Shown here piece after piece: positions 1 through 64,000 of a stretch of DNA of 64,000 nt. Origin of the DNA: Aquificaceae bacterium (GTDB lineage: Bacteria > Aquificota > Aquificia > Aquificales > Aquificaceae); NCBI GenBank assembly GCA_026981975.1, contig JALSHV010000011.1, forward strand, positions 1-64,000. Reading direction: 5' to 3'. Numbering within the stretch: position 1 is the stretch's first letter; each line of letters starts with the position of its first letter. The translations under genes were made by a program, and so were the position numbers. Under the pieces are notes generated by a model, which made no database searches, was not told the origin of the DNA, and saw only the letters and a program-made list of their open reading frames with translations.

Positions 1-22
1 TCACCCTCCCCAAGAGTAATTC

Positions 23-925
23 ATGAATATAGTTTTTATGGGAACTCCGGATTTTGCACTTCCTTCTTTTATTAAAGTAAAAGAAAGATTCGGTGTATCC
101 GCCGTTATAACCCAACCACCTCGTCCCGCAGGTAGAGGCATGAAAAAAGTCCACCCTCCTCTAAGGGAGGTGGCTCTGCGCTTTAACACTCCCGTGTATC
201 AACCAGAAACTAAAAAAGATCTGGAGTCTTTGATTGAATATCTTTCCCCCGACTGTATAATTACAGTAGCTTACGGCAGAATACTTTCCCCTAAAATTCT
301 CGCCGTTCCTCCTTATGGAGTTTTAAATCTTCACGCTTCCCTTCTTCCCAAATACAGAGGTCCAGCACCTATTCAACGCGCTCTTATGGCTGGAGAAAAG
401 ATAACGGGAAATACAGTTTTTCTGGTTAACGAAAAAATGGATTCGGGAGATATTCTCTTACAAGAAACCGTTTCTGTAAGAGAAGAAGACAATTTTGTAA
501 GTCTTTCGCAAAAGTTGGCATTGCAGGGAGCGGTTCTTCTGATAAAAGCTCTTGACCTGTGGTTTAAGGGCAAAATTAAACCAATACCCCAAAAAGAGGA
601 AAAAGCCACCTACGCTCCCCCTATAAGGAACGAAGAATTTAAGATTTGCTGGAAAGCTTCCGCTGAAAGTGTTCGTGATAGAATAAGAGGGCTTTACCCT
701 AATGCTTATACGTTCTTCAGAGGAAACAGGATAAAAATTCTTAAAGTTAGAGTGGTAAAAGGCATGGGAGATCCGGGTGAGATTTTAGGAGATAAAACAT
801 TTACAGTCGCCTGTGGGAAAGGAGCAGTAGAGATTCTTGAGCTTATATCACCGAAAGGGAAGAAAATAAAAGGTGAAGATTTTATCAGAGGGTATAATCC
901 TCAAAGAGGGGAACTGTTAAAATAA
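23..925 (+). CDS. fmt: Methionyl-tRNA formyltransferase
   Basis: Formylates the amino group of initiator Met-tRNA using 10-formyl-tetrahydrofolate, in the cytoplasm. The 300-residue length is normal for the family. The N-terminal Rossmann-type domain starts with [13 protein letters not shown], and the formyltransferase signature [17 protein letters not shown] lies at about residues 90-107, with the conserved DSGDIL stretch near residue 140. The C-terminal third matches the Fmt-specific OB-like domain. A stop (TAA, bases 17-19) just upstream could end a preceding gene that is otherwise outside the window. The Shine-Dalgarno sequence is weak. The next gene follows after 4 bases, so the two are probably co-transcribed. 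Confidence 0.95.
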
Positions 926-929
926 ACAC

Positions 930-1814
930 ATGGAGGACAAATTCAACAGAATAGTTCTTCTTACAGAAAGGTATCTGAATCAAATATTCGGATCCATAAG
1001 GGTTTACAGGGAAGACAGTGAATTTTTAATACCTTGGGGATCTACTGTTATAAACGTTGAAGTGCAATCTCAAAAAGGTGAGTGTTTTTTAAGTATAAGT
1101 TCACCTGTAGCTTTAAAAGTAAAACCAGAGAAAGAACTTATGAGATTCCTTCTTATGGAAAACAATTCCCTTACAATGTGTTCTTTTTCAGTAGAATTTG
1201 AAAAAGGATTACTTGATATAGTTTTAGGAACAAAAATAAAATTTGATTTTATAAATAAAGAGCTTTTGAGTTATGTAACAATAAATATAGGTAATCTTGC
1301 AAACGAATACTGCAAGGAAATAATAGCTGTTTTCGGAGGACTTTCTTTTAAAAATTATATAGAAAAAGAAAAACTTAAAAGCACTTTCAAAGGAGAAGAG
1401 AAAATTCTTCACGATATATTTGAACTGGAAGGAATAAGATTAGCTCTTGAACTTTACAGATCTCCAGAACATAACAGCTATTTTATAATTGGTAAAGTAG
1501 AAAATACAAATCATATATTTCTAAAAGCTGAGAGAAGAAAAGATATCCAAGAAGTTTTTGACTTTCTTGAAAAAATCAAAAGATATATCCTTTTAAAGGA
1601 TATACCAGCTCTGAAGAAAAACCTCAGACACTATGAACTTGAAGAACATTTTGTTTACAAAATACTTGCCAGCAAAGAAAAGAACAAAACAGAAAAGCTA
1701 AAAAAGATTGAAAAAGAAATAAACTTCCTTACAGATCTCCTTATGAAAGGAGAAATCTCCCATGAGGAATACAAAAAAAGAATCTCGGATATTGAAAGAC
1801 TTATTGATTTGTAA
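930..1814 (+). CDS. Unknown protein, possible YbjN/secretion-chaperone-like fold with coiled-coil tail
   Basis: Function not recognised. The 294-residue product has no signal peptide or membrane segment. Residues 1-130 alternate beta and helix in a way that recalls the YbjN/Tir-chaperone fold (for example the stretch ending in [15 protein letters not shown]), but this is a weak resemblance. The last 45 residues are strongly charged and read as a coiled coil ending in [19 protein letters not shown], similar to SHOCT-type oligomerisation tails. It sits between fmt and flhA, 26 bases before flhA, so it may be read with the flagellar cluster. Confidence 0.75.
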
Positions 1815-1840
1815 TTATCCAGATCCTGGAGGAAACTTCT

Positions 1841-3886
1841 GTGAGAACTAAGGAAAGCTGGGTAATCTTAGCTTTTATAATAATACTCAGTGCAATAATT
1901 ATTCCCATACCCGCTTTTCTACTGGACATTCTCCTTGCGACGAGCATAACGTTTTCCTTAGCTGTTTTAGTGCTTACTTTCTTTGTAAGGACACCTCTTG
2001 AACTGAGTTCGTTTCCCACAATTCTTTTGATAGGAACTCTTTTGAGACTTTCCCTAAACATTGCCGCAGCCCGGAGGATTCTCCTACACGGACACGAAGG
2101 AACTCATGCAGCAGGGCACATCATAGAAGGCTTCGGCACTTTTGTAGTAGGTGGAGATGTTGTAGTAGGGATAATCGTATTTCTAATATTTATAGTCATT
2201 AACTTCATTGTGATAACAAGAGGAGCTGAAAGGATATCCGAAGTAGCAGCTCGCTTTACCTTAGACGCTATGCCCGGTAAACAGATGAGTATAGACGCAG
2301 ATCTAAATGCGGGATTAATAACAGAAGAAGAAGCTCGCAAGAGAAGAGAAAGACTGGAAAGAGAAGCCTCCTTTTACGGAGCTATGGACGGTGCCAGTAA
2401 GTTCATAAGAGGAGACGCGGTAGCAGCTTTGATAATACTTTTCCTGAGTTTAATAGGAGGTCTACTGGTAGGAATAGTGTTTAAAGGCTTAGACTTTACC
2501 ACAGCCTTGAATACCTATACGTTGTTAACAGTAGGAGAAGGATTAGCTTCTCAGATTCCCGCTTTACTTTTGTCCACTTCCGCGGGACTTATTACTACAA
2601 AAGGAGCTTCAACAGAAGAGGTGGGAAGTGCAATAGCGGAAGAGTTTTCCAAAGAACCGAAAGCTCTTCTTTTCTCCGCTCTTCTCTTGGTTTTCATAGG
2701 AGTTATTCCCGGTCTTCCGAAAGTCCCTTTTTTTGCAATGGCAAGTCTTTTGGGAGGTCTTTACTATCTTCTGAATAAAAGCCTAAAGGAAAGACAGATA
2801 AAAGAACTTGAAAAGCTTGTAGAGGAACAAAAAGAAGAGCAGAAGAAAAGGGAGGAAAGTGAAGAAGAACTCCTACCACAGCCAGATCCTATTACTATGG
2901 AAGTAGGATACGGATTAATCCCTTACGTAGATGAAAGCCAAGGAGGAGATATACCTCAGAGAATAAGGACAATGAGGAAACAAATAGCTCAGGAATTCGG
3001 AATAATAGTTCCTTTAGTTCACATTAGGGATAACCTAAGACTAAATCCGAATCAATACAGAATACTCATCAAAGGTATAGAGACTGACAGTTATGAAATC
3101 ATGCCCGGTTACCATTTAGCGGTGGATTTGGGGACCGCTAAAGGAAAATTGGAAGGTATAGAAACAAAGGATCCTGCTTTTAAGTTAAAAGCTTATTGGA
3201 TACCTTCTGACAAGAAAGATGAAGCTCAAAGCAAGGGTTACATGGTAGTTGATATCAGCACCGTCATTATAACTCACATTTCAGAAGTAATAAAGAGGAA
3301 TCTTCATGAACTCTTAGGTAGAAATGAAGTAATAGAACTTATAGATAGACTATCAAAAAAATATCCTAAGGTAGTGCAGGATATAGTTCCAGAGCAAGTT
3401 CCTATTTCAGTAATTCACAGGGTTCTTCAAAACCTTTTAAGGGAAAGCGTTCCTGTTAACGATATGCTGACAATTCTGGAAACTCTTGCCGATTATATAG
3501 AACAAACAAAGGATCCAGATACTCTCACCGAATACGTGCGTCAAAACCTATCCAAAAGAATAACAGGAATGTATTTGACAGATGGAATTCTTTACGCCTT
3601 AGCTCTTTCTCCTAAGGTAGAAGCTAAGCTTATGCACATGATAAACGAAGGCAAAGAGGACGAGTTTATAGATACGGTTCTTAACAAACTTTACAGAAAA
3701 ATATCTTCGGAAATAGAAAAATTTGCACAATTTCAAGCTAACCCTGTTATCCTGACTTCCGCTAATCTCAGAAGGTATATAAGGAAAACCCTTGAACCCT
3801 ATCTGCCCCAATTGGCTGTTCTGTCCTATAATGAACTTGAAAAGCAGATAAATATGAAGATATTAGGATTGATAGATGAGGACTGA
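1841..3886 (+). CDS. flhA: Flagellar export gate protein FlhA
   Basis: FlhA forms the nonameric export gate of the flagellar type III secretion apparatus in the inner membrane. The first 300 residues hold about eight hydrophobic helices and the conserved FHIPEP-family cytoplasmic loop, with [19 protein letters not shown] near residues 145-165. The C-terminal cytoplasmic domain (about 350-681) binds export substrates. At 681 residues it has family length. It starts with GTG behind a good Shine-Dalgarno (GGAGGA). Its 3' end overlaps flhF by 11 bases, indicating translational coupling. Confidence 0.97.
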
Positions 3887-5015
3887 GAAGATAATAGTCA
3901 GCTCCTTGCAGGAGGCAGTGGAGGAGTTAAAAAGATCCTACGGAGAGAATGCTGTGGTTCTTTCTTCAAGAGTAATAAAAAGAAGAAAATGGTGGTTTTT
4001 CCCCTTTCTTACCACTACATTACTTGAAGTAACCATAGGAATTCCGGAAAATGAAAAGGATTTTAAAGAGGAGTTAAGTGAGAAGTTAAAAGTTTACGAA
4101 GAACTTCAACATCTTAGGGATACTCTCAGTAAAGTTATAAAGAACATTCAAACTGCAGAGGAGAAAGATCAAAATCAACAAGAACACAGCGAAGAGTTTT
4201 CACTTAGAGCGCAAAGGATATTGTCCCGTATGGTTTATAGAGGAGTCAGAAAAGAAATAGCGAAAAAGCTCATAGAAGAAGCTTGCGGATTTGATATAGA
4301 ACTGGGTAAACTGGATTTCAAAGAAGACGTATACAGATCTTTAACAGACAGCTTTGAGAAGAATATATCTGTAGAAGGAAATAAAATTATAGAACAAACT
4401 CCTAAGGTAATTGTATTAGTAGGACCTACAGGAGTAGGGAAAACTACAACGATAGCTAAGCTCTCTTATCTCTTTAAAAGAGCGGGTAAGAAAGTGGGAG
4501 TTATAACTCTTGACAGTTACAGAGTAGGAGCTGTGGAACAGCTCAGATCCTTTATAAAGATAATGGAATTACCTTTTAAAATAGCAGATTCTCCTGAAGA
4601 GTTTTTAAAAGGAATAAAAGAAATGAGCAACAGAGATGTTATCTTTGTAGATACAGCAGGCAGAAGTCATCATGATAAATTAAAACTCAATGAACTTAAA
4701 CCCTTTCTGGAAAGTTGTGAAGCCAGTATATATTTAACTTTAAGTGCTAACCTATCGGAACCGGTTATGTATGAAGTTATAATGCAATTTAGTATCTTTC
4801 CCATTAAAGGGCTCGTATTTTCAAAGCTGGACGAGACTTCTTATCCCGGAAATGTAATAAACGTAGCTTACAGAACACAGTTACCTATACTGTGCTTCAC
4901 TACAGGACAAACTGTTCCCGACGATATAGTCATGGCGGACTACGGATACATCACAAAACTGATGTTAGAGGAGAAACATGAATTTGAATCAGCAGGCAAT
5001 TCACCTGAAGCATAG
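3876..5015 (+). CDS. flhF: Flagellar biosynthesis GTPase FlhF
   Basis: SRP-type GTPase that sets flagellar position and number, usually at a cell pole. The B/N region (1-170) is followed by the G domain: P-loop [14 protein letters not shown] at about 184-197, [13 protein letters not shown], then DTAGR and the SKLDE specificity motif near the end. The 379-residue length is typical. It overlaps flhA upstream and fleN downstream, in the order seen in polar flagellates. No intergenic promoter is visible, so expression probably comes from upstream. Confidence 0.96.
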
Positions 5016-5814
5016 GGAAGGTGCTTCAGAAAGCACCAGATACATAGCTATAGCGAGTGGGAAGGGAGGTGTGGGTAAAACTGTTCTTTCCCTTAGCGTA
5101 GGAAAGTGTCTTGCGGACAGTGGAAAAAAGACACTAATAATAGATGCTGATTTTGGGCTTAGTAACGTTCATCTTATGCTGGGAATAACTCCTTCAAAAA
5201 ATCTCGTTCACTTCTTCTTAGGAGAAGCTACTTTTGAAGATATTGTGGTTCGCGTTAACGAAAATCTGTCTTTTGTTTCAAGTGGTAACGGCATTTACGA
5301 GTTAGTTAAACTGCCTAAGGATCAAATTCTTTCCCTTGTAAAAAGATTACAAGAGCTGGCAGAAGACAACTACTCTTACGTTATCTTTGATACCCCGCCG
5401 GGTATACACGATGATACCCTTACCGTTGTATCCTCAGTTGACTTTCCTCTTGTAGTAACAACTCCAGAACCCACAGCGGTAGCGGACGCTTACGCACTTA
5501 TAAAGATAATAAACAAGGAAAATCAACTTGAGAAATTCTACCTTGTTGTTAACAAAGTAGAGAACAATCATGAAGCGATAAAGGTTTATGAGAGTATAAA
5601 ACTACTTACAGAGAAATACACCACAGCCACCCTGACCTTTGTGGGATCAATTCGTTATAGAAAGAACCTTATTAGGAAGATCATAGAACAGGATCCCTTT
5701 GAAAAAGGGTTTATAGAAGATGTGTATAATATTCTTGCTAGTATGGATACTGAAGTAAAACCCCGCAAGCTTAGCTTTTGGGACAGTTTACTCTCAAGGC
5801 TATTGAGGAGATGA
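4978..5814 (+). CDS. fleN: MinD-like flagellar number regulator FleN/FlhG
   Basis: ParA/MinD-family ATPase that works against FlhF to limit flagellar number. The deviant Walker A motif IASGKGGVGKTVLSLSVG is at about residues 23-39, followed by IIDADFGLSN and the switch-like IFDTPPGIHDDT. The C terminus ends in a basic, possibly amphipathic segment (SFWDSLLSRLLRR), which fits a membrane-binding helix as in MinD. The gene starts inside flhF (38-base overlap) behind GAGGAG. Confidence 0.94.
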   Translation: MNLNQQAIHLKHREGASESTRYIAIASGKGGVGKTVLSLSVGKCLADSGKKTLIIDADFGLSNVHLMLGITPSKNLVHFFLGEATFEDIVVRVNENLSFVSSGNGIYELVKLPKDQILSLVKRLQELAEDNYSYVIFDTPPGIHDDTLTVVSSVDFPLVVTTPEPTAVADAYALIKIINKENQLEKFYLVVNKVENNHEAIKVYESIKLLTEKYTTATLTFVGSIRYRKNLIRKIIEQDPFEKGFIEDVYNILASMDTEVKPRKLSFWDSLLSRLLRR

Positions 5815-6518
5815 AAAATCCTTATACCTACACAGAAAAAGAAAGAGAAGAACTCATTTTAAAATACCTCCCTCTTGTAAAGAGCATAGCTTTTACTATT
5901 AAAAGACATCTACCTCCCACAATAGATGTAAGAGATTTAATGGGACACGGGATAATTGGACTTATAAAAGCTCTTGAAAAGCTGGACACTCAGAGAAATC
6001 CGGAGAGTTATCTTAGAATAAGAATACGTGGTGCCATATACGATTATCTAAGAAGTCTTGACTTTGGTAGTAGAAGAATAAGGGAGAAGGAAAAAAAGAT
6101 AAAAGAAGCTCTCAAATATCTAACAGAAAGCTTAGGAAGGGAACCCACTGATGAGGAAATTGCAGAGTATTTAGGAGAAGAAGTGGACAGCCTTCAACAC
6201 GATCTTAATAAAATATCCTTTTCCTACATACTGAACCTTGAAGATATTTTCACTGAAGAAAAAAGAAGCTATGAAGAAGTCATAGGATCAAAAGGAGAAA
6301 ACGTAGAGGAACAGGTTGTAAAAAAAGATCTCATAGAAAAACTAAAAAAAGCCATAGAAAAGCTTGATGAAAGAGAAAAGCTGGTTATACAGTTGATTTT
6401 TTACGAAGAGTTGCCTTTAAAACACGTAGCTGAAATCTTGAACTGTTCCATTTCTCGTGTTTCTCAAATAAAAGGGGAAGCGATAGAAAAACTGAAAAAG
6501 CTTATGAAGGATTTTTAG
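5811..6518 (+). CDS. fliA: RNA polymerase sigma-28 factor FliA
   Basis: Sigma factor for late flagellar genes. Region 2 (LILKYLPLVKSIAFTI then DLMGHGIIGLIKAL and RGAIYDYLRSLD), region 3 and region 4 (LVIQLIFYEELPLKHVAEIL plus the helix-turn-helix SISRVSQIKGEAIEKL) are all present in about 235 residues. I chose the ATG at 5811, which overlaps the fleN stop as ATGA. An in-frame TTG at 5778 would add 11 residues but has no ribosome site. It overlaps the convergent hemH by 17 bases. Confidence 0.95.
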   Translation: MKNPYTYTEKEREELILKYLPLVKSIAFTIKRHLPPTIDVRDLMGHGIIGLIKALEKLDTQRNPESYLRIRIRGAIYDYLRSLDFGSRRIREKEKKIKEALKYLTESLGREPTDEEIAEYLGEEVDSLQHDLNKISFSYILNLEDIFTEEKRSYEEVIGSKGENVEEQVVKKDLIEKLKKAIEKLDEREKLVIQLIFYEELPLKHVAEILNCSISRVSQIKGEAIEKLKKLMKDF

Positions 6519-7452
6519 CAGAATTTCTTACTAATTCGGCTAACGCTTTTATGAAAGTAGGATGTGTTCTTAAAGTGGGAATCCTCACATAATCTTCCAC
6601 ACTGAGTTCTTTTGCTAATTTTCTGTATTGAACGTCAAGTTCATACAGAGTTTCCAAGTGTTCACAGACGAAGGAAACAGGTATCACAGCGAGTTTTCTC
6701 ACACGTCTGTGCGCCAAGCTCCTTATAAGATCTTCAGTTGTAGGCTGAAGCCATTTCACAGGACCGAGCTTGCTTTGATATCCAAGACTGTAAGGAACTT
6801 TTGGAAAGTGTTTCATTATAAGTTTAACTGTTTCTTCAGTTTGAATTTGATAAGGATCTCCCTCTTTTATTACATACATAGGTAAGCTATGAGCAGAAAA
6901 CAGAAAATAGTAATCTTCCCAATTAGAAAGATTTTCTTTTATATTTTCCACCATAGCCTTTATATACAGTAGAAAGTTATGATAGCTTTCTATTTTCCTT
7001 ACAGGCACTTTAGGGAAATTACTTTTCCTGTAAACTCTGAAAAACTCCCTTAAGGAAGATCCTGTAGTGGTTTTGCTGAATTGTGGATACATTGGAAGAA
7101 GAATTATTTCCTTTATTTTTTCTTTAAACAACTCTTTTAAAGCTTCTTCCGTTAGAGGATGCCAGTATCTCATTGCTACAATAACTCTGTATTCACTGCC
7201 GAGCAATTCAGAAAGAGCCTTAGCTTGCTTTTCAGTCTGCTCTCTCTGAGGCGATTTGCCTCCTATCATTTCATAGTAGCCCCTTACTTTCTTTTCTCTT
7301 ACTCTGGAAATAACCCACGCCATAAGTTTTTGAAAAGGCAATCTGAATATATCAGGATCTGAAAAAAGATTGTAAAGGAAAGGTTGTATAGCAAATAAAC
7401 TGTCAGGTCCTCCCATACTCAGTAAGATGACACCGATTTTTCCCTCCTTCAT
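6502..7452 (-). CDS. hemH: Ferrochelatase
   Basis: Inserts Fe2+ into protoporphyrin (or coproporphyrin), the last or near-last step of heme synthesis. The start GVILLSMGGPDS is the canonical N terminus. The catalytic-site segment FSAHSLPMYVIKEGDPY holds the metal-binding His, and SFVCEHLETLYELD holds the conserved Glu. At 316 residues it is the short bacterial form without the C-terminal Fe-S cysteine cluster of animal enzymes. It is divergent from mnmE and convergent with fliA. Confidence 0.95.
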   Translation of the reverse strand: MKEGKIGVILLSMGGPDSLFAIQPFLYNLFSDPDIFRLPFQKLMAWVISRVREKKVRGYYEMIGGKSPQREQTEKQAKALSELLGSEYRVIVAMRYWHPLTEEALKELFKEKIKEIILLPMYPQFSKTTTGSSLREFFRVYRKSNFPKVPVRKIESYHNFLLYIKAMVENIKENLSNWEDYYFLFSAHSLPMYVIKEGDPYQIQTEETVKLIMKHFPKVPYSLGYQSKLGPVKWLQPTTEDLIRSLAHRRVRKLAVIPVSFVCEHLETLYELDVQYRKLAKELSVEDYVRIPTLRTHPTFIKALAELVRNSAKNPS

Positions 7453-7484
7453 AACCTCAAGGCTTATATTTTAAATAACTACCT

Positions 7485-8831
7485 ATGAGAGATCCCATAG
7501 TTGCAATAGCAACTCCCTACGGTAGAAGTGCCATAGGTGTAATAAGACTTTCAGGGAAAAACGTTCTTAACATAGCTAAGAAATTCTTCAAAGGAAAATC
7601 CACGATAAAGCCCCGCTATGCTCACTACGGCATATTTACAGATCAAAAAGGAAATACCTTAGATGAAGTTGTTCTTGTATACTACAAAGCTCCCAACAGC
7701 TACACAGGTGAAGATATGATAGAAATTTCTTTTCATGGAAACCCTCTTATTCTTAAAAAAGCTTTGGAAGTTTTTATCTCCGCGGGCTGTAGATTAGCAG
7801 AACCGGGTGAATTTACCAAAAGGGCTTTTCTCAACGGTAAGATGGATTTAACCCAAGCGGAGGCGGTTGCTGAACTCATATCCGCGCAAACGGAGCTTGC
7901 AAGGCAAACAGCTATCAAACAGCTTCAAGGAGAACTTAGTGCCTATATAAAACCCTTAAGAGAAAATTTACTTGAACTGTGCACGTTACTTGAAGCAGAT
8001 ATAGAGTTCTCTGAAGAAGATATACCTTCTATAAGCAGTTCAGAAATAATAAACAGACTTGAAGAAATCTTAAAAACGCTAAGAGAACTTCTTAAAACAG
8101 CTAAAACCGGTAAGCTAATAAGAGAAGGTTTAAAATTGGCTATAGTAGGAAAACCTAATGTGGGAAAATCTTCCTTGTTTAACGCTCTTTTAAAAGAAGA
8201 AAGATCTATAGTAACGGACTTGGAAGGAACTACAAGAGATTATATAGAGGAAACTGTCAATCTAAGAGGTATTCCAGTAATTCTTACTGATACAGCAGGA
8301 ATAAGGAAATCTTCAGATCCAGTAGAACGCTTAGGAGTGGAGAGAAGTAAAAGGAAAATTCAAGACGCCCACGTGATTCTTTTTGTAGTAGATGGGTCTT
8401 CAACCCTTACGGAGGAAGATTTCACCGTTTATGAAGAAGTTAGAAACAAAAACTGTATAGTGGTGGTAAACAAATGCGATCTTGGAATTTGCATACCTCT
8501 TGAAATTTTTGATGGACATTCTATAATAAAGGTGAGTGCAGTCAAGGGATATGGATTAAAGAACTTAGAGGAAGAAATTCTAAAAAAAGTTGGAGCGTTG
8601 GTGGAAGAAAGTTCAAGCATATATATATCGGTAAGGCATGAAGAGCTTCTCAAGAAGTCCAAGGGAATTCTTGAGGAACTTAAAGACAGACTTAAGAAGG
8701 AAGAAGTAAGTCCTGAAATAGCTATGCTTTATGTAAGAGAAGCCTTTGATTATCTTGGAGAAATTATAGGAGCGGTTGCTGTTGAGGATATTTTAGAAAA
8801 AATATTCTCAAAATTCTGTATAGGAAAGTAA
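7485..8831 (+). CDS. mnmE: tRNA uridine-34 modification GTPase MnmE
   Basis: With MnmG it makes the (carboxymethyl)aminomethyl group on wobble uridine of tRNA. The N-terminal tetrahydrofolate-binding domain ([21 protein letters not shown]) is followed by a helical region and the inserted G domain: P-loop [14 protein letters not shown] near 221-234, [16 protein letters not shown] and NKCDL. The extreme C terminus is FCIGK, the family CxGK motif carrying the catalytic Cys. There is no Shine-Dalgarno before the ATG. Confidence 0.97.
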
Positions 8832-8848
8832 TTCTCAGGGAGGAAAAG

Positions 8849-10135
8849 ATGCAGGAATTGCAAGAAAAAAAGATCTATACCCTTGAAGAACTTAAAAGAC
8901 TTACACTTCAGGAACTTCAAAAGTTGGGAAAAGATATTGGACTTACAAGAACTACAGGTCTTAAGAAAGAAGAACTTATAGAGAGAATCTTAGACGCCCA
9001 AGCGAAAGACGGTGGACTTGTATTTGTTAAAGGAGTCCTTGAGATACTGCCGGAAGGTTACGGCTTTATGCGAAGTAGTCAAAACAACTACATGCCCAGT
9101 TGGGAAGATGTTTACGTTGCTCCTTCTCAGATAAAGAAGTTCGGTCTGAGAACAGGGGACACAATCGTAGGCTTTGCAAGACTTCCGAAGGAAAACGAAA
9201 AGTATAAGGCTCTAATAAAAATGGAAGCTGTAAACGGATTGAATGCTGATCCGGATACTCTTAGATCCCGTCCGCTTTTTGATAAACTAACACCCTTTCA
9301 CCCCACGGAAAAGTTTAAACTTGAATACAGCCCTAAGGAACTTTCAACAAGAGTTATAAGCTTAGTAGCTCCTATAGGAAAAGGACAGAGAGGTATGATA
9401 GTAGCACCTCCAAAGGCTGGGAAAACTGTTCTTCTACAGAAAATTTCAAGAGCTTTGATAGAAAATCACCCTGAAGTTCATCTGATAATACTGTTGATAG
9501 ACGAAAGGCCTGAAGAAGTTACAGAAATGAGAAGAATAGTAGGTGACGGTGCGGAAGTAGTAGCTTCCACCTTTGACGAACCTCCAGAAAGGCACATGCA
9601 GGTAGCTGAATTGGTTATAGAAAAAGCGAAAAGACTCGTAGAACTCAAGCAAGATGTAGTTATACTACTTGACTCCATGACAAGGTTTGCAAGAGCTTCA
9701 AATGCTGTAACCCCTCCAACAGGTAGAGTTCTATCGGGAGGCATAGAAGCCACCGCTTTACAAAGACCTAAGAAATTCTTCGGAGCTGCCAGAAATATAG
9801 AAGAAGGAGGCTCTTTAACCATAATAGCTACCGCTTTAATAGAGACCGGTTCCAGAATGGACGATGTAATATACGAAGAGTTCAAAGGAACGGGAAATAT
9901 GGAAATACATCTTGATAGAAGACTTATGGAAAGGAGAGTCTTCCCCGCCATTAATATAGAAAAATCGGGAACAAGAAAAGAGGAGCTATTGGTGGAAGAG
10001 TGGGAACTTCAAAGAATGTGGGTTTTAAGAAAATTCCTTGCTACTATGGATCCGGTGGAAGCTATGGAATTCCTATTGGATAAGCTAAAAAGATTCAGAA
10101 CTAATACTGAGTTTCTAAAAGCGATGAATGCGTAG
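8849..10135 (+). CDS. rho: Transcription termination factor Rho
   Basis: Hexameric RNA-dependent ATPase that ends transcription at unstructured C-rich RNA. The N-terminal Rho_N helices ([15 protein letters not shown]), the cold-shock-like RNA-binding domain ([15 protein letters not shown]), Walker [20 protein letters not shown] and Walker [15 protein letters not shown] are visible. The 428-residue length is normal. It has a good ribosome site (GGGAGG). It matters for this genome because several convergent gene pairs lack room for intrinsic terminators. Confidence 0.98.
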
Positions 10136-10167
10136 TATAATAACCTTTTACATTATGGAGGTAAAAA

Positions 10168-10368
10168 ATGAAAAAAGGCATACACCCGGAGCTTAATCTT
10201 ACAAATTTTGTATGCGGTTGTGGCAACAGTTTTACACTACTTTCCACTAAAAAAGGAACAGTTCACATAGAAGTGTGTAATCACTGCCACCCTTTTTATA
10301 CAGGAAAACTAAGGTTAAAACCCTTCTTCCTTGAAATAAAATCCGCCAGAAATAAGAAGGGAGCTTGA
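10168..10368 (+). CDS. rpmE: 50S ribosomal protein L31, zinc type
   Basis: Small protein of the large subunit that bridges the subunits. It has 66 residues. CxC (CGCGNSF) and [10 protein letters not shown] provide the cysteine set of the zinc-binding (C+) form. It is preceded by a strong GGAGG and lies between rho and prfA, a common bacterial order. Its stop codon overlaps the prfA start as TGATG. Confidence 0.96.
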
Positions 10369-11453
10369 TGCTCAAAAAGGAGTTGGTTGAAAAGTTAAAC
10401 AAACTGGCGGATCGCTATAGGGAATTAGAAAAGGAACTTTCAAAGCCGGAAGTTTTACGGAATATAGAGAAATATAAAGAACTATCACGTGAACACAAAG
10501 AGCTAACGGAAGTCTGTGAGACCTATAGAGATTACAAGAAAACTCTTGAGGAAATAGAAAATGTAAAGAAACTCCTCAGGAGTGGAGAAGAAGATATAAA
10601 GCAGTTAGCGCAGGAAGAACTGGAAAATCTTCAAAAAAAGATAAAAAACCTGGAGAAAAAACTTAAAATTCTCCTTATTCCTAAGGATCCTAACGATTCT
10701 AGAAATGTAATTCTTGAAATCAGAGCGGGAACCGGTGGAGAGGAAGCAGCCCTTTTCGCAGCAGATCTTTTTAGAATGTATCAGAAATACGCTGAAGAAA
10801 AGGGTTGGAAAGTTAATATACTGCACAGTAACAGAACAGGACTGGGGGGTTTTAAAGAAATTATAGCTCTTATAGAAGGCGAAGGTGCATACTCAAGATT
10901 GAAATACGAAAGCGGAGTTCACAGAGTCCAGCGGATTCCGGTGACAGAATCAGGAGGTAGAATACACACTTCAACAGCCACAGTAGCTGTTTTGCCGGAA
11001 GCTGATGAGACTGATGTGGAAATAAATCCACAAGATTTAAGGATAGAAACCTTCAGAGCCTCCGGCGCTGGCGGACAGTATGTAAATACTACGGAAACAG
11101 CTGTAAGAATAACCCATATACCCACTGGAATTGTAGTTTCTTGTCAAGATGAAAGATCACAATTTCAGAACAAACAGAAAGCTTTAAAAATCCTTTATGC
11201 AAAACTCAAAGATTATTACGAAAGAAAAAAACAACAGGAAATAGCCCGTGAAAGGAAAGAACAAGTAGGAACAGGCGAACGCTCAGAAAAAATAAGAACT
11301 TATAACTTTCCCCAAAACAGGGTTACTGATCACAGAATAAATCTAACCCTTTATAAACTTCAGGAAATTTTAGAAGGTAAACTGGACGAAATAATAGATC
11401 TTTTAAGGGCAAGGGAATTAGAAGAAAAGCTGAAGTTAGCTCCTACTACTTAA
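10368..11453 (+). CDS. prfA: Peptide chain release factor 1
   Basis: Recognises UAA and UAG and triggers peptide release. The peptidyl-tRNA hydrolysis motif GAGGQYVN (GGQ) is present, as is the stop-codon-reading PVT tripeptide ([12 protein letters not shown]), which marks RF1 rather than RF2. The product is 361 residues from the ATG at 10368, which overlaps the rpmE stop as TGATG behind AAGGGAG. A TTG one codon upstream is less likely. Its stop overlaps the stop of the convergent minE by 4 bases. Confidence 0.97.
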
Positions 11454-11686
11454 TTGCTTTTAAAGGGGATACTTATCCACAACTCTTCTCTTTCTTCCTC
11501 GTTTCTCTTTATGGTAACATCTATACCCGCTGCATCAAATTGAGGATACTTTGAAAACAGGGATATTAAATCTTCCTTTAGCTTTTCAACCATGTTAGGA
11601 GGTAGCCCTTGTCTCTCATAACTGAGAACAAGCATCAATCTCTGTTTCGCCACATCTTTACTTTTTCGTTTAAAGAAGGATAACAA
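11450..11686 (-). CDS. minE: Cell division topological factor MinE
   Basis: Stimulates MinD ATPase and drives Min oscillation. It has 78 residues. The N-terminal [17 protein letters not shown] is the MinD-activating segment, and the C-terminal region forms the dimerising topological-specificity fold. It is the last gene of a minC-minD-minE run, 3 bases after minD. Confidence 0.93.
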
Positions 11687-11689
11687 GAT

Positions 11690-12478
11690 TTAACCTCCGA
11701 AAAGCCTACTGAAAAATCCTTCCTTTTCACCGTATCTTTCAAAGGGAACTTCTTCACCTAAGGTTCTTTTTGCAAGATCCATAATAGCTTTAGCAGCGTT
11801 GTATCTCATATTAAGCACAATAGGTTCTCCTCTGTTAGTAAAATCCACCAACTTTTCTTCTTCTGGTATTACCCCTATAAGGGGGGCTTTAAGGATATCC
11901 ACTATGTCCTCCATGGATAACATTTCTCCTCTTTTTACCATTTTCCACCTTATTCTGTTAATTATTACCCAATAGTCTTCTTTATTCATGCTTTCCAGCA
12001 AGCCTATAACTCTGTCTGCATCTCTAACAGAAGAAACCTCCGGATTTACCACTATAAAAGCCTTATCCGCAGGGGATACTGCTATTTTAAACCCTTGTTC
12101 AATACCTGCGGGAGAGTCTATAATAATGTAATCAAACTCACCTCTTGTCTTTATATCCTTCACTAATGCTAACCACTTCTCTGTATTAACCGCATCTTTA
12201 TTCTTTGTTTGATTAGCAGGTAAGAGAAAAAGACTCAATCCTCTTTTATCTTTCACCAAGGCTTTCTCCGCAGAAACTCTCCCTTCCAGAACATCTAGAA
12301 TATCGTAGACTATCCTGTTTTCCAGACCGAGTATCATATCCAGATTTCTTAAACCTATATCCGCATCTATAAGCAGAATTTTTTTCCCCAGCTTAGCCAG
12401 AGCTACACCGAGATTAGCAGTAATAGTAGTTTTCCCCACACCTCCCTTACCAGAAGTAACAACTATTACTTCACTCAT
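11690..12478 (-). CDS. minD: Septum site-determining ATPase MinD
   Basis: Membrane-associated ATPase that carries MinC and is displaced by MinE. The deviant Walker A VTSGKGGVGKTTITANLG is at about 6-23, then LIDADIGLRNLD and IIDSPAGIEQG. The C-terminal FFSRLFGG is the amphipathic membrane-targeting helix. The 262-residue length is normal. It is distinguished from FleN at 5 kb by its min context and closer fit to the MinD tail. Confidence 0.96.
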   Translation of the reverse strand: MSEVIVVTSGKGGVGKTTITANLGVALAKLGKKILLIDADIGLRNLDMILGLENRIVYDILDVLEGRVSAEKALVKDKRGLSLFLLPANQTKNKDAVNTEKWLALVKDIKTRGEFDYIIIDSPAGIEQGFKIAVSPADKAFIVVNPEVSSVRDADRVIGLLESMNKEDYWVIINRIRWKMVKRGEMLSMEDIVDILKAPLIGVIPEEEKLVDFTNRGEPIVLNMRYNAAKAIMDLAKRTLGEEVPFERYGEKEGFFSRLFGG

Positions 12479-12493
12479 TAGCGGTTCACCTCT

Positions 12494-13069
12494 TTATACC
12501 TTCTCTAAAACTATCATACCATCTTCAATACGTGCAACTTCAGGATAACCCGGAGACACCCTTTCCGATTCGTCTGAAATTGCTATTTTTTTCCCTATCC
12601 TTATCTGCTGAGGCTCCATTCTCAAAGCTACTACAACCGCAGACTCATCTCCCAAAGCTCCCGCTATAGCTATTCCCCTTAAAGTTCCCATAACTATTAT
12701 ATTCCCTACCGCTATTATTTCAGCATCTTTATTCACATCTCCAAGAACAAGAACGTCTCCACTGTGTTCTACCTTCTGCCCAGATCTGAGGGAGCGATCC
12801 ACTACCATAAGACGCTTTTCCCCTTCTCGGCGCCGTGTTCCCAAAGCTATTTTTTTTATACTCTCAAGATGAAGACTTTTTAGAAATTCCTCAAGTTCAC
12901 TAAGCCAAGAAGGAGGAAGATCTTCCGGATTTTCCAGTATAAAGTGTCCTCCTTGAAACAATTTTCCTTTTACTTTTTTCTTAATTTCCTCTTTTATCTT
13001 GGAAATATCTTTGGTTTTTTGCACTCTTATAGCTATTACCGGAAGGGTTATACCTTTTATCTCAACCAC
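12494..13069 (-). CDS. minC: Septum site-determining protein MinC
   Basis: Inhibits FtsZ assembly away from mid-cell. The 191-residue product has a shorter N-terminal domain and the C-terminal right-handed beta-helix, recognisable from VEHSGDVLVLGDVNKDAEI and GNIIVMGTLRG, which binds MinD. It lies directly upstream of minD and downstream of the moeB/thiF-like gene with only 8 bases between. Confidence 0.92.
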   Translation of the reverse strand: MVEIKGITLPVIAIRVQKTKDISKIKEEIKKKVKGKLFQGGHFILENPEDLPPSWLSELEEFLKSLHLESIKKIALGTRRREGEKRLMVVDRSLRSGQKVEHSGDVLVLGDVNKDAEIIAVGNIIVMGTLRGIAIAGALGDESAVVVALRMEPQQIRIGKKIAISDESERVSPGYPEVARIEDGMIVLEKV

Positions 13070-13077
13070 CTTTCTTC

Positions 13078-13893
13078 TCAGAACCTCGCTTCACAACTTT
13101 GATCGTATTCTATTAATCCTGTAATCTTAGGCTCATCTCCGCATAGCGGACAGGAAGGATCTTTTCTGAGTTTTACCTTTTTAAACTCCATAGAAAGAGC
13201 GTCCATTATCAAAAGCTTTCCTACAAGAGGCTCCCCTATACCGAGAATCATCTTTATAGCTTCCGTAGCTTGAATACAACCCATGATACCACCTATGGAT
13301 CCCAGTATCCCAGCTTCTTGGCAGGAAGGAATAAGTCCGGGTGGGGGAGGTTCTGGGAATAAACACCTGTAGCAAGGGGATAAATCCCTGTGGCGAAAAT
13401 CAAAAACAGTGCACTGTCCTTCAAATCTCAACATCGCAGCGGAAACAAGAGGTATCCTTTCAAAATAGCAAGCATCGTTAATTAAAAAGCGGGTAGGGAA
13501 GTTATCTGTTCCATCAAGGACAAGATCGTAGTCTTTAATGATATCTACAATGTTATCCTTATTAATCATAGTATTGTATGTAATTACTTTTACGTCCGGA
13601 TTTAAAGCTTTAAGGGTTTCACTGGCAGATTCAACTTTAGAAATACCTACACGTTGTGTAGTATGGAGTATCTGTCTTTGAAGGTTTGAAAAATCCACTA
13701 CATCGTAGTCCACTATACCCAGTGTTCCTACACCGGCAGCCGCTAAGTAGAAAAGAGCAGGAGAGCCAAGACCACCAGCACCTATTACGAGAACACGTGA
13801 TTTTAGTAGTTTTTCCTGACCCTTTCCTCCCACTTCGGGAAGGATAATGTGACGCGCGTATCTCTTTATTTGTTCTTCTGTAAACTGAAACAT
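13078..13893 (-). CDS. moeB: HesA/MoeB/ThiF-family adenylyltransferase
   Basis: Adenylates the C-terminal Gly-Gly of a small sulfur carrier (MoaD or ThiS) for molybdopterin or thiazole synthesis. The ATP-binding loop VIGAGGLGSPALFYLAAAG and the NLQRQILH segment are canonical, and two Cys pairs (CYRC, CPLC) bind zinc. I cannot tell MoeB from ThiF by sequence alone. I chose ATG at 13893. The TTG one codon upstream is possible. A TATCAT box ends about 8 bases before the ATG and no Shine-Dalgarno is seen, so the message may be leaderless. Confidence 0.88.
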   Translation of the reverse strand: MFQFTEEQIKRYARHIILPEVGGKGQEKLLKSRVLVIGAGGLGSPALFYLAAAGVGTLGIVDYDVVDFSNLQRQILHTTQRVGISKVESASETLKALNPDVKVITYNTMINKDNIVDIIKDYDLVLDGTDNFPTRFLINDACYFERIPLVSAAMLRFEGQCTVFDFRHRDLSPCYRCLFPEPPPPGLIPSCQEAGILGSIGGIMGCIQATEAIKMILGIGEPLVGKLLIMDALSMEFKKVKLRKDPSCPLCGDEPKITGLIEYDQSCEARF

Positions 13894-13943
13894 CAATTAT
13901 TATGATACAGCTTTTTCGGACAAAGACAATACGTTGAGGATCA

Positions 13944-13949
13944 TATAAT
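13944..13949 (+). promoter_or_regulatory. Probable -10 box for a leaderless hemC transcript
   Basis: TATAAT ends 7 bases before the hemC ATG, with no Shine-Dalgarno between them. Transcription would start at or next to the A of ATG. The -35 region is poor. Confidence 0.45.
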
Positions 13950-13956
13950 TGAACTT

Positions 13957-14868
13957 ATGCGTATTAAAATCGGAACCCGTAAAAGTAAACTTGCTCTGTG
14001 GCAAGCTAATTTTGTTAAGAATTTTTTGCAAAAACACTGGGGAATTGAAGTTGAACTTGTGAAAATTACCACAACTGGTGACAAAATACTGGACGCTCCT
14101 CTTGCTAAAATAGGCGGTAAAGGACTATTCGTTAAAGAAATAGAACAGGCTCTTCTTGAAGGAAAGATAGACTTAGCTGTTCACTCTTTAAAAGATGTTC
14201 CTATGATTATACCTAAGGGGCTTACTATCACGGCTATTACAAAAAGGGAAGAACCCTATGACGTATTGATCTCCCGAACTGGAAAAGGGCTGGAAGAGCT
14301 ACCTGCCGGTGCGGTAGTGGGAACTTCCTCTTTAAGAAGACAAGTTCAAATCAAAAGGGTGCGAAGGGATCTGAAAGTGGAAATCCTAAGAGGGAATGTA
14401 GATACCAGAATGAGAAAACTCAAAGAGGGATATTATGACGCTATAGTGTTAGCAATGGCAGGTGTTAAGAGAATGGGATATGAAGGTGAAGTTACACAGG
14501 TGCTTTCTCAATTCATACCCGCGGTAGGACAGGGAAGTCTCGCTTTAGAAACAAGAGAAGAAGATGAAAGAACAAGGAAGCTTTTAGAACCTTTAAATCA
14601 CAGAGAAAGCTTTCTCAGGGCTATTTGTGAAAGAGCTTTTTTGAAAAAGTTAGAAGGTGGTTGTCAAGTGCCTATGGGAGCGCATGCGGAGATTAAAGAA
14701 AACAAAATTTCCATAAGAGGTTTCATATCCGATTTAGAAGGTATTAAATTTATTGAAGGTAAGAAGGAAGGAAACGTTAAAAATGCAGAGAAAATTGGAG
14801 AAGAGCTTGCTGAAGATCTCCTTAAAAGGGGAGGAAAGGAGATTCTGAAAGAGATCTACGGAGGGTAA
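13957..14868 (+). CDS. hemC: Porphobilinogen deaminase (hydroxymethylbilane synthase)
   Basis: Joins four porphobilinogens into hydroxymethylbilane in tetrapyrrole synthesis. [14 protein letters not shown] at the N terminus, the VHSLKDVP motif with the catalytic Asp, and GTSSLRRQ are intact. [13 protein letters not shown] carries the Cys that holds the dipyrromethane cofactor. The 303-residue length is normal. It starts a plus-strand run of five genes and probably has a leaderless message. Confidence 0.97.
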
Positions 14869-14871
14869 ACC

Positions 14872-16533
14872 ATGGATCCTATCGGTATTGTGTTAGGAAC
14901 AAAACCTTCAAGCCCTCTGGAGTTTTGGGTAGGTATAGAGAAAGGGAATTTTCTTCAACTTGACGATGTAATTGTTGTTCAATCCGTAATAGACGGAACT
15001 TCCCGTGGTGTGAAATTTTACGGTTTGGTTCATGAAGTTCAAAAATACTTAGAAGGAATAGAATTAGCTTATGAAGCTCACTTGGCTACAAATGGAATAG
15101 TTCCTGTAAATATAGCTTACACAGCAAGGATAATGGTAACCCGCATAGAACCGGAGATCTTCATACCCCCTTCACCTGGAGATCCAGTTTTCAAAGCTCA
15201 GAGTGAAGATTTAAGCAAAGCACTTTACTACGACAGTATGCGATGCAAAATACCTGCTGGGCTTTCCCGAAGCGGGGAAGTGATTTACTTAAACTACGAT
15301 TTCCTGAACGGCAGGGAAGGTGCTCATGTTTCTATATCGGGAATGTCAGGGATAGCTACTAAAACTTCCTACGCCCTATTTCTTTTGTATTCAATATTTC
15401 AAAAAGCGGAGGATAGAAACAGAATACACGGTCTTATCTTTAATGTAAAAGGTAAAGATCTACTGTGGATAGACAAAAAAAGTAAAAGGTTTACGGAAAA
15501 ACATGAAATTGACTTTCGCAAAATGGGATTAGATCCCAAGCCCTTTACTAATGTTGGATTCTTTGCTCCTCCTGAAAAACCAGGAAGTCCAGTGCCAGCA
15601 ACTGGAGATCGTCTTGAAGGAATAAAACCTTACTGTTGGAGTATGAAAGAATTCGCTCAAGAAGGTCTTTTAAAATTCTTGTTTGCCGAAGGAGATGAAG
15701 GGACTTCTTCCCTTCATTATGTCATAGACAGAGTTACCGAAAAGCTACAGCACTTAGCAAGAAATAGTCCACCTGAAGTTCTGATAGATGAAAACGGAAG
15801 GGAAATAGAAAGCTTAGATAGTCTTTTGAAATTATTGCAAGAAGTCATAGAAGACAGAGAAAACAAAACAGATCCCGATAGATATAGGGAATGGTTCGGA
15901 ACAGCAGCTACTGCAACAGCTTACGCTTTCCTAAGAAGATTTCATCATGCAGCAACTCATTGTAAGAGCTTGATATACGGTTCTGAATCTAAACCTATAG
16001 ACTGGAAAGCCAATCAACTCACTGTTATAGATATTTCCGATCTTCACGGAATAGCGAAGATGTTTGTAGTAGGTTCTATTCTCAGAAAAATCTTCAAAGA
16101 AAAGGAAGAAAAATCTCAAGCCTACCCTAAAATATTCGTAGTTCTGGACGAATTAAACAAATACGCTCCGAAGGATAGATGGAGTCCTATAAAGGACATA
16201 CTTCTTGATATAGCGGAAAGAGGAAGGAGCTTAGGAGTGATACTTATAGGCGCTCAACAAACTGCTAGTGAAGTGGAGAAGAGAATAATTGCCAACGCGG
16301 CTATTAAAGTTACAGGAAGATTAGACAGCAGTGAAGTTCTCAGCAAGGAATACGAATTTCTTACTGGTGGCTTTAAACAAAGGGCAATAATGTTGAAAAA
16401 AGGAAGTATGATTTTATACCAACCTGATATACCGAATCCCGTTATAATCAGTTTCCCACTTGCTCCTTGGGCTACCAAGAAGGAAGAAGCTAAGGAGGAA
16501 ATCCATGTCCCCGAAGAATTTGATCACTTTTAG
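14872..16533 (+). CDS. HerA/FtsK-like ATPase
   Basis: P-loop ATPase of the HerA (DUF87) group, which translocates DNA or couples to NurA-type nucleases in relatives. The 553-residue product has an N-terminal HAS-barrel-like beta region. A deviant P-loop GMSGIATKTSYALFLLYS is near residue 160. Walker B is FVVLDELNKYAP, followed by GVILIGAQQTASEVEKR (sensor) and an Arg-finger-like GRLDSSEV. No NurA nuclease gene is adjacent. It starts 4 bases after hemC. Confidence 0.82.
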   Translation: MDPIGIVLGTKPSSPLEFWVGIEKGNFLQLDDVIVVQSVIDGTSRGVKFYGLVHEVQKYLEGIELAYEAHLATNGIVPVNIAYTARIMVTRIEPEIFIPPSPGDPVFKAQSEDLSKALYYDSMRCKIPAGLSRSGEVIYLNYDFLNGREGAHVSISGMSGIATKTSYALFLLYSIFQKAEDRNRIHGLIFNVKGKDLLWIDKKSKRFTEKHEIDFRKMGLDPKPFTNVGFFAPPEKPGSPVPATGDRLEGIKPYCWSMKEFAQEGLLKFLFAEGDEGTSSLHYVIDRVTEKLQHLARNSPPEVLIDENGREIESLDSLLKLLQEVIEDRENKTDPDRYREWFGTAATATAYAFLRRFHHAATHCKSLIYGSESKPIDWKANQLTVIDISDLHGIAKMFVVGSILRKIFKEKEEKSQAYPKIFVVLDELNKYAPKDRWSPIKDILLDIAERGRSLGVILIGAQQTASEVEKRIIANAAIKVTGRLDSSEVLSKEYEFLTGGFKQRAIMLKKGSMILYQPDIPNPVIISFPLAPWATKKEEAKEEIHVPEEFDHF

Positions 16534-17704
16534 TTTTATACTCATATTTTTTATACCTATTACCTCTTTTGCAAAAGTAAAGGGTAGCAAATACGGTATT
16601 TATGAAGGAAAGATAAGAATTGTTTTAAATCTAAGCGTTAAAAGAGACTTTAAAGTGTTTACCCTTGAAAATCCCCGGCGGATAGTTATAGATATTTACG
16701 GTGAAAAAAAAGTTTCTAAGCTTAGCTTCCCTTCCTATATAAAACATAGAATAGGAAAGCATCTGTGGGGTATCCGTATAGTTCTCATCTATAAAAAAAA
16801 GTTTTCCCTTAAATACTTTTCCTTAGAAAAACCTTTCAGAATAGTTATAGATATATACAAAGAAGACAATGAACTTTACAGAGAAATAGTCAAAATTCTG
16901 AACAAGGAAGATTCTCCTCCAAGGATTTCGGAAGATCCTATTGCTCAACTTATAAAGAAAGTAAGATCACAACCTATGGTTTACGAGGATAGAGTTGTAG
17001 TAATAGATCCAGGGCATGGAGGGAAGGATCCCGGTGCTATAGGTCACGGTGGGATAAGGGAAAAAGACATAAATCTGGCAATTGCTAAGAAAGTAGCCTA
17101 TTACCTTAAAAGGGACGGAAGGTTTAAAGTAATACTGACAAGGAAAGGTGATTACTTTATTCCTCTTCATAAAAGAGCAGAGATAGCTTTAAGAAATAAG
17201 GCGGATTTGTTTATAAGTGTTCATGCAGACGCTGCTCCTCATAGAAATCCACGTGCAAGAGGAACTCAGATTTTTGCTCTCTCTTATAGAAGAGCGGTTG
17301 AAAAGAAAAGTCAAATTTTAAAAAACAGAAAATACGCCCGTCTTGTGTTAGGCGAAGCTGCGGATATAAAATCAGGGGTTGTGAAAAAAGTTTTAGCAGA
17401 TCTTGCCTTGGACGTTACTCTTTCTGAAAGTGTTTACTTTGCAAAGTTGCTTTCGGGGGAAATGAAAAGGGTTATAGGGAAAGGAGTTTACTTTAAAGGA
17501 ATAAACAGAGCGGGTTTTGCAGTTTTAAAAACACCGGGAATCCCATCTGTGCTTGTGGAAACGGGATTTATTACAAATCCTTCAGAATCTAAAAAGCTCA
17601 GGAATCCGGAATTTCAGAGAAAGGTAGCTTGGTCTATATACAGAGCAATTGTTCGTTACTTTTTCGGAAACGATTTCGGGAAAAAGTTAGTCAAATACAG
17701 ATAA
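16505..17704 (+). CDS. amiC: N-acetylmuramoyl-L-alanine amidase with AMIN domain
   Basis: Zinc amidase that cleaves the stem peptide from peptidoglycan during daughter-cell separation. A signal peptide (NLITFSFILIFFIPITSFA) is followed by a beta-rich AMIN targeting domain (about 20-140) and an Amidase_3 domain with VVIDPGHGGKDPGA, the Glu of GIREKDINL, FISVHADA and VLVETGFITN. I chose ATG 16505 behind AAGGAGG, which gives the signal peptide at once. An upstream TTG-type start would spoil it. It overlaps the preceding ATPase gene by 29 bases. The symbol is by analogy. Confidence 0.9.
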   Translation: MSPKNLITFSFILIFFIPITSFAKVKGSKYGIYEGKIRIVLNLSVKRDFKVFTLENPRRIVIDIYGEKKVSKLSFPSYIKHRIGKHLWGIRIVLIYKKKFSLKYFSLEKPFRIVIDIYKEDNELYREIVKILNKEDSPPRISEDPIAQLIKKVRSQPMVYEDRVVVIDPGHGGKDPGAIGHGGIREKDINLAIAKKVAYYLKRDGRFKVILTRKGDYFIPLHKRAEIALRNKADLFISVHADAAPHRNPRARGTQIFALSYRRAVEKKSQILKNRKYARLVLGEAADIKSGVVKKVLADLALDVTLSESVYFAKLLSGEMKRVIGKGVYFKGINRAGFAVLKTPGIPSVLVETGFITNPSESKKLRNPEFQRKVAWSIYRAIVRYFFGNDFGKKLVKYR

Positions 17705-17717
17705 AAGGGAGGTTCAT

Positions 17718-18668
17718 ATGAGGTTCTTCTTACTGCTAATAATAGTAGGATTTTCCTTTAGTAAACCTATACTGGAGTCCTTCAGTCAAATTAAGAGGTT
17801 TCCCTTTATAACTTACAAAGAAGCGTGGACGGGAACACCCGCTCAGTCAAGAGAAGTAGCTGTTCCAGCTGTAGTAATAACCTATGGTGAAAAGGAAAAA
17901 AAGGAACTCGTGGAGGAAGCCGTTAACATAGCTTACTTCTTAGGGCAATGGACAGAAGACGTAGGAATAACTCCCCGTATGGTAAGAAAGGGAAAGCTTC
18001 CTTCCCTTATACTTCCACTCTCAAAAGCACTTAAAACCGATAAAAACTTAATTTTAATAGGAACAAGAAATAAAATTGTAAAAAACTTAAACATTGCTTT
18101 CAGAGGTCCTACTTTGAAAGTTATTAGCTGGCAAGGTAGAAAGATTCTTCTGGTAGGAGGAAGGAATCCTACAGAAATAAAAGGCGCAGCTCGCTTTTTA
18201 GCTTATAGAATTGTAGGTTTCAAAGCAGGAGCTTATAAGACATTTTTTAGCTTTGTTAAGTTACGGGCTATGATAGAAAAAGAAGACTTTTCCTCCGCAC
18301 TTAATCTTATAAAAGATCCTTCAGGACTTTCCGCTTGTGGAAAGAACATGTCTCTTGCAGCACCGATGATGCTGAGATTCCCTCCCGAAGTTAAAAAGAT
18401 AGTAAAGGAAAGAAACATTATTCTTTACAAGAAGATACCGCAAGTTCTAAGGACAAAAGATAAAGAAAAAGCAATAAAGCTTTGGAGAAAAGCAATGATT
18501 ACCTGCTATCGCTGTCATCAAGGACTAGGTATAAAACGTCTCAGAAGATTTATCCCTAATGAAAACATACATTCAAAGCATCAGAAAATAGCTGAAGACT
18601 TTGGACTTCTTAAAAAAGAAGGTTGCGGTATATGTCACAAGGGAATAACCGAAATAAGAGGTTACTAA
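17718..18668 (+). CDS. Secreted diheme c-type protein of unknown function
   Basis: The 316-residue product has a short signal peptide (FFLLLIIVGFSFSKP). Two CxxCH heme-attachment motifs lie near the C terminus: CYRCH near residue 263 and CGICH near residue 308. The middle part repeats an ILIGTRNKIV / ILLVGGRNPTEIKGAARFL pattern that recalls the S-layer or BcsB-type sugar/ligand-binding repeat, a weak resemblance. It is probably a periplasmic electron-transfer or redox-sensing protein. Its 3' end overlaps aroK by 37 bases. Confidence 0.75.
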   Translation: MRFFLLLIIVGFSFSKPILESFSQIKRFPFITYKEAWTGTPAQSREVAVPAVVITYGEKEKKELVEEAVNIAYFLGQWTEDVGITPRMVRKGKLPSLILPLSKALKTDKNLILIGTRNKIVKNLNIAFRGPTLKVISWQGRKILLVGGRNPTEIKGAARFLAYRIVGFKAGAYKTFFSFVKLRAMIEKEDFSSALNLIKDPSGLSACGKNMSLAAPMMLRFPPEVKKIVKERNIILYKKIPQVLRTKDKEKAIKLWRKAMITCYRCHQGLGIKRLRRFIPNENIHSKHQKIAEDFGLLKKEGCGICHKGITEIRGY

Positions 18669-19159
18669 GAATAAGTCTTGTAGGATTCATGTGCAGTGGT
18701 AAAACAACTATTGGGAAAATGCTTGCAAAAAAATTAGGTTGGGATTTTATAGACGTAGACAATGAGGTGGAACGGATAGAAGGAATGAGCATTCCTTACA
18801 TCTTCCAATTAAAAGGTGAAACTTATTTTAGAAAAAAGGAAAAGGAGGTTCTTTTAGACTTTCTTAACAGAGAAAAAATAATCATATCCACCGGTGGAGG
18901 GCTTGGAGCTGATCCTGAAATTATGAATCTTTTAAAGAAAAAATCCTTAACAGTTTGGTTAAAAATCTCTTACGAGAGTTTTAAAAAAAGATGTGGAAAA
19001 GATGATAACAGACCTCTTTTGAAAAGAGAAGAGAAAGAAATAAAAAACCTGTTCAGGAAAAGGGAAGAAACATACAAACAAGCACACCTTGTAGTTGATG
19101 AAAATTCTCCCGAAGAAATAGTTCGTCTGATCGTAAACTTCCGGAAGGATTTCTATTGA
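18632..19159 (+). CDS. aroK: Shikimate kinase
   Basis: Phosphorylates shikimate at the 3-OH in the chorismate pathway. The P-loop is GFMCSGKTTIGKML (Cys where Gly is usual), followed by DVDNEVE and STGGGLG, the substrate-binding GGG motif, then RPLL with the lid Arg. The product is about 175 residues. I chose ATG 18632, 9 bases after AAGAAGG. A TTG at 18623 is an alternative. It overlaps the diheme gene upstream and the convergent proB by 7 bases. Confidence 0.93.
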   Translation: MSQGNNRNKRLLRISLVGFMCSGKTTIGKMLAKKLGWDFIDVDNEVERIEGMSIPYIFQLKGETYFRKKEKEVLLDFLNREKIIISTGGGLGADPEIMNLLKKKSLTVWLKISYESFKKRCGKDDNRPLLKREEKEIKNLFRKREETYKQAHLVVDENSPEEIVRLIVNFRKDFY

Positions 19160-20223
19160 AATATAACCAGATTATCCCTGTGAATAACTTCTTCCTTAGA
19201 AGTATTCAAAAGCTCTCTTACCTGATAACCTTTAAGTCCCTTAATTCGCCTTATTTCATCACTGGAAAAGTTTACCTTACCTCTACCTAAGGGGATTTTC
19301 TCAGGACCTACTACGCTTACAACATCTCCTCGCAGGAAATTTCCTTCTACTTCTGTTATTCCCGCAGGAAGTAAGCTTCTTCCTTCTCTGAGAGCTTTAA
19401 CAGCTCCGCTATCTACGGATATTATTCCCTTCGGTTCTTCAACCATAGCCAGTAGCCGATGTTTTCTCCTTACTCTTCTTTGAAGGGGTTTAAAAAGTGT
19501 TCCTTTTGTCTTGAGTTCTCTTAGTTTTACAAAATCATCTTCTTTTCCCGTTACTATAACGGGTATCCCTATGGAAAGAGCAAGTCGCGTGGCTTCAATT
19601 TTACTTCTCATTCCACCACTTCCGAAAGTTGTCCCGCTTCCCTTTACAAGGTGTAATACACTTTCTACACTTACCACTTCCTTGATAACATCACCCTTTT
19701 CATCAATAAGCCCTCCTGCTGAGGAAAGCATAACAAGTAGATCTGCACCTATCATATAGCTTACGTAAAGAGATAGAAAATCGTTATCACCGAACACCAG
19801 TTCTTCTACTGCAACAGTATCGTTCTCGTTTATTATAGGAATAACCCCCAGCTGAAACATCTTCTCAAGCGTATCTTTTGCATTCCTGAATCTGCTTTCA
19901 TTCTCTTTTCTGAAGATATCCCCTGTCAACAAAACTTGCGCCACTGTCAGACCGTAATTGGAGAAAATGGTATCGTATAGATGCATCAGATAAGCCTGTC
20001 CTATTCCTGCTAACGCCTGTCTGGAAACCAGATCGGTGGGTTTTTCTTTAAGTCCCATTTTTTTCGCACCACACAGAACAGCTCCCGATGAAACTACCGC
20101 TATGCAATCCCCCATCTCCACAAGATCCTTAATTGCTTGAGCTAACTTAGCTATAAAGTTAAGATCTATGTCTCCCTTAGATGTTTGCAAAAGATTTGAA
20201 CCTATCTTGAACACTATTCTCAT
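19153..20223 (-). CDS. proB: Glutamate 5-kinase with PUA domain
   Basis: First step of proline synthesis, forming glutamyl-5-phosphate. The kinase domain shows VFKIGSNLL, VVSSGAVLCGAKKMGL and NENDTVAVEELVFGDND, and the C-terminal PUA domain starts near residue 270 (GIISVDSGAVKALREGRSLLPAGI). The 356-residue length is normal. Its start codon overlaps the end of the M20 peptidase gene by 4 bases. Confidence 0.95.
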   Translation of the reverse strand: MRIVFKIGSNLLQTSKGDIDLNFIAKLAQAIKDLVEMGDCIAVVSSGAVLCGAKKMGLKEKPTDLVSRQALAGIGQAYLMHLYDTIFSNYGLTVAQVLLTGDIFRKENESRFRNAKDTLEKMFQLGVIPIINENDTVAVEELVFGDNDFLSLYVSYMIGADLLVMLSSAGGLIDEKGDVIKEVVSVESVLHLVKGSGTTFGSGGMRSKIEATRLALSIGIPVIVTGKEDDFVKLRELKTKGTLFKPLQRRVRRKHRLLAMVEEPKGIISVDSGAVKALREGRSLLPAGITEVEGNFLRGDVVSVVGPEKIPLGRGKVNFSSDEIRRIKGLKGYQVRELLNTSKEEVIHRDNLVIFQ

Positions 20224-21287
20224 CTGAGTTTTTCAAAAAGAGCCAGAAGGAAAGAAGTCATACATTCCAAATCTTCAAGAGATATATTCTCCCTTTCCGT
20301 ATGACTGTCCTTAAGACTGCCGTATCCGAAGATCGCACAGGAAAGACCTGCTTTGTGGTAGTTAGCAGCGTCTGTCCACGAAGGCATAGTTCCACGGACA
20401 GGTTTTCTTCCCAGAGCTTCAAAATGTGTTTCTTCAAGAAAGCTTATAAAATCCTCATCTGAGAAGCTTATAAAGTCTTCACCATCTTCCGCTCTGAATG
20501 TTATTTTGCACTCCTTGTCAAAATCTTTCACTATTTCCCTAATAAGTGTTTCCATTTCCTTCCAGCTTTCTCCTTTTTTTATTTTAATCTCCAACAAAGC
20601 GAAACACTTCTTCGGAACAATGTAATGAAGAGATCCGCCTTTTATCATTATGAAATTAACCTGCCGGTTGAAGAGTTTTTCCAGTTTGTTTACTAAGCCA
20701 ATTAAAACTTTAATAGGATTTTTTACCTTCTCAAATTCCGAAGCGTGAGCACTTGGTCCTTCAACTGTTAAGCTAAACTCTAAACTTCCCATCTGAGAAG
20801 TGCACAGCATTCCATAGGTAGGTTCAAGAACAAGACAGAATTTTTCTTTTTTGAGTAGTTCAATAATCTTCTCAGAACCTAAGGCGGAATTGTTTTCTTC
20901 GTCCACAACAAAAGCTAAGGAAAAAGGCAGATTTTTATGGGGGTATTTATTTTTAAAAATTTCAATTGCCTTCAAAAGAGCGGCAATACTTCCTTTAACA
21001 TCGGCAGATCCTCTGCCGTATATACGATTTCCCACTTCCTTAGGTAAATAGGGATCTTTCATTCCTAAGGGAGGCACAGTATCAACATGGCAGGAAATAA
21101 GGTAGGGACTTTCCCCTCTTAGGAAGAGATTATATCTTTTTCCCTCTACATACTGTTTTATAGGATAAAGGCACTGTTTACGCAACCACTTTTCTATGAA
21201 ATCCTGAATACTTTGCTCAAACCCAGAGACGCTTTTTATGGAAATAAGGGTTTTCAAAAGATCCTTTAATCCTTTAAACTTTTCCAC
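20220..21287 (-). CDS. M20-family metallopeptidase/deacylase
   Basis: Zinc hydrolase of the ArgE/DapE/LysK group. Metal-site motifs are visible: SCHVDTVPP (His and Asp), GRGSADVKGS, VVDEENNSALGSEK (catalytic Glu pair) and the late SFLEETHFEALGRKPVRGTMPSWTDAANY. The 355-residue length is typical and the dimerisation domain lies in the middle. The exact substrate (N-acetyl-lysine, N-acetyl-ornithine or succinyl-DAP) cannot be fixed. Overlap with proB suggests an amino-acid biosynthesis operon. Confidence 0.85.
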   Translation of the reverse strand: MEKFKGLKDLLKTLISIKSVSGFEQSIQDFIEKWLRKQCLYPIKQYVEGKRYNLFLRGESPYLISCHVDTVPPLGMKDPYLPKEVGNRIYGRGSADVKGSIAALLKAIEIFKNKYPHKNLPFSLAFVVDEENNSALGSEKIIELLKKEKFCLVLEPTYGMLCTSQMGSLEFSLTVEGPSAHASEFEKVKNPIKVLIGLVNKLEKLFNRQVNFIMIKGGSLHYIVPKKCFALLEIKIKKGESWKEMETLIREIVKDFDKECKITFRAEDGEDFISFSDEDFISFLEETHFEALGRKPVRGTMPSWTDAANYHKAGLSCAIFGYGSLKDSHTERENISLEDLECMTSFLLALFEKLR

Positions 21288-21332
21288 AGATACAGAATAT
21301 ATCTCCGACTCCTCTCCTTATTCAAGTATTGT

Positions 21333-21446
21333 TATAATAATTGTTTGGTGTCCAAATACCGCCTGCGGGGGTAGGACACCCTTAGAGAGGCGGGATACAA
21401 ATACCCCCGCCCCGAACAGAAGGTTCGGGTTTGAGGAACAGTAGAG
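21333..21446 (+). promoter_or_regulatory. Promoter and structured leader of rpsT
   Basis: A TATAAT box (21333-21338) precedes a GC-rich leader unlike its AT-rich surroundings. Three perfect inverted repeats are visible: GGTGTCC 21347-21353 with GGACACC 21374-21380; GCGGGGGTA 21365-21373 with TACCCCCGC 21402-21410; and CCCGAAC 21411-21417 with GTTCGGG 21423-21429. The first two share the same region and are partly exclusive. The last hairpin ends 17 bases before the start and has no T-run. This fits translational feedback by S20. Confidence 0.65.
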
Positions 21447-21740
21447 GTGGCGAATACAAGACAGGCAAAGAAAAGAGTTCGCAGAGATGCTCGTAGAAGG
21501 GAAAGAAACAGATACCATCTGTCGCGTATGAGAACCTATATAAAGAAATTTAGAAAAATGGTAGAAGAAGGTAAACTGGAAGAAGCCAAGAATCTCTTAC
21601 CCGAAGTTATAAGCGTGATATACCATACCGCAAGCAAGGGAGTTATTCACAAAAGAGAAGCTTCACGTAGAGCCTCCAGAGTTACGCTTCTTCTGAACAA
21701 GGCTCTTAAAAAAGTGGAGAAGCAGAATCTCTCCGCTTAG
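21447..21740 (+). CDS. rpsT: 30S ribosomal protein S20
   Basis: Primary-binding small-subunit protein. It has 97 residues and is very basic. It starts ANTRQAKKRVRRDARRRERN and carries the conserved HKREASRRASR segment. It uses a GTG start, which is inefficient and typical of feedback-regulated S20 genes, 9 bases after GAGGA. Its last 78 bases overlap the 3' end of murJ on the other strand. Confidence 0.95.
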   Translation: MANTRQAKKRVRRDARRRERNRYHLSRMRTYIKKFRKMVEEGKLEEAKNLLPEVISVIYHTASKGVIHKREASRRASRVTLLLNKALKKVEKQNLSA

Positions 21741-23168
21741 AAAAAGAATTGAAAAGTAAAGAGTAGAACCGACTCCTATTCCAAGAAAAAGGATAGTTAG
21801 TGTATTATTAATTTCTCTCTTTAAGTAAAGCAAAACCACTCCCATAACAAAAGCAGCACCAAAACTTCTGAGAAAGACTAACCCTACTTCTTTTCTGTTA
21901 AAAGAAATGGAAATTTTTCGCATCAGAAAGTATAAACCTATTAAAGAAGAAAGAGCAGTTCCCGCTGGCAAACCGTATATACCCATTTTCATACCGAAAG
22001 CTAATATTCCTCCTAAGAGTCCTTCAAATAGAACTGTTATTAAGAACACCTTTACAGGAGTTGCTGTATCTCCTCTTGAAAAAAACTCTGCGGATATAAC
22101 TTTTTGGAGAGAATAAGGTAAAAGTCCCAGGGAGTAAAGGCTGAGAACTCCAGCGGTTATGAGAGTATCTCTTTCCGAAAAGAAGCCTCTTCCGTAAATG
22201 GTTCTAACTATTTCCTCCGAAAGAACAATTAAACCTGTTGATGCTGGAACTATAAGCAATACAGTAATCTTAAGAGCTGTTGTAATTTCCCTTTCCTTAT
22301 GAGATTCGCTTTTTGATAAAAGAGAAAGTAAGGAGTTAGCTACCCCAACTGCGATTATTCCGAAAGGAAGCTGATACAGCCTGTTAGCGTAATACAAATA
22401 GGAAATTGCTCCTGTTTTCAGGAAGGAAGCTAAGAAGGTATCTATTAGGAGTGAAAGTTGATTGACTCCGAATCCTCCCAGTGCTGGAATAATGCGGCTT
22501 AGTAAAAGCCTTACATCTTTGTCAATTTTAAAAACAAAGGAAAATTTAACATCTGCCCTTATTATAGAAGGAAAATTTATAAGAACCTGAGCTATTCCTC
22601 CAACAAGAACTCCTACTATTAAAGCTTTATATCCCGCGTTGTCCGCCAAAATTATTAAAACAGTTAAAAAAACAGCGTTAAAAACACCCTGTGTAATAGC
22701 GGGTATAAAAAATCTTCCCTTTACGTTTAGAACACCCATAAAGAAGGCATTTATTCCTACTAGAAGTAGATAAAGGAAGAGAAACCTTGCCATAAACACT
22801 GCCAAGGAAAAAGTTTCCGTTTTCCTAAGTCCTGGAGCTATTAGGCTCACTATATATTCAGAAAGCAAAACCCCTGAGAAAGTTATAAGCGAGGTTACTA
22901 CAAGGTAGAGGGTAAAAATTTTCCCGAGAAATTCTCTTTCTCTACCCTCTTCAACAGCTTGAGAGTATAAAGGGACAAAAGCAGCGTTAAACCCTCCTTC
23001 TCCGAGTAGTCTTCTGAAACTGTTGGGAACTCTGAAAGCTACGAAGAAAGCATCGGATATGTGAGAAGCTCCGAAGTAATAAGCTATAGCTGCATCTCTT
23101 AAAAAGCCTAAAATCCTACTTAGAAAAGTTCCAACGGCAAAACTGAAAGCAAAGCGAATAAGTTTCAT
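21663..23168 (-). CDS. murJ: Lipid II flippase MurJ (MviN)
   Basis: Moves lipid II across the inner membrane for peptidoglycan synthesis. It has 501 residues and about 14 hydrophobic helices. The N terminus (FAVGTFLSRILGFLRDAAIAYYFGAS) and RVPNSFRRLLGEGGFNAAFVPLYS are diagnostic. I chose ATG 23168, overlapping the priA stop as TGATG. The C-terminal 26 codons lie antisense to rpsT. Confidence 0.95.
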   Translation of the reverse strand: MKLIRFAFSFAVGTFLSRILGFLRDAAIAYYFGASHISDAFFVAFRVPNSFRRLLGEGGFNAAFVPLYSQAVEEGREREFLGKIFTLYLVVTSLITFSGVLLSEYIVSLIAPGLRKTETFSLAVFMARFLFLYLLLVGINAFFMGVLNVKGRFFIPAITQGVFNAVFLTVLIILADNAGYKALIVGVLVGGIAQVLINFPSIIRADVKFSFVFKIDKDVRLLLSRIIPALGGFGVNQLSLLIDTFLASFLKTGAISYLYYANRLYQLPFGIIAVGVANSLLSLLSKSESHKEREITTALKITVLLIVPASTGLIVLSEEIVRTIYGRGFFSERDTLITAGVLSLYSLGLLPYSLQKVISAEFFSRGDTATPVKVFLITVLFEGLLGGILAFGMKMGIYGLPAGTALSSLIGLYFLMRKISISFNRKEVGLVFLRSFGAAFVMGVVLLYLKREINNTLTILFLGIGVGSTLYFSILFLSGEILLLHFFKSLVQKKRNSGGST

Positions 23169-25222
23169 CAAAAAGGATCCACTTTGATCTCAATTATATC
23201 CCTTGGGAACTTCTTGCTGAGATTTTTTAGTTTTTTTAAAGTGAAAGTATCCTTGAAACTTATTAAGAAGCGGTAGCAATACTCCTGTAAACTGTAATTT
23301 ACCCTTACATAGGGTGAAACGGTTTTCCTTATATAAGCTACAAGATCTTCCCTTGAACTTTTTACAAGGACAAGTCTAAAGAAGGGAGGTAATTTTCTTT
23401 TTCTCCTTTCTTCAAGCTCCACAGTGTAGAAATCTTCTATCTTCTGAGAAGCCAAACACTTAAACATAAGTTCCTGTGGATATAGAGTTTGTATGAAGAG
23501 CTTTTCCTTAGCTGAAATTAGAGCTTTCAGCAGATAAAGGAATGTATCTTCTTTTGCTCTGTAAGTGGGAAAAGACAGAAGATTATCCGCTGTTACAACA
23601 ACAGTAATATCGTAAGACTCACTCCATCTTACGTAAGTTGAAAAGTAAAAGTTCTTTCTTAATCCTATATACTCTTCAACTTCTGATACAATCTTCTCTA
23701 TTCCCATACCGATTTCCTCAAGTTCCCCTCCGCAAATGGGACAGCTTAGATCTTCCCTCTTATGAGAACATAAAGGGCAAAACAAAACACCGATTTTATG
23801 AGAATACCCCATAAAAGCACCGCATAAGCTACACTGAACTAAATCTTCACATCGCGGGCATATTGCGTGGCTATACCCTTCCTTAGGAATAAGGAAAAGA
23901 ATTTTTTTAAAAATATTTCTTTTTATTTCTCTTATTAGTTCATCGGTTAGTATTCTGTAAGTTTTTTTTTCAAAAACCTTAACATTCGGTAAAGGAGTTT
24001 TTAACTTCAGCATTTTCATCTTTCCTTTGTTTATCAAATAGTAGGAAGCTACCGAAGGAGCAGGTGTTGCAAAAACAACGGAAGCTCCGGTTTTTTCGCT
24101 CAAAACAAAACACAAACGTCTGAGATCAATTTCCCCTGCACTTTTCAACTTTACAGCAGGTGAGCTTTCATTGAGGAGAATTAAAGATTTTAAATTTTTT
24201 ACAGGACACAGAATAGATGTAAAAGTGCCTAAGAGAACACCTGCTTTTTCTTGAAGGGAAAACCAGTTTTCAAAAACAGTGCGTGGTGAAATACGGGAGT
24301 GAATTTCATAAAGAACACCACCAAGAGAAGGTTTTAAAAGTTCCTTTAGTTTCTTAAGGTCTTCCAACTCGGAGGCAACTATGAGAGTAGATCCTTCCTT
24401 TTCAAGATTTTTCAAACACAGATTCTGTATTTCCTTTGCAGTTCTTTCAAAATCTCCCCATAGGAGTGTTCTATTCATTGGTATCCTTTTTAAAAAGGGT
24501 TCAGAGTTAAGTTTCTGCTCCGCTTGTGGTATTTCTTCGCTAGCTTTAAGTATCCCCTTTTTCAACATATCTCTTATCACACTCTTCTTTATTCCCCAAA
24601 GGAGAATTTCCTCTTCACTTACCCATCTATCAGCGCTTAGCAGGAGAATGAGCTTTTTTTTTGTTTGACTTTTAACCCTTTTTAATGCTTCCTTTAAGGG
24701 AATGTTCAGTTTGTAGTAGATAACTTTAACTTCTGGAACTTTCCATAGTTGTTCTTCTCTGAGGAAACCTTTTCTTATCATAAGTTTTACAAGATCCGGC
24801 TTAAATCTTTTCATAAGACTTTCGGGTTTAACTCTTTTTCTTCTTAGCACATACTCTAAGAGTTCACGGCTTTTGGGTTCCAAAGCTTCTAACTTCCTAA
24901 AAGCAGGTTTTATCCATTTTTCCTCTTTCCATAGAAAAACGGCAGGAATCAAGCTGAAAATAAGTTTTCCCTGAGGAATTTCGTAGTAACGGGAAATTTC
25001 TTCTACGGTGCGCAGTTGAGGTTCTTTTACAAGAGGAGCTTTATCAGGAAAGCTGATTACTTCTTTTTCACTTTCTCCTTTTGAAAAACCCACCACAATA
25101 CCGGTAATTCCCTGTCCCTTTTGTCGGACTAAAACTCTCCATCCTAAGGGGGATTCCTCCCTTTCCCAGTTACCTTTAAACAACTCAAGCCTGCTGTTTG
25201 GTAGTAGAATTTTCAAAAGCAT
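23168..25222 (-). CDS. priA: PriA-like primosomal protein with degenerate helicase motifs
   Basis: PriA restarts stalled replication forks. The 684-residue product keeps the PriA layout, including all eight zinc-binding cysteines (CPRC, CSLC, CPLC, CPIC) and the C-terminal ERRKRKLPPFFRLVLV segment. The ATPase motifs are missing: where GVTGSGKTE is expected the sequence reads LLWGDFERTAKEI, and the DEEH box reads LNESSP. AGRAGR is also lost. It is therefore probably an ATPase-dead PriA acting as a DNA-binding or loader scaffold. The start follows the upstream stop directly. Confidence 0.85.
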   Translation of the reverse strand: MLLKILLPNSRLELFKGNWEREESPLGWRVLVRQKGQGITGIVVGFSKGESEKEVISFPDKAPLVKEPQLRTVEEISRYYEIPQGKLIFSLIPAVFLWKEEKWIKPAFRKLEALEPKSRELLEYVLRRKRVKPESLMKRFKPDLVKLMIRKGFLREEQLWKVPEVKVIYYKLNIPLKEALKRVKSQTKKKLILLLSADRWVSEEEILLWGIKKSVIRDMLKKGILKASEEIPQAEQKLNSEPFLKRIPMNRTLLWGDFERTAKEIQNLCLKNLEKEGSTLIVASELEDLKKLKELLKPSLGGVLYEIHSRISPRTVFENWFSLQEKAGVLLGTFTSILCPVKNLKSLILLNESSPAVKLKSAGEIDLRRLCFVLSEKTGASVVFATPAPSVASYYLINKGKMKMLKLKTPLPNVKVFEKKTYRILTDELIREIKRNIFKKILFLIPKEGYSHAICPRCEDLVQCSLCGAFMGYSHKIGVLFCPLCSHKREDLSCPICGGELEEIGMGIEKIVSEVEEYIGLRKNFYFSTYVRWSESYDITVVVTADNLLSFPTYRAKEDTFLYLLKALISAKEKLFIQTLYPQELMFKCLASQKIEDFYTVELEERRKRKLPPFFRLVLVKSSREDLVAYIRKTVSPYVRVNYSLQEYCYRFLISFKDTFTLKKLKNLSKKFPRDIIEIKVDPF

Positions 25223-25663
25223 TCATTCCCAATTTCTCAGAACTGTCATAACTGCTGAGTCCAACTCAACCATTTCCTTAACAGCACCGCTATGAGCAAA
25301 GGGAATTATTCCCGTTATAGTTGATCCTGGAAATAGGGTATTTTCTACCCTTTCTACTTCAATTTCAAAAACGGAAACTTCAAAAGGAATACCCTCTATA
25401 CGATCTATTATCTCCTTCCCTACTCCATAACACGTAAGGGATCTGTAAGGAGCAAAAATTTGAACAACTACTCTTTTCGCATTTCTTATGTTTTCCGCTG
25501 TTCTTGAAGAGGAAGAGAGCGCCACCCTTAGGGTTCTTTCATCTAAGGGATAGATCCATGTTAAAAAAGTCATATGAAGATTTCCTTCTTTGTCAGAAGT
25601 TCCCACTACTACGGGAAAGACTGCCAGTTCTCTCATAAGATCTACAAGTTCTCTGGGAAGCAT
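25223..25663 (-). CDS. Pyridoxamine-5'-phosphate-oxidase-like FMN-binding protein
   Basis: 146 residues with the split beta-barrel pattern of the PNPOx-like/flavin-reductase fold: FPVVVGTSDKEGNLHMTFLTW, then VALSSSSRTAENIRNAKRVVVQI. The Ser/Arg-rich stretch is where such proteins bind FMN phosphate. Substrate unknown. It lies upstream of priA on the same strand behind AAGGAGG, and divergent from the tRNA pair. Confidence 0.75.
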   Translation of the reverse strand: MLPRELVDLMRELAVFPVVVGTSDKEGNLHMTFLTWIYPLDERTLRVALSSSSRTAENIRNAKRVVVQIFAPYRSLTCYGVGKEIIDRIEGIPFEVSVFEIEVERVENTLFPGSTITGIIPFAHSGAVKEMVELDSAVMTVLRNWE

Positions 25664-25691
25664 TAAAAACCTCCTTAACTTTAAAAATCCC

Positions 25692-25720
25692 TTGAAAATC
25701 GTATTTTAATAAAATATATA
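25692..25720 (+). promoter_or_regulatory. Promoter of the tRNA pair
   Basis: TTGAAA (25692-25697), 17 bases, TATATA (25715-25720). Transcription would start about 7 bases before tRNA-Pro. Confidence 0.6.
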
Positions 25721-25733
25721 CTACTTACTCCGT

Positions 25734-25806
25734 CGGGGTGTAGCTCAGGTGGTAGAGCGTCGGCTTTGGGAGCCGAAGGTCGCAGGTTCAAGTCCTGCCA
25801 CCCCGA
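25734..25806 (+). tRNA. tRNA-Pro (anticodon UGG)
   Basis: Cloverleaf is complete: acceptor CGGGGTG pairs with CACCCCG, the anticodon stem TCGGC/GCCGA holds the loop TTTGGGA (anticodon TGG), and the T-stem GCAGG/CCTGC holds TTCAAGT. CCA is not encoded. It is followed after 15 bases by tRNA-Arg. Confidence 0.97.
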
Positions 25807-25821
25807 GAAATGTTAGCGGAA

Positions 25822-25898
25822 GGGCCCGTAGCTCAGCTGGACAGAGCAGGGGATTTCTAATCCCCAGGTCGGAGGTTCGAGTCCTCCCGGGCCCGCCA
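25822..25898 (+). tRNA. tRNA-Arg (anticodon UCU), probable phage integration target
   Basis: Acceptor GGGCCCG pairs with CGGGCCC. The anticodon stem GGGGA/TCCCC holds TTTCTAA (anticodon TCT), and the T-stem GGAGG/CCTCC holds TTCGAGT. The 3' CCA is encoded (25896-25898). A tyrosine integrase gene lies 140 bases downstream, pointing towards the tRNA, the usual arrangement for integration into a tRNA 3' end. Confidence 0.97.
25871..25898 (+). other. Candidate attachment site (attL core) in the tRNA-Arg 3' end
   Basis: The T-arm and acceptor 3' half of tRNA-Arg are the likely core, because the integrase gene follows immediately and no phage gene lies on the other side. The matching direct repeat at the far end of the prophage is outside the window, so the exact core cannot be read. 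Confidence 0.5.
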
Positions 25899-26001
25899 TT
25901 GAAAAACAATAAATTCTTTGATTACCAAAGCTGGTATGCTGTGTCCGGTGTAAAACCTAACCAATGATAATAACGGATTGTAAGCAATTATTAAACATAA
26001 G

Positions 26002-26020
26002 ATGTCAGAAAAATGTCAGA
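26002..26020 (+). repeat. Two direct ATGTCAGA repeats, possible integrase arm sites
   Basis: ATGTCAGA occurs at 26002-26009 and 26013-26020 (11-base period), in the 139-base AT-rich stretch between the tRNA and the integrase stop. Evenly phased short repeats beside a core are typical of integrase arm-binding sites. Nothing else is seen in this gap. Confidence 0.4.
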
Positions 26021-26037
26021 CCAGCAGTATTGCATAT

Positions 26038-27048
26038 TTACACATCCAGGTTAAGCTGTTTAACACTTTCGCTCAGGTAGTCGCTTGCCATTTTGGCATA
26101 TATCTCGGTTGTTGATATGCGAGTGTGCCCCAGCAGCTCCTGTATGGCTCGTATGCTCACGCCTTTAGAAGCAAGTAAGGTTGCGAATGTGTGTCTTAGC
26201 TTATGGGGGGTGCAGTAGACGCCCGCCTTCTTTGAATACATTCTAAAGAGCTTATTTACGTTTGACGGATGAGCGTAATGAATGACTTTGTTCCTATTAA
26301 TCCTTTTTAGCTTCTCCAGCCATGGTTTTAAATCCGGATGTATTGGTATAACTCGTTCTCTATAAGTTTTTGTGTGAAAGTTGGCCTTGTTTCTGACGAT
26401 GATTATGTTTTTATCCAAATCAACATCTTCCCACCCAAGGTTTACAGCCTCTGATGCTCTCATGCCCGTGTAGAAGATTAATACAAAATAAGCCTTGTGC
26501 AGTTCATCCTCTATAACGGAGAAAAGCGCTTTTAGCTCTTGCGGTGTTAGGTATTTGAGCTTCTCGCTTTCTTTGAAAGGCTTGACCCTAGAAAATGGGT
26601 TTGTTTGCAGGTGTCCCCATTCCACAGCTTTTGAAAACATAGCCTTGGCGTGTCTTAATCTGATGTTTGCGGTTGTTTTGGAGTAACCTTTATGCTCCAC
26701 AAGAAAAAGCTTAAACCCCTCCGCCTTGGCTGTGTTGATCCTTGAGAGTCTCGTTCGGGATCCAAAGTATGCGGTTAGATTTTCGGCTGTCTTCAGATCA
26801 GTTCTGTAGGTCTCCCGAGCTTTTACTGCCTTAGACCATTCCAGAAACTTCTCCAAAAAAGCCCCCAGCTCTATATCGGATGTGAACCCGAGTCTCCCCT
26901 TGGCGAGTTCAAGCTCTATCTCCTTGAGCTTCAGCTCCGCAAGCTTCCTATCTCTTGTGCCGAGGGAGCGCCTTACCCTCTTCCCGTCAACAGTTATATA
27001 GTTGATATACCAGTAGCCGGACTTCGTGTCCCTGTATATGGTAGCCAT
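26038..27048 (-). CDS. int: Tyrosine recombinase (phage integrase)
   Basis: Catalyses site-specific integration and excision. Counting from the ATG at 27048 (336 residues) there is an N-terminal arm-binding/SAM-like region (1-155) and a catalytic domain with Arg197 (TGMRASEA), His282 and Arg285 (PHKLRH), His308 (LLGH) and the nucleophile Tyr317 (TTEIYAKM). A GTG at 27066 would overlap the -10 box TATAAT (27056-27061, minus strand), so I prefer the later ATG. That ATG lies 7 bases after the box and would give a leaderless mRNA. Confidence 0.95.
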   Translation of the reverse strand: MATIYRDTKSGYWYINYITVDGKRVRRSLGTRDRKLAELKLKEIELELAKGRLGFTSDIELGAFLEKFLEWSKAVKARETYRTDLKTAENLTAYFGSRTRLSRINTAKAEGFKLFLVEHKGYSKTTANIRLRHAKAMFSKAVEWGHLQTNPFSRVKPFKESEKLKYLTPQELKALFSVIEDELHKAYFVLIFYTGMRASEAVNLGWEDVDLDKNIIIVRNKANFHTKTYRERVIPIHPDLKPWLEKLKRINRNKVIHYAHPSNVNKLFRMYSKKAGVYCTPHKLRHTFATLLASKGVSIRAIQELLGHTRISTTEIYAKMASDYLSESVKQLNLDV

Positions 27049-27055
27049 GGTATTT

Positions 27056-27099
27056 ATTATACCCACTTGACAAGATAACGGATAAATCGTTATTATAAA
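27056..27099. promoter_or_regulatory. Divergent int/xis promoters over operator O1
   Basis: Plus strand: TTGACA (27067-27072), 18 bases, TATTAT (27091-27096). Minus strand: TATAAT (27061-27056) for int. Between them lies a perfect 19-base inverted repeat, ATAACG-N7-CGTTAT, at 27075-27093, identical to the 19-mer before the bet gene at 29.4 kb. A protein bound here would block both directions. Confidence 0.75.
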
Positions 27100-27103
27100 G
27101 ACT

Positions 27104-27316
27104 ATGGAAACTAAGTACTTATCTCCGAAAGCGTTTGCGGAGGTGGTGGGTTTGCATAAAAATACCGTTCTTCGCTACATCAAAGAAGGCAAGATAAAAG
27201 CTTACAGATTGAACAGAAAGGTTATCAGGATACCGTTGTCGGAAGCAGAATTGTTTTTAGCAGGGAAGCGAAGAAAAGGCAGGGGCAGGAAGCCTTCTAT
27301 AGATTTCCCTTTGTGA
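27104..27316 (+). CDS. Excisionase-like MerR-type helix-turn-helix protein
   Basis: 70 residues. LSPKAFAEVVGLHKNTVLRYIKEGKIKAYRLNRKV-type sequence is the excisionase/MerR winged helix (first-helix, turn, recognition helix, wing), followed by a basic tail (GKRRKGRGRKPS). It probably directs excision together with int. The ATG lies 7 bases after the -10 box with no Shine-Dalgarno, so the message is probably leaderless. It overlaps the convergent XRE gene by 20 bases. Confidence 0.8.
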   Translation: METKYLSPKAFAEVVGLHKNTVLRYIKEGKIKAYRLNRKVIRIPLSEAELFLAGKRRKGRGRKPSIDFPL

Positions 27317-27866
27317 GGGTGGATATGATGTCTTCCGCCTTTCTGCTTTTGAGGAACAAATACAGCACCTGGGCTTCTAAGGACGGAGACAGATTTAAAG
27401 TCCTTATAACACTTGCGAAGCTCCCCTTATGTTCTATAACCCTCATATTCTCAAATTTCAGATTCATAACTTTTCTTACAAACTCAGCGTTTACTTTTGC
27501 CCTCTGGGATATCTGGTATGCCTTGCCGAGTTTATCCACAATGCTCTTTAGTTTTTCCGACACATTCTCTGCTGTTATGTTCTTATCAACTTTCTTCAGC
27601 ATTCGCACCGCTTCGCCTGAGAAGGCAATTTTCAGGTATGCTGTGTACAGTTTTCTTTTTTCTTCTGTGGAAAGGTTCAGACCTCTTGCTATCTTTTCAA
27701 GGATTTGGACGTTAGGAAATCTTTTGCATGTAGTGTACTGGGCAACCGCTGCCTGCTGTATGCCGAGTTTTTCAGCAAGAGAATACGTGGTTTCATTATG
27801 CTTTTCCAAAAGCGTTGTGAGAACCTCTCCAAACTCACATCTCTTTTCCACTCTCCTTCTGCTCAT
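27297..27866 (-). CDS. XRE-family helix-turn-helix regulator
   Basis: 189 residues. The N-terminal HTH (TTYSLAEKLGIQQAAVAQYTT, about residues 26-46) is of Cro/CI type. The rest is helical with no peptidase motif, so it is not an autocleaving repressor. It has a good Shine-Dalgarno (AAGGAGGAG). It is divergent from the CII-like gene across operator O2 and is the only leftward regulator here, which suggests a lysogenic role. Confidence 0.8.
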   Translation of the reverse strand: MSRRRVEKRCEFGEVLTTLLEKHNETTYSLAEKLGIQQAAVAQYTTCKRFPNVQILEKIARGLNLSTEEKRKLYTAYLKIAFSGEAVRMLKKVDKNITAENVSEKLKSIVDKLGKAYQISQRAKVNAEFVRKVMNLKFENMRVIEHKGSFASVIRTLNLSPSLEAQVLYLFLKSRKAEDIISTLTKGNL

Positions 27867-27886
27867 ACCGCTCTCCTCCTTAAATA

Positions 27887-27905
27887 TTAACAGAATATCC
27901 GTTAT
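27887..27905. promoter_or_regulatory. Operator O2 between the divergent regulators
   Basis: TAAC-N9-GTTA (27888-27904), the same spacing as the other prophage operators but without the flanking CG steps. It lies between the XRE gene and the CII-like gene. Promoter hexamers here are weak on both strands. Confidence 0.6.
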
Positions 27906-27919
27906 TAGGAGGTGCCACT

Positions 27920-28411
27920 ATGAAGTATATTGAACACGTGCTACAAAATCCAGAAGAAAGTTTTGTAATCCTTAAAGCTCTCCACGATACCGTTTTCAAA
28001 GGTGAAGTTCCCGCTAAGAAGGTGGCTCATGAGCTTGGGGTTGACCTTGGTAACTTGTCTACCATGTGTTCACCCAGAAGCCTTGAAAAGGGTAAGCCCA
28101 AGTTTCCTCTTCTGTATGTCCCGAACCTGACAGAGTTAACGGGCAGGACTGATGTGGTTGAGGTTTTATGTATGCTTTGTGGCGGAGTCTTTGTAAAGGT
28201 TTCTGATATAAACGGAGAACCCTTGAAAGACTCCCTTGTAGAAGTCAAAAATCTTCTCTATCAAGTAAGCGACCTTATAGATACTTACCTGAAAGCTATT
28301 GAAGATGGCTCCATTACCGATAAAGAGTTCTCGGAAATTGAAGGTAAGTGCTTAGAGCTCGTTTCTAAAGTTCTCTCTTTGAGAGAGTGTGCCAATATTT
28401 TGGCGTATTGA
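27920..28411 (+). CDS. CII-like phage regulatory protein
   Basis: 163 residues resembling the phage CII/CP76 group: an N-terminal HTH (VPAKKVAHELGVDLGNLSTMCSPR) followed by a helical region with the pattern LTELTGRTDVVEVLCMLCGGVFVKV. Members control lysogeny decisions. It has a strong Shine-Dalgarno (AGGAGGT). Its end carries the promoter of the next gene. Confidence 0.65.
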   Translation: MKYIEHVLQNPEESFVILKALHDTVFKGEVPAKKVAHELGVDLGNLSTMCSPRSLEKGKPKFPLLYVPNLTELTGRTDVVEVLCMLCGGVFVKVSDINGEPLKDSLVEVKNLLYQVSDLIDTYLKAIEDGSITDKEFSEIEGKCLELVSKVLSLRECANILAY

Positions 28412-28435
28412 CAATTTATTTTCAAGGGGTAATAT
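28408..28435 (+). promoter_or_regulatory. Promoter of the S24 repressor
   Basis: TTGACA (28408-28413), 16 bases, TAATAT (28430-28435), overlapping the stop of the CII-like gene. The predicted transcription start is only a few bases before the GTG start at 28446. Confidence 0.55.
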
Positions 28436-28445
28436 TCTAATTCTG

Positions 28446-29048
28446 GTGAGGGAGATAGTTGAAAGAGTAAGGCTTATTGCAAGGGAGGTAGGCTCTACGA
28501 AGCTCGCTAAGATAAGCGGTGTTCAAAGATATACCATTCAGAGATTTATAGCGGGAAATAACATAACTGTGGAGAAATTTCTTCTTATATACGAGGCTCT
28601 TGAAAAGCTCGGTTACTCCTTCAGAAAAGAAGTTATAGAGTATGAACCCGTCATTCTTGGCGAACGTGTGGATGTTGTGGTAAAGCCGGTTTACGGCAGG
28701 ATAGGAGCCGGGGATGGGGTGAATGTTGAAGATATCGTCGGGCAGGTCCCTGTTCCTGTTGATTTCGGTAGACCGAAATATCTCTATTTCAAAGTTAGAG
28801 GAAATTCCATGTCGCCCGCAATAATGGACGGTGCTGTAGTAGGAATAGACACCGAGGATAAGGTCGTAGAAAACGGAAAAATCTATGTCCTTTCTCTTAA
28901 GGATGAGGGGAATGTAGTTAAGAAAGTTTACAGGAATGGTAAACATCTCATTCTCGAAAGTATGAACTCCTCTTTTCCTCCTGTTATAAAGAGGGGCGAC
29001 GAGGTCTGGGTAGTAGGCAGGGTCAGGCTTGTTATAAACCAAATTTAG
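28446..29048 (+). CDS. LexA/CI-type repressor with S24 peptidase domain
   Basis: 200 residues from the GTG at 28446. An N-terminal HTH (STKLAKISGVQRYTIQRFI) is followed by an S24 self-cleavage domain with the Ser in FKVRGNSMSPAIMDGAVV and the Lys in GNVVKKVYRNG. A cleavage-site-like Ala-Gly lies in GRIGAGDGV. Such repressors are inactivated through RecA after DNA damage. A longer in-frame reading to 28389 would run through the promoter, so I prefer the GTG, which would be read from an almost leaderless mRNA. Confidence 0.85.
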   Translation: MREIVERVRLIAREVGSTKLAKISGVQRYTIQRFIAGNNITVEKFLLIYEALEKLGYSFRKEVIEYEPVILGERVDVVVKPVYGRIGAGDGVNVEDIVGQVPVPVDFGRPKYLYFKVRGNSMSPAIMDGAVVGIDTEDKVVENGKIYVLSLKDEGNVVKKVYRNGKHLILESMNSSFPPVIKRGDEVWVVGRVRLVINQI

Positions 29049-29064
29049 TTGGAGGAGATAGACC

Positions 29065-29355
29065 ATGCTTAACTCTACCCGTAAGCTGATCGCAGAATGT
29101 CTTTCCGACGCTCAGCTTGTCTTTATATTCGGCTATACTCCTTGGGCTACTTACATACATGTTGATGGGATCAAAACCATAGAAATAACGGAAGATCATG
29201 ATTTCCAAAGGACACATTCAGCAAGGTGGACCGTAATAGAGGTGCTTGAAAGTGGCGGGTATAAAATAACCTCCGACTCTATGATAGATGCTGATAACAG
29301 GCCCCTCTCTAAGATAGTCCGGACTGTAGATGAGGTGATAGACTTGCTTTCCTGA
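29065..29355 (+). CDS. Unknown early phage protein
   Basis: 96 residues, not recognised. A mixed alpha/beta pattern with a central HVDGIKTIEITEDHDFQ and a C-terminal helix (TVDEVIDLLS). Good Shine-Dalgarno (GGAGGAG). It is the last gene of the control region, before operator O3. Confidence 0.6.
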   Translation: MLNSTRKLIAECLSDAQLVFIFGYTPWATYIHVDGIKTIEITEDHDFQRTHSARWTVIEVLESGGYKITSDSMIDADNRPLSKIVRTVDEVIDLLS

Positions 29356-29374
29356 TCCTCCCTTACTTTTCCTA

Positions 29375-29403
29375 TTGACAGATAACGGATAAATCGTTAT
29401 TAT
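29375..29403 (+). promoter_or_regulatory. Early promoter with operator O3
   Basis: TTGACA (29375-29380), 17 bases, TATTAT (29398-29403): near-consensus and probably very strong. The perfect inverted repeat ATAACG-N7-CGTTAT at 29382-29400 fills the spacer and is identical in all 19 bases to O1. It would drive the recombination and replication genes. Confidence 0.85.
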
Positions 29404-29434
29404 ATTATCTAACAAACTAAAGGAGGTGGAAGTT

Positions 29435-30460
29435 ATGAAGGCTATTGAAAGGCTGGAAACGAACGGAAGCATAAGGGAGGAGGAGCTTCAGAGGTTTATT
29501 GAGCTCACTCTTGGACCGCAACTCAAAGGCTTCCCAAAAGAGCAGATTTTAGCCGCTTTACAGGTAGCTAAGGTGAATAATCTCAATCCATGGAAGCGAG
29601 AGGTGTATTTTATTCCCTACACATTACGGAACAAGAAGGGGGAGATAATAGACAGGAAGATAGAGATCGTAACTTCTTACACGGTTTATATATCAAGAGC
29701 TTCTGCGTCTGGGTTGCTGAACGGATTTAAGGTAGATGTAGACTCCAAAGGACAGTGGGCAAAAGTAACTATATACAGGAAGAACTGGGACCACCCCTTT
29801 GAGTGGATTGTCTTTGCTGATGAGGTCAAAAGAGACACTAAAACGTGGGAGCAGATGCCCAAGTTTATGCTGAGAAAGGTTGCTATCTCGCAGGCGTTCA
29901 GGTTAGCATTCCCCGAAGTGATAGCCGGGCTTCCCTATACAAGGGAAGAGCTTCTTGGTATTGACAATGACAGCAGCGGTAATACTTCAGATAATAACGT
30001 TTTGAACGTGATTACAGAAAGCGAAGATATCAACACAGAAAGCGAAGATACCAGCAAGGTTAGGTTTGTGGAAAGTCTTTTCAATAAATATCCGGAGCTC
30101 GCCAAGGAAGTTATCCAGAAATATGTGGCTGGAGAAGACGTTGTTGTAGAAAGTGTTGAAGATGCTTATAGTATATGGGAAGAAAGCAAAGGTATAGCCA
30201 ACGATCTTCTTCCTGACTTTGCCACTGGCAAACAGAGGAAAAAAATCAAAGTTGAAGTAAACAAGCTCGGCTGGGAAAAAGAAACATACAGGACCTTTCT
30301 AAAGAATACATATGGAGTCAGTTCGTCCTTAATCCTCTCTAAGGAGGAAGCTTCTGACTGTATAGAAAGACTTACAAACCTTCAGACACTTAAAAAGGCT
30401 TCCGAAGCAGAACCCCCCGAAGAGTTTGAACAGTTTGAGAATTGCGAAGCAGGTCAGTGA
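29435..30460 (+). CDS. bet: Bet/RecT-family single-strand annealing protein
   Basis: Phage recombination annealase. The N-terminal half matches the Bet family (KVNNLNPWKREVYFIPY, IVTSYTVYISRASASGLLNGF, MLRKVAISQAFRLAFPEVIAGL). The C-terminal domain, ATGKQRKKIKVEVNKLGW..YGVSS..LSKEEASDCIE, is a small helical module often joined to such proteins. I chose ATG 29435 (341 residues), 8 bases after AAAGGAGG. No partner exonuclease of lambda-Exo type is next to it. Confidence 0.88.
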   Translation: MKAIERLETNGSIREEELQRFIELTLGPQLKGFPKEQILAALQVAKVNNLNPWKREVYFIPYTLRNKKGEIIDRKIEIVTSYTVYISRASASGLLNGFKVDVDSKGQWAKVTIYRKNWDHPFEWIVFADEVKRDTKTWEQMPKFMLRKVAISQAFRLAFPEVIAGLPYTREELLGIDNDSSGNTSDNNVLNVITESEDINTESEDTSKVRFVESLFNKYPELAKEVIQKYVAGEDVVVESVEDAYSIWEESKGIANDLLPDFATGKQRKKIKVEVNKLGWEKETYRTFLKNTYGVSSSLILSKEEASDCIERLTNLQTLKKASEAEPPEEFEQFENCEAGQ

Positions 30461-30471
30461 GGAGTGCGTAA

Positions 30472-32133
30472 ATGTTTGCGGAGGTAAGAGGGGAAGAAAT
30501 ACACTGCTACAACGCTTACGATGTTAAGGACGTGCTTAAATCGTACGGTTTCAGGTTCAACCCCGAGACCAAGTCCTGGTACGCTCCCTATACGGAGGAG
30601 CACAGGAGCATAGTGGAAAGTCTCGGGTTCAGGATTTATTCCAACGGAAACAAGAAGCTCAAGCCAGCTCTTGAACAAGCTTTGAAAGAGATGTATCCGA
30701 CAGCTCTTGATCATCAGATCCTTGCTGCCGGACTCGCTATTCAGGAGAAAAGCTTTCTTATAGGGGATGAACCCGGAGTGGGGAAGACCTACACCGCTAT
30801 TATCTACCTTGACTATCTGCTCTACACAGGAAAGATAGACTACGGTCTCGTTATATGCCCCGCTTCTATAAAGCACCAGTGGAGGTCGGAGTTCTCCAAG
30901 TGGGTTAACAGTTCCGTAATAGTTCTGGAAGGAGACAGGCACCAGAGGAGGAAGCAGTTCACCCTTGTAAAGCATCCGAGTTTCATACCTGTTTTTGTCG
31001 TCAACTTTGAACTTTTGCTTTCCAAGGATGTTATCTCCACTTTTAAGGAGCTTCCTCCCAACAGGTTTGCCATCGTGATAGATGAGGCTTCAAGGCTTAA
31101 GAACAGAGGTTCCAAAACGTATCAAGCTATCAAGAAGTTAACTAAAAGAACCCAGTGGAAGCTTGCACTAACGGGGACACCCATAGAGAACTCTCTTGTT
31201 GAGTTCTTTAACATAGCTAAACTTCTGAGAGAAGATTTTATGACCGTTGAGGAGTTTGAGGAAAGGCACCTTGAATACTTCATGCTCAACCTGTCTAATG
31301 TCCCCTTTCCTATCAAAAAAGTCAAGCGGTTCAAAAATTTGAGAGAGTTCGTCCTTCGTATCAGCCCTTTTTACATCAGGAGAAAGAAAAGCGACGTCAA
31401 GGACATGCCCGAGCTTATAAGGTATGTAAGGGAGATTCCCCAGAGTAATCTTCAGGCTGAGTTGGAGCGATTCATAGTTTCCCTGGCTGAAGACAAGTCG
31501 GGAGTACAGGCTTTGTCCGCCCTGACCCTCTTGAGAGAAGTGTGCGATGATCCGAGGCTCCTTTTAGAATCCGATTCTCCTTCAGCTCTTGAGGTGGTAG
31601 GGAAGTTCGGGGAAAAGATCCGGGCTATAAAGTCCGATCCTCCCAAGTTCGGTGAGCTTGAGGACATACTTGAAACTCACAAAGGACAGAAAGTTCTTGT
31701 ATTTACAGATTTCGCAAAGATGGCTAAGAGGATAGCCAGGAAATTCGGTGCTGTCTCTGTAACCGGAGATCTGCCCGCAAATGTAAAAGCTTCAAGGATA
31801 GGAAGGTTCAAAACGGATCCCGAGACCAATCTTCTCGTTGCTACGGATACCATGAGCTACGGGGTATCTCTTGATGAGGTTAATGTGGTGGTTCACTTTG
31901 ATGTTCCATGGAGTCTGGGAAAGGTTATCCAGAGAACAGACAGGATCTATAGGGTTTCGTCCACAAAAACTAAATACGTCTATTTCCTCGTCAGCGAAGG
32001 GATAGAAAAGAAAGTCTGGGAAGTCCTCTCTTCTAAGGAAGATCTTTTCAGGAAGGTAGTTGACGGGGAAATTCTGGACAGGGATCTTCAGCAAGAGATC
32101 CTTAAGGCTGTTTTCAGGAGGGTCAGAGTATGA
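30472..32133 (+). CDS. SNF2-type superfamily 2 helicase
   Basis: 553 residues. After a HARP-like N terminus (SYGFRFNPETKSWYAPYTEEH) come Walker A GDEPGVGKTYTA (about 98-109), VIDEASRLKN (DExx), LTGTPIENS (motif III) and a helicase C domain ending in VPWSLGKVIQRTDRIYRV (motif VI, QRxxRxxR-like). Roles in phage replication or recombination fork remodelling are known for this group. It lies between bet and the replication genes, and the ATGA overlap with the next gene implies coupling. Confidence 0.88.
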   Translation: MFAEVRGEEIHCYNAYDVKDVLKSYGFRFNPETKSWYAPYTEEHRSIVESLGFRIYSNGNKKLKPALEQALKEMYPTALDHQILAAGLAIQEKSFLIGDEPGVGKTYTAIIYLDYLLYTGKIDYGLVICPASIKHQWRSEFSKWVNSSVIVLEGDRHQRRKQFTLVKHPSFIPVFVVNFELLLSKDVISTFKELPPNRFAIVIDEASRLKNRGSKTYQAIKKLTKRTQWKLALTGTPIENSLVEFFNIAKLLREDFMTVEEFEERHLEYFMLNLSNVPFPIKKVKRFKNLREFVLRISPFYIRRKKSDVKDMPELIRYVREIPQSNLQAELERFIVSLAEDKSGVQALSALTLLREVCDDPRLLLESDSPSALEVVGKFGEKIRAIKSDPPKFGELEDILETHKGQKVLVFTDFAKMAKRIARKFGAVSVTGDLPANVKASRIGRFKTDPETNLLVATDTMSYGVSLDEVNVVVHFDVPWSLGKVIQRTDRIYRVSSTKTKYVYFLVSEGIEKKVWEVLSSKEDLFRKVVDGEILDRDLQQEILKAVFRRVRV

Positions 32134-33773
32134 GAAACAGTCCTGTAATTCGTGTGCCTAACAGTCGGGTTGTGGTTCTTAGGGAGGATCTTATTAGTGC
32201 TTGCGATGGGGCTTTGGAAACAGCCGTTTTTATATCCCTTCTTGAGTACTGGACCACCGTCAAGCGAAGGATGAAAAATCAGATAGAGCATGAAAACAAA
32301 GCCCGGGAGCAGGAAGGTCTTCCCCCCCTTCCTCTTGATGAAGAAGACTTTGAGTGGGTGTATAAAACATACGAAGAATGGATTGAGGAGAGCCTCGGAC
32401 TTCTGACACGGCACTCTTTGAAAAAAGCTATCAGACACGCCCAGGAACTCGGGTTTGTATCTATACGCAGAAATCCGAAGTATCGGTGGGATAAGACGCA
32501 CCAGTACCGTCTGAACGTTGATGCTCTGAATAGGAAACTTGAAGAGGTGGTTCAAACCCTTGAAACACATGATAGGTCGTCAGCGACCTATCGTAAGAAC
32601 GAATTCGTCCTATCGGAAAGCAGAAATCGTCCTATGGAAGGGTTGAATTCGTCCTATGGAAAGGTCAAAACCGACCCAGCAATACCAGAGATTACTATAC
32701 AGAGATTACATACAGAGAAAGAGAATATAGAAAGGGAAGATACTTACGTATCTTCCGATACCCTTGAAAGGGTATCATCCAATAATACCCACCCTCCCAC
32801 CCCCGGCAACCATACAGACTCACAAAGTAGTTCCTCCTATGTAGAGGAGACAACCAGTAAAGAAGGGGGCGGGGTGCGGGACCCGGTTTTCGACGGACTC
32901 ATTGAAGTGCTCCAGGGAAAAACCTCAAGGCTTACTGAGTGGGTTGAAGCTGTTGAAGAGATTCACAGTAAGGTGGGATGGGATGAGAGAGCTAACCGGT
33001 ATCTCGGAGAGCTTATAGAGAAAACCTTTATTACCCCTAAGCGTCTGCTTTCTGTTCTGAACGGCAGGTCCGGGGAGATAGCGAAGAAGTATGGAACGCA
33101 TCACTGTCTGAAGCTTATTCTTGACAGGGTTAATACAGCTGTTGAGTCCGGGGACAGGAAAACGAAAACCCTTATAGGAGAGTTAACTCTCAAGAACCAC
33201 AGGAAGCTTGAGCTTGACCCTAAGGTGGTGTACGACGTGTATGTTGCAGCTGTGGAGAGGTTTCCGGAATTCCGCCCTATCCCGTGGTCAGAGACCCTCA
33301 GGAGGCGGATCCTGGAGATAATGAAGAGGTCAGCGAGGTTCAGGGATATTGGTTTTTGGGAAAAGCTTTTCAGAAAAGCCCGCGATTATGTAGCTTATTT
33401 GAGTGAGCGGAAGAAAGGGGAGCAAACGAGGGATCTCTTCTGGATACTGAACGACAAGGTTTTTGAGTGGATAGAAGCTGATACGAGAAAGGAATTTGCG
33501 ATTGTGACTATTAAGCTGGGTGAGAAGTTCATCAACGACCTTAAAGAACGTCTTGAGGAGCAGGTTCTTGAAGTATTGAAAAAGGACATGTTTGCCAGCG
33601 TGGCCAGCTACTCAAAGAACGGGGATGGTCTTTTGCTGTCTGCGTGGAAGCCCTCTCCTTTAGTGCAAGCTTTGGACAAGGCTGGCAGTGTTGAGCGATT
33701 TCTTGAAGTGTTTTACAGACCTGAGTATGTTCAAAGGATTTTTAAGGAGGTAAAGAAAGATGGGGAAACTTGA
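32130..33773 (+). CDS. Phage replication-organiser-like protein
   Basis: 547 residues. The N terminus (1-130) reads as a winged-helix DNA-binding domain (GALETAVFISLLEYWTTVKRR, YEEWIEESLGLLTRHSLKKAIRHAQELGFVSI), typical of phage replisome organisers and DnaD-like initiators. A low-complexity, Ser/Thr-rich linker (about 180-260) leads to a helical C-terminal half. Its place just before the DnaB helicase supports a role in origin recognition or helicase loading. No DnaD signature was certain. Confidence 0.7.
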   Translation: MRNSPVIRVPNSRVVVLREDLISACDGALETAVFISLLEYWTTVKRRMKNQIEHENKAREQEGLPPLPLDEEDFEWVYKTYEEWIEESLGLLTRHSLKKAIRHAQELGFVSIRRNPKYRWDKTHQYRLNVDALNRKLEEVVQTLETHDRSSATYRKNEFVLSESRNRPMEGLNSSYGKVKTDPAIPEITIQRLHTEKENIEREDTYVSSDTLERVSSNNTHPPTPGNHTDSQSSSSYVEETTSKEGGGVRDPVFDGLIEVLQGKTSRLTEWVEAVEEIHSKVGWDERANRYLGELIEKTFITPKRLLSVLNGRSGEIAKKYGTHHCLKLILDRVNTAVESGDRKTKTLIGELTLKNHRKLELDPKVVYDVYVAAVERFPEFRPIPWSETLRRRILEIMKRSARFRDIGFWEKLFRKARDYVAYLSERKKGEQTRDLFWILNDKVFEWIEADTRKEFAIVTIKLGEKFINDLKERLEEQVLEVLKKDMFASVASYSKNGDGLLLSAWKPSPLVQALDKAGSVERFLEVFYRPEYVQRIFKEVKKDGET

Positions 33774-33939
33774 ATTCAAGAAATTGATCAAAACGCTTAA
33801 GAGGATCTGGGAAGCGTTACCAAAAAACTGGGACTTTACTGCACAGCAACGGATTTGGCGAAGAAGATATGAGAATTACATAAGAATGTTAGAAAAAAGC
33901 GAGGGAGAAAAAAGTAGAAAAGCAAGTCAAGGGAACTGA
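33760..33939 (+). CDS. Small basic protein, unknown
   Basis: 59 residues, with aromatic and basic content (WEALPKNWDFTAQQRIWRRRY). It starts inside the previous gene (14-base overlap) 9 bases after AAGGAGG and stops one base before the next ATG. Good translation signals support it. The function is not recognised. Confidence 0.6.
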   Translation: MGKLEFKKLIKTLKRIWEALPKNWDFTAQQRIWRRRYENYIRMLEKSEGEKSRKASQGN

Positions 33940-33940
33940 T

Positions 33941-34111
33941 ATGAGAGACAGGAATGCTGGGAAGGTAACGCTTTTCCATGTGTGTATGGGTGGTGCTGAG
34001 CATAGAGCCTTCCGGTTTTTTGATGACAAAGCTCTGAACCTTTTAGTAGCAGCGTCCATGCTTGAGAGCGAAACGAGATGTATGGTAGCAGGGCGTGGGA
34101 GTATGCTCTAA
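33941..34111 (+). pseudogene. N-terminal fragment of the TGT/DpdA-like gene
   Basis: 56 codons beginning with KVTLFHVCMGGAEHRAF, which looks like the start of a transglycosylase-like barrel (a beta strand followed by a gene-family HxxxG/GxEH-type turn). The frame ends at 34111, just where the next reading frame, one base out of phase, takes over. Adding one base in the overlap (34066-34108) would join the two into one protein of about 280 residues. It may be a frameshift mutation, a sequence error or two separately translated pieces. Confidence 0.5.
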
Positions 34112-34776
34112 ATCCTGAAAAGGTCCTTGAAATCCAGCTGCAGATAGATCCTGATGTGATAGCTCACGTTGATATACCCTGCGAGATAGAAATACTCCGT
34201 AGACTCGGAACGAATAGACCGACTGCTATCTCCCAGACTGTCTACAATGCTCTCTGGATAGTTGAGAAGAAAGAGTCTGGAGACGAAAGATTAAAGAACC
34301 GAATAGTTGTTATTGGAGTTCAGGGATATACGAAGGAAGATTACGGGCGTTGCTTAGAGCAGTATCGGAATTTCGGCTTTTTTGATCTGGATCCTGCAAA
34401 GTACTGGTTTGCGATTGGTAGCGTTTGTATGAGAAAGCCTCCTGAGCTTTACAGGATAGTTGAATTTGTGAGGGCAAGCATTCCTGATGAGTATCATGTC
34501 CACTGCTATGGTATAGCTAACCCCGTGTGGGTTCTGGAGCTCGGGAGATTTGGAGTTAATTCTGTTGACAGTGCAACAGGGACCTATGCGGCTGGAATGT
34601 TTCGTTTTATAGATGTAGGAGGGCAACGGAAAATACTCAAACTGAAAAGGAAGAACAAGTATATGTTCGCTGCTCTTACGGCTTTTAATTGGATGAGTCT
34701 TGAGATCCAGATAGAGGATGGAGTACAGGTTGAACAACAGCACCTTTTTGCAGATTGTGAGGTGTGCTGGAGATGA
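34078..34776 (+). CDS. tRNA-guanine-transglycosylase-like (DpdA-like) protein, main part
   Basis: 232 residues of a TGT-superfamily barrel: VLEIQLQIDPDVIAHVDIPCEI, VVIGVQGYTKEDYGRCLEQYRNFGF, WFAIGSVCMRKPP, HVHCYGIANPVWVLEL and GVNSVDSATGTY. The Asp of VDSAT sits where TGT has its nucleophile. In phages this family (DpdA) puts 7-deazaguanines into DNA. The N-terminal strand and the DSGA-type motif are missing from this frame and seem to lie in the upstream fragment. No queC/D/E genes are in the window. It overlaps dnaB as ATGA. Confidence 0.65.
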   Translation: MYGSRAWEYALNPEKVLEIQLQIDPDVIAHVDIPCEIEILRRLGTNRPTAISQTVYNALWIVEKKESGDERLKNRIVVIGVQGYTKEDYGRCLEQYRNFGFFDLDPAKYWFAIGSVCMRKPPELYRIVEFVRASIPDEYHVHCYGIANPVWVLELGRFGVNSVDSATGTYAAGMFRFIDVGGQRKILKLKRKNKYMFAALTAFNWMSLEIQIEDGVQVEQQHLFADCEVCWR

Positions 34777-36134
34777 TAGAGCTGAAGCCTTCTTATGATG
34801 AGTCAGCTGAGAGAGCTGTTCTCGGAACGATGCTTGCAGATCCTGAGAGTATACCCACCGTTGTTGAATACCTTTCTGAAGAAGACTTTTACTTAGAGGA
34901 ACACAGGCTTCTTTTCAGCATAATACTTAAGCTCTGGCAGGAGCACGGTACCAATTGGGATGAAATAGTCCTGCGCGATCGCTTAAAGAAGGAAGGTTTA
35001 GAGGAAAGGCTTCCTTTTGATTGGATAATAGGTGTATTTGAAGAGGCAGCCCCTTTGAAAACTTTAGAAACAGCGTGTAATGTTGTGAAGGAGCATTCTG
35101 ATAAGAGGAAGCTTGGAGACATTATTCTCAAGTCAGTTGCCAGCCTAAAGAAGGGAGTGCCGTCTGCGGAAATTATCAGAAGTGTACTTGACAGCTTTCT
35201 GAAGGTTGCAGGAGACCTTGAATCAATATATGATAAGGCTAAGATAGTGAGGCTTGTATCTGAGTACGTTGAGGAGGCAAGGAACAGAACTTCCTTTTAC
35301 ACGGGAATCCCTTCTGGTTTTGATGTGATAGATGAAGCGACGAACGGTTTTAGGGGAGGGGAGATGATTGTCGTGGGAGCAAGACCAGGGGTTGGGAAAA
35401 CCACATTCCTTGTGACTCTTCTTGAAAATTTCAGGTTACAGGGAAAGAAGGTGGCGTTTTTCTCTTTGGAGATGCCTCCTATAGCTTTGGGTTTGAAGAT
35501 CGCTTCTATGGTAACAGGGATTTCTTTTGAGAAGCTTTTGTCCGGGTACTTTACGGATGAAGAGTATGATTCTTTTCTTGAGAAGCTTGTAGCATACGCC
35601 AAGGATGAAACTCCTGTATACATAGATTTCCGGAAACACAATCATCGCAGTCTCCTTGCGGCTCTTTATTTCCTCAAGAAAAAGGCGGATATTGATATCG
35701 TGATGATTGATTACTTCCAGCTTGTAGATGTGAAACCCGGCAGGGGAGAGAGTATGAAGGATGCATATTCAAAGCTCAGTACAGATCTTAAGAACCTGGC
35801 AAAACAGCTGGACATTCCTATCATCGTAGCTTCTCAGCTGAAGAGGGAAGCGGAGAAGAAAGACAAACCTCCGACGATAGGAGACTTGAAGGAAACTGGA
35901 CAGCTTGAACAGGATGCTGATCAGATATTCCTGATGTGGAGGAATGATAAGAATGAAGAGGTGGTGAACGTTAGACTTGCAAAGAACAGGCTTCTGGGGA
36001 AGACGGTCAAGTTTGAGCTTGAATTTGATAAGAGCACTCACAGCTACCGGATCAAAGGACGAGAATCTGTGTTGAAAAACGAAACCTATCATAATGGAGA
36101 GTTTTCCAATGATTGGGAGGAAATACCTTTTTAA
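34773..36134 (+). CDS. dnaB: Phage replicative DNA helicase, DnaB type
   Basis: Hexameric 5'-3' helicase. N-terminal domain ESAERAVLGTMLAD..IPTVVEYLSEEDFYLEEHRLLF; C-terminal RecA-like domain with P-loop GARPGVGKTTFLVTLL, DIVMIDYFQLV (Walker B), IPIIVASQLKREAEK and LKETGQLEQDADQIFLMWR. I chose the ATG at 34773 (453 residues), which overlaps the upstream stop; a GTG at 34764 is possible. The family is intact, so the phage brings its own helicase besides the host's. Confidence 0.95.
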   Translation: MIELKPSYDESAERAVLGTMLADPESIPTVVEYLSEEDFYLEEHRLLFSIILKLWQEHGTNWDEIVLRDRLKKEGLEERLPFDWIIGVFEEAAPLKTLETACNVVKEHSDKRKLGDIILKSVASLKKGVPSAEIIRSVLDSFLKVAGDLESIYDKAKIVRLVSEYVEEARNRTSFYTGIPSGFDVIDEATNGFRGGEMIVVGARPGVGKTTFLVTLLENFRLQGKKVAFFSLEMPPIALGLKIASMVTGISFEKLLSGYFTDEEYDSFLEKLVAYAKDETPVYIDFRKHNHRSLLAALYFLKKKADIDIVMIDYFQLVDVKPGRGESMKDAYSKLSTDLKNLAKQLDIPIIVASQLKREAEKKDKPPTIGDLKETGQLEQDADQIFLMWRNDKNEEVVNVRLAKNRLLGKTVKFELEFDKSTHSYRIKGRESVLKNETYHNGEFSNDWEEIPF

Positions 36135-36136
36135 AC

Positions 36137-36164
36137 TTGACAATAACGTTTTATCTGTTATTAT
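36137..36164 (+). promoter_or_regulatory. Early promoter with operator O4
   Basis: TTGACA (36137-36142), 16 bases, TATTAT (36159-36164). The operator ATAAC-N9-GTTAT is at 36143-36161, with one CG step lost from the right half, so it is slightly weaker than O1/O3. It lies directly after dnaB. Confidence 0.75.
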
Positions 36165-36182
36165 ATCTATGGAGGTTAGCAT

Positions 36183-36491
36183 ATGAGGAGCACAAGCCTG
36201 GGTATTTATCTTTCGCCTGCTGTGAAGGAAGAGTTAAAGAGGGTTGCGGAAAGAAAAGGGAAAAGCTTCAGTCAGGTGGTGATGGAGATAGTAAAAGAGG
36301 GTTTAGAAGAGGTGTCGCCTGAGGAGATAAAGAACACTGGTTCACCCACAAGCATCAGCGTTTCTCCTGAGATGTATGACTTTCTCAGGGAGTACGCAAG
36401 TCGTCATGGGTTTCTGGTTGGTTATGTAATCCGCAAACTTTTGGAAAGGTGGTACTGGAGGCACAAGCACCCTACTCTGGTGGAGGGGTAG
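36183..36491 (+). CDS. Tandem ribbon-helix-helix regulator
   Basis: 102 residues with two ribbon-helix-helix-like units: TSLGIYLSPAVKEELKRVAERKGKSFSQVVMEIVKEG (about 4-40) and TSISVSPEMYDFLREYASRHG.. (about 57-92). A single chain with two units could bind as a monomer. First gene after operator O4 with a clear GGAGG, so it may be a regulator acting early. Confidence 0.7.
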   Translation: MRSTSLGIYLSPAVKEELKRVAERKGKSFSQVVMEIVKEGLEEVSPEEIKNTGSPTSISVSPEMYDFLREYASRHGFLVGYVIRKLLERWYWRHKHPTLVEG

Positions 36492-36493
36492 CC

Positions 36494-36856
36494 GTGGGAG
36501 ACAAAAGCTGGAAACAGTGGGAGAGGGAAGTTGCCTCCTGGTTTGGAGGATACAGGAATCCTCTAAGTGGGAGGAACAACAGAGACGATAAGGGCAGAGA
36601 GAGAATCGGTGACATCATTGGCGTTGATGGACTTGTTATAGAGTGCAAACTTCTCAAGGCTGTAGCTCCTATCAGGAGGGCAAAAGAAACTGCAAAGCTT
36701 GCTAAAAGGTATGGAAGAGGATTTGTCCATGTGGAGCGAGAGAAGGGAAATAAGAAGTTGGTTTGTTTTGTGGTTGATATAAATACCGCAAGGAAGTTTG
36801 CTGAGCTCCTGTCTAAGGAGGGGAGGATTGACAGCAATGAAGAAAGTAAGAGTTAG
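36494..36856 (+). CDS. PD-(D/E)xK nuclease, possible Holliday-junction resolvase-like
   Basis: 120 residues from the GTG at 36494, which follows the upstream stop by 2 bases and has GGAGGGG in front. The active-site pattern is visible: GDIIGVDGLVIECKLLK gives D...ExK. Preceding residues (KSWKQWEREVASWFGGYRNPLSGRNNRDDKG) match small phage PD-(D/E)xK proteins of resolvase or VRR-like type. It could supply the nuclease missing beside bet. Not fixed to one family. Confidence 0.7.
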   Translation: MGDKSWKQWEREVASWFGGYRNPLSGRNNRDDKGRERIGDIIGVDGLVIECKLLKAVAPIRRAKETAKLAKRYGRGFVHVEREKGNKKLVCFVVDINTARKFAELLSKEGRIDSNEESKS

Positions 36857-37277
36857 CCTTGTCTTCCCGGAGGATCTGTATCTGGATCTCAAGAGGGTTG
36901 CGGAGGAAAATGCGGAGTCACTGTCATCGCTTGTTGTAGATGCTCTCAGGAACCTTTACGACGGGGACTACGTAGCTCTCAGAAAAGACGTCTCAGAGGA
37001 ACTGGACAAGCTCCAGCTCAGCAGATGTGAAGCCTTTGAGCTTGTGAACAACATCCTCAGAAAGTACTTTGACGGTTGCCTTGTAGAGGTTCCTTACGAC
37101 AGGCTTGGTGCGGAGGGTGGAAGCGCAGCTGTTAAGGAATCTGAAGGGTTGCTGATGATAAAGACCTTGGAAGGGGTTATGAGGGCGTATGCCGGTAAGC
37201 ATTATGTGGTCAGAGGGATACGCAACGAATTCTACGCTGTAGATAAAGAGATTTTTGAGGCTACTTATGAGGAGTGA
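36837..37277 (+). CDS. Ribbon-helix-helix protein with C-terminal extension
   Basis: 146 residues from ATG 36837. The N terminus KKVRVSLVFPEDLYLDLKRVAEENAESLSSLVVDALRNL reads as a CopG-like ribbon-helix-helix. The rest is unknown. It starts inside the nuclease gene (20-base overlap) 10 bases after GGGGAGG. Confidence 0.65.
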   Translation: MKKVRVSLVFPEDLYLDLKRVAEENAESLSSLVVDALRNLYDGDYVALRKDVSEELDKLQLSRCEAFELVNNILRKYFDGCLVEVPYDRLGAEGGSAAVKESEGLLMIKTLEGVMRAYAGKHYVVRGIRNEFYAVDKEIFEATYEE

Positions 37278-37283
37278 AGGAAG

Positions 37284-37616
37284 ATGGAGAGGGTGTTTTT
37301 AGAAAGTAAAGCAATTGTTAATCCTTTTAACGCTACTGAAAGTGGAGTGGAATGGCTTTTTATACCAGAGGAGTTTGTATATGGGTTTAGATTCTATAGC
37401 ACTGGAGGGAGTGGGGTCAGAGTTGAGGTTTTGGTATTTCCTATTGGACTTTCCGTAACACCATCTATACTTTGCGATAGATACTTTGAAACAATGGAAG
37501 AAGCTCAGGAGTGGGTAAAGAAAACCTTTCCTAACGTGTGCAGTCCGATAACTAAAATCAAGAGACCGCCAGCGACGAAGCCGGAACCCACTAAGGGTAT
37601 AGCTCAGGAGGGATAG
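37284..37616 (+). CDS. Unknown phage protein
   Basis: 110 residues, not recognised. Beta-rich with a Gly-Ser turn (YSTGGSGVRVEVLVFPIG) and a Lys/Pro-rich tail (KIKRPPATKPEPTKG). It starts 6 bases after the preceding gene behind GAAGGAAG. Confidence 0.55.
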   Translation: MERVFLESKAIVNPFNATESGVEWLFIPEEFVYGFRFYSTGGSGVRVEVLVFPIGLSVTPSILCDRYFETMEEAQEWVKKTFPNVCSPITKIKRPPATKPEPTKGIAQEG

Positions 37617-37617
37617 G

Positions 37618-37731
37618 ATGCTTGCAACACGAAAGGCGGAAGGCTTTTGGATGGTAAAGAGTGGAACGATATGCCTTTCAATGCGGGGGTTGTTGGATGA
37701 TAGTGGTGTTGGTCAGCGGCGGAAAGGATAG
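37618..37731 (+). CDS. Possible 37-residue leader ORF
   Basis: An ATG directly after the previous stop, 6 bases behind AGGAGG, opens a 37-codon frame that runs into the next gene in another phase. The signals are good but the product is unremarkable. It may serve to couple translation into the PAPS-reductase-like gene, whose own start has a poor ribosome site. Confidence 0.3.
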   Translation: MLATRKAEGFWMVKSGTICLSMRGLLDDSGVGQRRKG

Positions 37732-38524
37732 CACCGCCTCACTTGTATTAGCGTTAGAAGAATTTGGTAATAGAGAGGTTATTGGTATATTTACCGACAC
37801 GGGTTGGGAGGCGGAATGTACTTACAGGTATCTGGATTACTTAGAGAATAAGCTCGGAGTTAGGATCCTCAGGCTCAGGAATGAACGATGGAACGGACTG
37901 CTGGATCTAATTGAAAAGAAAAAAAGGTTTCCTTCAGCTCTTTTCCGGTTCTGCACTGCCCACTTTAAAATAGTTCCTGTTGCGGAATTTCTTGCAAACA
38001 CAGACATACCGATAAAAGAAATTTGGATCGGTATAAGACGGGATGAAAGCCGTTCAAGGAAAAAAAGGTACTCAGCGTATTTAAGTGATGCGACTTATGA
38101 TTACCATGAGTGGCTTTCTTCTGTTTCCGGTGGTGATGTCAGGAAGGCAATTATTGAGAGAATAAAGGAAAAGAACATCAAAATCAGATTTCCCATTTTA
38201 GACTGGAGCTCGGAGGATGTCCTTACCTTTCTTGCAAGGAGAGGAATAACCCTTAATCCGTTATATTTGCGGGGACACAGGAGGGTTGGGTGTTACCCAT
38301 GTGTCTTGGGAAGTTTGAATGAGTTCAGGCTTTGCTGGAAAGACGAGGAAGGGAAAAGAAACATTATTCGGTTTGCGGAGGTAGAGAACAGATTGAGGTC
38401 CAGAGGCTACATGGCAAGACTAAAAGACGGTATGACTGCTAAGCAATTGATAAAGAGGCTTGAACAACAGGATCTACAGCTGGACATGTTTTGTGAGGAA
38501 AGCTGTGAAATTTGCAGAATATAA
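37697..38524 (+). CDS. PAPS-reductase-family protein (N-type ATP pyrophosphatase)
   Basis: 275 residues. The PP-loop SGGKDS is at residues 7-12, with IFTDTGWEAE, FCTAHFKIVPV and WIGIRRDESRSR in the middle, and Cys motifs late in the chain (GCYPC and CEESCEIC), which could hold an Fe-S cluster. The family adenylates a substrate and then reduces or sulfurates it; phage and island members (IbrA, DndC) often go with ParB-like or DNA-modification genes, and a ParB-like gene lies at 47 kb here. I chose ATG 37697 over a GTG at 37661. Confidence 0.82.
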   Translation: MIVVLVSGGKDSTASLVLALEEFGNREVIGIFTDTGWEAECTYRYLDYLENKLGVRILRLRNERWNGLLDLIEKKKRFPSALFRFCTAHFKIVPVAEFLANTDIPIKEIWIGIRRDESRSRKKRYSAYLSDATYDYHEWLSSVSGGDVRKAIIERIKEKNIKIRFPILDWSSEDVLTFLARRGITLNPLYLRGHRRVGCYPCVLGSLNEFRLCWKDEEGKRNIIRFAEVENRLRSRGYMARLKDGMTAKQLIKRLEQQDLQLDMFCEESCEICRI

Positions 38525-38538
38525 GGAGGTTCAGCAAG

Positions 38539-38769
38539 ATGGGTGAGTTCAGATGGGCGGGCGGACGGCTCTGGGTTTATGAAGGAGATCCTCCCAAGGA
38601 TAAGCCCAGATTAGACAGAGTTCCTGTTCCCGCTGTCAAAAAGAGCACTCCCGATATAATTCCCGGCCTCGAATGGCGGATAAGTGGTAAAGATGGCGTT
38701 TGGAACGTATTGGAACGTAAGGGTGGAAAACGAATTTACATATGGGGAGTTCACCGGCATGTCCCTTAA
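38539..38769 (+). CDS. Small unknown phage protein
   Basis: 76 residues from ATG 38539, 8 bases after AAGGAGGT. Short beta pieces (FRWAGGRLWVYEGD, GLEWRISGKDGVWNVLERKGGKRIYIWG). Not recognised. Confidence 0.5.
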   Translation: MGEFRWAGGRLWVYEGDPPKDKPRLDRVPVPAVKKSTPDIIPGLEWRISGKDGVWNVLERKGGKRIYIWGVHRHVP

Positions 38770-38857
38770 TGAAGCTATGGAAAGAGCATTGGATATTCTT
38801 GTTGTAAAAACAGAGCGGATTTTGAGGAATAAAGCAGGAGGTAGCACAAATGAATGA
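38693..38857 (+). CDS. Possible small protein overlapping its neighbour
   Basis: A 54-codon frame (TYWNVRVENEFTYGEF..SLNEAMERALDILVVKTERIL) overlaps the 3' part of the previous gene and ends within the next start. The sequence looks protein-like (a beta strand then a helix), but the start has little ribosome signal. GTG 38723 and ATG 38759 are alternatives. Confidence 0.35.
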   Translation: MAFGTYWNVRVENEFTYGEFTGMSLNEAMERALDILVVKTERILRNKAGGSTNE

Positions 38858-39644
38858 GATTACAGCTTTTAACCAGCTCAGACCCGCCATCGTTAGGGAA
38901 GCTGAAGATGCCAGGAGTATAGTTCAGTTCATTGAGCAGGCCGCCAAGGAGATTGAGTCAAAGTTTATTGCAATAGGGAAATACCTATGCAAGATGTACG
39001 ACAGAGAGCTTTACAGAGACCTCGGGTATAAGTCCATATGGGAGTTTATAGATGCTAACCCCAATCTGAACTTTGAAAGACGAACCGCTGAAATGTTGAT
39101 GAGGATCTGGAGGTTTTTTGGCGAGGGAGGGAAGTTTCCCATATCCACGAATACGCTTGCGGAGGTCGGATACGCCAAGAGCTATCTGCTCACCAGACTG
39201 TATGAGGAAGGAGTGCTCACCAAAGAAAACTTGAATGACTGGATACAGAAAGCCAAAGAAAACACATACAGAAAGTTCAAGCTTTTTGTAGACGAAGCTC
39301 TTGGAAAGGAACCACCCTCAGAGGAAGAGTTGAACTGGAAGACTGTCAGCTTCAGGATTCCCCCGGGGTATGAGGAGAGCATAGAGGAAGCTATAAACGT
39401 GATGGCTCAGATTGAAGGGGTAGAAGAACAGGAGGAGATCAAGAAGAGGAGAGGTGATTTTCTTGTAAAGATCCTTGAGGACTGGGTTGGATATTACAGC
39501 ATCATATATCAAAAGGAAGAACTGCGAAACAACGAAGCTCTTAAGGAGTTCAAGCTTAGACAGGTCAAGGGTTTAATAGAAAAGACCTTTGAAGATGTTG
39601 TTCTTGTGGTAATAGACAGAGAGACCAACAGGAGGATACTATAA
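38850..39644 (+). CDS. Unknown helical phage protein
   Basis: 264 residues, mostly helical. Residues 20-95 (FIEQAAKEIESKFIAIGKYLCKMYDRELYRDLGYKSIWEF..) resemble DUF3102-like plasmid and phage proteins. The second half is charged and may coil. AGGAGG precedes the start. It is the last gene before operator O5. Confidence 0.6.
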   Translation: MNEITAFNQLRPAIVREAEDARSIVQFIEQAAKEIESKFIAIGKYLCKMYDRELYRDLGYKSIWEFIDANPNLNFERRTAEMLMRIWRFFGEGGKFPISTNTLAEVGYAKSYLLTRLYEEGVLTKENLNDWIQKAKENTYRKFKLFVDEALGKEPPSEEELNWKTVSFRIPPGYEESIEEAINVMAQIEGVEEQEEIKKRRGDFLVKILEDWVGYYSIIYQKEELRNNEALKEFKLRQVKGLIEKTFEDVVLVVIDRETNRRIL

Positions 39645-39646
39645 CC

Positions 39647-39675
39647 TTGACTAATAACGTATAAAGCGTTATTAT
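39647..39675 (+). promoter_or_regulatory. Early promoter with operator O5
   Basis: TTGACT (39647-39652), 17 bases, TATTAT (39670-39675). The perfect inverted repeat ATAACG-N7-CGTTAT is at 39654-39672. The central seven bases differ from O1/O3, so conservation is confined to the half-sites. It drives the beta-clamp gene. Confidence 0.8.
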
Positions 39676-39706
39676 ATTTTCCAATAAACCAACGGAGGTA
39701 AGGAAG

Positions 39707-40996
39707 ATGGAAGTTAAGGAAGAGCTTTTCAAAAATCTTGGAGGCACACCCCAGGAAATATATGATAAACTTGCTGATGCGGTTGGAGAGGAGACAGCTT
39801 GGTCGCTTCTGGGGGAAGCAATAGATTACTGTCGCAGGGAGGGAACTTTAAATCCAGCGGAATCGGAGGAGCTGGTTGCCGAACAGAAAACACCTTTTCA
39901 TGTCACAGTTAACAGAGAAGCTTTTATAGACACACTGGCTGGACTTCCCTATGAGAAGAAGACAGCTCTCCCTATTCTTTCCTGCATAGTTATAGAGGGT
40001 ATTGCTGGTTCTTATTTCGGATCGTTGCAGCTCTGGGGTACAGATCTTGAGCTGTTTGGGAAAGTTCTCTTTCCGAAGTGTGATGTACACTCCGGCGGTT
40101 CCGTCTGTGTTAGTTACACGAAGCTGATCGGCGTTTTGAAGAACCTTGATGTTGAGGAAGTTGAGTTAAAACAAGAAGGAGACTCCCTTGTTGTGAGATG
40201 GGAAGAAGGCGAGTACAAGATTCCCACGGTTTCAATTTCAGATTTTCCAGCCTTCCCTAATCCTGCTGTTATTCGGAAGAAGAAACTTGAGATCCCCGTA
40301 CCTGTTTTCATAGAGGGAGTAAAATCGGTTGCCTATGCTGTTGCCAAGGATGATTCAAGGTTATCTCTTCAAACAGTCCACATAAGAGTGATTGGAGACG
40401 AGCTCCATTTTGTAGGATCTGATGGGCACAGACTTGTTTTAAAGAAGTACAGAGATCTTCAGGGTCTTGAAGATGGATTTAGCGTAAACCTGCCACCCAA
40501 GAGTACCAGGTATATAGAGAAGATGGCTGAGGGAGGAACTGTTATTGTAGAACAGGCTTTGAACTTCATAAAGATCGGTGCAACAACAGGTACTCTTTGG
40601 ATCAGGGAAGTAGAAGGCGAATACCCGGATTACCTCAGTGTGATCCCTACAAGCTTTGAGTGCGAAGCTGAGGTGTCTGTCAGCAAGCTAAGCAACGTGC
40701 TGAAGAGGATTATTTCTTTTATGTCTGTTAATCTTGGTGTCAAGTTTTCTGTATCTCAATCTCAAGGTACGTTAAGGATCTTCTTTGAGGATCAGGAAGA
40801 AGGTTCCGGGGAGGAAAGGGTAGAAGTTGTTAGCGCTCATGGAGAAATGGAGGTAGGCTTTAACCCTAAGTATTTGCTTGATTTTCTGAAAGGGACAAAA
40901 GCTGAGACTGTTAGGGTCAAGTTTACTTCTCCTGACACAGCAGCCGTGTTAGAGAGCGGGGAGGCTACATATGTTGTTATGCCGATGAGGATCTGA
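39707..40996 (+). CDS. dnaN: Phage-encoded DNA polymerase III beta sliding clamp homologue
   Basis: Ring-shaped processivity factor. 429 residues: about 65 extra N-terminal residues (a helical segment, IYDKLADAVGEETAWSLLGEAIDYCRREG) precede a full three-domain clamp. Clamp marks include KTALPILSCIVIEG, SDFPAFP, DDSRLSLQTVHIRV, FVGSDGHRLVLKKY, EGEYPDYLSVIP, GFNPKYLLDFLKG and the C-terminal TYVVMPMRI. The host has its own clamp elsewhere by necessity. Phage clamps of this bacterial type are uncommon. It may capture host Pol III. Confidence 0.88.
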   Translation: MEVKEELFKNLGGTPQEIYDKLADAVGEETAWSLLGEAIDYCRREGTLNPAESEELVAEQKTPFHVTVNREAFIDTLAGLPYEKKTALPILSCIVIEGIAGSYFGSLQLWGTDLELFGKVLFPKCDVHSGGSVCVSYTKLIGVLKNLDVEEVELKQEGDSLVVRWEEGEYKIPTVSISDFPAFPNPAVIRKKKLEIPVPVFIEGVKSVAYAVAKDDSRLSLQTVHIRVIGDELHFVGSDGHRLVLKKYRDLQGLEDGFSVNLPPKSTRYIEKMAEGGTVIVEQALNFIKIGATTGTLWIREVEGEYPDYLSVIPTSFECEAEVSVSKLSNVLKRIISFMSVNLGVKFSVSQSQGTLRIFFEDQEEGSGEERVEVVSAHGEMEVGFNPKYLLDFLKGTKAETVRVKFTSPDTAAVLESGEATYVVMPMRI

Positions 40997-40999
40997 AAT

Positions 41000-41278
41000 A
41001 TGGGTAGTCAGTATATTGAACTTTCTGTTAGTGGTATTAATGTAACTCTTGTAAGGTTTGACAGCAAAGAGTTTGTGGAGGTTGACGCTATAGCAGTTTC
41101 CCAAAAAGGAGAAGGTGTTGCGGCTATTAAGATGAATCTTGCTTATGGAACGGTGGACATTACGGTCTCAGGAACTGAGAGATTCAAGAATGATTTAGTT
41201 GGTATAGTTGTCACTCTGGTTGAGCGCATAGCCCTTGAAGGTATTGGTATTATAAATAGCGGGTTTTCTTTCAACTGA
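41000..41278 (+). CDS. Unknown phage protein
   Basis: 92 residues, not recognised. Beta-rich start (IELSVSGINVTLVRFDSKEFVEVDAI) and a hydrophobic C-terminal helix (DLVGIVVTLVERIALEGIGII). It starts 3 bases after the clamp gene without a clear Shine-Dalgarno, so it probably relies on coupled translation. Confidence 0.55.
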   Translation: MGSQYIELSVSGINVTLVRFDSKEFVEVDAIAVSQKGEGVAAIKMNLAYGTVDITVSGTERFKNDLVGIVVTLVERIALEGIGIINSGFSFN

Positions 41279-41282
41279 GAAG

Positions 41283-41429
41283 TTACTTGTCTTGAGTTTT
41301 ATTCTTGTCCGTTTCCAACCACAACTTTATAGCCTCTCTTAGAGCTTCCGCAACCGTTTTGCCTTCCATCACAGCTTTGCCTTTGAACTGTCTCCAGAGA
41401 GGGTCATCTGATTTGTCGCAATCCCTCAT
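41283..41429 (-). CDS. Small leftward gene, unknown
   Basis: 48 codons on the minus strand. The sequence DDPLWRQFKGKAVMEGKTVAEALREAIKLWLE matches the style of small thermophile proteins with a ribbon-helix-helix-type C-terminal helix pair. It runs against the early operon. No Shine-Dalgarno precedes its ATG. It could be a gene expressed during lysogeny. Confidence 0.5.
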   Translation of the reverse strand: MRDCDKSDDPLWRQFKGKAVMEGKTVAEALREAIKLWLETDKNKTQDK

Positions 41430-41541
41430 TTTTTAGGGATTATTGCAACTGACAATTAACAAAACCTCAAAGAAAGCTTCAGCTATGAGGAGCTGAAGGA
41501 GATTTTCGGCATTAGCTGAGCGATTGCTATAATATCCGTTA
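41430..41541 (+). promoter_or_regulatory. Intergenic region: repeat, hairpin and promoter of the 41.5-kb gene
   Basis: A 23-base stretch at 41450-41472 is nearly repeated at 42876. CTTCAGCT (41477-41484) and AGCTGAAG (41491-41498) form an 8-pair hairpin with no T-run. TATAAT (41528-41533) ends 8 bases before the ATG at 41542. The -35 is poor. Confidence 0.45.
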
Positions 41542-42420
41542 ATGAGGTGGGAGGAGTTGGATCAGAAGGCGAGGAATCGTATAATCAATAGAACGGATAC
41601 GATCTTCAAAAGGCTCATTGAGAAAGGTTACATCGGTCCCCGGCAAGGAGGCAGAGGACTTCTCGGTTATGGAAACAGGCTCAACAAACTGATGGACGCT
41701 TACGAGCGGGAGATAAAACCTTCTGCAGGCAATATATGGGTGAGTGGTTTGGATAGCCCTAAGGTTTTTGAAAGGGGGCAGACTTTTTTGAAGATGCTTC
41801 TCAGAGCAATGCACGTTATGTATGGGACAAGCGATGAGGCTTGGAGGAATTGTTACAGGAGAGCGGTTGAGTGGCTGGAGAATCACGGGGAGAAAATTCC
41901 CGCTGCTGTTTGGGAAGATATTAAGAAGTTTGAGGCTTCCTTTGAACCCAAGGACAATGTTGTAGAAAACGAAAGCCAGCTTTATGAAAAAGTTGCTCAA
42001 TGGATTGCTAAAGATATTGGTCTGAGCGAAGAAGATGAGGTCTATTACGGGAATATACACTCACCGCTCAAGTGGGGGAATCCTGACGTTGTGGGTGTAA
42101 GAAAATTGGAGGGAAAACCTTCTTATGTTATAGCGGCGGAGGTCAAGAACACAATCAGCACAAGGCTTGTATTTGAAGGTTTCGGTCAAGCTTGTGCATA
42201 TAAGCTCTTTTCTCATATGCAATACCTTGTGATTCCTGCGGATGTGGAAGAGGAGACTCTGATGAGGTTAAAAAGCTTATGCAGGAAGGTTCAGGTGAGG
42301 CTTGTGGTGTTTACTGCGGAAAATCCTGAGAAAATAACTTTTACCCTTGAAGAAGGTGCCAAAGATGAGCCCCCTGATCCGAAGCTCATGAAGGAGTTCT
42401 TGGAGAAGTTGAGAAAGTGA
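41542..42420 (+). CDS. Unknown protein with restriction-endonuclease-like C-terminal domain
   Basis: 292 residues. The first 150 are helical. Residues 155-265 hold a PD-(D/E)xK-like core: WGNPDVVGVRKLEGKPSYVIAAEVKN gives D...ExK, then VFEGFGQACAYKLFSHMQYLVIP. It may be a nuclease with a role against other phages or in host DNA breakdown. The ATG follows a TATAAT box by 8 bases, so a leaderless message is likely; no Shine-Dalgarno precedes it. Confidence 0.6.
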   Translation: MRWEELDQKARNRIINRTDTIFKRLIEKGYIGPRQGGRGLLGYGNRLNKLMDAYEREIKPSAGNIWVSGLDSPKVFERGQTFLKMLLRAMHVMYGTSDEAWRNCYRRAVEWLENHGEKIPAAVWEDIKKFEASFEPKDNVVENESQLYEKVAQWIAKDIGLSEEDEVYYGNIHSPLKWGNPDVVGVRKLEGKPSYVIAAEVKNTISTRLVFEGFGQACAYKLFSHMQYLVIPADVEEETLMRLKSLCRKVQVRLVVFTAENPEKITFTLEEGAKDEPPDPKLMKEFLEKLRK

Positions 42421-42441
42421 TTATACAAAGCATACCAAATC

Positions 42442-42762
42442 TCATTTCAACCACTCCGAGATTTCTTTTTTGTGCTCTAAGAGAGGTTTGTAAACCCTGT
42501 ATAGAATTGCCAGTTCTTTCATCACCGGAAAGAGTTCTTCACGGGTGGTTCTTTTGAGGTTTATATATTTGCCCGCATAATAAGCTCGTATTGCTACTGA
42601 AGGCTTTTTCCCTCTGTTTGGCTTAGAAGTTGTGCTTGTATAGAGTTTGGAGTAAATACCCCGTAGTATAGTTTTTATTTGACTGTCTGTCAACTCAAGC
42701 TTAACACACCTGGCCTTGATAGCTTCTTTAAGCTCTTTGATCAAACCTTCAATATTGTGCAT
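42442..42762 (-). CDS. Leftward gene of unknown function with its own promoter
   Basis: 106 residues, basic and helical (HNIEGLIKELKEAIKARCVKLELTDSQIKTILRGI). Not recognised. A strong minus-strand promoter with a palindromic operator precedes it (next entry), with TATTAT only 6 bases before the ATG, hence a leaderless mRNA. Its orientation opposes its neighbours, which suggests expression in the lysogen, perhaps as a superinfection or regulatory function. Confidence 0.6.
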   Translation of the reverse strand: MHNIEGLIKELKEAIKARCVKLELTDSQIKTILRGIYSKLYTSTTSKPNRGKKPSVAIRAYYAGKYINLKRTTREELFPVMKELAILYRVYKPLLEHKKEISEWLK

Positions 42763-42768
42763 AGCTAT

Positions 42769-42799
42769 ATAATAGAGTTATAAACTTGAACAGTCAAGT
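42769..42799 (-). promoter_or_regulatory. Minus-strand promoter with palindrome ACTTGA-N4-TCAAGT
   Basis: On the minus strand TTGACT (42797-42792), 17 bases, TATTAT (42774-42769). The perfect palindrome at 42784-42799 covers the -35. This operator differs from the TAAC-N9-GTTA family, so a separate regulator, possibly the gene's own product, is likely. Confidence 0.7.
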
Positions 42800-42841
42800 G
42801 GTTTCATAAAGTTAGCTTATATAAATCATAAGTTTTTAATA

Positions 42842-42949
42842 TTGCGTATGTCTAATTAGAGCTATACAATATTATTGACAATTAACAAACCTCAAAGGAG
42901 GTGAAGGAAGATGGTGATTGGGATGTGGATAACAGATCATAAATCTTGA
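42842..42949 (+). promoter_or_regulatory. Promoter, repeat and 12-codon leader ORF before the 42.9-kb gene
   Basis: TTGCGT (42842-42847), 17 bases, TACAAT (42865-42870). Downstream, 42876-42897 nearly repeats 41450-41472. A short ORF at 42911-42949 (12 codons) has a strong Shine-Dalgarno (AAAGGAGG) and ends 12 bases before the next start, the shape of a leader peptide. Confidence 0.45.
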
Positions 42950-42961
42950 GGAGGTAGAGTG

Positions 42962-43759
42962 ATGGAGACAAGAGACATTAAGAAAATCATCAAGGAAGTG
43001 CTCGGACGACCTTCACATGTTAAGTCAGAAGGATCATTCAAGAAGGTGTCCATTGATTTTGGTGGTTTTGTCTGGTTTTTTACCCTCCATGAAGACACAA
43101 CAGAGAAAACCCTGAAGAACATTCTTGTGAGGATGAAGCAGGCTGTAGAAGTAGCTACAGAGAGAGGATACAGGATATACGGTGGGTATGAAGGAGACTT
43201 GAGGATTTTCAGAGACCAGTCAACTATGGAAGTTGAGGGCATACCAAGTTACCAGGCACAGCAAATGTTTGAGCTTATGGAGGAGAACATGAAGCTTTTT
43301 AAAACCCTGGAAACTTACTGGATCGGGTCTAAACCGAAGAGGTTTGCGGACAAGAAGCTCTACAGATTACTGAGGGTAGCTGAGGAGATGATAAAAATGG
43401 GGTATACGGTATTAATACATGGTGGGGGTGTTGGGGATCCATGGCTTGAAGTAAAAAGTGAAAGGTGGGTTGTAAGTGTACATGATTTGGAGATGTTGAC
43501 CCTCGTCTATCCTCTCGTGAGGTTTGCTTCCGAGGCAAGCAAGATATCCATTAGCGGAAGATTCTATATAGGTAGGGATGCGGGCGTGCATGTGCCTTAT
43601 AAACACGGAGAAATGAATCCAGACGACCTGTATCTCGCTGTCGCACTGATGAAGGAATACGGGATTACTTCAGCGGAGATATACCATGAAGAAGGTGATA
43701 TTCGGGTTGAATACCCGCTGATAATTAATAACGTTCAGAACGTTATTGAAAAATTGTGA
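42962..43759 (+). CDS. Unknown phage protein
   Basis: 265 residues from ATG 42962 (GTG 42959 also possible), 8 bases after GAGGAGG. Not recognised. Alternating strands and helices, with two similar Gly-rich turns (GGGVGDPWLEV, YIGRDAGVHVPYKHG) suggesting an internal duplication of a small alpha/beta unit. Its last codons contain the palindromic operator O7. Confidence 0.55.
   Translation: METRDIKKIIKEVLGRPSHVKSEGSFKKVSIDFGGFVWFFTLHEDTTEKTLKNILVRMKQAVEVATERGYRIYGGYEGDLRIFRDQSTMEVEGIPSYQAQQMFELMEENMKLFKTLETYWIGSKPKRFADKKLYRLLRVAEEMIKMGYTVLIHGGGVGDPWLEVKSERWVVSVHDLEMLTLVYPLVRFASEASKISISGRFYIGRDAGVHVPYKHGEMNPDDLYLAVALMKEYGITSAEIYHEEGDIRVEYPLIINNVQNVIEKL
43727..43747. promoter_or_regulatory. Operator O7 in a gene end, 21-base palindrome
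   Basis: AATAACGTTC-A-GAACGTTATT, perfect over 10+10 bases, containing the ATAACG-N7-CGTTAT pattern (43728-43746) at the same spacing as O1-O6. It lies within the final codons of the upstream gene and 25 bases before the next start. No TATTAT box follows, so it is an operator without its usual promoter. Confidence 0.65.
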
Positions 43760-43771
43760 GGAGGATATGTG

Positions 43772-44008
43772 ATGAAAGAGGTTCTTGTCTTTAAGGAACA
43801 AGGGGGCATTGTTAGGCTTGATTTGGACTTTTACAGGGAATTTGTATCTTTCAGGGTGGATGGGACAGTCATACTCAGATTTGTTGGCGGGATGGAATGG
43901 AGAAAGATAGAGCGTATTACAGCGACCGCATGCTGTAAAGAGTATTTTCTTTCCTCTCCGTTGAAGGTTTTAGGGATGGAAGATATCAGGAAGAAGGTGC
44001 AGTCATGA
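43772..44008 (+). CDS. Small unknown phage protein
   Basis: 78 residues from ATG 43772 behind GAGGAGG. Beta-rich (KEVLVFKEQGGIVRLDLDFYREFVSF). Not recognised. Confidence 0.5.
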   Translation: MKEVLVFKEQGGIVRLDLDFYREFVSFRVDGTVILRFVGGMEWRKIERITATACCKEYFLSSPLKVLGMEDIRKKVQS

Positions 44009-44040
44009 GGTAGGAATTATTGCAACATTGGAGGTGGGAC

Positions 44041-44334
44041 ATGAAATGGGAGCCCTCTAGGACCCAAGATGTGTTAGATGTGGCTATTAAAGATGGGGTG
44101 AAGCTCCGCTACGGGAAAGATGGCAATACAGAGTGGTGGGAATGGTGGAAGAGAAACAGGGGCATAGTCTTCCAGCGCACAGGTGAAAGCTTGTGGTGTT
44201 TTTTCTTTATCTCGGGGGAAGTTATTGAGACTCCTACGATTCCCACCAGGAATGGGAGCAGGTTAATTGTTTTTGAGACTATTAGTCAAGGAATTGAATT
44301 TCTCAAAGAACTTGGCGTGGAGGTGAGGCAATAA
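44041..44334 (+). CDS. Small Trp-rich unknown phage protein
   Basis: 97 residues from ATG 44041 behind GGAGGTGGG. Contains TEWWEWWKRNRGIVFQRTGESLWCFFF. The pattern of a strand, an aromatic cluster and a C-terminal helix (ISQGIEFLKELGVEV) is not recognised. It is preceded by an ATTATTGCAAC stretch that also occurs near 41.44 kb. Confidence 0.5.
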   Translation: MKWEPSRTQDVLDVAIKDGVKLRYGKDGNTEWWEWWKRNRGIVFQRTGESLWCFFFISGEVIETPTIPTRNGSRLIVFETISQGIEFLKELGVEVRQ

Positions 44335-44345
44335 GGAGGTTTGGT

Positions 44346-44777
44346 ATGCCGAGCGCAAGAGTTAAAAGATTCATTCGGAGAACCTTTGAGATTAACAGGG
44401 AAAAGCTTATAAACAGAGATTACAGGGACGATATTTCGGATACTTTTCCCGAGTACTTGCCCAAAGAGTGGATTTACAAGAGGGTGTCTCTCGGGGAGGA
44501 GCTGTTCAAGTGGACTGTTTACGCTTTTGTCTATTACTACGGTGAAGACGCCTTTATCATACCTCTGAGCAAGTGGTTTGCGGAAAGGGGGATAGACCTG
44601 CTCATCCCAGAAGATGGCCTACCCCGATACAGGGTCAGCGTAACTAAAGCTATAGAGCATATAGAAAAGAGGATAGACAGCATTGAAGCCCAGTTATCCG
44701 AGCTCAGAACTCTACTTGAACACCTTAAGAGCATCGCAGAATCCGGAATAGAGATGGAGGTTGATTTTGCTTTTTGA
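44346..44777 (+). CDS. Unknown phage protein with C-terminal coiled coil
   Basis: 143 residues. The start is basic (ARVKRFIRRTFEINREKL). The end (TKAIEHIEKRIDSIEAQLSELRTLLEHLKSIAES) is a clear heptad coiled coil, so it should form oligomers. The middle part resembles small helix-turn-helix folds but not certainly. Good AAGGAGG. Confidence 0.55.
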   Translation: MPSARVKRFIRRTFEINREKLINRDYRDDISDTFPEYLPKEWIYKRVSLGEELFKWTVYAFVYYYGEDAFIIPLSKWFAERGIDLLIPEDGLPRYRVSVTKAIEHIEKRIDSIEAQLSELRTLLEHLKSIAESGIEMEVDFAF

Positions 44778-44783
44778 TTTTTG

Positions 44784-44805
44784 ATAACGTTTAGTTTGTT
44801 ATTAT
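44784..44805 (+). promoter_or_regulatory. Promoter with operator O6
   Basis: Operator ATAACG-N7-TGTTAT at 44784-44802, TATTAT at 44800-44805. The -35 is poor (ATTTTT at 17 bases, or TTGATT at 19), so this promoter may need help. It opens the group of genes leading to the modification island. Confidence 0.7.
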
Positions 44806-44823
44806 ATTAAGGAGAGGCAAAAG

Positions 44824-45513
44824 ATGAGAAAGCTTTACACTTCCTACTACAGTCTCTACTGTTTCAAAACCGGGTATTTTAAGAGCAAGAGACTCCTTGG
44901 GGTCAGGATTACCGTCGGCAAGCCCGCTTGGTGTGGGGATAAGGTAGAGGAAGAGTACCTTGCCCTTGCTCCCTATGGAGTTTTGGGGGAGGAAGACTGG
45001 AGTAAGTACAGAGAGTTGTACTTTTCAAGGGTGCTGGGGAAACTCAATCCCAGGAAAGTGTTTGAAGATCTTCGCAGGCTTGCCGATCCTTATATACCCG
45101 TTCTTCTGTGTTATGAGCCTCCCAAGGAAGGATATAACTGCCACAGGTGGCTCGTGGCTGAGTGGTTTAAAGAAGCCGGTATAGAGGTTGAAGAGTTCGG
45201 ATATCCGCGATGGATTGATAGATGGATAGCTCAGCAGAAGAACTTAAATATTTCTTTTCCGAAGGAACAAACAGATTTATTCAGTGATATGGAGAAAAGA
45301 GTAAAGGCGAGAGCCAGGTATGTGAAGATACTTGGATGCGAAAACGGTGTATGCAGGGTTAAAGGGAGTTCGGGCAATATTTACGAGGTGGACGTAGGAA
45401 AAGGTACCTGTACATGTCCTTTCTTTCAGAACAGGTGGATCAAGTGTAAGCATATGTATGCGGTTGAAGAGTATCTCGGCAAGGAGATAGAGGTCAGGAA
45501 GGTGGCGAAATGA
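44824..45513 (+). CDS. DUF488-like domain fused to SWIM zinc finger
   Basis: 229 residues. The N-terminal part ends in VLLCYEPPKEGYNCHRWLVAEW (Cys106-His107-Arg108), the hallmark of DUF488. The C-terminal SWIM motif CTCPFF..CKHM places zinc ligands at 196, 198, 208 and 210. SWIM fingers bind DNA or protein. The catalytic role of DUF488 is unknown. The stop overlaps the start of the Mom-like gene as ATGA, so the two are coupled. Confidence 0.75.
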   Translation: MRKLYTSYYSLYCFKTGYFKSKRLLGVRITVGKPAWCGDKVEEEYLALAPYGVLGEEDWSKYRELYFSRVLGKLNPRKVFEDLRRLADPYIPVLLCYEPPKEGYNCHRWLVAEWFKEAGIEVEEFGYPRWIDRWIAQQKNLNISFPKEQTDLFSDMEKRVKARARYVKILGCENGVCRVKGSSGNIYEVDVGKGTCTCPFFQNRWIKCKHMYAVEEYLGKEIEVRKVAK

Positions 45514-46886
45514 TTTTCTTCGGACGACTCCGAAAACCCGAACAACAGTTTATCTGGAAGCTCGGAAAGGAAGGGGTCTTTGACGGAAGGGATGTTCAGA
45601 TAATAGGGAGCGGGAGTTTTACTTTTGAGCAGATACTGAAACACTTTTCTCCGAAAACAGTTTTCGGAAATGATATTAGTTTGCTTACTGTTGTTGTTGG
45701 GGATTATATACTCGGCAGGGAAAGGGATATATGGATAAAGGACACAAGGGAAGGGGAGATATTCAGACCATTACTTGAGGATAGGATGGATGGAACTTTA
45801 GGCAAGGCTGCCTCCGTTCTCAGTGTTTATCACTATACCTCTTACTACCCTCTCAATAACCTGCACAAGGTGAGGCTCTTTAACCAGGAGCTTAAGAGAT
45901 TTGACAGGGTTTACGAAGGATGCGTTGAGTTTCTGAAGGAATTCAAGGAAAAGGTCAGACTGGACGACCTTGTGGTCAGGGACGGGGTGGAGGTAATCGG
46001 AGACAAAAGCAGGCTTTACATATGGCATCTGCCTTTCTCTGAGGGAGACGGCTATCTCAGGGACTACAGGCTTGTTAATGCTGTCTTCGGATGGGACGCT
46101 CCTGAATACAGGAAGATGACTACAGAGAGAAACATTTCTCACTTGAGGAAGTTTATCTCTGAAGGATATGACTTCTTGTTCTTTACATCTCACTATGTTG
46201 ACGATTGCAGGGATTATATACTTGCCAAGTTCAAGTATAAGAACAACGACATCGTTTACGTTTACGGGAATTTTGATGAAAGGGTTTATTGGGCTAAGAG
46301 ATGGGCACCGGCTACCGCACCCGGTAACTACCCTATGCTCTCCGACGAGTTTGTATTTACTGAGGAAACGGATATAGGGTTTCGGGTCGTTGACAGGAAG
46401 ACTTTTAACTACTACAGGGAGCTCTTTATAGGAAAGGACAAGGTTAGATTCTACAGCAACCCTTCCGACTCTATCCCGGTTCTCCTCTTTGCTGACTCAA
46501 AGTTTTTCGGATTTCTGCTCTTTGCCAGGGACAGGTTTTCATACAAGCTCGGCAAAAGGCCTTATGCTTTTCTGGTTTCGGACTTCAGGGTTCCATCCGA
46601 GATTCGTAGGTTGTCCAAGCTTGTGATTATGCTGGCGAGAAGTAAGGAGATGAAAAGGCTTTACGAACACAGGTACGGTGTTGTTGTTGATGAGCTTGTA
46701 ACAGCTGTTTATACGGAAAAACCAGTTTCAATGAAGTACAGAGGAGAATACAGCCTTATAGCCAGAAAGAAAAAAAGGATCGGTGAGGAGACGTTTTATT
46801 ACCTGACGTATAAGGCTTCGTTTGGAAACAAGAGCTTGAAAGAGGAGTACCTGCTTTGGTTGAAGAAACATTTTTGTCTGGGTTAA
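45510..46886 (+). CDS. Methyltransferase-like plus Mom-like acyltransferase protein, candidate DNA base modifier
   Basis: 458 residues in two parts. Residues 28-68 look like a Rossmann methyltransferase fold (VQIIGSGSFTFEQIL, then VFGNDISLLTVVVGDY). The C-terminal third (about 310-415) is Mom-like, with FLVSDFRVPSEIRRLSKLVIML near 354-374 and KPVSMKYRG at 404-412. Mom of phage Mu modifies adenine at N6 to evade restriction. The fused form is known as a phage antirestriction-type family, but its exact product is not established. It sits with ParB-like and GNAT-like genes. Confidence 0.7.
   Translation: MIFFGRLRKPEQQFIWKLGKEGVFDGRDVQIIGSGSFTFEQILKHFSPKTVFGNDISLLTVVVGDYILGRERDIWIKDTREGEIFRPLLEDRMDGTLGKAASVLSVYHYTSYYPLNNLHKVRLFNQELKRFDRVYEGCVEFLKEFKEKVRLDDLVVRDGVEVIGDKSRLYIWHLPFSEGDGYLRDYRLVNAVFGWDAPEYRKMTTERNISHLRKFISEGYDFLFFTSHYVDDCRDYILAKFKYKNNDIVYVYGNFDERVYWAKRWAPATAPGNYPMLSDEFVFTEETDIGFRVVDRKTFNYYRELFIGKDKVRFYSNPSDSIPVLLFADSKFFGFLLFARDRFSYKLGKRPYAFLVSDFRVPSEIRRLSKLVIMLARSKEMKRLYEHRYGVVVDELVTAVYTEKPVSMKYRGEYSLIARKKKRIGEETFYYLTYKASFGNKSLKEEYLLWLKKHFCLG
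45650..45668. repeat. Palindrome copy 1 (inside the Mom-like gene)
   Basis: CCGAAAACAGTTTTCGG (45651-45667), a 17-base inverted repeat about an A, lies in codons about 47-53 of the Mom-like gene. The same 17 bases occur at 54645-54661. An exact palindromic match 9 kb apart is unlikely by chance and suggests a protein-binding site. Confidence 0.55.
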
Positions 46887-47152
46887 AGGTTCGTGTCTCT
46901 AACAGCTGGACGGGTAAGTTTTTGTATATCAGAGGCAAAGGAGACAGGTCTCTTTGCGGATTTCATGTAAGGGATGAGACAGTATGTGTGGAGTTTTCGG
47001 ATGCGGAAATCTGTCCGAAATGTAAAAGGCTTTTGTTGGGGATGTTCAGGGCAGTGTTAGAAATCAAAGATGTGGTAGATCTGGCGTGTGTAGGAGGTCT
47101 GAAAGATGTCTTTGAAAAGTTTGAGAGAAGTAGCTCAGATAGGCAAGTTTAA
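46856..47152 (+). CDS. Small Cys-containing protein between the Mom-like and ParB-like genes
   Basis: 98 codons if read from a TTG at 46856. A later GTG near 46894 is also possible. Residues CGFHV..CVEFSDAEICPKC resemble a zinc-ribbon. The frame overlaps both neighbours, as expected in a tight operon. The start is uncertain. Confidence 0.45.
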   Translation: MVEETFLSGLKVRVSNSWTGKFLYIRGKGDRSLCGFHVRDETVCVEFSDAEICPKCKRLLLGMFRAVLEIKDVVDLACVGGLKDVFEKFERSSSDRQV

Positions 47153-48053
47153 GATAGGGTTTGTTGATCCTAAGGAGCTGAAACTTCTGGAGAAGAACGC
47201 AAGATACATGCCTGCAGAGATGTTTGACAGGCTTGTTCAGAACATCAAGAAGGACAAACAGCTGAGTTCGGTTCCTTTCTGTTACCTTGACCCCGAAACC
47301 GGGGAGATGACTGTTCTTTCGGGAAACCACAGGGTTAAAGCTGCTCTTGCCGCCGGACTTGAGGTCATACCCGTTATGTGGAATGTGGAACCTATGACCG
47401 AAGACGAGAGACTTGCTATACAGCTTTCTCACAACGCTATACAGGGTATGGACGATCTCCAGATACTGAAAGAGCTTTACTCCAAGATACAGGATGTTGA
47501 ACTGAAGGAGTACGCCGCTGTGGACATAGCCTACGATCTTTTGGATCTGGAAGAAGAGGAGGAGGTTAACACGGATCTTATATCTACTCCTGATCTTCCG
47601 GACAGAACTATAGTGCTTGTATTTACCGAACCCGAATTTCAGAGGATAAGGGAGATCCTTGAGAAGTATGAAGGAGACACGGTGCTACTTGCTCATGAGG
47701 ACCAGTATGAGAAGTTCAACCAGATCGTTGCTAAGCTCAGGGAAGAGTATGACGTTTTCAACACCGCTACTGTTTTCCGCATATTGATTGAAGGTTTTGA
47801 GAAGTTTATGAAAAAAGAAGCTGAACTGGATGACCTTTACAGAGGGGATGTGGACGTTGAGGGCATGGTCAACTGGAGGGTCGGGGGGACGAAGGGAGTT
47901 GTTGATGTGAGAACCGCCCGAAAGCTCAAGAAGTTGATAGATAGATACGGGCTTGATGAGATAGTCAGGATTCTTGAGGAGTATGAGGCAAGGAGCGTTA
48001 TAGATGAGAACCTTGACAGACCCGTCTTTCCAGATCTTGAAGAGTTTTCTTGA
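47106..48053 (+). CDS. ParB-like nuclease-domain protein
   Basis: 315 residues. The N-terminal ParB fold is clear: KELKLLEKNARYMP (28-36) and VLSGNHRVKAALAAGLEVIPVMW (70-92, GNHR box). It is followed by a helical region and an unknown C-terminal half. In phages and mobile islands such ParB domains act as CTPases or nucleases and are often linked to DNA-modification enzymes or PAPS-reductase-like proteins (IbrB with IbrA). Good AGGAGGT. It overlaps the next gene by 50 bases. Confidence 0.82.
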   Translation: MSLKSLREVAQIGKFKIGFVDPKELKLLEKNARYMPAEMFDRLVQNIKKDKQLSSVPFCYLDPETGEMTVLSGNHRVKAALAAGLEVIPVMWNVEPMTEDERLAIQLSHNAIQGMDDLQILKELYSKIQDVELKEYAAVDIAYDLLDLEEEEEVNTDLISTPDLPDRTIVLVFTEPEFQRIREILEKYEGDTVLLAHEDQYEKFNQIVAKLREEYDVFNTATVFRILIEGFEKFMKKEAELDDLYRGDVDVEGMVNWRVGGTKGVVDVRTARKLKKLIDRYGLDEIVRILEEYEARSVIDENLDRPVFPDLEEFS

Positions 48054-48876
48054 TAGATACAGGCCCCTATCTCTCAGGGAAGTTGTTAAGTCATTTCCCG
48101 AAACGAATTACCTCGTATCCTTTCCTGTTATAGCTCTTTATTACGATCTCCTGCGTTTTCTTGAAAGGAGGAGCGTTGTATTTTTTGATGGGCTTGTGTG
48201 CCTTCTTGAAAAGAAGACCCTCCTGTTGTACGGAGGGGAGTACGACCTTTCCGGGTTTGAGGGGTGGACCGTTAAAAGTGCTCAGCGGTTACCTTTTAAA
48301 GGCGGTCGCAAGTACGTGGAAACCCTCTATTGCCTTGATCAGGTTCTTGATCCTTCTTCTTACCCTAAGAGAAAGCACAGGAAAAAGAAACTTCTTTATC
48401 CTTTGAGAAGAGCTGAGAGAGAAGGAGTGGAGATCAGGGATCTCGGGGAGGAGTGGCTTGTTAAGGCTGTAGAACTTTCGGAGAGGTGGGAGGAGTACAA
48501 GGTAAGTTCGGGAAAGGTTTACGTTAGAGGTTTTCCGAAGGGGGAGTTCAGGAGGATGGCTGAGAGGTTTTTCCTTCTCAGGAAGCTCGGGATTGTGAAC
48601 GGGTACATGTTCGGCGTTTTTGTTAAAGAGAAGCCCTACTATATCGGGATAGATGTTTTTCTGTCTCCGGAAACGGTTTACGGGGTTGCTGGGTTTTCCC
48701 TTTCCTTTGATTTTGACAGGAGCTTCGGGAACGAGGCGTTTCTTCTGGAGTGCGCCTTTTTGCATGAGAGGGGGCATCGGCGACTTAACGTAGGTTTCTC
48801 AACGGACAAGACGGTGAGGGAGTTTAAGGAGAAATGGGTTCACGAATCTCGGGTAAGTTATCAGTACAGGATCTGA
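48004..48876 (+). CDS. GNAT/FemAB-like acyltransferase, copy 1
   Basis: 290 residues. The C-terminal half (from about 150) reads as a GNAT/DUF2156/FemAB-type acyltransferase fold, ending RRLNVGFSTDKTVREFKEKW, the 'NxG..xD..xxxxKxKW' pattern of that group. The N-terminal half (PLSLREVVKSFPETNYLVSFPVIALYYDL, RSVVFFDGL) is shared with the next gene. Start ATG 48004, 8 bases after AAGGAG. The acceptor is unknown; context suggests modified DNA bases. Confidence 0.65.
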   Translation: MRTLTDPSFQILKSFLDRYRPLSLREVVKSFPETNYLVSFPVIALYYDLLRFLERRSVVFFDGLVCLLEKKTLLLYGGEYDLSGFEGWTVKSAQRLPFKGGRKYVETLYCLDQVLDPSSYPKRKHRKKKLLYPLRRAEREGVEIRDLGEEWLVKAVELSERWEEYKVSSGKVYVRGFPKGEFRRMAERFFLLRKLGIVNGYMFGVFVKEKPYYIGIDVFLSPETVYGVAGFSLSFDFDRSFGNEAFLLECAFLHERGHRRLNVGFSTDKTVREFKEKWVHESRVSYQYRI

Positions 48877-49700
48877 AGGAGTTTCTCTCCCGATACAGGG
48901 ACAAGGTTGTGTCCCTCAGAAAAGTCATGGAAGATTTTCCGCCTTTCCATGAACACGCCTGCTCTTTTCCGGTGAGTTCCCTGTACCACGACCTTGTGTC
49001 ATCTATGAGAGAGAGGAGTGTTGTCTTTCTGGACGGAGCTGTTTTTTATCTCAGCAGCGCTACAGCTGTGCTTTATAAGGAAGTTGATTATGAATTTCCG
49101 CCGGGCACTCGGATAAAGACCCTTTTCAATTTCCCTTACAAAGACAGGAAGAAGCTGACCGAGATTCTGTACAGACTTCCTGATATTTTTGACAGGAGCA
49201 TGTACAGGAACTCCGAGTCATACAGGAGTAGAATTAAACACCTTAAGAAGCTTCAGAAGATCGGATACAGAGAGTACTTGGTTACACCGGACAGGTTATC
49301 TGATGCTAAGAGACTCCATGATGAATGGGTGGAGTACAAACTCTCCAGACACGATACATACAGGGTTATGTTCCCAAAGAACAGGTACCTTTCTATGCTC
49401 GTTTCCTGTGTAAACTCCAAGCTCTTCCCATATAAAGCCCTGATCGGTTATATAGGCAATGAACCCGTATCTCTGAGTCTTTTCCTTTTTTGGAAGGGAA
49501 TGGTTTACTCCCTTATAGGGATAAGCAGGTACTGGGAGTATTCCCATATAGGAGACGGAGTTTTCCTGTATCAGATGAGAAAACTTCTGGAGGAGGGCTA
49601 CGAGTATGTGAATGTAGGCTATGTGCAGGACAGAGGGATAGAAGAGTACAAGAAGAAGTTTCCTTACATTGAGGTGGTTACGTACGTTTACTCCGCTTAA
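48834..49700 (+). CDS. GNAT/FemAB-like acyltransferase, copy 2
   Basis: 288 residues, paralogous to the previous gene along its whole length: VVSLRKVMEDFPPFHEHACSFPVSSLYHDL and MRERSVVFLDGAVF parallel its neighbour, and EYVNVGYVQDRGIEEYKKKF is the same acyltransferase C terminus. The 43-base overlap with copy 1 and short ribosome-site spacing imply coupled translation. It is the last gene of the modification island, before the first late promoter. Confidence 0.65.
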   Translation: MGSRISGKLSVQDLKEFLSRYRDKVVSLRKVMEDFPPFHEHACSFPVSSLYHDLVSSMRERSVVFLDGAVFYLSSATAVLYKEVDYEFPPGTRIKTLFNFPYKDRKKLTEILYRLPDIFDRSMYRNSESYRSRIKHLKKLQKIGYREYLVTPDRLSDAKRLHDEWVEYKLSRHDTYRVMFPKNRYLSMLVSCVNSKLFPYKALIGYIGNEPVSLSLFLFWKGMVYSLIGISRYWEYSHIGDGVFLYQMRKLLEEGYEYVNVGYVQDRGIEEYKKKFPYIEVVTYVYSA

Positions 49701-49704
49701 AAAG

Positions 49705-49738
49705 TTGATGCTATTAATCACACTTTGTATGTTATTAT
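49705..49738 (+). promoter_or_regulatory. Late promoter L1 with imperfect operator
   Basis: TTGATG (49705-49710), 17 bases, TATGTT (49728-49733), followed by TATTAT. An imperfect operator AATCAC-N9-GTTATT starts at 49716. It precedes the terminase group. Confidence 0.7.
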
Positions 49739-49763
49739 CTGTAAGGATGTGTAAGGATAGGGT

Positions 49764-50099
49764 ATGAAGGTACTTAAATACTTGGACTATGTGAATGAAC
49801 AGGTTGCTGAGGCAAAGATAAGGCTCGGTAAGGGGTTTTATGCTTACACGGGCGGTGAGTATGTCAGGCAGAAGCTGGCGACGAAGCACGGGTGTAAGGA
49901 CTTCAGGTATATAAGACTCAGGAAGCCGGGTAGGCTTCTTCTTCTGTGTATAAGGGACAAACCCGGACTTCGTGGTGGAAGGACTAAGGCTATAGCTCTG
50001 CTTCGGGATAAAGACATTGATTTGAGAACTTTGGGGAAAGACAGGGCGGTCAGGAAGGCTATCAAAAGGTTTAGGAAGTTCGTACATGGGACGCCGTAA
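49764..50099 (+). CDS. Unknown basic late protein
   Basis: 111 residues, strongly basic (RDKDIDLRTLGKDRAVRKAIKRFRKF at the end). The first late gene, directly upstream of and overlapping the small terminase by 14 bases. Possibly a DNA-binding packaging accessory, an inference from charge and position. Confidence 0.5.
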   Translation: MKVLKYLDYVNEQVAEAKIRLGKGFYAYTGGEYVRQKLATKHGCKDFRYIRLRKPGRLLLLCIRDKPGLRGGRTKAIALLRDKDIDLRTLGKDRAVRKAIKRFRKFVHGTP

Positions 50100-50640
50100 G
50101 TATAACTGGGAAGCGGCTAAGCTTAAGTATGTGCAGGGTATTGTAAATGAAGAGGGTAAGAGGGTTTTTCCCACGCTTGAGGAAATAGCTAAGGAGCTTG
50201 GCTGTCATGTGGGTCTTGTTTACAGGAGGGCTGCCAAGGAGAAGTGGACCTTTGAGAGAGAATTGTTTTTAAGGAAGCTGGAGGAAGAGCACAAGAGGAA
50301 GAGAATAGAAAAGGTATCCAAGGATTTAAGTCAGATAGAGGACAGGGTTACACAGGGACTCAAATTCGCTACCGCTCAGCTGACAAAACACATAGCGGAC
50401 AGAGCAAACAGAGGGGAAGACTTTTCCTTGTCTGAAATAGAGACGATAGTTCGTATATTTTCTCGAATACAGCAGGCAACTAATTTGCTCCTCGGTAAAC
50501 CTACGCATATTGTTCAGAGCTTTGATAAAGATGTGAAGCAAGTTATCAAGGACAGAGAAACTGCGATAGCAATAATAACCGCTGTCAGACAGGTTATAAA
50601 CAAAAAGGCTTTAACTAAGAAGGGGAGACATCATGAGTAA
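50086..50640 (+). CDS. terS: Terminase small subunit
   Basis: 184 residues. The N-terminal HTH (FPTLEEIAKELGCHVGLVYRRAAKEKWTFERE, with the Tyr-Arg-Arg recognition-helix pattern) is characteristic of small terminases that recognise the packaging start. The central part is helical and likely oligomeric. It lies two genes before the large subunit, the usual order. Confidence 0.78.
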   Translation: MGRRKYNWEAAKLKYVQGIVNEEGKRVFPTLEEIAKELGCHVGLVYRRAAKEKWTFERELFLRKLEEEHKRKRIEKVSKDLSQIEDRVTQGLKFATAQLTKHIADRANRGEDFSLSEIETIVRIFSRIQQATNLLLGKPTHIVQSFDKDVKQVIKDRETAIAIITAVRQVINKKALTKKGRHHE

Positions 50641-50836
50641 CAAGGAAGCGTTTTTTGAGCTGTGCAGGGATATAGAGCTTGAGCTTATGTATCGCTTCGG
50701 GATGCTGGAGGAGGAGCTACGAGCGGTTGAAGAATACTTTCGCATAAAGCACAGGTATACCGACAGCGCAAGCTATAAACACGGTTTGAGGAGACTCCAA
50801 GAGTTTAAAGACAGGCTGATGGGGACGGTCAGGTGA
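50633..50836 (+). CDS. Small protein between terminase genes
   Basis: 67 residues, helical (FELCRDIELELMYRFGMLEEELRAVEEYF). It overlaps the genes on either side by 8 and 4 bases. Not recognised. Confidence 0.55.
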   Translation: MSNKEAFFELCRDIELELMYRFGMLEEELRAVEEYFRIKHRYTDSASYKHGLRRLQEFKDRLMGTVR

Positions 50837-52638
50837 ACGAGGAATACCTTGAGATCCTCGTTTCCGACGTTTTTGAGGAGAAGCCTGTAGATATTGAAGA
50901 GTTTGTCAACTATTACCTCGGGCTGAAGGGGCAGGTGTTCCCTAAGTTGATGGATCTCTTGATTAAGGTCTGGCATGAGGGAGAGTATTTTCTTGTGGTT
51001 CTTGACGGGGGTATAGGATGGGGGAAATCAACCTTTGCGAAGATAAACCTTCTGTATCTGTTTTACAACGCCATTATCCTGAAAAGTCCTCAGAGGTTTC
51101 TCGGGTTTGTTGAGGGGACTGAGCTTCCCATACTTCTTGTTGGGGAAAGCCAGAAACAAGCGAAACATACCCTTTTCAACGATGTGAAGACCATTATGCA
51201 GAACTCTCCATATTTTGCGGAGAAGATAAAGAGCAGGGAGATCTTGATGTACGAAGCTAAGGACGGGGGTGAGGTAAGGCATGTTGGTAAGAATGTTGTG
51301 ATAGTGCCTCGTGGGATAGATGATACGGGGATACTGGGATTAAACCTCATAGGGGTCGTGATGGAGGAGGTTAACTTTTGGAGCGTGCTCGTAAACAGTA
51401 AGTTGGGAAGGAACTACGATACCGCAAGGGAGACCTTTGACAAGCTTCACAGGAGGTTCGTGTCGAGGTACGGGAACTTTGAAATCAGACAGCTTCCATT
51501 CATCCCCAAGTTCTTCGTTGTTTCCTCCAACCATAAAGAAAAGGATCTTACCTCCCAGCTTGCCAAGGAGTACGGTGGGTCTCCGAATTTTCTGTACCTT
51601 CACATGAGGTCATGGGACACCCACCCGTACGGGTGGCACGCTGAGGAAACTTTCAGGGTGTGCATAGGAAACCGTCAGCAGCTTCCGAGAATCATAGACT
51701 CAGAAGAGAGTTGCAGGGGATGCAAGATTGCTCTGGGGAGGACCTTTAAAAACTGCGGACATAAGATAGAGGAAGTCCCTGCGGATTACAGGGTGGATTT
51801 TGAGAGGGATATAGTCAGGAGTGTTAGGGATTATCTCGGATACCCCCAGTATGCGAGCTCCCCCTTTATAGCGGACAGGGAGCGGGTTTTCAACTGTATT
51901 GATGAAGTTCTTTCACATCCATGGGAGGATGAGGAGGTTGTTCCTTACGTTTCTATTGTTCAGGAGGTGCAGAGGTGGAAGATACCGCTTCCAGCCAAGA
52001 TCAAGGTCATCAATCCGCAGGCTAAGAGGTTTATCCACGTTGATCTCGGGCTCAGGAGGGATGCCTGCGGTATAGCCATGGGGCATGTGGAGGAGTTCGT
52101 CACCGTGGAGAGGATAGACGAGGAAGGCAACTCTTATTCCGAGACCCTTCCTGTTGTGAGGATAGACCTGATGGTGAGGATAGTGCCTCCGGAGGAAGGG
52201 GAGATAGAGATATCGGAGGTGAGGAACGTTCTTTACTACCTGCAATCAAGGGGATTCAATATTCACACGATCAGCTTTGACGGGTTTCAGAGTGCGGACA
52301 GCATACAGATACTGAAGAGGAGGTTCCCTGAAGTTGAGCTTCTGTCGGTTGACAGAAATACGCAACCTTACGAGTTCTTAAGGAGCGCTATATATGAAGG
52401 GAGGATCAGGTATTACCACTATAAACCCTTCATATCGGAGCTTCTTGAACTTGAGTTTGATGATGTGAAGGGGAAGGTGGATCACCCGCCGGGCGGATCC
52501 AAGGATGTGGCTGATGCTGTAGCCGGTGTGGTCTATCACTGCATGATAAAGAGTAAGGCTTCTTTTCCCTCCCGTATAGAGAGAGGGTATCCCCATGTGG
52601 GAGAGTCTCCGTGGTGGGAGAGGTTACGTGAGTTGTAA
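50833..52638 (+). CDS. terL: Terminase large subunit
   Basis: 601 residues. Packaging ATPase and nuclease: Walker A DGGIGWGKSTFAK (about 58-70), Walker B GLNLIGVVMEEVNFW (about 174-188), and an RNase-H-fold nuclease with acidic motifs FIHVDLGLRRDACG, HTISFDGFQSADS and SKDVADAVAGVVYHC. GTG start overlapping the upstream stop. The nuclease layout matches headful-packaging enzymes of T4-like or related phages. Confidence 0.95.
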   Translation: MNEEYLEILVSDVFEEKPVDIEEFVNYYLGLKGQVFPKLMDLLIKVWHEGEYFLVVLDGGIGWGKSTFAKINLLYLFYNAIILKSPQRFLGFVEGTELPILLVGESQKQAKHTLFNDVKTIMQNSPYFAEKIKSREILMYEAKDGGEVRHVGKNVVIVPRGIDDTGILGLNLIGVVMEEVNFWSVLVNSKLGRNYDTARETFDKLHRRFVSRYGNFEIRQLPFIPKFFVVSSNHKEKDLTSQLAKEYGGSPNFLYLHMRSWDTHPYGWHAEETFRVCIGNRQQLPRIIDSEESCRGCKIALGRTFKNCGHKIEEVPADYRVDFERDIVRSVRDYLGYPQYASSPFIADRERVFNCIDEVLSHPWEDEEVVPYVSIVQEVQRWKIPLPAKIKVINPQAKRFIHVDLGLRRDACGIAMGHVEEFVTVERIDEEGNSYSETLPVVRIDLMVRIVPPEEGEIEISEVRNVLYYLQSRGFNIHTISFDGFQSADSIQILKRRFPEVELLSVDRNTQPYEFLRSAIYEGRIRYYHYKPFISELLELEFDDVKGKVDHPPGGSKDVADAVAGVVYHCMIKSKASFPSRIERGYPHVGESPWWERLREL

Positions 52639-52665
52639 AGTCAATAGCGTATTGTATGTTATTAA
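52633..52665 (+). promoter_or_regulatory. Late promoter L2 with imperfect operator
   Basis: TTGTAA (52633-52638), 16 bases, TATGTT (52655-52660); the operator AATAGC-N9-GTTATT starts at 52643. It overlaps the terminase stop and precedes the portal gene. Confidence 0.65.
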
Positions 52666-52676
52666 ATGGGGGTCTC

Positions 52677-53837
52677 ATGGACTGGGGTAAGGAAATAAAG
52701 AGACTGCAGAGGAAGCTGAAAAAACCGAGACATTCTGAGTATGAACATATGGCTGAATATCCTTATGTTTACTCCGCCCTTCTTCTGTATACGGAAGAGA
52801 TACTTCAGGTAAATCCTGACACCGGAAGGATATATGAGGTTGAAGCTGATTCGAGGACCAGGGATGTTATAGAAACTCTTGAGAAGTCGGGTTTTGAGAA
52901 TATTCTCAGCATAGCGGTTTTCAGTGCGTGCCAGTATGGAGAGTTCACTCTCCGCTTTGATAAAGACATTCTGGATTTCCTTCCTCCAACTATGTATGAC
53001 ATTAGAGAGGAAAAGGGTGAGATAAAGCTGATGGTTAAGAACGGGGGTAAGGCGGAAGAGATACCGGATGACAGGTACTCAAGGCTTGCTTTCTTGACGG
53101 ACTACAGGGATTTCCCGTACGGGACCTCTATCCTTAAACCTGCGAGGCGGGTATGGAGGAACTTGAAACTTCTGGAGGAAGCGCTTCTCGTGTACAGGCT
53201 AACGAGAGCTCCTCAGAGGTACGTTTTTTACGTTTATACGGGGAACATGAATCCGAAGGAAGCACTGGACTATGTGAACCAGCTCAGAATGGACATCAAG
53301 AGGAGAAGGCTGGTAGATGAAAGAACAGGGGAACTCAGGAGAGAGCCAGGGTTTCTCTCTATAGACGACGATTTCTGGATACCTTTTGGAGAGGAGGGGA
53401 AGGAGACGAGGGTGGATGTTTTGTCGGGAGCTTCCAACGTATCGGACATAGCGGATGTGGAGTATTTTCTCTCCCAGTTTTTCGGGGCTTTAAGGATACC
53501 CAAGGCATACATGGGAAATGAGTATGACGTGAACAGGGCAACGCTTGTCATGCAGGATACGAGATTTGCGAGAACCATAAAGAGACTGCAGAAGTTTGTC
53601 CAGAGCTGGCTTGAGGACTTTTTCTTCAAGTTTGCCAGAGTTCACGGGATAAGCTCGCCGAGGGTAAAGGTGAAGATGTTTTTCCCGAACATAGACGACG
53701 CTATGAGGATGGAGTACCTGATGAACAAAGTGGATCTTCTGGACAGGATGTCAGGTCTCAGGGACGGTGAGGGGAATTCCATCTTCAGCAAGGATGAGCT
53801 CATAAAGTTCTGGAAGGGGGAGGGGGATGTACGGTAA
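52677..53837 (+). CDS. Portal protein, T4 gp20-like
   Basis: 386 residues. The portal ring forms the DNA entry of the head. TRAPQRYVFYVYTGNMNPKEA, LDYVNQLRMDIKRRRLVDERTGEL, FLSIDDDFWIPFGEEGKETRVDVL and SGASNVSDIADVEYF match T4 gp20 (Gp20 family). It is shorter than gp20 of T4 (about 520). I chose ATG 52677; an ATG at 52656 lies in the promoter -10 region. Confidence 0.85.
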   Translation: MDWGKEIKRLQRKLKKPRHSEYEHMAEYPYVYSALLLYTEEILQVNPDTGRIYEVEADSRTRDVIETLEKSGFENILSIAVFSACQYGEFTLRFDKDILDFLPPTMYDIREEKGEIKLMVKNGGKAEEIPDDRYSRLAFLTDYRDFPYGTSILKPARRVWRNLKLLEEALLVYRLTRAPQRYVFYVYTGNMNPKEALDYVNQLRMDIKRRRLVDERTGELRREPGFLSIDDDFWIPFGEEGKETRVDVLSGASNVSDIADVEYFLSQFFGALRIPKAYMGNEYDVNRATLVMQDTRFARTIKRLQKFVQSWLEDFFFKFARVHGISSPRVKVKMFFPNIDDAMRMEYLMNKVDLLDRMSGLRDGEGNSIFSKDELIKFWKGEGDVR

Positions 53838-54636
53838 GTGGGCAGAGCTTCCTGTGTTTGATTTTATGGATGTGTCTTCCGAGGTTCTTGCTGAAGCCAA
53901 GTCTATCGGATGGAAGAACAAGTGGGATGAATTGAAACGGATACAGCTTCTCGGAATGGCTGTTAAACTCGGGGGGTTCCTGAGAGACATCAGGAGAAGG
54001 AAAGCCAGGAATGCAAGGGCAAAGTTTTTGAAAATAAAAGAAGAGTTCAGAAAGAAAGGATGGGCTGTTTTGAGCGATTTTATAGAGGGGAGGTTGGGAA
54101 GAGCGGAAGCTGAAGCGGGTCTCAGGAAGCTCATGAGAGAGTATTATAGAAAGGCTTTTGAACTCGGGCACGAGAGTTCGGGAATGGCTGACTGGGTAGA
54201 GCTGAGCGATAGAGATCATGAGTGGGTCAATTCCTCTTACAAGGAAGAAGTCAGGTACCTTGTCAGGTTCTTGGATGATATTGAGAGCGGGAACGGAAAA
54301 GTGGACTACAGGAAGAGGTGGGAGATGTATGTTGAGACCCTTGAGCATGTGTTTTTCTCCGGAAAGATGGTGTCTGTTCCGGAGGGGTACGTTATAGACT
54401 GGGTGATGAACAGGTCCGCTGAACACTGTGGAGGGTGTGAGTTTTTGAGGAAGAATTCACCGTATACAAGGAACAGCCTACCGACCGTTCCGAAGGCTGG
54501 AGCTACCCCCTGCCTATCAAACTGCAGGTGCAGGTTGAGAGTAAGACTCCCTAAAAGCAGGGAAGAGTATGTGAGAGCGAACAGGAAGAGCAGGAAGAGC
54601 ATTCTCCTGCAACTTAGGAAGATAAAACAGGGCTGA
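53827..54636 (+). CDS. Minor head protein, possibly Mu gpF-like
   Basis: 269 residues, helical and basic at the start. The C-terminal CGGCEFLRKNSPYTRNSL..GATPCLSNCRCRLRV resembles the Cys-rich end of Mu-F-like head morphogenesis proteins. It overlaps portal by 11 bases, as in many phages where the minor head gene follows the portal. Confidence 0.6.
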   Translation: MYGKWAELPVFDFMDVSSEVLAEAKSIGWKNKWDELKRIQLLGMAVKLGGFLRDIRRRKARNARAKFLKIKEEFRKKGWAVLSDFIEGRLGRAEAEAGLRKLMREYYRKAFELGHESSGMADWVELSDRDHEWVNSSYKEEVRYLVRFLDDIESGNGKVDYRKRWEMYVETLEHVFFSGKMVSVPEGYVIDWVMNRSAEHCGGCEFLRKNSPYTRNSLPTVPKAGATPCLSNCRCRLRVRLPKSREEYVRANRKSRKSILLQLRKIKQG

Positions 54637-54643
54637 CGTTTTT

Positions 54644-54662
54644 ACCGAAAACAGTTTTCGGT
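54644..54662. repeat. Palindrome copy 2 (intergenic)
   Basis: CCGAAAACAGTTTTCGG (54645-54661), exact match to 45651-45667, extended to 19 bases by flanking A/T. It lies between the head gene and late promoter L3, whose -35 starts at 54669. No T-run follows it in the plus direction, so it is not a standard terminator. Confidence 0.55.
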
Positions 54663-54668
54663 GGTAAG

Positions 54669-54701
54669 TTGCAGGTTCAATCACATTTAATATGTTATTA
54701 T
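54669..54701 (+). promoter_or_regulatory. Late promoter L3 with imperfect operator
   Basis: TTGCAG (54669-54674), 16 bases, TATGTT (54691-54696); operator AATCAC-N9-GTTATT starts at 54679. It drives the scaffold, protease and capsid genes. Confidence 0.7.
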
Positions 54702-54715
54702 TAGGAGGTGTTCAG

Positions 54716-55204
54716 ATGAAAGAACATGTTCAGGCTGTAGTGGACTCTTTTCTCAAGGAAGGGAGGATAGATTCGGAAGCCCTTTCTGAAGCCATCAGGG
54801 TGGGTGTAAGGAAGAGAAAAAGGAAGGTAGATCCCGGACAGAGGAGGAAGTGGAAAGAGTACTACAGAAAGAACAGAGCGAAGATCCTGAGAAGGGTCAA
54901 GCAGTGGGCGAGGAAGAACAAGGCGGTCCTCAAGCAGTATGCGAAGAAGTACAGGCAGATGTTCGGAAAGAAGGAGGGAGTTGATCTTGTGGAGGACGTA
55001 GACATGCTCAGGGACAGGGTAGAGGAGTTGATCTCTTTTGTGGAGGAGATAGAGGCGGACGGTACGGAAGAACTCCTTTCTACACTTGAAGAGCTGGCGG
55101 AGATGCTTGATGAGGTTGAAGAGCTTGACGAGGAAGAGGTTGGAGAGATAGAGGAGATGTTGGACGAGATAGAGAAAGCGATACTTGCGGTTGAGGAGGA
55201 TTGA
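54716..55204 (+). CDS. Acidic/basic coiled-coil protein, possible capsid assembly core protein
   Basis: 162 residues from ATG 54716 behind AGGAGGTG. The first 90 are strongly basic (KKNKAVLKQYAKKYRQMFG). The last 70 are extremely acidic (EELDEEEVGEIEEMLDEIEK) and would coil. Such bipolar charged proteins are common prohead cores. It sits directly before the protease. Function inferred from position and composition. Confidence 0.55.
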   Translation: MKEHVQAVVDSFLKEGRIDSEALSEAIRVGVRKRKRKVDPGQRRKWKEYYRKNRAKILRRVKQWARKNKAVLKQYAKKYRQMFGKKEGVDLVEDVDMLRDRVEELISFVEEIEADGTEELLSTLEELAEMLDEVEELDEEEVGEIEEMLDEIEKAILAVEED

Positions 55205-55206
55205 TC

Positions 55207-56244
55207 ATGGGTGTTCTTGTAGAGACCACGTACCTCCAGCCGGAGGTTATCAAAGAAAACAAGGGCGGGAAAGAGGTTGTAAGGTTCAGGGGGGTTTTCC
55301 AGAGGGCGGACGTGGTCAATGAGAACGGCAGGAGGTACCCGAGGAAAGTTCTTGAGAAGGCTATTAAGGAATTTGAGAAAAAGATTAAAGAAGGAAGGGC
55401 TGTAGGTACTCTTGAACACCCCCTTGATGGCATCACGAGGCTTGATGCTATCAGCCACAAGATAGTCAGTGTGGAGCTGAAGGAGAACGGCGAGGTTGTG
55501 GGAGAGTTTGAGGTTCTGGATACTTCTAAGGGGAAGGATCTCAGAGCTCTTCTTGAAGCGGGGGTAAAGATAGGGATTAGTTCCAGGGGGTTCGGTTCAA
55601 CCAAGAAGATCAGGGACGGCGATAAGGAGATAGAAGAGGTGCAGGAAGACTTCAGGTTTGAGGCTTTTGACGTTGTATACAACCCTTCTACGCCCGGCGG
55701 ATGGGTGCTTCTGAAGGAGTCACTGAACGAAGCCGGGCTTGTCAGGAAGGAAGATGTTGAGAAGCTCGTTGAAGAACTTATAGAGGCTTTCGCGGAGAAG
55801 TTTGAGGAGTTTGCGCGGGCTGTCATTGAGGAGGTACCCGGGGTTGTGGAGGGGGAACTGGAAAACAGACCTGACATCAAAGCTGTTGTGGCTGTTGAGG
55901 CTATAGCGAGGATACTTGCTCCTATAGTCCCTGAAATAGCGGAGTGGATAGCGGAGGCAAACTGTGAGGAAAAGGAGAAGCTTGAGGAAGAACTGAAGAG
56001 GAGGGATGAAGAAATTAGGAGGCTGACACTTGAGAATTACAAGTACCAGAAGATTAGCGAATCCGCCTATCCGGATGAGTTAAAGGAAGTTCTTTCTGAA
56101 GCCAGAACCATAGAGGAAGTTGATAGGCTTGTGGAGGACTTTAAGAGAAGGAAGAGGGTAAGGGTGACTGCAGAAGAGAAAAAAGAAGAAAAGAAACCTC
56201 TCTTTAGTAAGCTCAGAAAATTCCATGTTGGAGGTGGACAGTAA
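55207..56244 (+). CDS. Prohead protease, T4 gp21-like, fused to scaffold-like tail
   Basis: 345 residues from ATG 55207. The protease domain shows AVGTLEHPLDGITRLDAISHKI with His71, and VKIGISSRGFG with the nucleophile Ser125/126 region, the S80-type pattern. From about 165 the chain is helical and acidic, ending in a charged tail (RKRVRVTAEEKKEEKK), like a scaffold. In T4 the protease and core are separate genes, so this fusion is a difference. Confidence 0.82.
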   Translation: MGVLVETTYLQPEVIKENKGGKEVVRFRGVFQRADVVNENGRRYPRKVLEKAIKEFEKKIKEGRAVGTLEHPLDGITRLDAISHKIVSVELKENGEVVGEFEVLDTSKGKDLRALLEAGVKIGISSRGFGSTKKIRDGDKEIEEVQEDFRFEAFDVVYNPSTPGGWVLLKESLNEAGLVRKEDVEKLVEELIEAFAEKFEEFARAVIEEVPGVVEGELENRPDIKAVVAVEAIARILAPIVPEIAEWIAEANCEEKEKLEEELKRRDEEIRRLTLENYKYQKISESAYPDELKEVLSEARTIEEVDRLVEDFKRRKRVRVTAEEKKEEKKPLFSKLRKFHVGGGQ

Positions 56245-57689
56245 TGCTTATGACGAGACCTGTTTTCAACTCTTACGAGGATAAGGTTGAGTATGGACTG
56301 AGGGTGGTGGAGGAGAACCTGCCGTTTTTTGAGGGACTGGCGGAGATACACCCAAGGTTTAAGAGGGTGCTTGAGAGCAAGGACAGGTACAAGCTTGCTC
56401 TTCTCGGATTCATATTTGACAACACGGTCGGGAGGATGTCCGAGGTCCTGAGGGAATCCCCGGAGAGCATTAAGAAGATACTGGTAGAAGGGAGAAGCGT
56501 TCTTTCCGAGGCTACTTCCGTAAACGACATAGCCGGGTATGATGCGAACTATCTCGGGGTTGTGTCCTTCCTGTTCCCGACCACCCTTGCTTCTGAAATA
56601 GTGAACATACAGCCCCTTGAAGGTCCTACGGGGGTTATCTTTTACAAGAGGTACATCACCGAGCAGGCGAAGGGTAAGGTTGCGGCGGGAACGGAGCTGA
56701 CGAGGAGCGACCAGACAAGCCGGGGAGCTGCTGAGCAGGGTATAGCCGGAGATCTTGTAGTTGACGAGAAAATAGGAACCGGGGACGGAATAAATACTTC
56801 CTTTAACGGTACACTTGCGTGGACACCCGTTGTTCCATCTACCGTTACCATAACTGACGGAACTCAGATAATCACCGACGACGGAAACGGCGGGCTTACG
56901 GGAGATGGAAGCGGGACGATAAACTACGAAACCGGAGCCGTTGCTGTAACCTTCAACACAGCTCCTGCTAACGGTGCAAACATAACTGTTACCTACAGGT
57001 ATGAGAACCACGGTAACAAATTCATGACCGTGAAGATGAAGCTGGAGAAGAAAACCGTTTCCGCTCAGTCCAGGATTCTCGGTTTTCAGTGGGAGGCTGA
57101 AGCTCAGCAGGATCTTCTTGCATACCACCAGATAGCTATAGAGGACGATGTTGCTACCACCCTTGTTGAAGAAGTCGCTACAGAGATAGACTCTCATGTA
57201 CTTTCCGACTTGTATGCACTGGCTAATGCGGGTGTCTATAAGGAGATATGGGACTCCGCTCCTCCCGCCGGTACAGATCCCGTTCTTTACAGGCAGACGA
57301 TAGCCTTTGCCATCAGGAAGGTTTACACGAAGATAATAGATGCCATAGGCAGGAAACCTGCTAATTCTACCGCCTTTGCTGTTTGTGGCGCTGATGCGTG
57401 GCATTACGTTCAGACGAGTGGTAAGCTGGAAAACGGCAAGCTCGGCGGGGACATAAATGTCTACTATTCTCCTCTCGTTCCTGCAAACAGCATAATCGTT
57501 GGACTCAAGGGTAACGATGCGGTAACCGGTGGGTATGTATACGCTCCTTACAGGCTGGAGGTTTCTCCTGCTGTTCCTGCTGTTGTTAACGGACAGACAC
57601 ATCCTTTCCTCTACGTGAAAGGGATACTCAGCAGAGACGCCTTTGTTGTGGTGAATCCCAAGTTCTACGGCCTCGTTACGGTCACCTGA
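56244..57689 (+). CDS. Major capsid protein, T4 gp23-like, with inserted Ig-like domain
   Basis: 481 residues, HK97 fold by family. Recognisable parts include the N-terminal propeptide region and the spine helix (SIKKILVEGRSVLSEA), FLFPTTLASEIVNIQPLEGPTGVIFY and the late FLYVKGILSRDAFVVVNPKFYGLVT. LSE|A at 87-90 fits the gp21-type cleavage rule (I/L-x-E|A). Residues about 177-254 are an insertion that reads as a bacterial Ig-like module (GDGSGTINYETGAVAVTFN). The next gene starts 16 bases downstream. Confidence 0.88.
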   Translation: MLMTRPVFNSYEDKVEYGLRVVEENLPFFEGLAEIHPRFKRVLESKDRYKLALLGFIFDNTVGRMSEVLRESPESIKKILVEGRSVLSEATSVNDIAGYDANYLGVVSFLFPTTLASEIVNIQPLEGPTGVIFYKRYITEQAKGKVAAGTELTRSDQTSRGAAEQGIAGDLVVDEKIGTGDGINTSFNGTLAWTPVVPSTVTITDGTQIITDDGNGGLTGDGSGTINYETGAVAVTFNTAPANGANITVTYRYENHGNKFMTVKMKLEKKTVSAQSRILGFQWEAEAQQDLLAYHQIAIEDDVATTLVEEVATEIDSHVLSDLYALANAGVYKEIWDSAPPAGTDPVLYRQTIAFAIRKVYTKIIDAIGRKPANSTAFAVCGADAWHYVQTSGKLENGKLGGDINVYYSPLVPANSIIVGLKGNDAVTGGYVYAPYRLEVSPAVPAVVNGQTHPFLYVKGILSRDAFVVVNPKFYGLVTVT

Positions 57690-57704
57690 TAGTGGGGGTG
57701 CGGT

Positions 57705-58130
57705 ATGTACAGGAGGCTTCTTGAGCGATCTTCTAAGATTTCTCGCGAGAAGGGAAAGGGGGTTGTGGTTCCCCCCTCTCTTATAAAAGACCTTGCCAAG
57801 AAGGCGAAGTCCTTGGGGCTTGAAGTTGTTGATGAATACTCTGAAACGAAAGGGGGAGAGGTGATAACAGCCAGACTTTACATTCCTTTTGAGGATGGGC
57901 AGAACGTGGTGATGATAGATTCAACGTATTTCAAGTCCGAGAATCAGCTGGCAGGGAGCATAACTTTGAATTTTCCGGCCAAATCTTACTTCCCTTGGTA
58001 TGAGGTTAAAAACCTGCGTGATCTTGAAAGGTTCGGAGAAGAGTATGATGAGAGGGGCGAGTTTCACAGGAAGGTAGCCCAGTTTATTGATTATCTTGTC
58101 AAGAAACTTCAGAAGGAGGGTATAAGATGA
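57705..58130 (+). CDS. Unknown late protein, likely head-associated
   Basis: 141 residues, alpha then beta (GGEVITARLYIPFEDGQNVVMID) then helix. Position between capsid and neck genes. It overlaps the next small gene by 4 bases (ATGA). Not recognised. Confidence 0.5.
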   Translation: MYRRLLERSSKISREKGKGVVVPPSLIKDLAKKAKSLGLEVVDEYSETKGGEVITARLYIPFEDGQNVVMIDSTYFKSENQLAGSITLNFPAKSYFPWYEVKNLRDLERFGEEYDERGEFHRKVAQFIDYLVKKLQKEGIR

Positions 58131-58303
58131 ATACCATCAAGGTTAAAAACGTTACCCAGACAACGATAGGTGTGCCCGACGGAAAGGGGGGCACGATAAC
58201 CATAGCTCCCGGGGAGGAGAAGGAGATACCGACCAAGTACCTTGACTACCTGAAGGGAAGCGTGGCTCCAGTGAAGGGTAAACAGGGCGGAAGTAAGAAA
58301 TGA
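58127..58303 (+). CDS. Small SH3-like late protein, copy 1
   Basis: 58 codons missed by longer gene limits. IKVKNVTQTTIGVPDG..TIAPGEEKEIPTKYLDYLKG has the strand-turn-strand pattern of small phage structural proteins. It resembles the 52-codon gene at 61504 (KVKNVSGQAIPTSKG..PGQEVELSKEEANRLMK). Good AGGAGG. ATGA overlaps on both sides. Confidence 0.55.
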   Translation: MNTIKVKNVTQTTIGVPDGKGGTITIAPGEEKEIPTKYLDYLKGSVAPVKGKQGGSKK

Positions 58304-58974
58304 CAAGAGATGACCTTCGGTTGTTTTTACGCAGGTATCTTGGGGATGGGGTTGTAGGTGTTGAGCTGACAGACCAGCATCTTGACACAGCCATAGACTC
58401 AGCTCTTCACTGGCTTTCCGGGTATATAAAGAAAGAGGGCGCTGTTACCCTGAGCGGGAGGGTGGGTCAGAGCAAGTTTGATCTTTCCGGACTTCCCTTG
58501 CACGCAAAGGTTGTGGACGTTAGAAGAGCTCCTTCCCCCTCCCTCTCCTCCCCCTTTTCTCCCTTTTTTTATGAAGACATTTCCGATGTTAGCGATTACG
58601 CTATAAGGGCTAACTATGCGGAGAGTGTTAGGAAGCTTCTGGGAAAGGATCCCGTCTGGAAGTATGAACCACCTTTCCTCTATATAGACCCTCCATCTTC
58701 CGGAAATGAGACCATAAGGGTTGTGTACGTTATCCCTTTTACGGACCCCTCGGAAGTGCCGTATGACCTTCTTCACCCTTTTGTGGAGTACACCAAGGCT
58801 TGTGCTAAGGAAATCCTTGCAAGGATCAGGGGGAAGTACAGAGGAGTGCCTGCTCCTGAGGGAACCGTAGAGCTTGATTATTCCGATCTGCTTTCGGAGG
58901 CACAGCAGGAGAAGGAGACAGCAACGCAGGAACTCCTGAGAAGAATTCCCTCCGCCGGGTTTGCTGTTGGATAA
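58300..58974 (+). CDS. Neck or head-completion protein
   Basis: 224 residues. The N-terminal helices (DDLRLFLRRYLGDGVVGVELTDQHLDTAIDSALHWLSGYIK) and the central beta region with EPPFLYIDPPSSGNETIRVVYVIPF match connector-type proteins that fix the tail to the portal. Position (after capsid, before tail completion) supports it. Exact T4 counterpart not certain. Confidence 0.55.
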   Translation: MTRDDLRLFLRRYLGDGVVGVELTDQHLDTAIDSALHWLSGYIKKEGAVTLSGRVGQSKFDLSGLPLHAKVVDVRRAPSPSLSSPFSPFFYEDISDVSDYAIRANYAESVRKLLGKDPVWKYEPPFLYIDPPSSGNETIRVVYVIPFTDPSEVPYDLLHPFVEYTKACAKEILARIRGKYRGVPAPEGTVELDYSDLLSEAQQEKETATQELLRRIPSAGFAVG

Positions 58975-58985
58975 GGAGGGTAAGT

Positions 58986-59414
58986 ATGCTTACCGAGGCT
59001 GAGAAATCCGAAATAAGAAAGCTGATCCGTAAACTGAAGAGAAAGAACAGGAGGAAACTGAAAAGACTTGTCAGGGCAAAGGTAGTTTATCCTGACATTC
59101 TCAAGACAGATGCGGGATACAGACGGGCTGTTTCAGATGTTGTGATTGAATACGGGGAGATTGTTGAGGCTTTATCCTTTCTTGAAGGGCTTGAAGGGAA
59201 GAGTCTCAAGTGTGCTCAGAAGTATGCGGTTCTTGATGACTCCGGGAACATAAAACACTTCAAGGGTCCTCCCGGGAAGGGAATCAGGTTCAGGAACTGC
59301 GTGGATTACTTTAAATGTCTTGGCAAGGGAGAGGAGAGAGCTAAAGGCATATGTGCTGCTATAGCAAGGGCTAAGTGCAGGTCAGGTGACAGGTACGCTT
59401 GCGGGAGACATTAA
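58986..59414 (+). CDS. Unknown late protein with Cys-rich end
   Basis: 142 residues. Basic N terminus (IRKLIRKLKRKNRRKLKRLVRAK). The C-terminal 60 residues carry six cysteines (FRNCVDYFKCLGKGEERAKGICAAIARAKC..) that could bind metal or form disulfides. Starts 11 bases after the neck gene behind AAGGAGG. Confidence 0.5.
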   Translation: MLTEAEKSEIRKLIRKLKRKNRRKLKRLVRAKVVYPDILKTDAGYRRAVSDVVIEYGEIVEALSFLEGLEGKSLKCAQKYAVLDDSGNIKHFKGPPGKGIRFRNCVDYFKCLGKGEERAKGICAAIARAKCRSGDRYACGRH

Positions 59415-59722
59415 TGACTGAGAAGCAGAAGAAGTTTCTTGTCCAGCTGGTTGAAGAAATAGGAGTGGCAAGGTTTGCAGAAATCGTTGAGGAGATGGGG
59501 GTGGACATAAGCTCGCTTATAAGCAGGTGTGTGGCTGAGCGTGAGGAACTTTTTGAACTTAAAGAACGCTTGAGAAATCATCCCAGGTTCAAGGAGCTTT
59601 ATGACTGGCGCATTCTTTTGTATGCGGATAGAGAGTTCTGTGAACTCCTGATGGAAGAGCTTGAAGGATCAAAAAGCATAGAAGAGGAACTTAAGGAGGC
59701 GTTTCATGAAGCTTCAAGTTAG
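59414..59722 (+). CDS. Unknown small late protein
   Basis: 102 residues from ATG 59414, which overlaps the upstream stop by one base (a TTG at 59399 is possible). Helical and acidic. Not recognised. Confidence 0.45.
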   Translation: MTEKQKKFLVQLVEEIGVARFAEIVEEMGVDISSLISRCVAEREELFELKERLRNHPRFKELYDWRILLYADREFCELLMEELEGSKSIEEELKEAFHEASS

Positions 59723-59924
59723 TGTGGTGGACGGTTCCCTGGGGGTGATTAAGCTGAAGACTTCCGAGGCACAGGTTTGTTCCCTCGGTATTGACAGGTT
59801 CAGGGAAAACCTTTACAGGATGATTGACAGAGCTGTTGAGGAGATAGAGAAGAACCTCAGGGACAGCGAGGCTACTTACATAAACAAAACTTTGCGTGTT
59901 GGGAAGAAAATCTTAAATGATTAA
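59706..59924 (+). CDS. Unknown small late protein
   Basis: 72 residues, one strand then helices (RFRENLYRMIDRAVEEIEKNL). Starts behind AAGGAGG inside the previous gene. Not recognised. Confidence 0.45.
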   Translation: MKLQVSVVDGSLGVIKLKTSEAQVCSLGIDRFRENLYRMIDRAVEEIEKNLRDSEATYINKTLRVGKKILND

Positions 59925-60318
59925 CGATTACAACCCTTCTCCCTACATAGCTGAGTACTTTTCTCTTTATTACAGACCTGTCAACGTGTATCCCCTTGAC
60001 AGGACAACCACTCAGGTGGACAGTCTATACGGAGAGGCTAAAGACAGAGTTTATACCACACCTATAACAATTCCTATCTACTTCAGATTTGACGTGGATG
60101 AGAAAACCCTTACAAAGTTCGGTATAGACAGGAAGGAGGATCTTTTTGTGGTTATAAGTTATGCCTTAGTACAGAATGCGGGATGGGACCCACAGCCCGG
60201 AGACAGGGTAGAAATAGACGGCGAGCACTTTGAGATAACTTTCCTGAAGCCTCAGTATGACTTTAATGGCAGTGTGTATCTTTACGTTGGGACAGCCAAG
60301 AGATGGCAATCAGGATAA
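59917..60318 (+). CDS. Tail-connector-type protein
   Basis: 133 residues. Beta-rich with TPITIPIYFRFDVDEKTLTKFGI, DLFVVISYALVQNAGWDPQPGDRVEIDGEHFEITFLKPQ, a pattern of neck or head-tail joining proteins. It overlaps its neighbours by 8 and 16 bases. Function inferred from place and style. Confidence 0.5.
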   Translation: MINDYNPSPYIAEYFSLYYRPVNVYPLDRTTTQVDSLYGEAKDRVYTTPITIPIYFRFDVDEKTLTKFGIDRKEDLFVVISYALVQNAGWDPQPGDRVEIDGEHFEITFLKPQYDFNGSVYLYVGTAKRWQSG

Positions 60319-60890
60319 AACCTATCGGGAAGGTTTACGAGCCTAAGGCGGTGGAAAAGGTTGTCAGAGAGTATATTGAGAGGGGACTTGAAGAGATAGC
60401 GCAAGCGCTTGCGGAGGATGTTACTAAAAGAGTTCAGCCTGACTGGCTCAGGAACAGGGTCAGGCTTTTAATGAAGAGGGCTGTTGTTCTGGAACAAGGA
60501 TTCCAGAGGTTTATGGCTGAACGCATAGCGGAGCACTTAAAGAATGGGATTTTCAGGCAGAAATGGAAATCAAGGTGGAAGCGTTTGTCTCCGAAATATT
60601 TGAAGTGGAAAAAGAGGAAGGGTTTGGATACCCGCATTCTTCTTGCTCATCACTATTACATCAGCTCTATAACTGTTTACCGTTCGGGTGGTGACTGGGT
60701 GGTGGGGGTAAAACCTTTTCAGAAACACCCGGCAACTGGGGTGCGGATGGAAAAGCTTGCAAGGTTTCTGGAGTTCGGCACATCTCGTATGCCTCCGAGA
60801 CCTCACTGGAGACCCGCCCTTGAGGAAGTAAGAAGAAACTCGGGAAGATTTTTGAGGAGATACTTGAGAGATGTTAAGGCTTTTAGATGA
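60303..60890 (+). CDS. Tail completion protein, HK97 gp10-like
   Basis: 195 residues. LARFLEFGTSRMPPRPHWRPALEEVRR is the diagnostic end-loop of the HK97 gp10/virion-morphogenesis group (FxEFGT...MPPRP). Central basic part KWKSRWKRLSPKYLKWKKRKG. It helps to finish the head-tail joint. Confidence 0.78.
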   Translation: MAIRIKPIGKVYEPKAVEKVVREYIERGLEEIAQALAEDVTKRVQPDWLRNRVRLLMKRAVVLEQGFQRFMAERIAEHLKNGIFRQKWKSRWKRLSPKYLKWKKRKGLDTRILLAHHYYISSITVYRSGGDWVVGVKPFQKHPATGVRMEKLARFLEFGTSRMPPRPHWRPALEEVRRNSGRFLRRYLRDVKAFR

Positions 60891-61461
60891 GATAACCGAA
60901 CACCTCTTAAGCGGTTTTGTGGTGGAGAGGAACGGACAGTATGTGAATGTGAGCAGGATAGTGTATGCAACTCCTGAAAGAGCTTTTTCTGGAGATGATA
61001 CTAAGAGGATAGATCTTCCCGTTGTGTCCTTTTACAGGGTTTCTCAAGAGTTCGGGACTGAATTTCACAGCTTTGGTCTCCAGGACACAGGAGTTTTCTA
61101 CAGAGATCCGGCGAACTATCAGACCACTCTATCAGGCGTGCGTTACAAACTGCTCCCTGTAAGGGTTTTTTACCAGGTAGATTTCTGGGTCAAGTTTATG
61201 GACGACATGCAACTTTTGCAGACCCAGCTCCTTCACTACTTCAGACCTGTTCTGAGGAGGTATATGAAACTTCCATCGGGCGGTGGTGTTCCTCTGGATT
61301 ACGTCCTTCAGGGCATGGTAGATAATTCAGATCTGGAACCCGGTGAGGATGAAAGGGTGTTGAGGTTTTCAGCGGATCTCAGTGTAGAAGGGTACTTGCC
61401 CCTGGGGGATTTTACTATCAAGCTTATCAGGGACACAGTGATTATTCTGGAGAGCCTTTGA
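60871..61461 (+). CDS. Tail terminator-like late protein
   Basis: 196 residues, alpha/beta, with LPVVSFYRVSQEFGTEFHSFGL and VDFWVKFMDDMQLLQTQLLHYF. Position directly after the gp10-like protein and before the sheath suggests a tail-terminator role. It is the last gene before promoter L4. Weak evidence from sequence alone. Confidence 0.5.
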   Translation: MLRLLDEITEHLLSGFVVERNGQYVNVSRIVYATPERAFSGDDTKRIDLPVVSFYRVSQEFGTEFHSFGLQDTGVFYRDPANYQTTLSGVRYKLLPVRVFYQVDFWVKFMDDMQLLQTQLLHYFRPVLRRYMKLPSGGGVPLDYVLQGMVDNSDLEPGEDERVLRFSADLSVEGYLPLGDFTIKLIRDTVIILESL

Positions 61462-61491
61462 CAAATATGATTACATTCAATATGTTATTAT
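61458..61491 (+). promoter_or_regulatory. Late promoter L4 with imperfect operator
   Basis: TTGACA (61458-61463), 17 bases, TATGTT (61481-61486): the best late promoter. The operator GATTAC-N9-GTTATT starts at 61469. It drives the tail genes. Confidence 0.8.
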
Positions 61492-61503
61492 TGGAGGGTT
61501 TCT

Positions 61504-61662
61504 ATGAAGGTGAAGAACGTGTCTGGTCAGGCTATTCCTACGTCCAAGGGTATGGTTATGCCCGGGCAGGAAGTGGAGCTGAGCAAGGAAGAAGCGAACA
61601 GGTTGATGAAACTGAAGCTCGTTATTCCGGTTGATAAGGTGTCTGGTGGAAAGGGGAAGTGA
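61504..61662 (+). CDS. Small SH3-like late protein, copy 2
   Basis: 52 codons, KVKNVSGQAIPTSKGMVMPGQ then a helix EVELSKEEANRLMKLKL. Similar to the 58-codon gene at 58127. Good GGAGGG. Probably a small virion or assembly protein. Confidence 0.55.
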   Translation: MKVKNVSGQAIPTSKGMVMPGQEVELSKEEANRLMKLKLVIPVDKVSGGKGK

Positions 61663-61690
61663 TCTTTATTCTGGAAGGAGGTGATTGATC

Positions 61691-63163
61691 ATGCCTGTGT
61701 TTGTATCGCCCGGTGCTTATACGGTTGAGGAGGATTTTAGTTTATATGCCCCGCAGGTAGCTACTTCCATATGTGCTATGGTCGGGTGGTCGCCTAAGGG
61801 CAGGACCGATCAGCCTGTTTTTGTTACCAACGTCCAGCAACTTATAGATACGTTCGGGAAACCTTCTCCTGACACGTTGCTGTTACACTCTGCTATAGTC
61901 TTTCTTGAATTCGGGAACAAGCTCTGGATAAAGAGGGTAGTGGGTGCAAATGCCACTAAAGCGAGTGTAACCATAGACGACGGGGCGTCTACACCCACGA
62001 ACGTTCTTCTTGTGACCGCTGTCGGCGAGGGGGCTTACTACAATGATGTGGCGGTTCAGATAGCTTCTACCGATCCTCTCATAGGAACCGGGTTTGACCT
62101 GATAGTGAAAGACAGGGGAGAGGTTGTAGAGGTGTTCAAAAACCTGACTACCGACCCCAACGACAAGGACAGATATGTGGGGAACATAAGAAGCGACTAC
62201 ATAGAGGTAACTGTATTGGACAACACAAAAACTCCTAAGAACGGAACTTTTCAGCTTGCGGGAGGAGACGATGACCTTACCAACCTCACATCCGCTCAGA
62301 TAATTCAGGGATTGCGAGCTTTTCTTTCCGAGAATTATGACATCAATATCCTGTGCGCTCCCGGGTGGTCTGATGCAAGCGTGATAAATGAAGGCATCTT
62401 CATATGTGAACAGAGGGCGGACTGCATGTTCATAGCAGACCCGCCTATAGGGCTTACTCCCCAAGAGGTAGTGGACTGGCATAACGGAGCTGGGGTATGG
62501 GCTGGACAGCACCAGGCTTTCAATAGCTCTTACGGTACTCTTTACTGGCCGTGGCTGAAAGTATATGACTCCTTCAACGGCAGGGATATATGGCTTCCTC
62601 CTTCGGGGTTCGTAGCCGGTGTGTATGCTTACAACGATACGATCGCTTATCCCTGGTTTGCCCCTGCAGGGTTTGTAAGGGGCAAGCTTGTAAGACCCCT
62701 TGCCCTTGAATACAACCCTACACAAGGAGAAAGGGATCTTCTCTACGGAACGCCCAATGCGGTTAATCCCATAGTCAACTTCAGGGGGGACGGGATAGTC
62801 GTGTGGGGGCAAAGAACCCTGCAGAGGAAGCCTTCAGCCACAGATAGGGTGAACGTGAGAAGGCTTCTTCTGTATGCGAGGAAGGTAATAGCTGTATCTA
62901 CCAAGTACATGACCTTTGAGCCTAACGACCCTATAACGTGGAGAAGATGGGTAAATCTCGTTCAGCCCTTCTTTGACGACATCAAGAGCAAGAGAGGGGT
63001 TTACGACTTCAGGGTAGTGTGCGATGAGACCACCAACACGCCCCAGACCATAGACAGGAATGAGATGCACGGCTACATACTGCTCAAACCCACCAAAACA
63101 GCGGAAGTGATAGTGAACCACTTCAGGATACTTAGCACAGGAGCGAACTTTGATGAAATCTAA
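61691..63163 (+). CDS. Contractile tail sheath protein, T4 gp18-like
   Basis: 490 residues from ATG 61691. The start VFVSPGAYTVEEDFS is the sheath N-terminal pattern, with VGWSPKGRTDQPVFVTNVQQLIDTFGKP next, then the body, and the C-terminal EPNDPITWRRWVNLVQPFFDDIKSKRGVYDFRVVCDETTNTPQTIDRNEMHGYILLKPTKTAEVIVNHF-type region (conserved sheath end). A contractile tail makes this a myovirus. Strong GGAGG. Confidence 0.93.
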   Translation: MPVFVSPGAYTVEEDFSLYAPQVATSICAMVGWSPKGRTDQPVFVTNVQQLIDTFGKPSPDTLLLHSAIVFLEFGNKLWIKRVVGANATKASVTIDDGASTPTNVLLVTAVGEGAYYNDVAVQIASTDPLIGTGFDLIVKDRGEVVEVFKNLTTDPNDKDRYVGNIRSDYIEVTVLDNTKTPKNGTFQLAGGDDDLTNLTSAQIIQGLRAFLSENYDINILCAPGWSDASVINEGIFICEQRADCMFIADPPIGLTPQEVVDWHNGAGVWAGQHQAFNSSYGTLYWPWLKVYDSFNGRDIWLPPSGFVAGVYAYNDTIAYPWFAPAGFVRGKLVRPLALEYNPTQGERDLLYGTPNAVNPIVNFRGDGIVVWGQRTLQRKPSATDRVNVRRLLLYARKVIAVSTKYMTFEPNDPITWRRWVNLVQPFFDDIKSKRGVYDFRVVCDETTNTPQTIDRNEMHGYILLKPTKTAEVIVNHFRILSTGANFDEI

Positions 63164-63177
63164 GGGAGGTGTTAGCC

Positions 63178-63711
63178 ATGCCTTTTAGTCCTCCTGAACA
63201 ACCGCAGGTTAATCTTTTGAGACCGTCGCTTGCGAGGATCAGAAAGTATCTTTACCTTGTGCATTTTTATCCCAACGCCACACTTAAAGGAATGGTCAAC
63301 GGACTTGAGGATGTAATTCATTTTTCTGCGTCAAGAGTCTCTATAGACAGCGGTAGCTTTGACGAGGTAACGGTTGATTTCGTAAATTCAAGGGAGAGTA
63401 AGCCCGGAAAATATACTCCCGGACAGGTGACTTTAACTGTAAAGGCTGACGAGGAGGGGAAAGTGCTGGATCTGATAGACACATGGAAGAGACTTATATA
63501 TGACCCTGAAACGGGAGCCATGTTTCACCCACAGCACTACGAGTGCTCTATGGAGATAGAGTTCATTACTCTAAGCGGGCAACCTGTTACGAGGTATAAG
63601 TTTGTTGGTTTGTGGTTACAGACCCCGCCAACTATAGATCTTGATTACTCCGCAAGTGAGGATATTGAGCTGGATCTGACCATGAAGTATCGCTATTACG
63701 TGAAAGCCTAA
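63178..63711 (+). CDS. Tail tube protein, T4 gp19-like
   Basis: 177 residues from ATG 63178. The sequence FSASRVSIDSGSFDEVTVDFVNSRESKPGKYTPGQVTLTVK and EFITLSGQPVTRYKFVGLWLQTPPTIDLDYSASEDIELDLTMKYRYY matches the tail-tube fold. It directly follows the sheath, the usual order. Confidence 0.9.
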   Translation: MPFSPPEQPQVNLLRPSLARIRKYLYLVHFYPNATLKGMVNGLEDVIHFSASRVSIDSGSFDEVTVDFVNSRESKPGKYTPGQVTLTVKADEEGKVLDLIDTWKRLIYDPETGAMFHPQHYECSMEIEFITLSGQPVTRYKFVGLWLQTPPTIDLDYSASEDIELDLTMKYRYYVKA

Positions 63712-63723
63712 AAGGAGAAGAAG

Positions 63724-64000
63724 ATGGGGAAAGCGGTATTTATGCCCGTTGAGCCTCAGTCTCAGGTAGTTGAACTGCCATCCAGGGGGATTCCTTACCG
63801 TTGGCGAGATGGTAAGGTTTCCATAAGGCCTATGACCGCACGGGAGGAAAAGCTTATAGCTACCGCAAATGAAAATACCTACATGTCGGTTATAGACAGG
63901 GTTATAGGTAACTGTCTGAAGGAACCGCAGATCGACCCGGAAGAACTTACCGAAGGGGACAGGAGCTTTATTCTTCTGTGGTTGAGGATTAACTCCTACT
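63724..64000 (+). CDS. T4-like baseplate protein, partial
   Basis: At least 92 residues, cut by the window end. VELPSRGIPYRWRDGKVSIRPMTAREEKLIATANE, then VIGNCLKEPQIDPEELTEGDRSFILLWLRI, matches the T4 baseplate hub (gp26-type) family that often follows the tube. It starts 12 bases after the tube stop behind AAAGGAG. The 3' end is outside. Confidence 0.7.
   Translation, partial: MGKAVFMPVEPQSQVVELPSRGIPYRWRDGKVSIRPMTAREEKLIATANENTYMSVIDRVIGNCLKEPQIDPEELTEGDRSFILLWLRINSY

Follow-up and report, generated by a model that had tools for sequence, protein, structure and literature searches.

Copies of an early-type operator inside the late promoters of an Aquificaceae prophage

The prophage and its genes

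The window analysed here comprises the first 64,000 nucleotides of contig C11 (JALSHV010000011.1; 73,923 bp), part of an Aquificaceae genome of 1.61 Mb. A tailed prophage with a contractile tail takes up the last 48 kb or so of the contig, from about 25.9 kb onwards; it begins with an integrase gene adjoining a tRNA-Arg. The integrase gene is followed by an xis-like gene, a leftward gene for a Cro/CI-type regulator, genes for a CII-like regulator (CP76) and an S24 LexA-like protein, and the replication genes. The late genes are ordered as terminase, portal, head protease, and major head protein, then tail sheath, tube, and baseplate. Conserved DNA-binding proteins encoded by the phage are the Cro/CI-type, CP76, and S24 proteins, and two ribbon-helix-helix proteins. 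In agreement with an earlier note on this DNA, none of the genes scanned against Pfam and PHROGs was recognised as encoding a late sigma factor or an antiterminator, and none as encoding a dedicated late activator; several proteins are of unrecognised kind (e.g., 49764-50099 and 48004-48876). The literature on Aquificales prophages yielded nothing on the present phage, and little on gene control in this group.

Near the left prophage end, AATAACGGATTGTAAGCAATT (25969-25989) lies beside the direct repeat ATGTCAGAAAAATGTCAG; both are kept in a relative described below (contig C263, reverse strand 8255). It is possibly an arm site of the integrase or Xis protein, or a weak operator.

Operators in early and late promoters

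The earlier note had described four late sites of the form RATNRC-N9-GTTATT on the forward strand, each with a TTG-type -35 and a TATGTT -10. All four occur exactly as described, and their -35 boxes lie 16-17 bp before TATGTT (Table 1). A fifth late operator, ahead of the baseplate gene, is an independent success of the motif, lying 7 kb beyond the window where the earlier reader could not see it. Five of the six intergenic gaps above 25 bp in the late region carry an operator. The early set exists too and is larger than had been implied, with seven sites, one of which (27886) has ATTAAC as its left half.

Table 1. Candidate regulatory genes and operators of the prophage (contig C11; 'relative' is the orthologous position in the related prophage)
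Feature	Position	Strand	Sequence	Context
Integrase gene (int)	26038-27066			Beside tRNA-Arg
Early operator	27074-27094	+	GATAAC-N9-GTTATT	Between divergent int and xis-like gene; relative AATAAC-N9-GTTATT
Cro/CI-type HTH regulator (RstR-like)	27297-27866	-		Rival candidate binder
Early operator	27886-27906	+	ATTAAC-N9-GTTATT	Between divergent Cro/CI-type gene and CP76-S24 operon; relative likewise ATTAAC
CII-like (CP76) regulator	27920-28411	+		In operon with S24 gene
S24/LexA-like repressor	28389-29048	+		Candidate binder; A107-G108, S140, K178/K179 conserved
Early operator	29381-29401	+		Before recT-like gene; relative ATTAAC-N9-GTTATT
Early operator	36142-36162	+	Perfect	Before double ribbon-helix-helix gene; relative perfect
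Early operator	39653-39673	+	Perfect	Before sliding-clamp gene
Operator	43727-43747	+	Perfect	In 3' end of gene 42959-43759; promoter boxes not clear; relative GATAAC-N9-GTTATT
Early/middle operator	44783-44803	+	GATAAC-N9-GTTATT	Relative perfect
Late operator	49716-49736	+	AATCAC-N9-GTTATT	Before 111-aa gene and terminase genes; -35 TTGATG, -10 TATGTT
Late operator	52643-52663	+	AATAGC-N9-GTTATT	Terminase large subunit/portal junction; -35 TTGTAA
Late operator	54679-54699	+	AATCAC-N9-GTTATT	Before 170-aa gene, head protease, major head protein; -35 TTGCAG
Late operator	61469-61489	+	GATTAC-N9-GTTATT	Before tail sheath and tube genes; -35 TTGACA
Late operator (outside window)	71227-71247		AATCAC-N9-GTTATT (AATCACGTTTAATATGTTATTA)	Before baseplate gene; -35 TTGACA

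Most sites lie in intergenic promoter gaps; the exceptions are 43727, a candidate for a stoperator-like block of elongation, and perhaps 29993. The latter is a high-scoring operator-like sequence (29993-30013) inside the recT-like coding region; it is the best-scoring position outside the listed sites in the early-only motif model introduced below, and is weakly conserved in the relative. The 27886 operator, placed ahead of the CP76-S24 operon, is likely to be autoregulatory. Given how near the 52643 operator is to portal, that gene must start at 52677, and not at the ATG within the -10 box. Just ahead of the third late promoter is an inverted repeat (ACCGAAAACAGTTTTCGGT, 54640-54665), part of which (TTTTCGGT) is shared with the relative; it is a possible terminator.

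The pattern RATNRC-N9-GTTATT matches 15 times in the window, against 0.12 expected from dinucleotide shuffles. Its looser form RWTNRC-N9-GTTATT occurs at 14 places in the 48-kb prophage and at eight in the remaining ca. 1.56 Mb, being about 57-fold denser in the prophage. The left flank of the late GTTATT matches AATAAC at a mean of 4.75 of 6 bases at spacing 9, compared with 1.58 (sd 0.52) at other spacings. A generic sigma-70 scan gave 12 matches in total against 10.6 by chance, and among the late promoters found only that at 61458-61486 (10/12); the late -35 and -10 boxes therefore rest on recurrence and conservation, rather than on consensus strength. The ATT that follows the late TATGTT is almost invariant, though no promoter box needs it.

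Conservation in related phages

Searching 64 genomes of the family located the terminase in two others (G011 and G013). The prophage on contig C329 of G011, whose portal and terminase are 72-74% identical to those of the window phage, is largely syntenic with it from the helicase region to the tail; its immunity region is on contig C263. This relative carries the operator at all five orthologous late positions, with left halves AATAAC, GATTAC, AATAAC, AATCAC, and AATCAC (in the order 49716 to 71227), each followed by N9-GTTATT. A sixth late site, AATCAC-N9-GTTATA with a TTGACA box, stands before the gene for the terminase small subunit; upstream of this site is additional sequence that the window phage does not have. 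Conservation extends to the early sites, among them the imperfect ATTAAC between the divergent regulator genes and the copy in the 3' end of gene 42959-43759. At orthologous sites the identity is 82% in the left half, 100% in the right half (slightly biased, as the relative's sites were found via this half), 57% in the spacer, and 39-48% in the flanks.

In the third phage, a fragment on contig C216 of G013, TATAAC-N9-GTTATA stands at the terminase-portal junction, the same junction as 52643, and TATTAC-N9-GTTATA in the gap after the gene next to portal. The outer base is thus altered in both halves together (T/A), i.e., symmetrically. Farther afield, IMG/VR searches with terminase, S24, and Cro/CI-type queries found no distant relatives; the tail sheath query returned 23 distant loci, among which no set of promoter-placed motif copies was seen, and AATAAC-N9-GTTATT was not seen near the S24 homologues from other genera (G036 and G048), where only short loci were available.

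Relationship between the early and late sites

When a motif model built from only the 13 early sites of two phages was used to rank 101,097 positions, all 11 late sites, none of them used in training, came within the top 29, in line with the earlier view of the late sites as imperfect copies of the early operator. This ranking, the orthologous sites, and the symmetric change in the third phage show that late sites and early operator are genuinely related. A separate, late-specific motif is ruled out by the perfect early-type copies at late positions in the relative. The proposal that a different protein might act at the late sites fares badly on the same grounds: the relative has a perfect AATAAC at its 49716 and 54679 orthologues, and TATAAC and GTTATA changed as a pair in the third phage. 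That the resemblance merely reflects chance, or a -10 and promoter sequence (TATGTTATTA) shared by A+T-rich gaps, would suit a generic promoter scan that does not exceed chance, yet is scarcely credible given the spacing-9 peak of the left half, the held-out ranking, the orthologous conservation, and the symmetric change in the third phage.

The late sites nevertheless form a class. Early left halves are AATAAC, GATAAC, or ATTAAC, with A at positions 4 and 5 in all 13, whereas among the 11 late ones AATCAC accounts for six and GATTAC for two. Late left halves are altered at positions 4-5 (9/11 versus 0/13 early; Fisher p = 4e-5), late sites score lower on average in the early-only model (Mann-Whitney p = 0.013), and late sites have the -10 TA at positions 7-8 of the spacer (10/11 versus 0/13 early; p = 6e-6), all of these p-values being optimistic because sites of two related phages are counted as independent. 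The idea of a graded system is hence partly supported: the weaker late left half is a tendency, not a rule, since two of the six late sites in the relative are perfect.

A second class difference, absent from the earlier note, concerns the register of the operator on the promoter. At 9 of the 11 late sites the -35 begins 10-11 bp ahead of the left half; at most early sites with a clear -35 the distance is 5-7 bp. Relative to both promoter boxes, the operator is therefore displaced downstream by ca. 5 bp, or half a helical turn, in the late class. One late site of the relative (17243) combines the early register with a perfect left half.

Candidate regulators

The palindromic form of the site suggests a dimeric binder; the candidates encoded by the phage are the S24, Cro/CI-type, and ribbon-helix-helix proteins. 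The S24 protein (PF00717, E 4e-20) shares with LexA/S24 phage repressors a cleavage domain with the Ala-Gly cleavage site and the Ser-Lys pair. With 48.9 bits against the cut-off of 110.95 for the LexA family TIGR00498, it is not LexA itself, and to our knowledge the operator half-site is unlike known LexA boxes. Its N-terminus looks like an HTH and the PHROG repressor family phrog_4 aligns from residue 23; no Pfam HTH matched there, and the predicted fold has a pLDDT of 30.6. Between the two phages its HTH region is identical at 50 of 64 residues (78%), versus 86 of 133 (65%) in the C-terminal part. Such HTH conservation, together with the LexA-type cleavage region, moderately favours the S24 protein as the putative binder. 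Against it stands that its gene lies in a rightward operon, while the leftward gene here encodes the Cro/CI-type protein; in many phages the lysogenic repressor is the leftward gene. The Cro/CI-type protein is the next candidate. Its HTH, the one part in which the predicted model is confident, is 57% identical between the two phages, and the protein's likely contact residues are partly conserved. Taken alone, a spacing of 9 between the half-sites favours neither protein.

A model of direct repression and its alternatives

We propose, with a probability of about two in three and on the strength of sequence comparisons, that one dimeric lysogeny repressor, most likely the S24 protein, directly silences early and late promoters. 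Its binding site would be the 21-bp palindrome RATAAC-N9-GTTATT, which sits between the -35 and the -10 in nearly all lytic promoters, those driving the packaging, head, tail, and baseplate operons among them. With the repressor bound, RNA polymerase would be blocked in the lysogen at early and late promoters alike. We infer repression as the sign of the regulation: with host-type -35 boxes and 16-17 bp spacing, the late promoters would otherwise be active in the lysogen, and direct repression is the simplest role for an operator in the spacer. The late copies are probably bound less tightly, having a weaker left half and lying ca. 5 bp further downstream of the boxes; the two perfect late sites in the relative count against a strict grading. 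Upon induction, self-cleavage of the S24 protein would release all promoters, the late ones then perhaps being limited by their poorer -10 boxes.

It is unlikely, though conceivable, that the sites are instead shared as between CI and Cro, the lysogenic repressor favouring the early sites and a second regulator preferring the late ones, thereby delaying or tuning late transcription. The Cro/CI-type protein could fill this second role, as could the double ribbon-helix-helix protein whose gene follows the 36142 operator. Such sharing would account for the non-random late left halves, and the phage encodes several conserved DNA-binding proteins that could serve. However, the left half shows no separate late consensus, two late sites of the relative have a perfect AATAAC, and the right halves are near-identical across the classes.

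We give rather little credence to one regulator acting in two registers half a helical turn apart, repressing early promoters and exerting weaker, delayed, or even positive control over late ones. If true, such two-register control would time early and late expression with no need of a late sigma factor, activator, or antiterminator. Quite improbable is outright late activation, in which a protein bound in the spacer of the shifted late sites aids RNA polymerase in the manner of MerR or P1 Lpa and is needed for late transcription. The half-turn offset from the early register and the poor late -10 boxes would fit such a role, but the 16-17 bp spacers are ideal without an activator, two late -35 boxes of the window phage are a perfect TTGACA, and no MerR-type late gene was found.

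Comparison with known systems

In most textbook temperate phages the late genes are silenced indirectly, through repression of an early activator or antiterminator. The present sites suggest that one repressor keeps the whole virus silent, and not only its early genes. Genome-wide phage repressors are already known; the present case stands out by its two registers and by having a palindromic copy in nearly all late promoters. In L5 and other cluster A phages, one repressor has 20-30 sites throughout the genome, beyond the early promoter (PMC6550527). These stoperators, which are asymmetric and 13 bp long, lie for the most part at a distance from promoters and block elongation; the repressor that reads them is a monomer (PMC6550527, PMC9283540). 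In our phage, repressor-type sites are likewise spread genome-wide (seven early and five late operators), but are palindromic, not asymmetric in a single orientation, and mostly inside promoters. The SPbeta master repressor MrpR (YopR) has SPBRE sites that recur in the prophage's intergenic promoter regions (PMC10516654); it differs in its 15-bp motif and tyrosine-recombinase fold from the 21-bp palindrome and candidate HTH repressors found here. The present case would work like the L5, SPbeta, and P1 systems, but by the features compared is not a member of the L5 kind.

Late promoters of P1 have an inverted repeat upstream of the -10. P1 also has scattered operators of one repressor, C1, while its late genes require the activator Lpa (PMC8198154). 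No Lpa-like activator was found here, and the late sites themselves resemble repressor operators.

An early operator copied onto late promoters, weakened and shifted, occurs in at least two Aquificaceae phages, with two further sites in the fragment of a third. These sites offer a natural set with which to ask if early-late timing can arise from affinity and register alone, and would provide a first testable scheme of gene control for the prophages of this thermophilic, deep-branching group.

Other features of the prophage

A gene like TGT/DpdA (34078-34776) and, at 45510-46886, a gene like phage DNA-adenine methylases together with a GNAT gene suggest that the phage DNA is hypermodified. At the end of a lipoprotein-like gene, a tandem duplication of ca. 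37 bp (TTTCTAACGGTTTTAAAACAATAAATTGCTCT) lies at about 69475-69555 of the contig.
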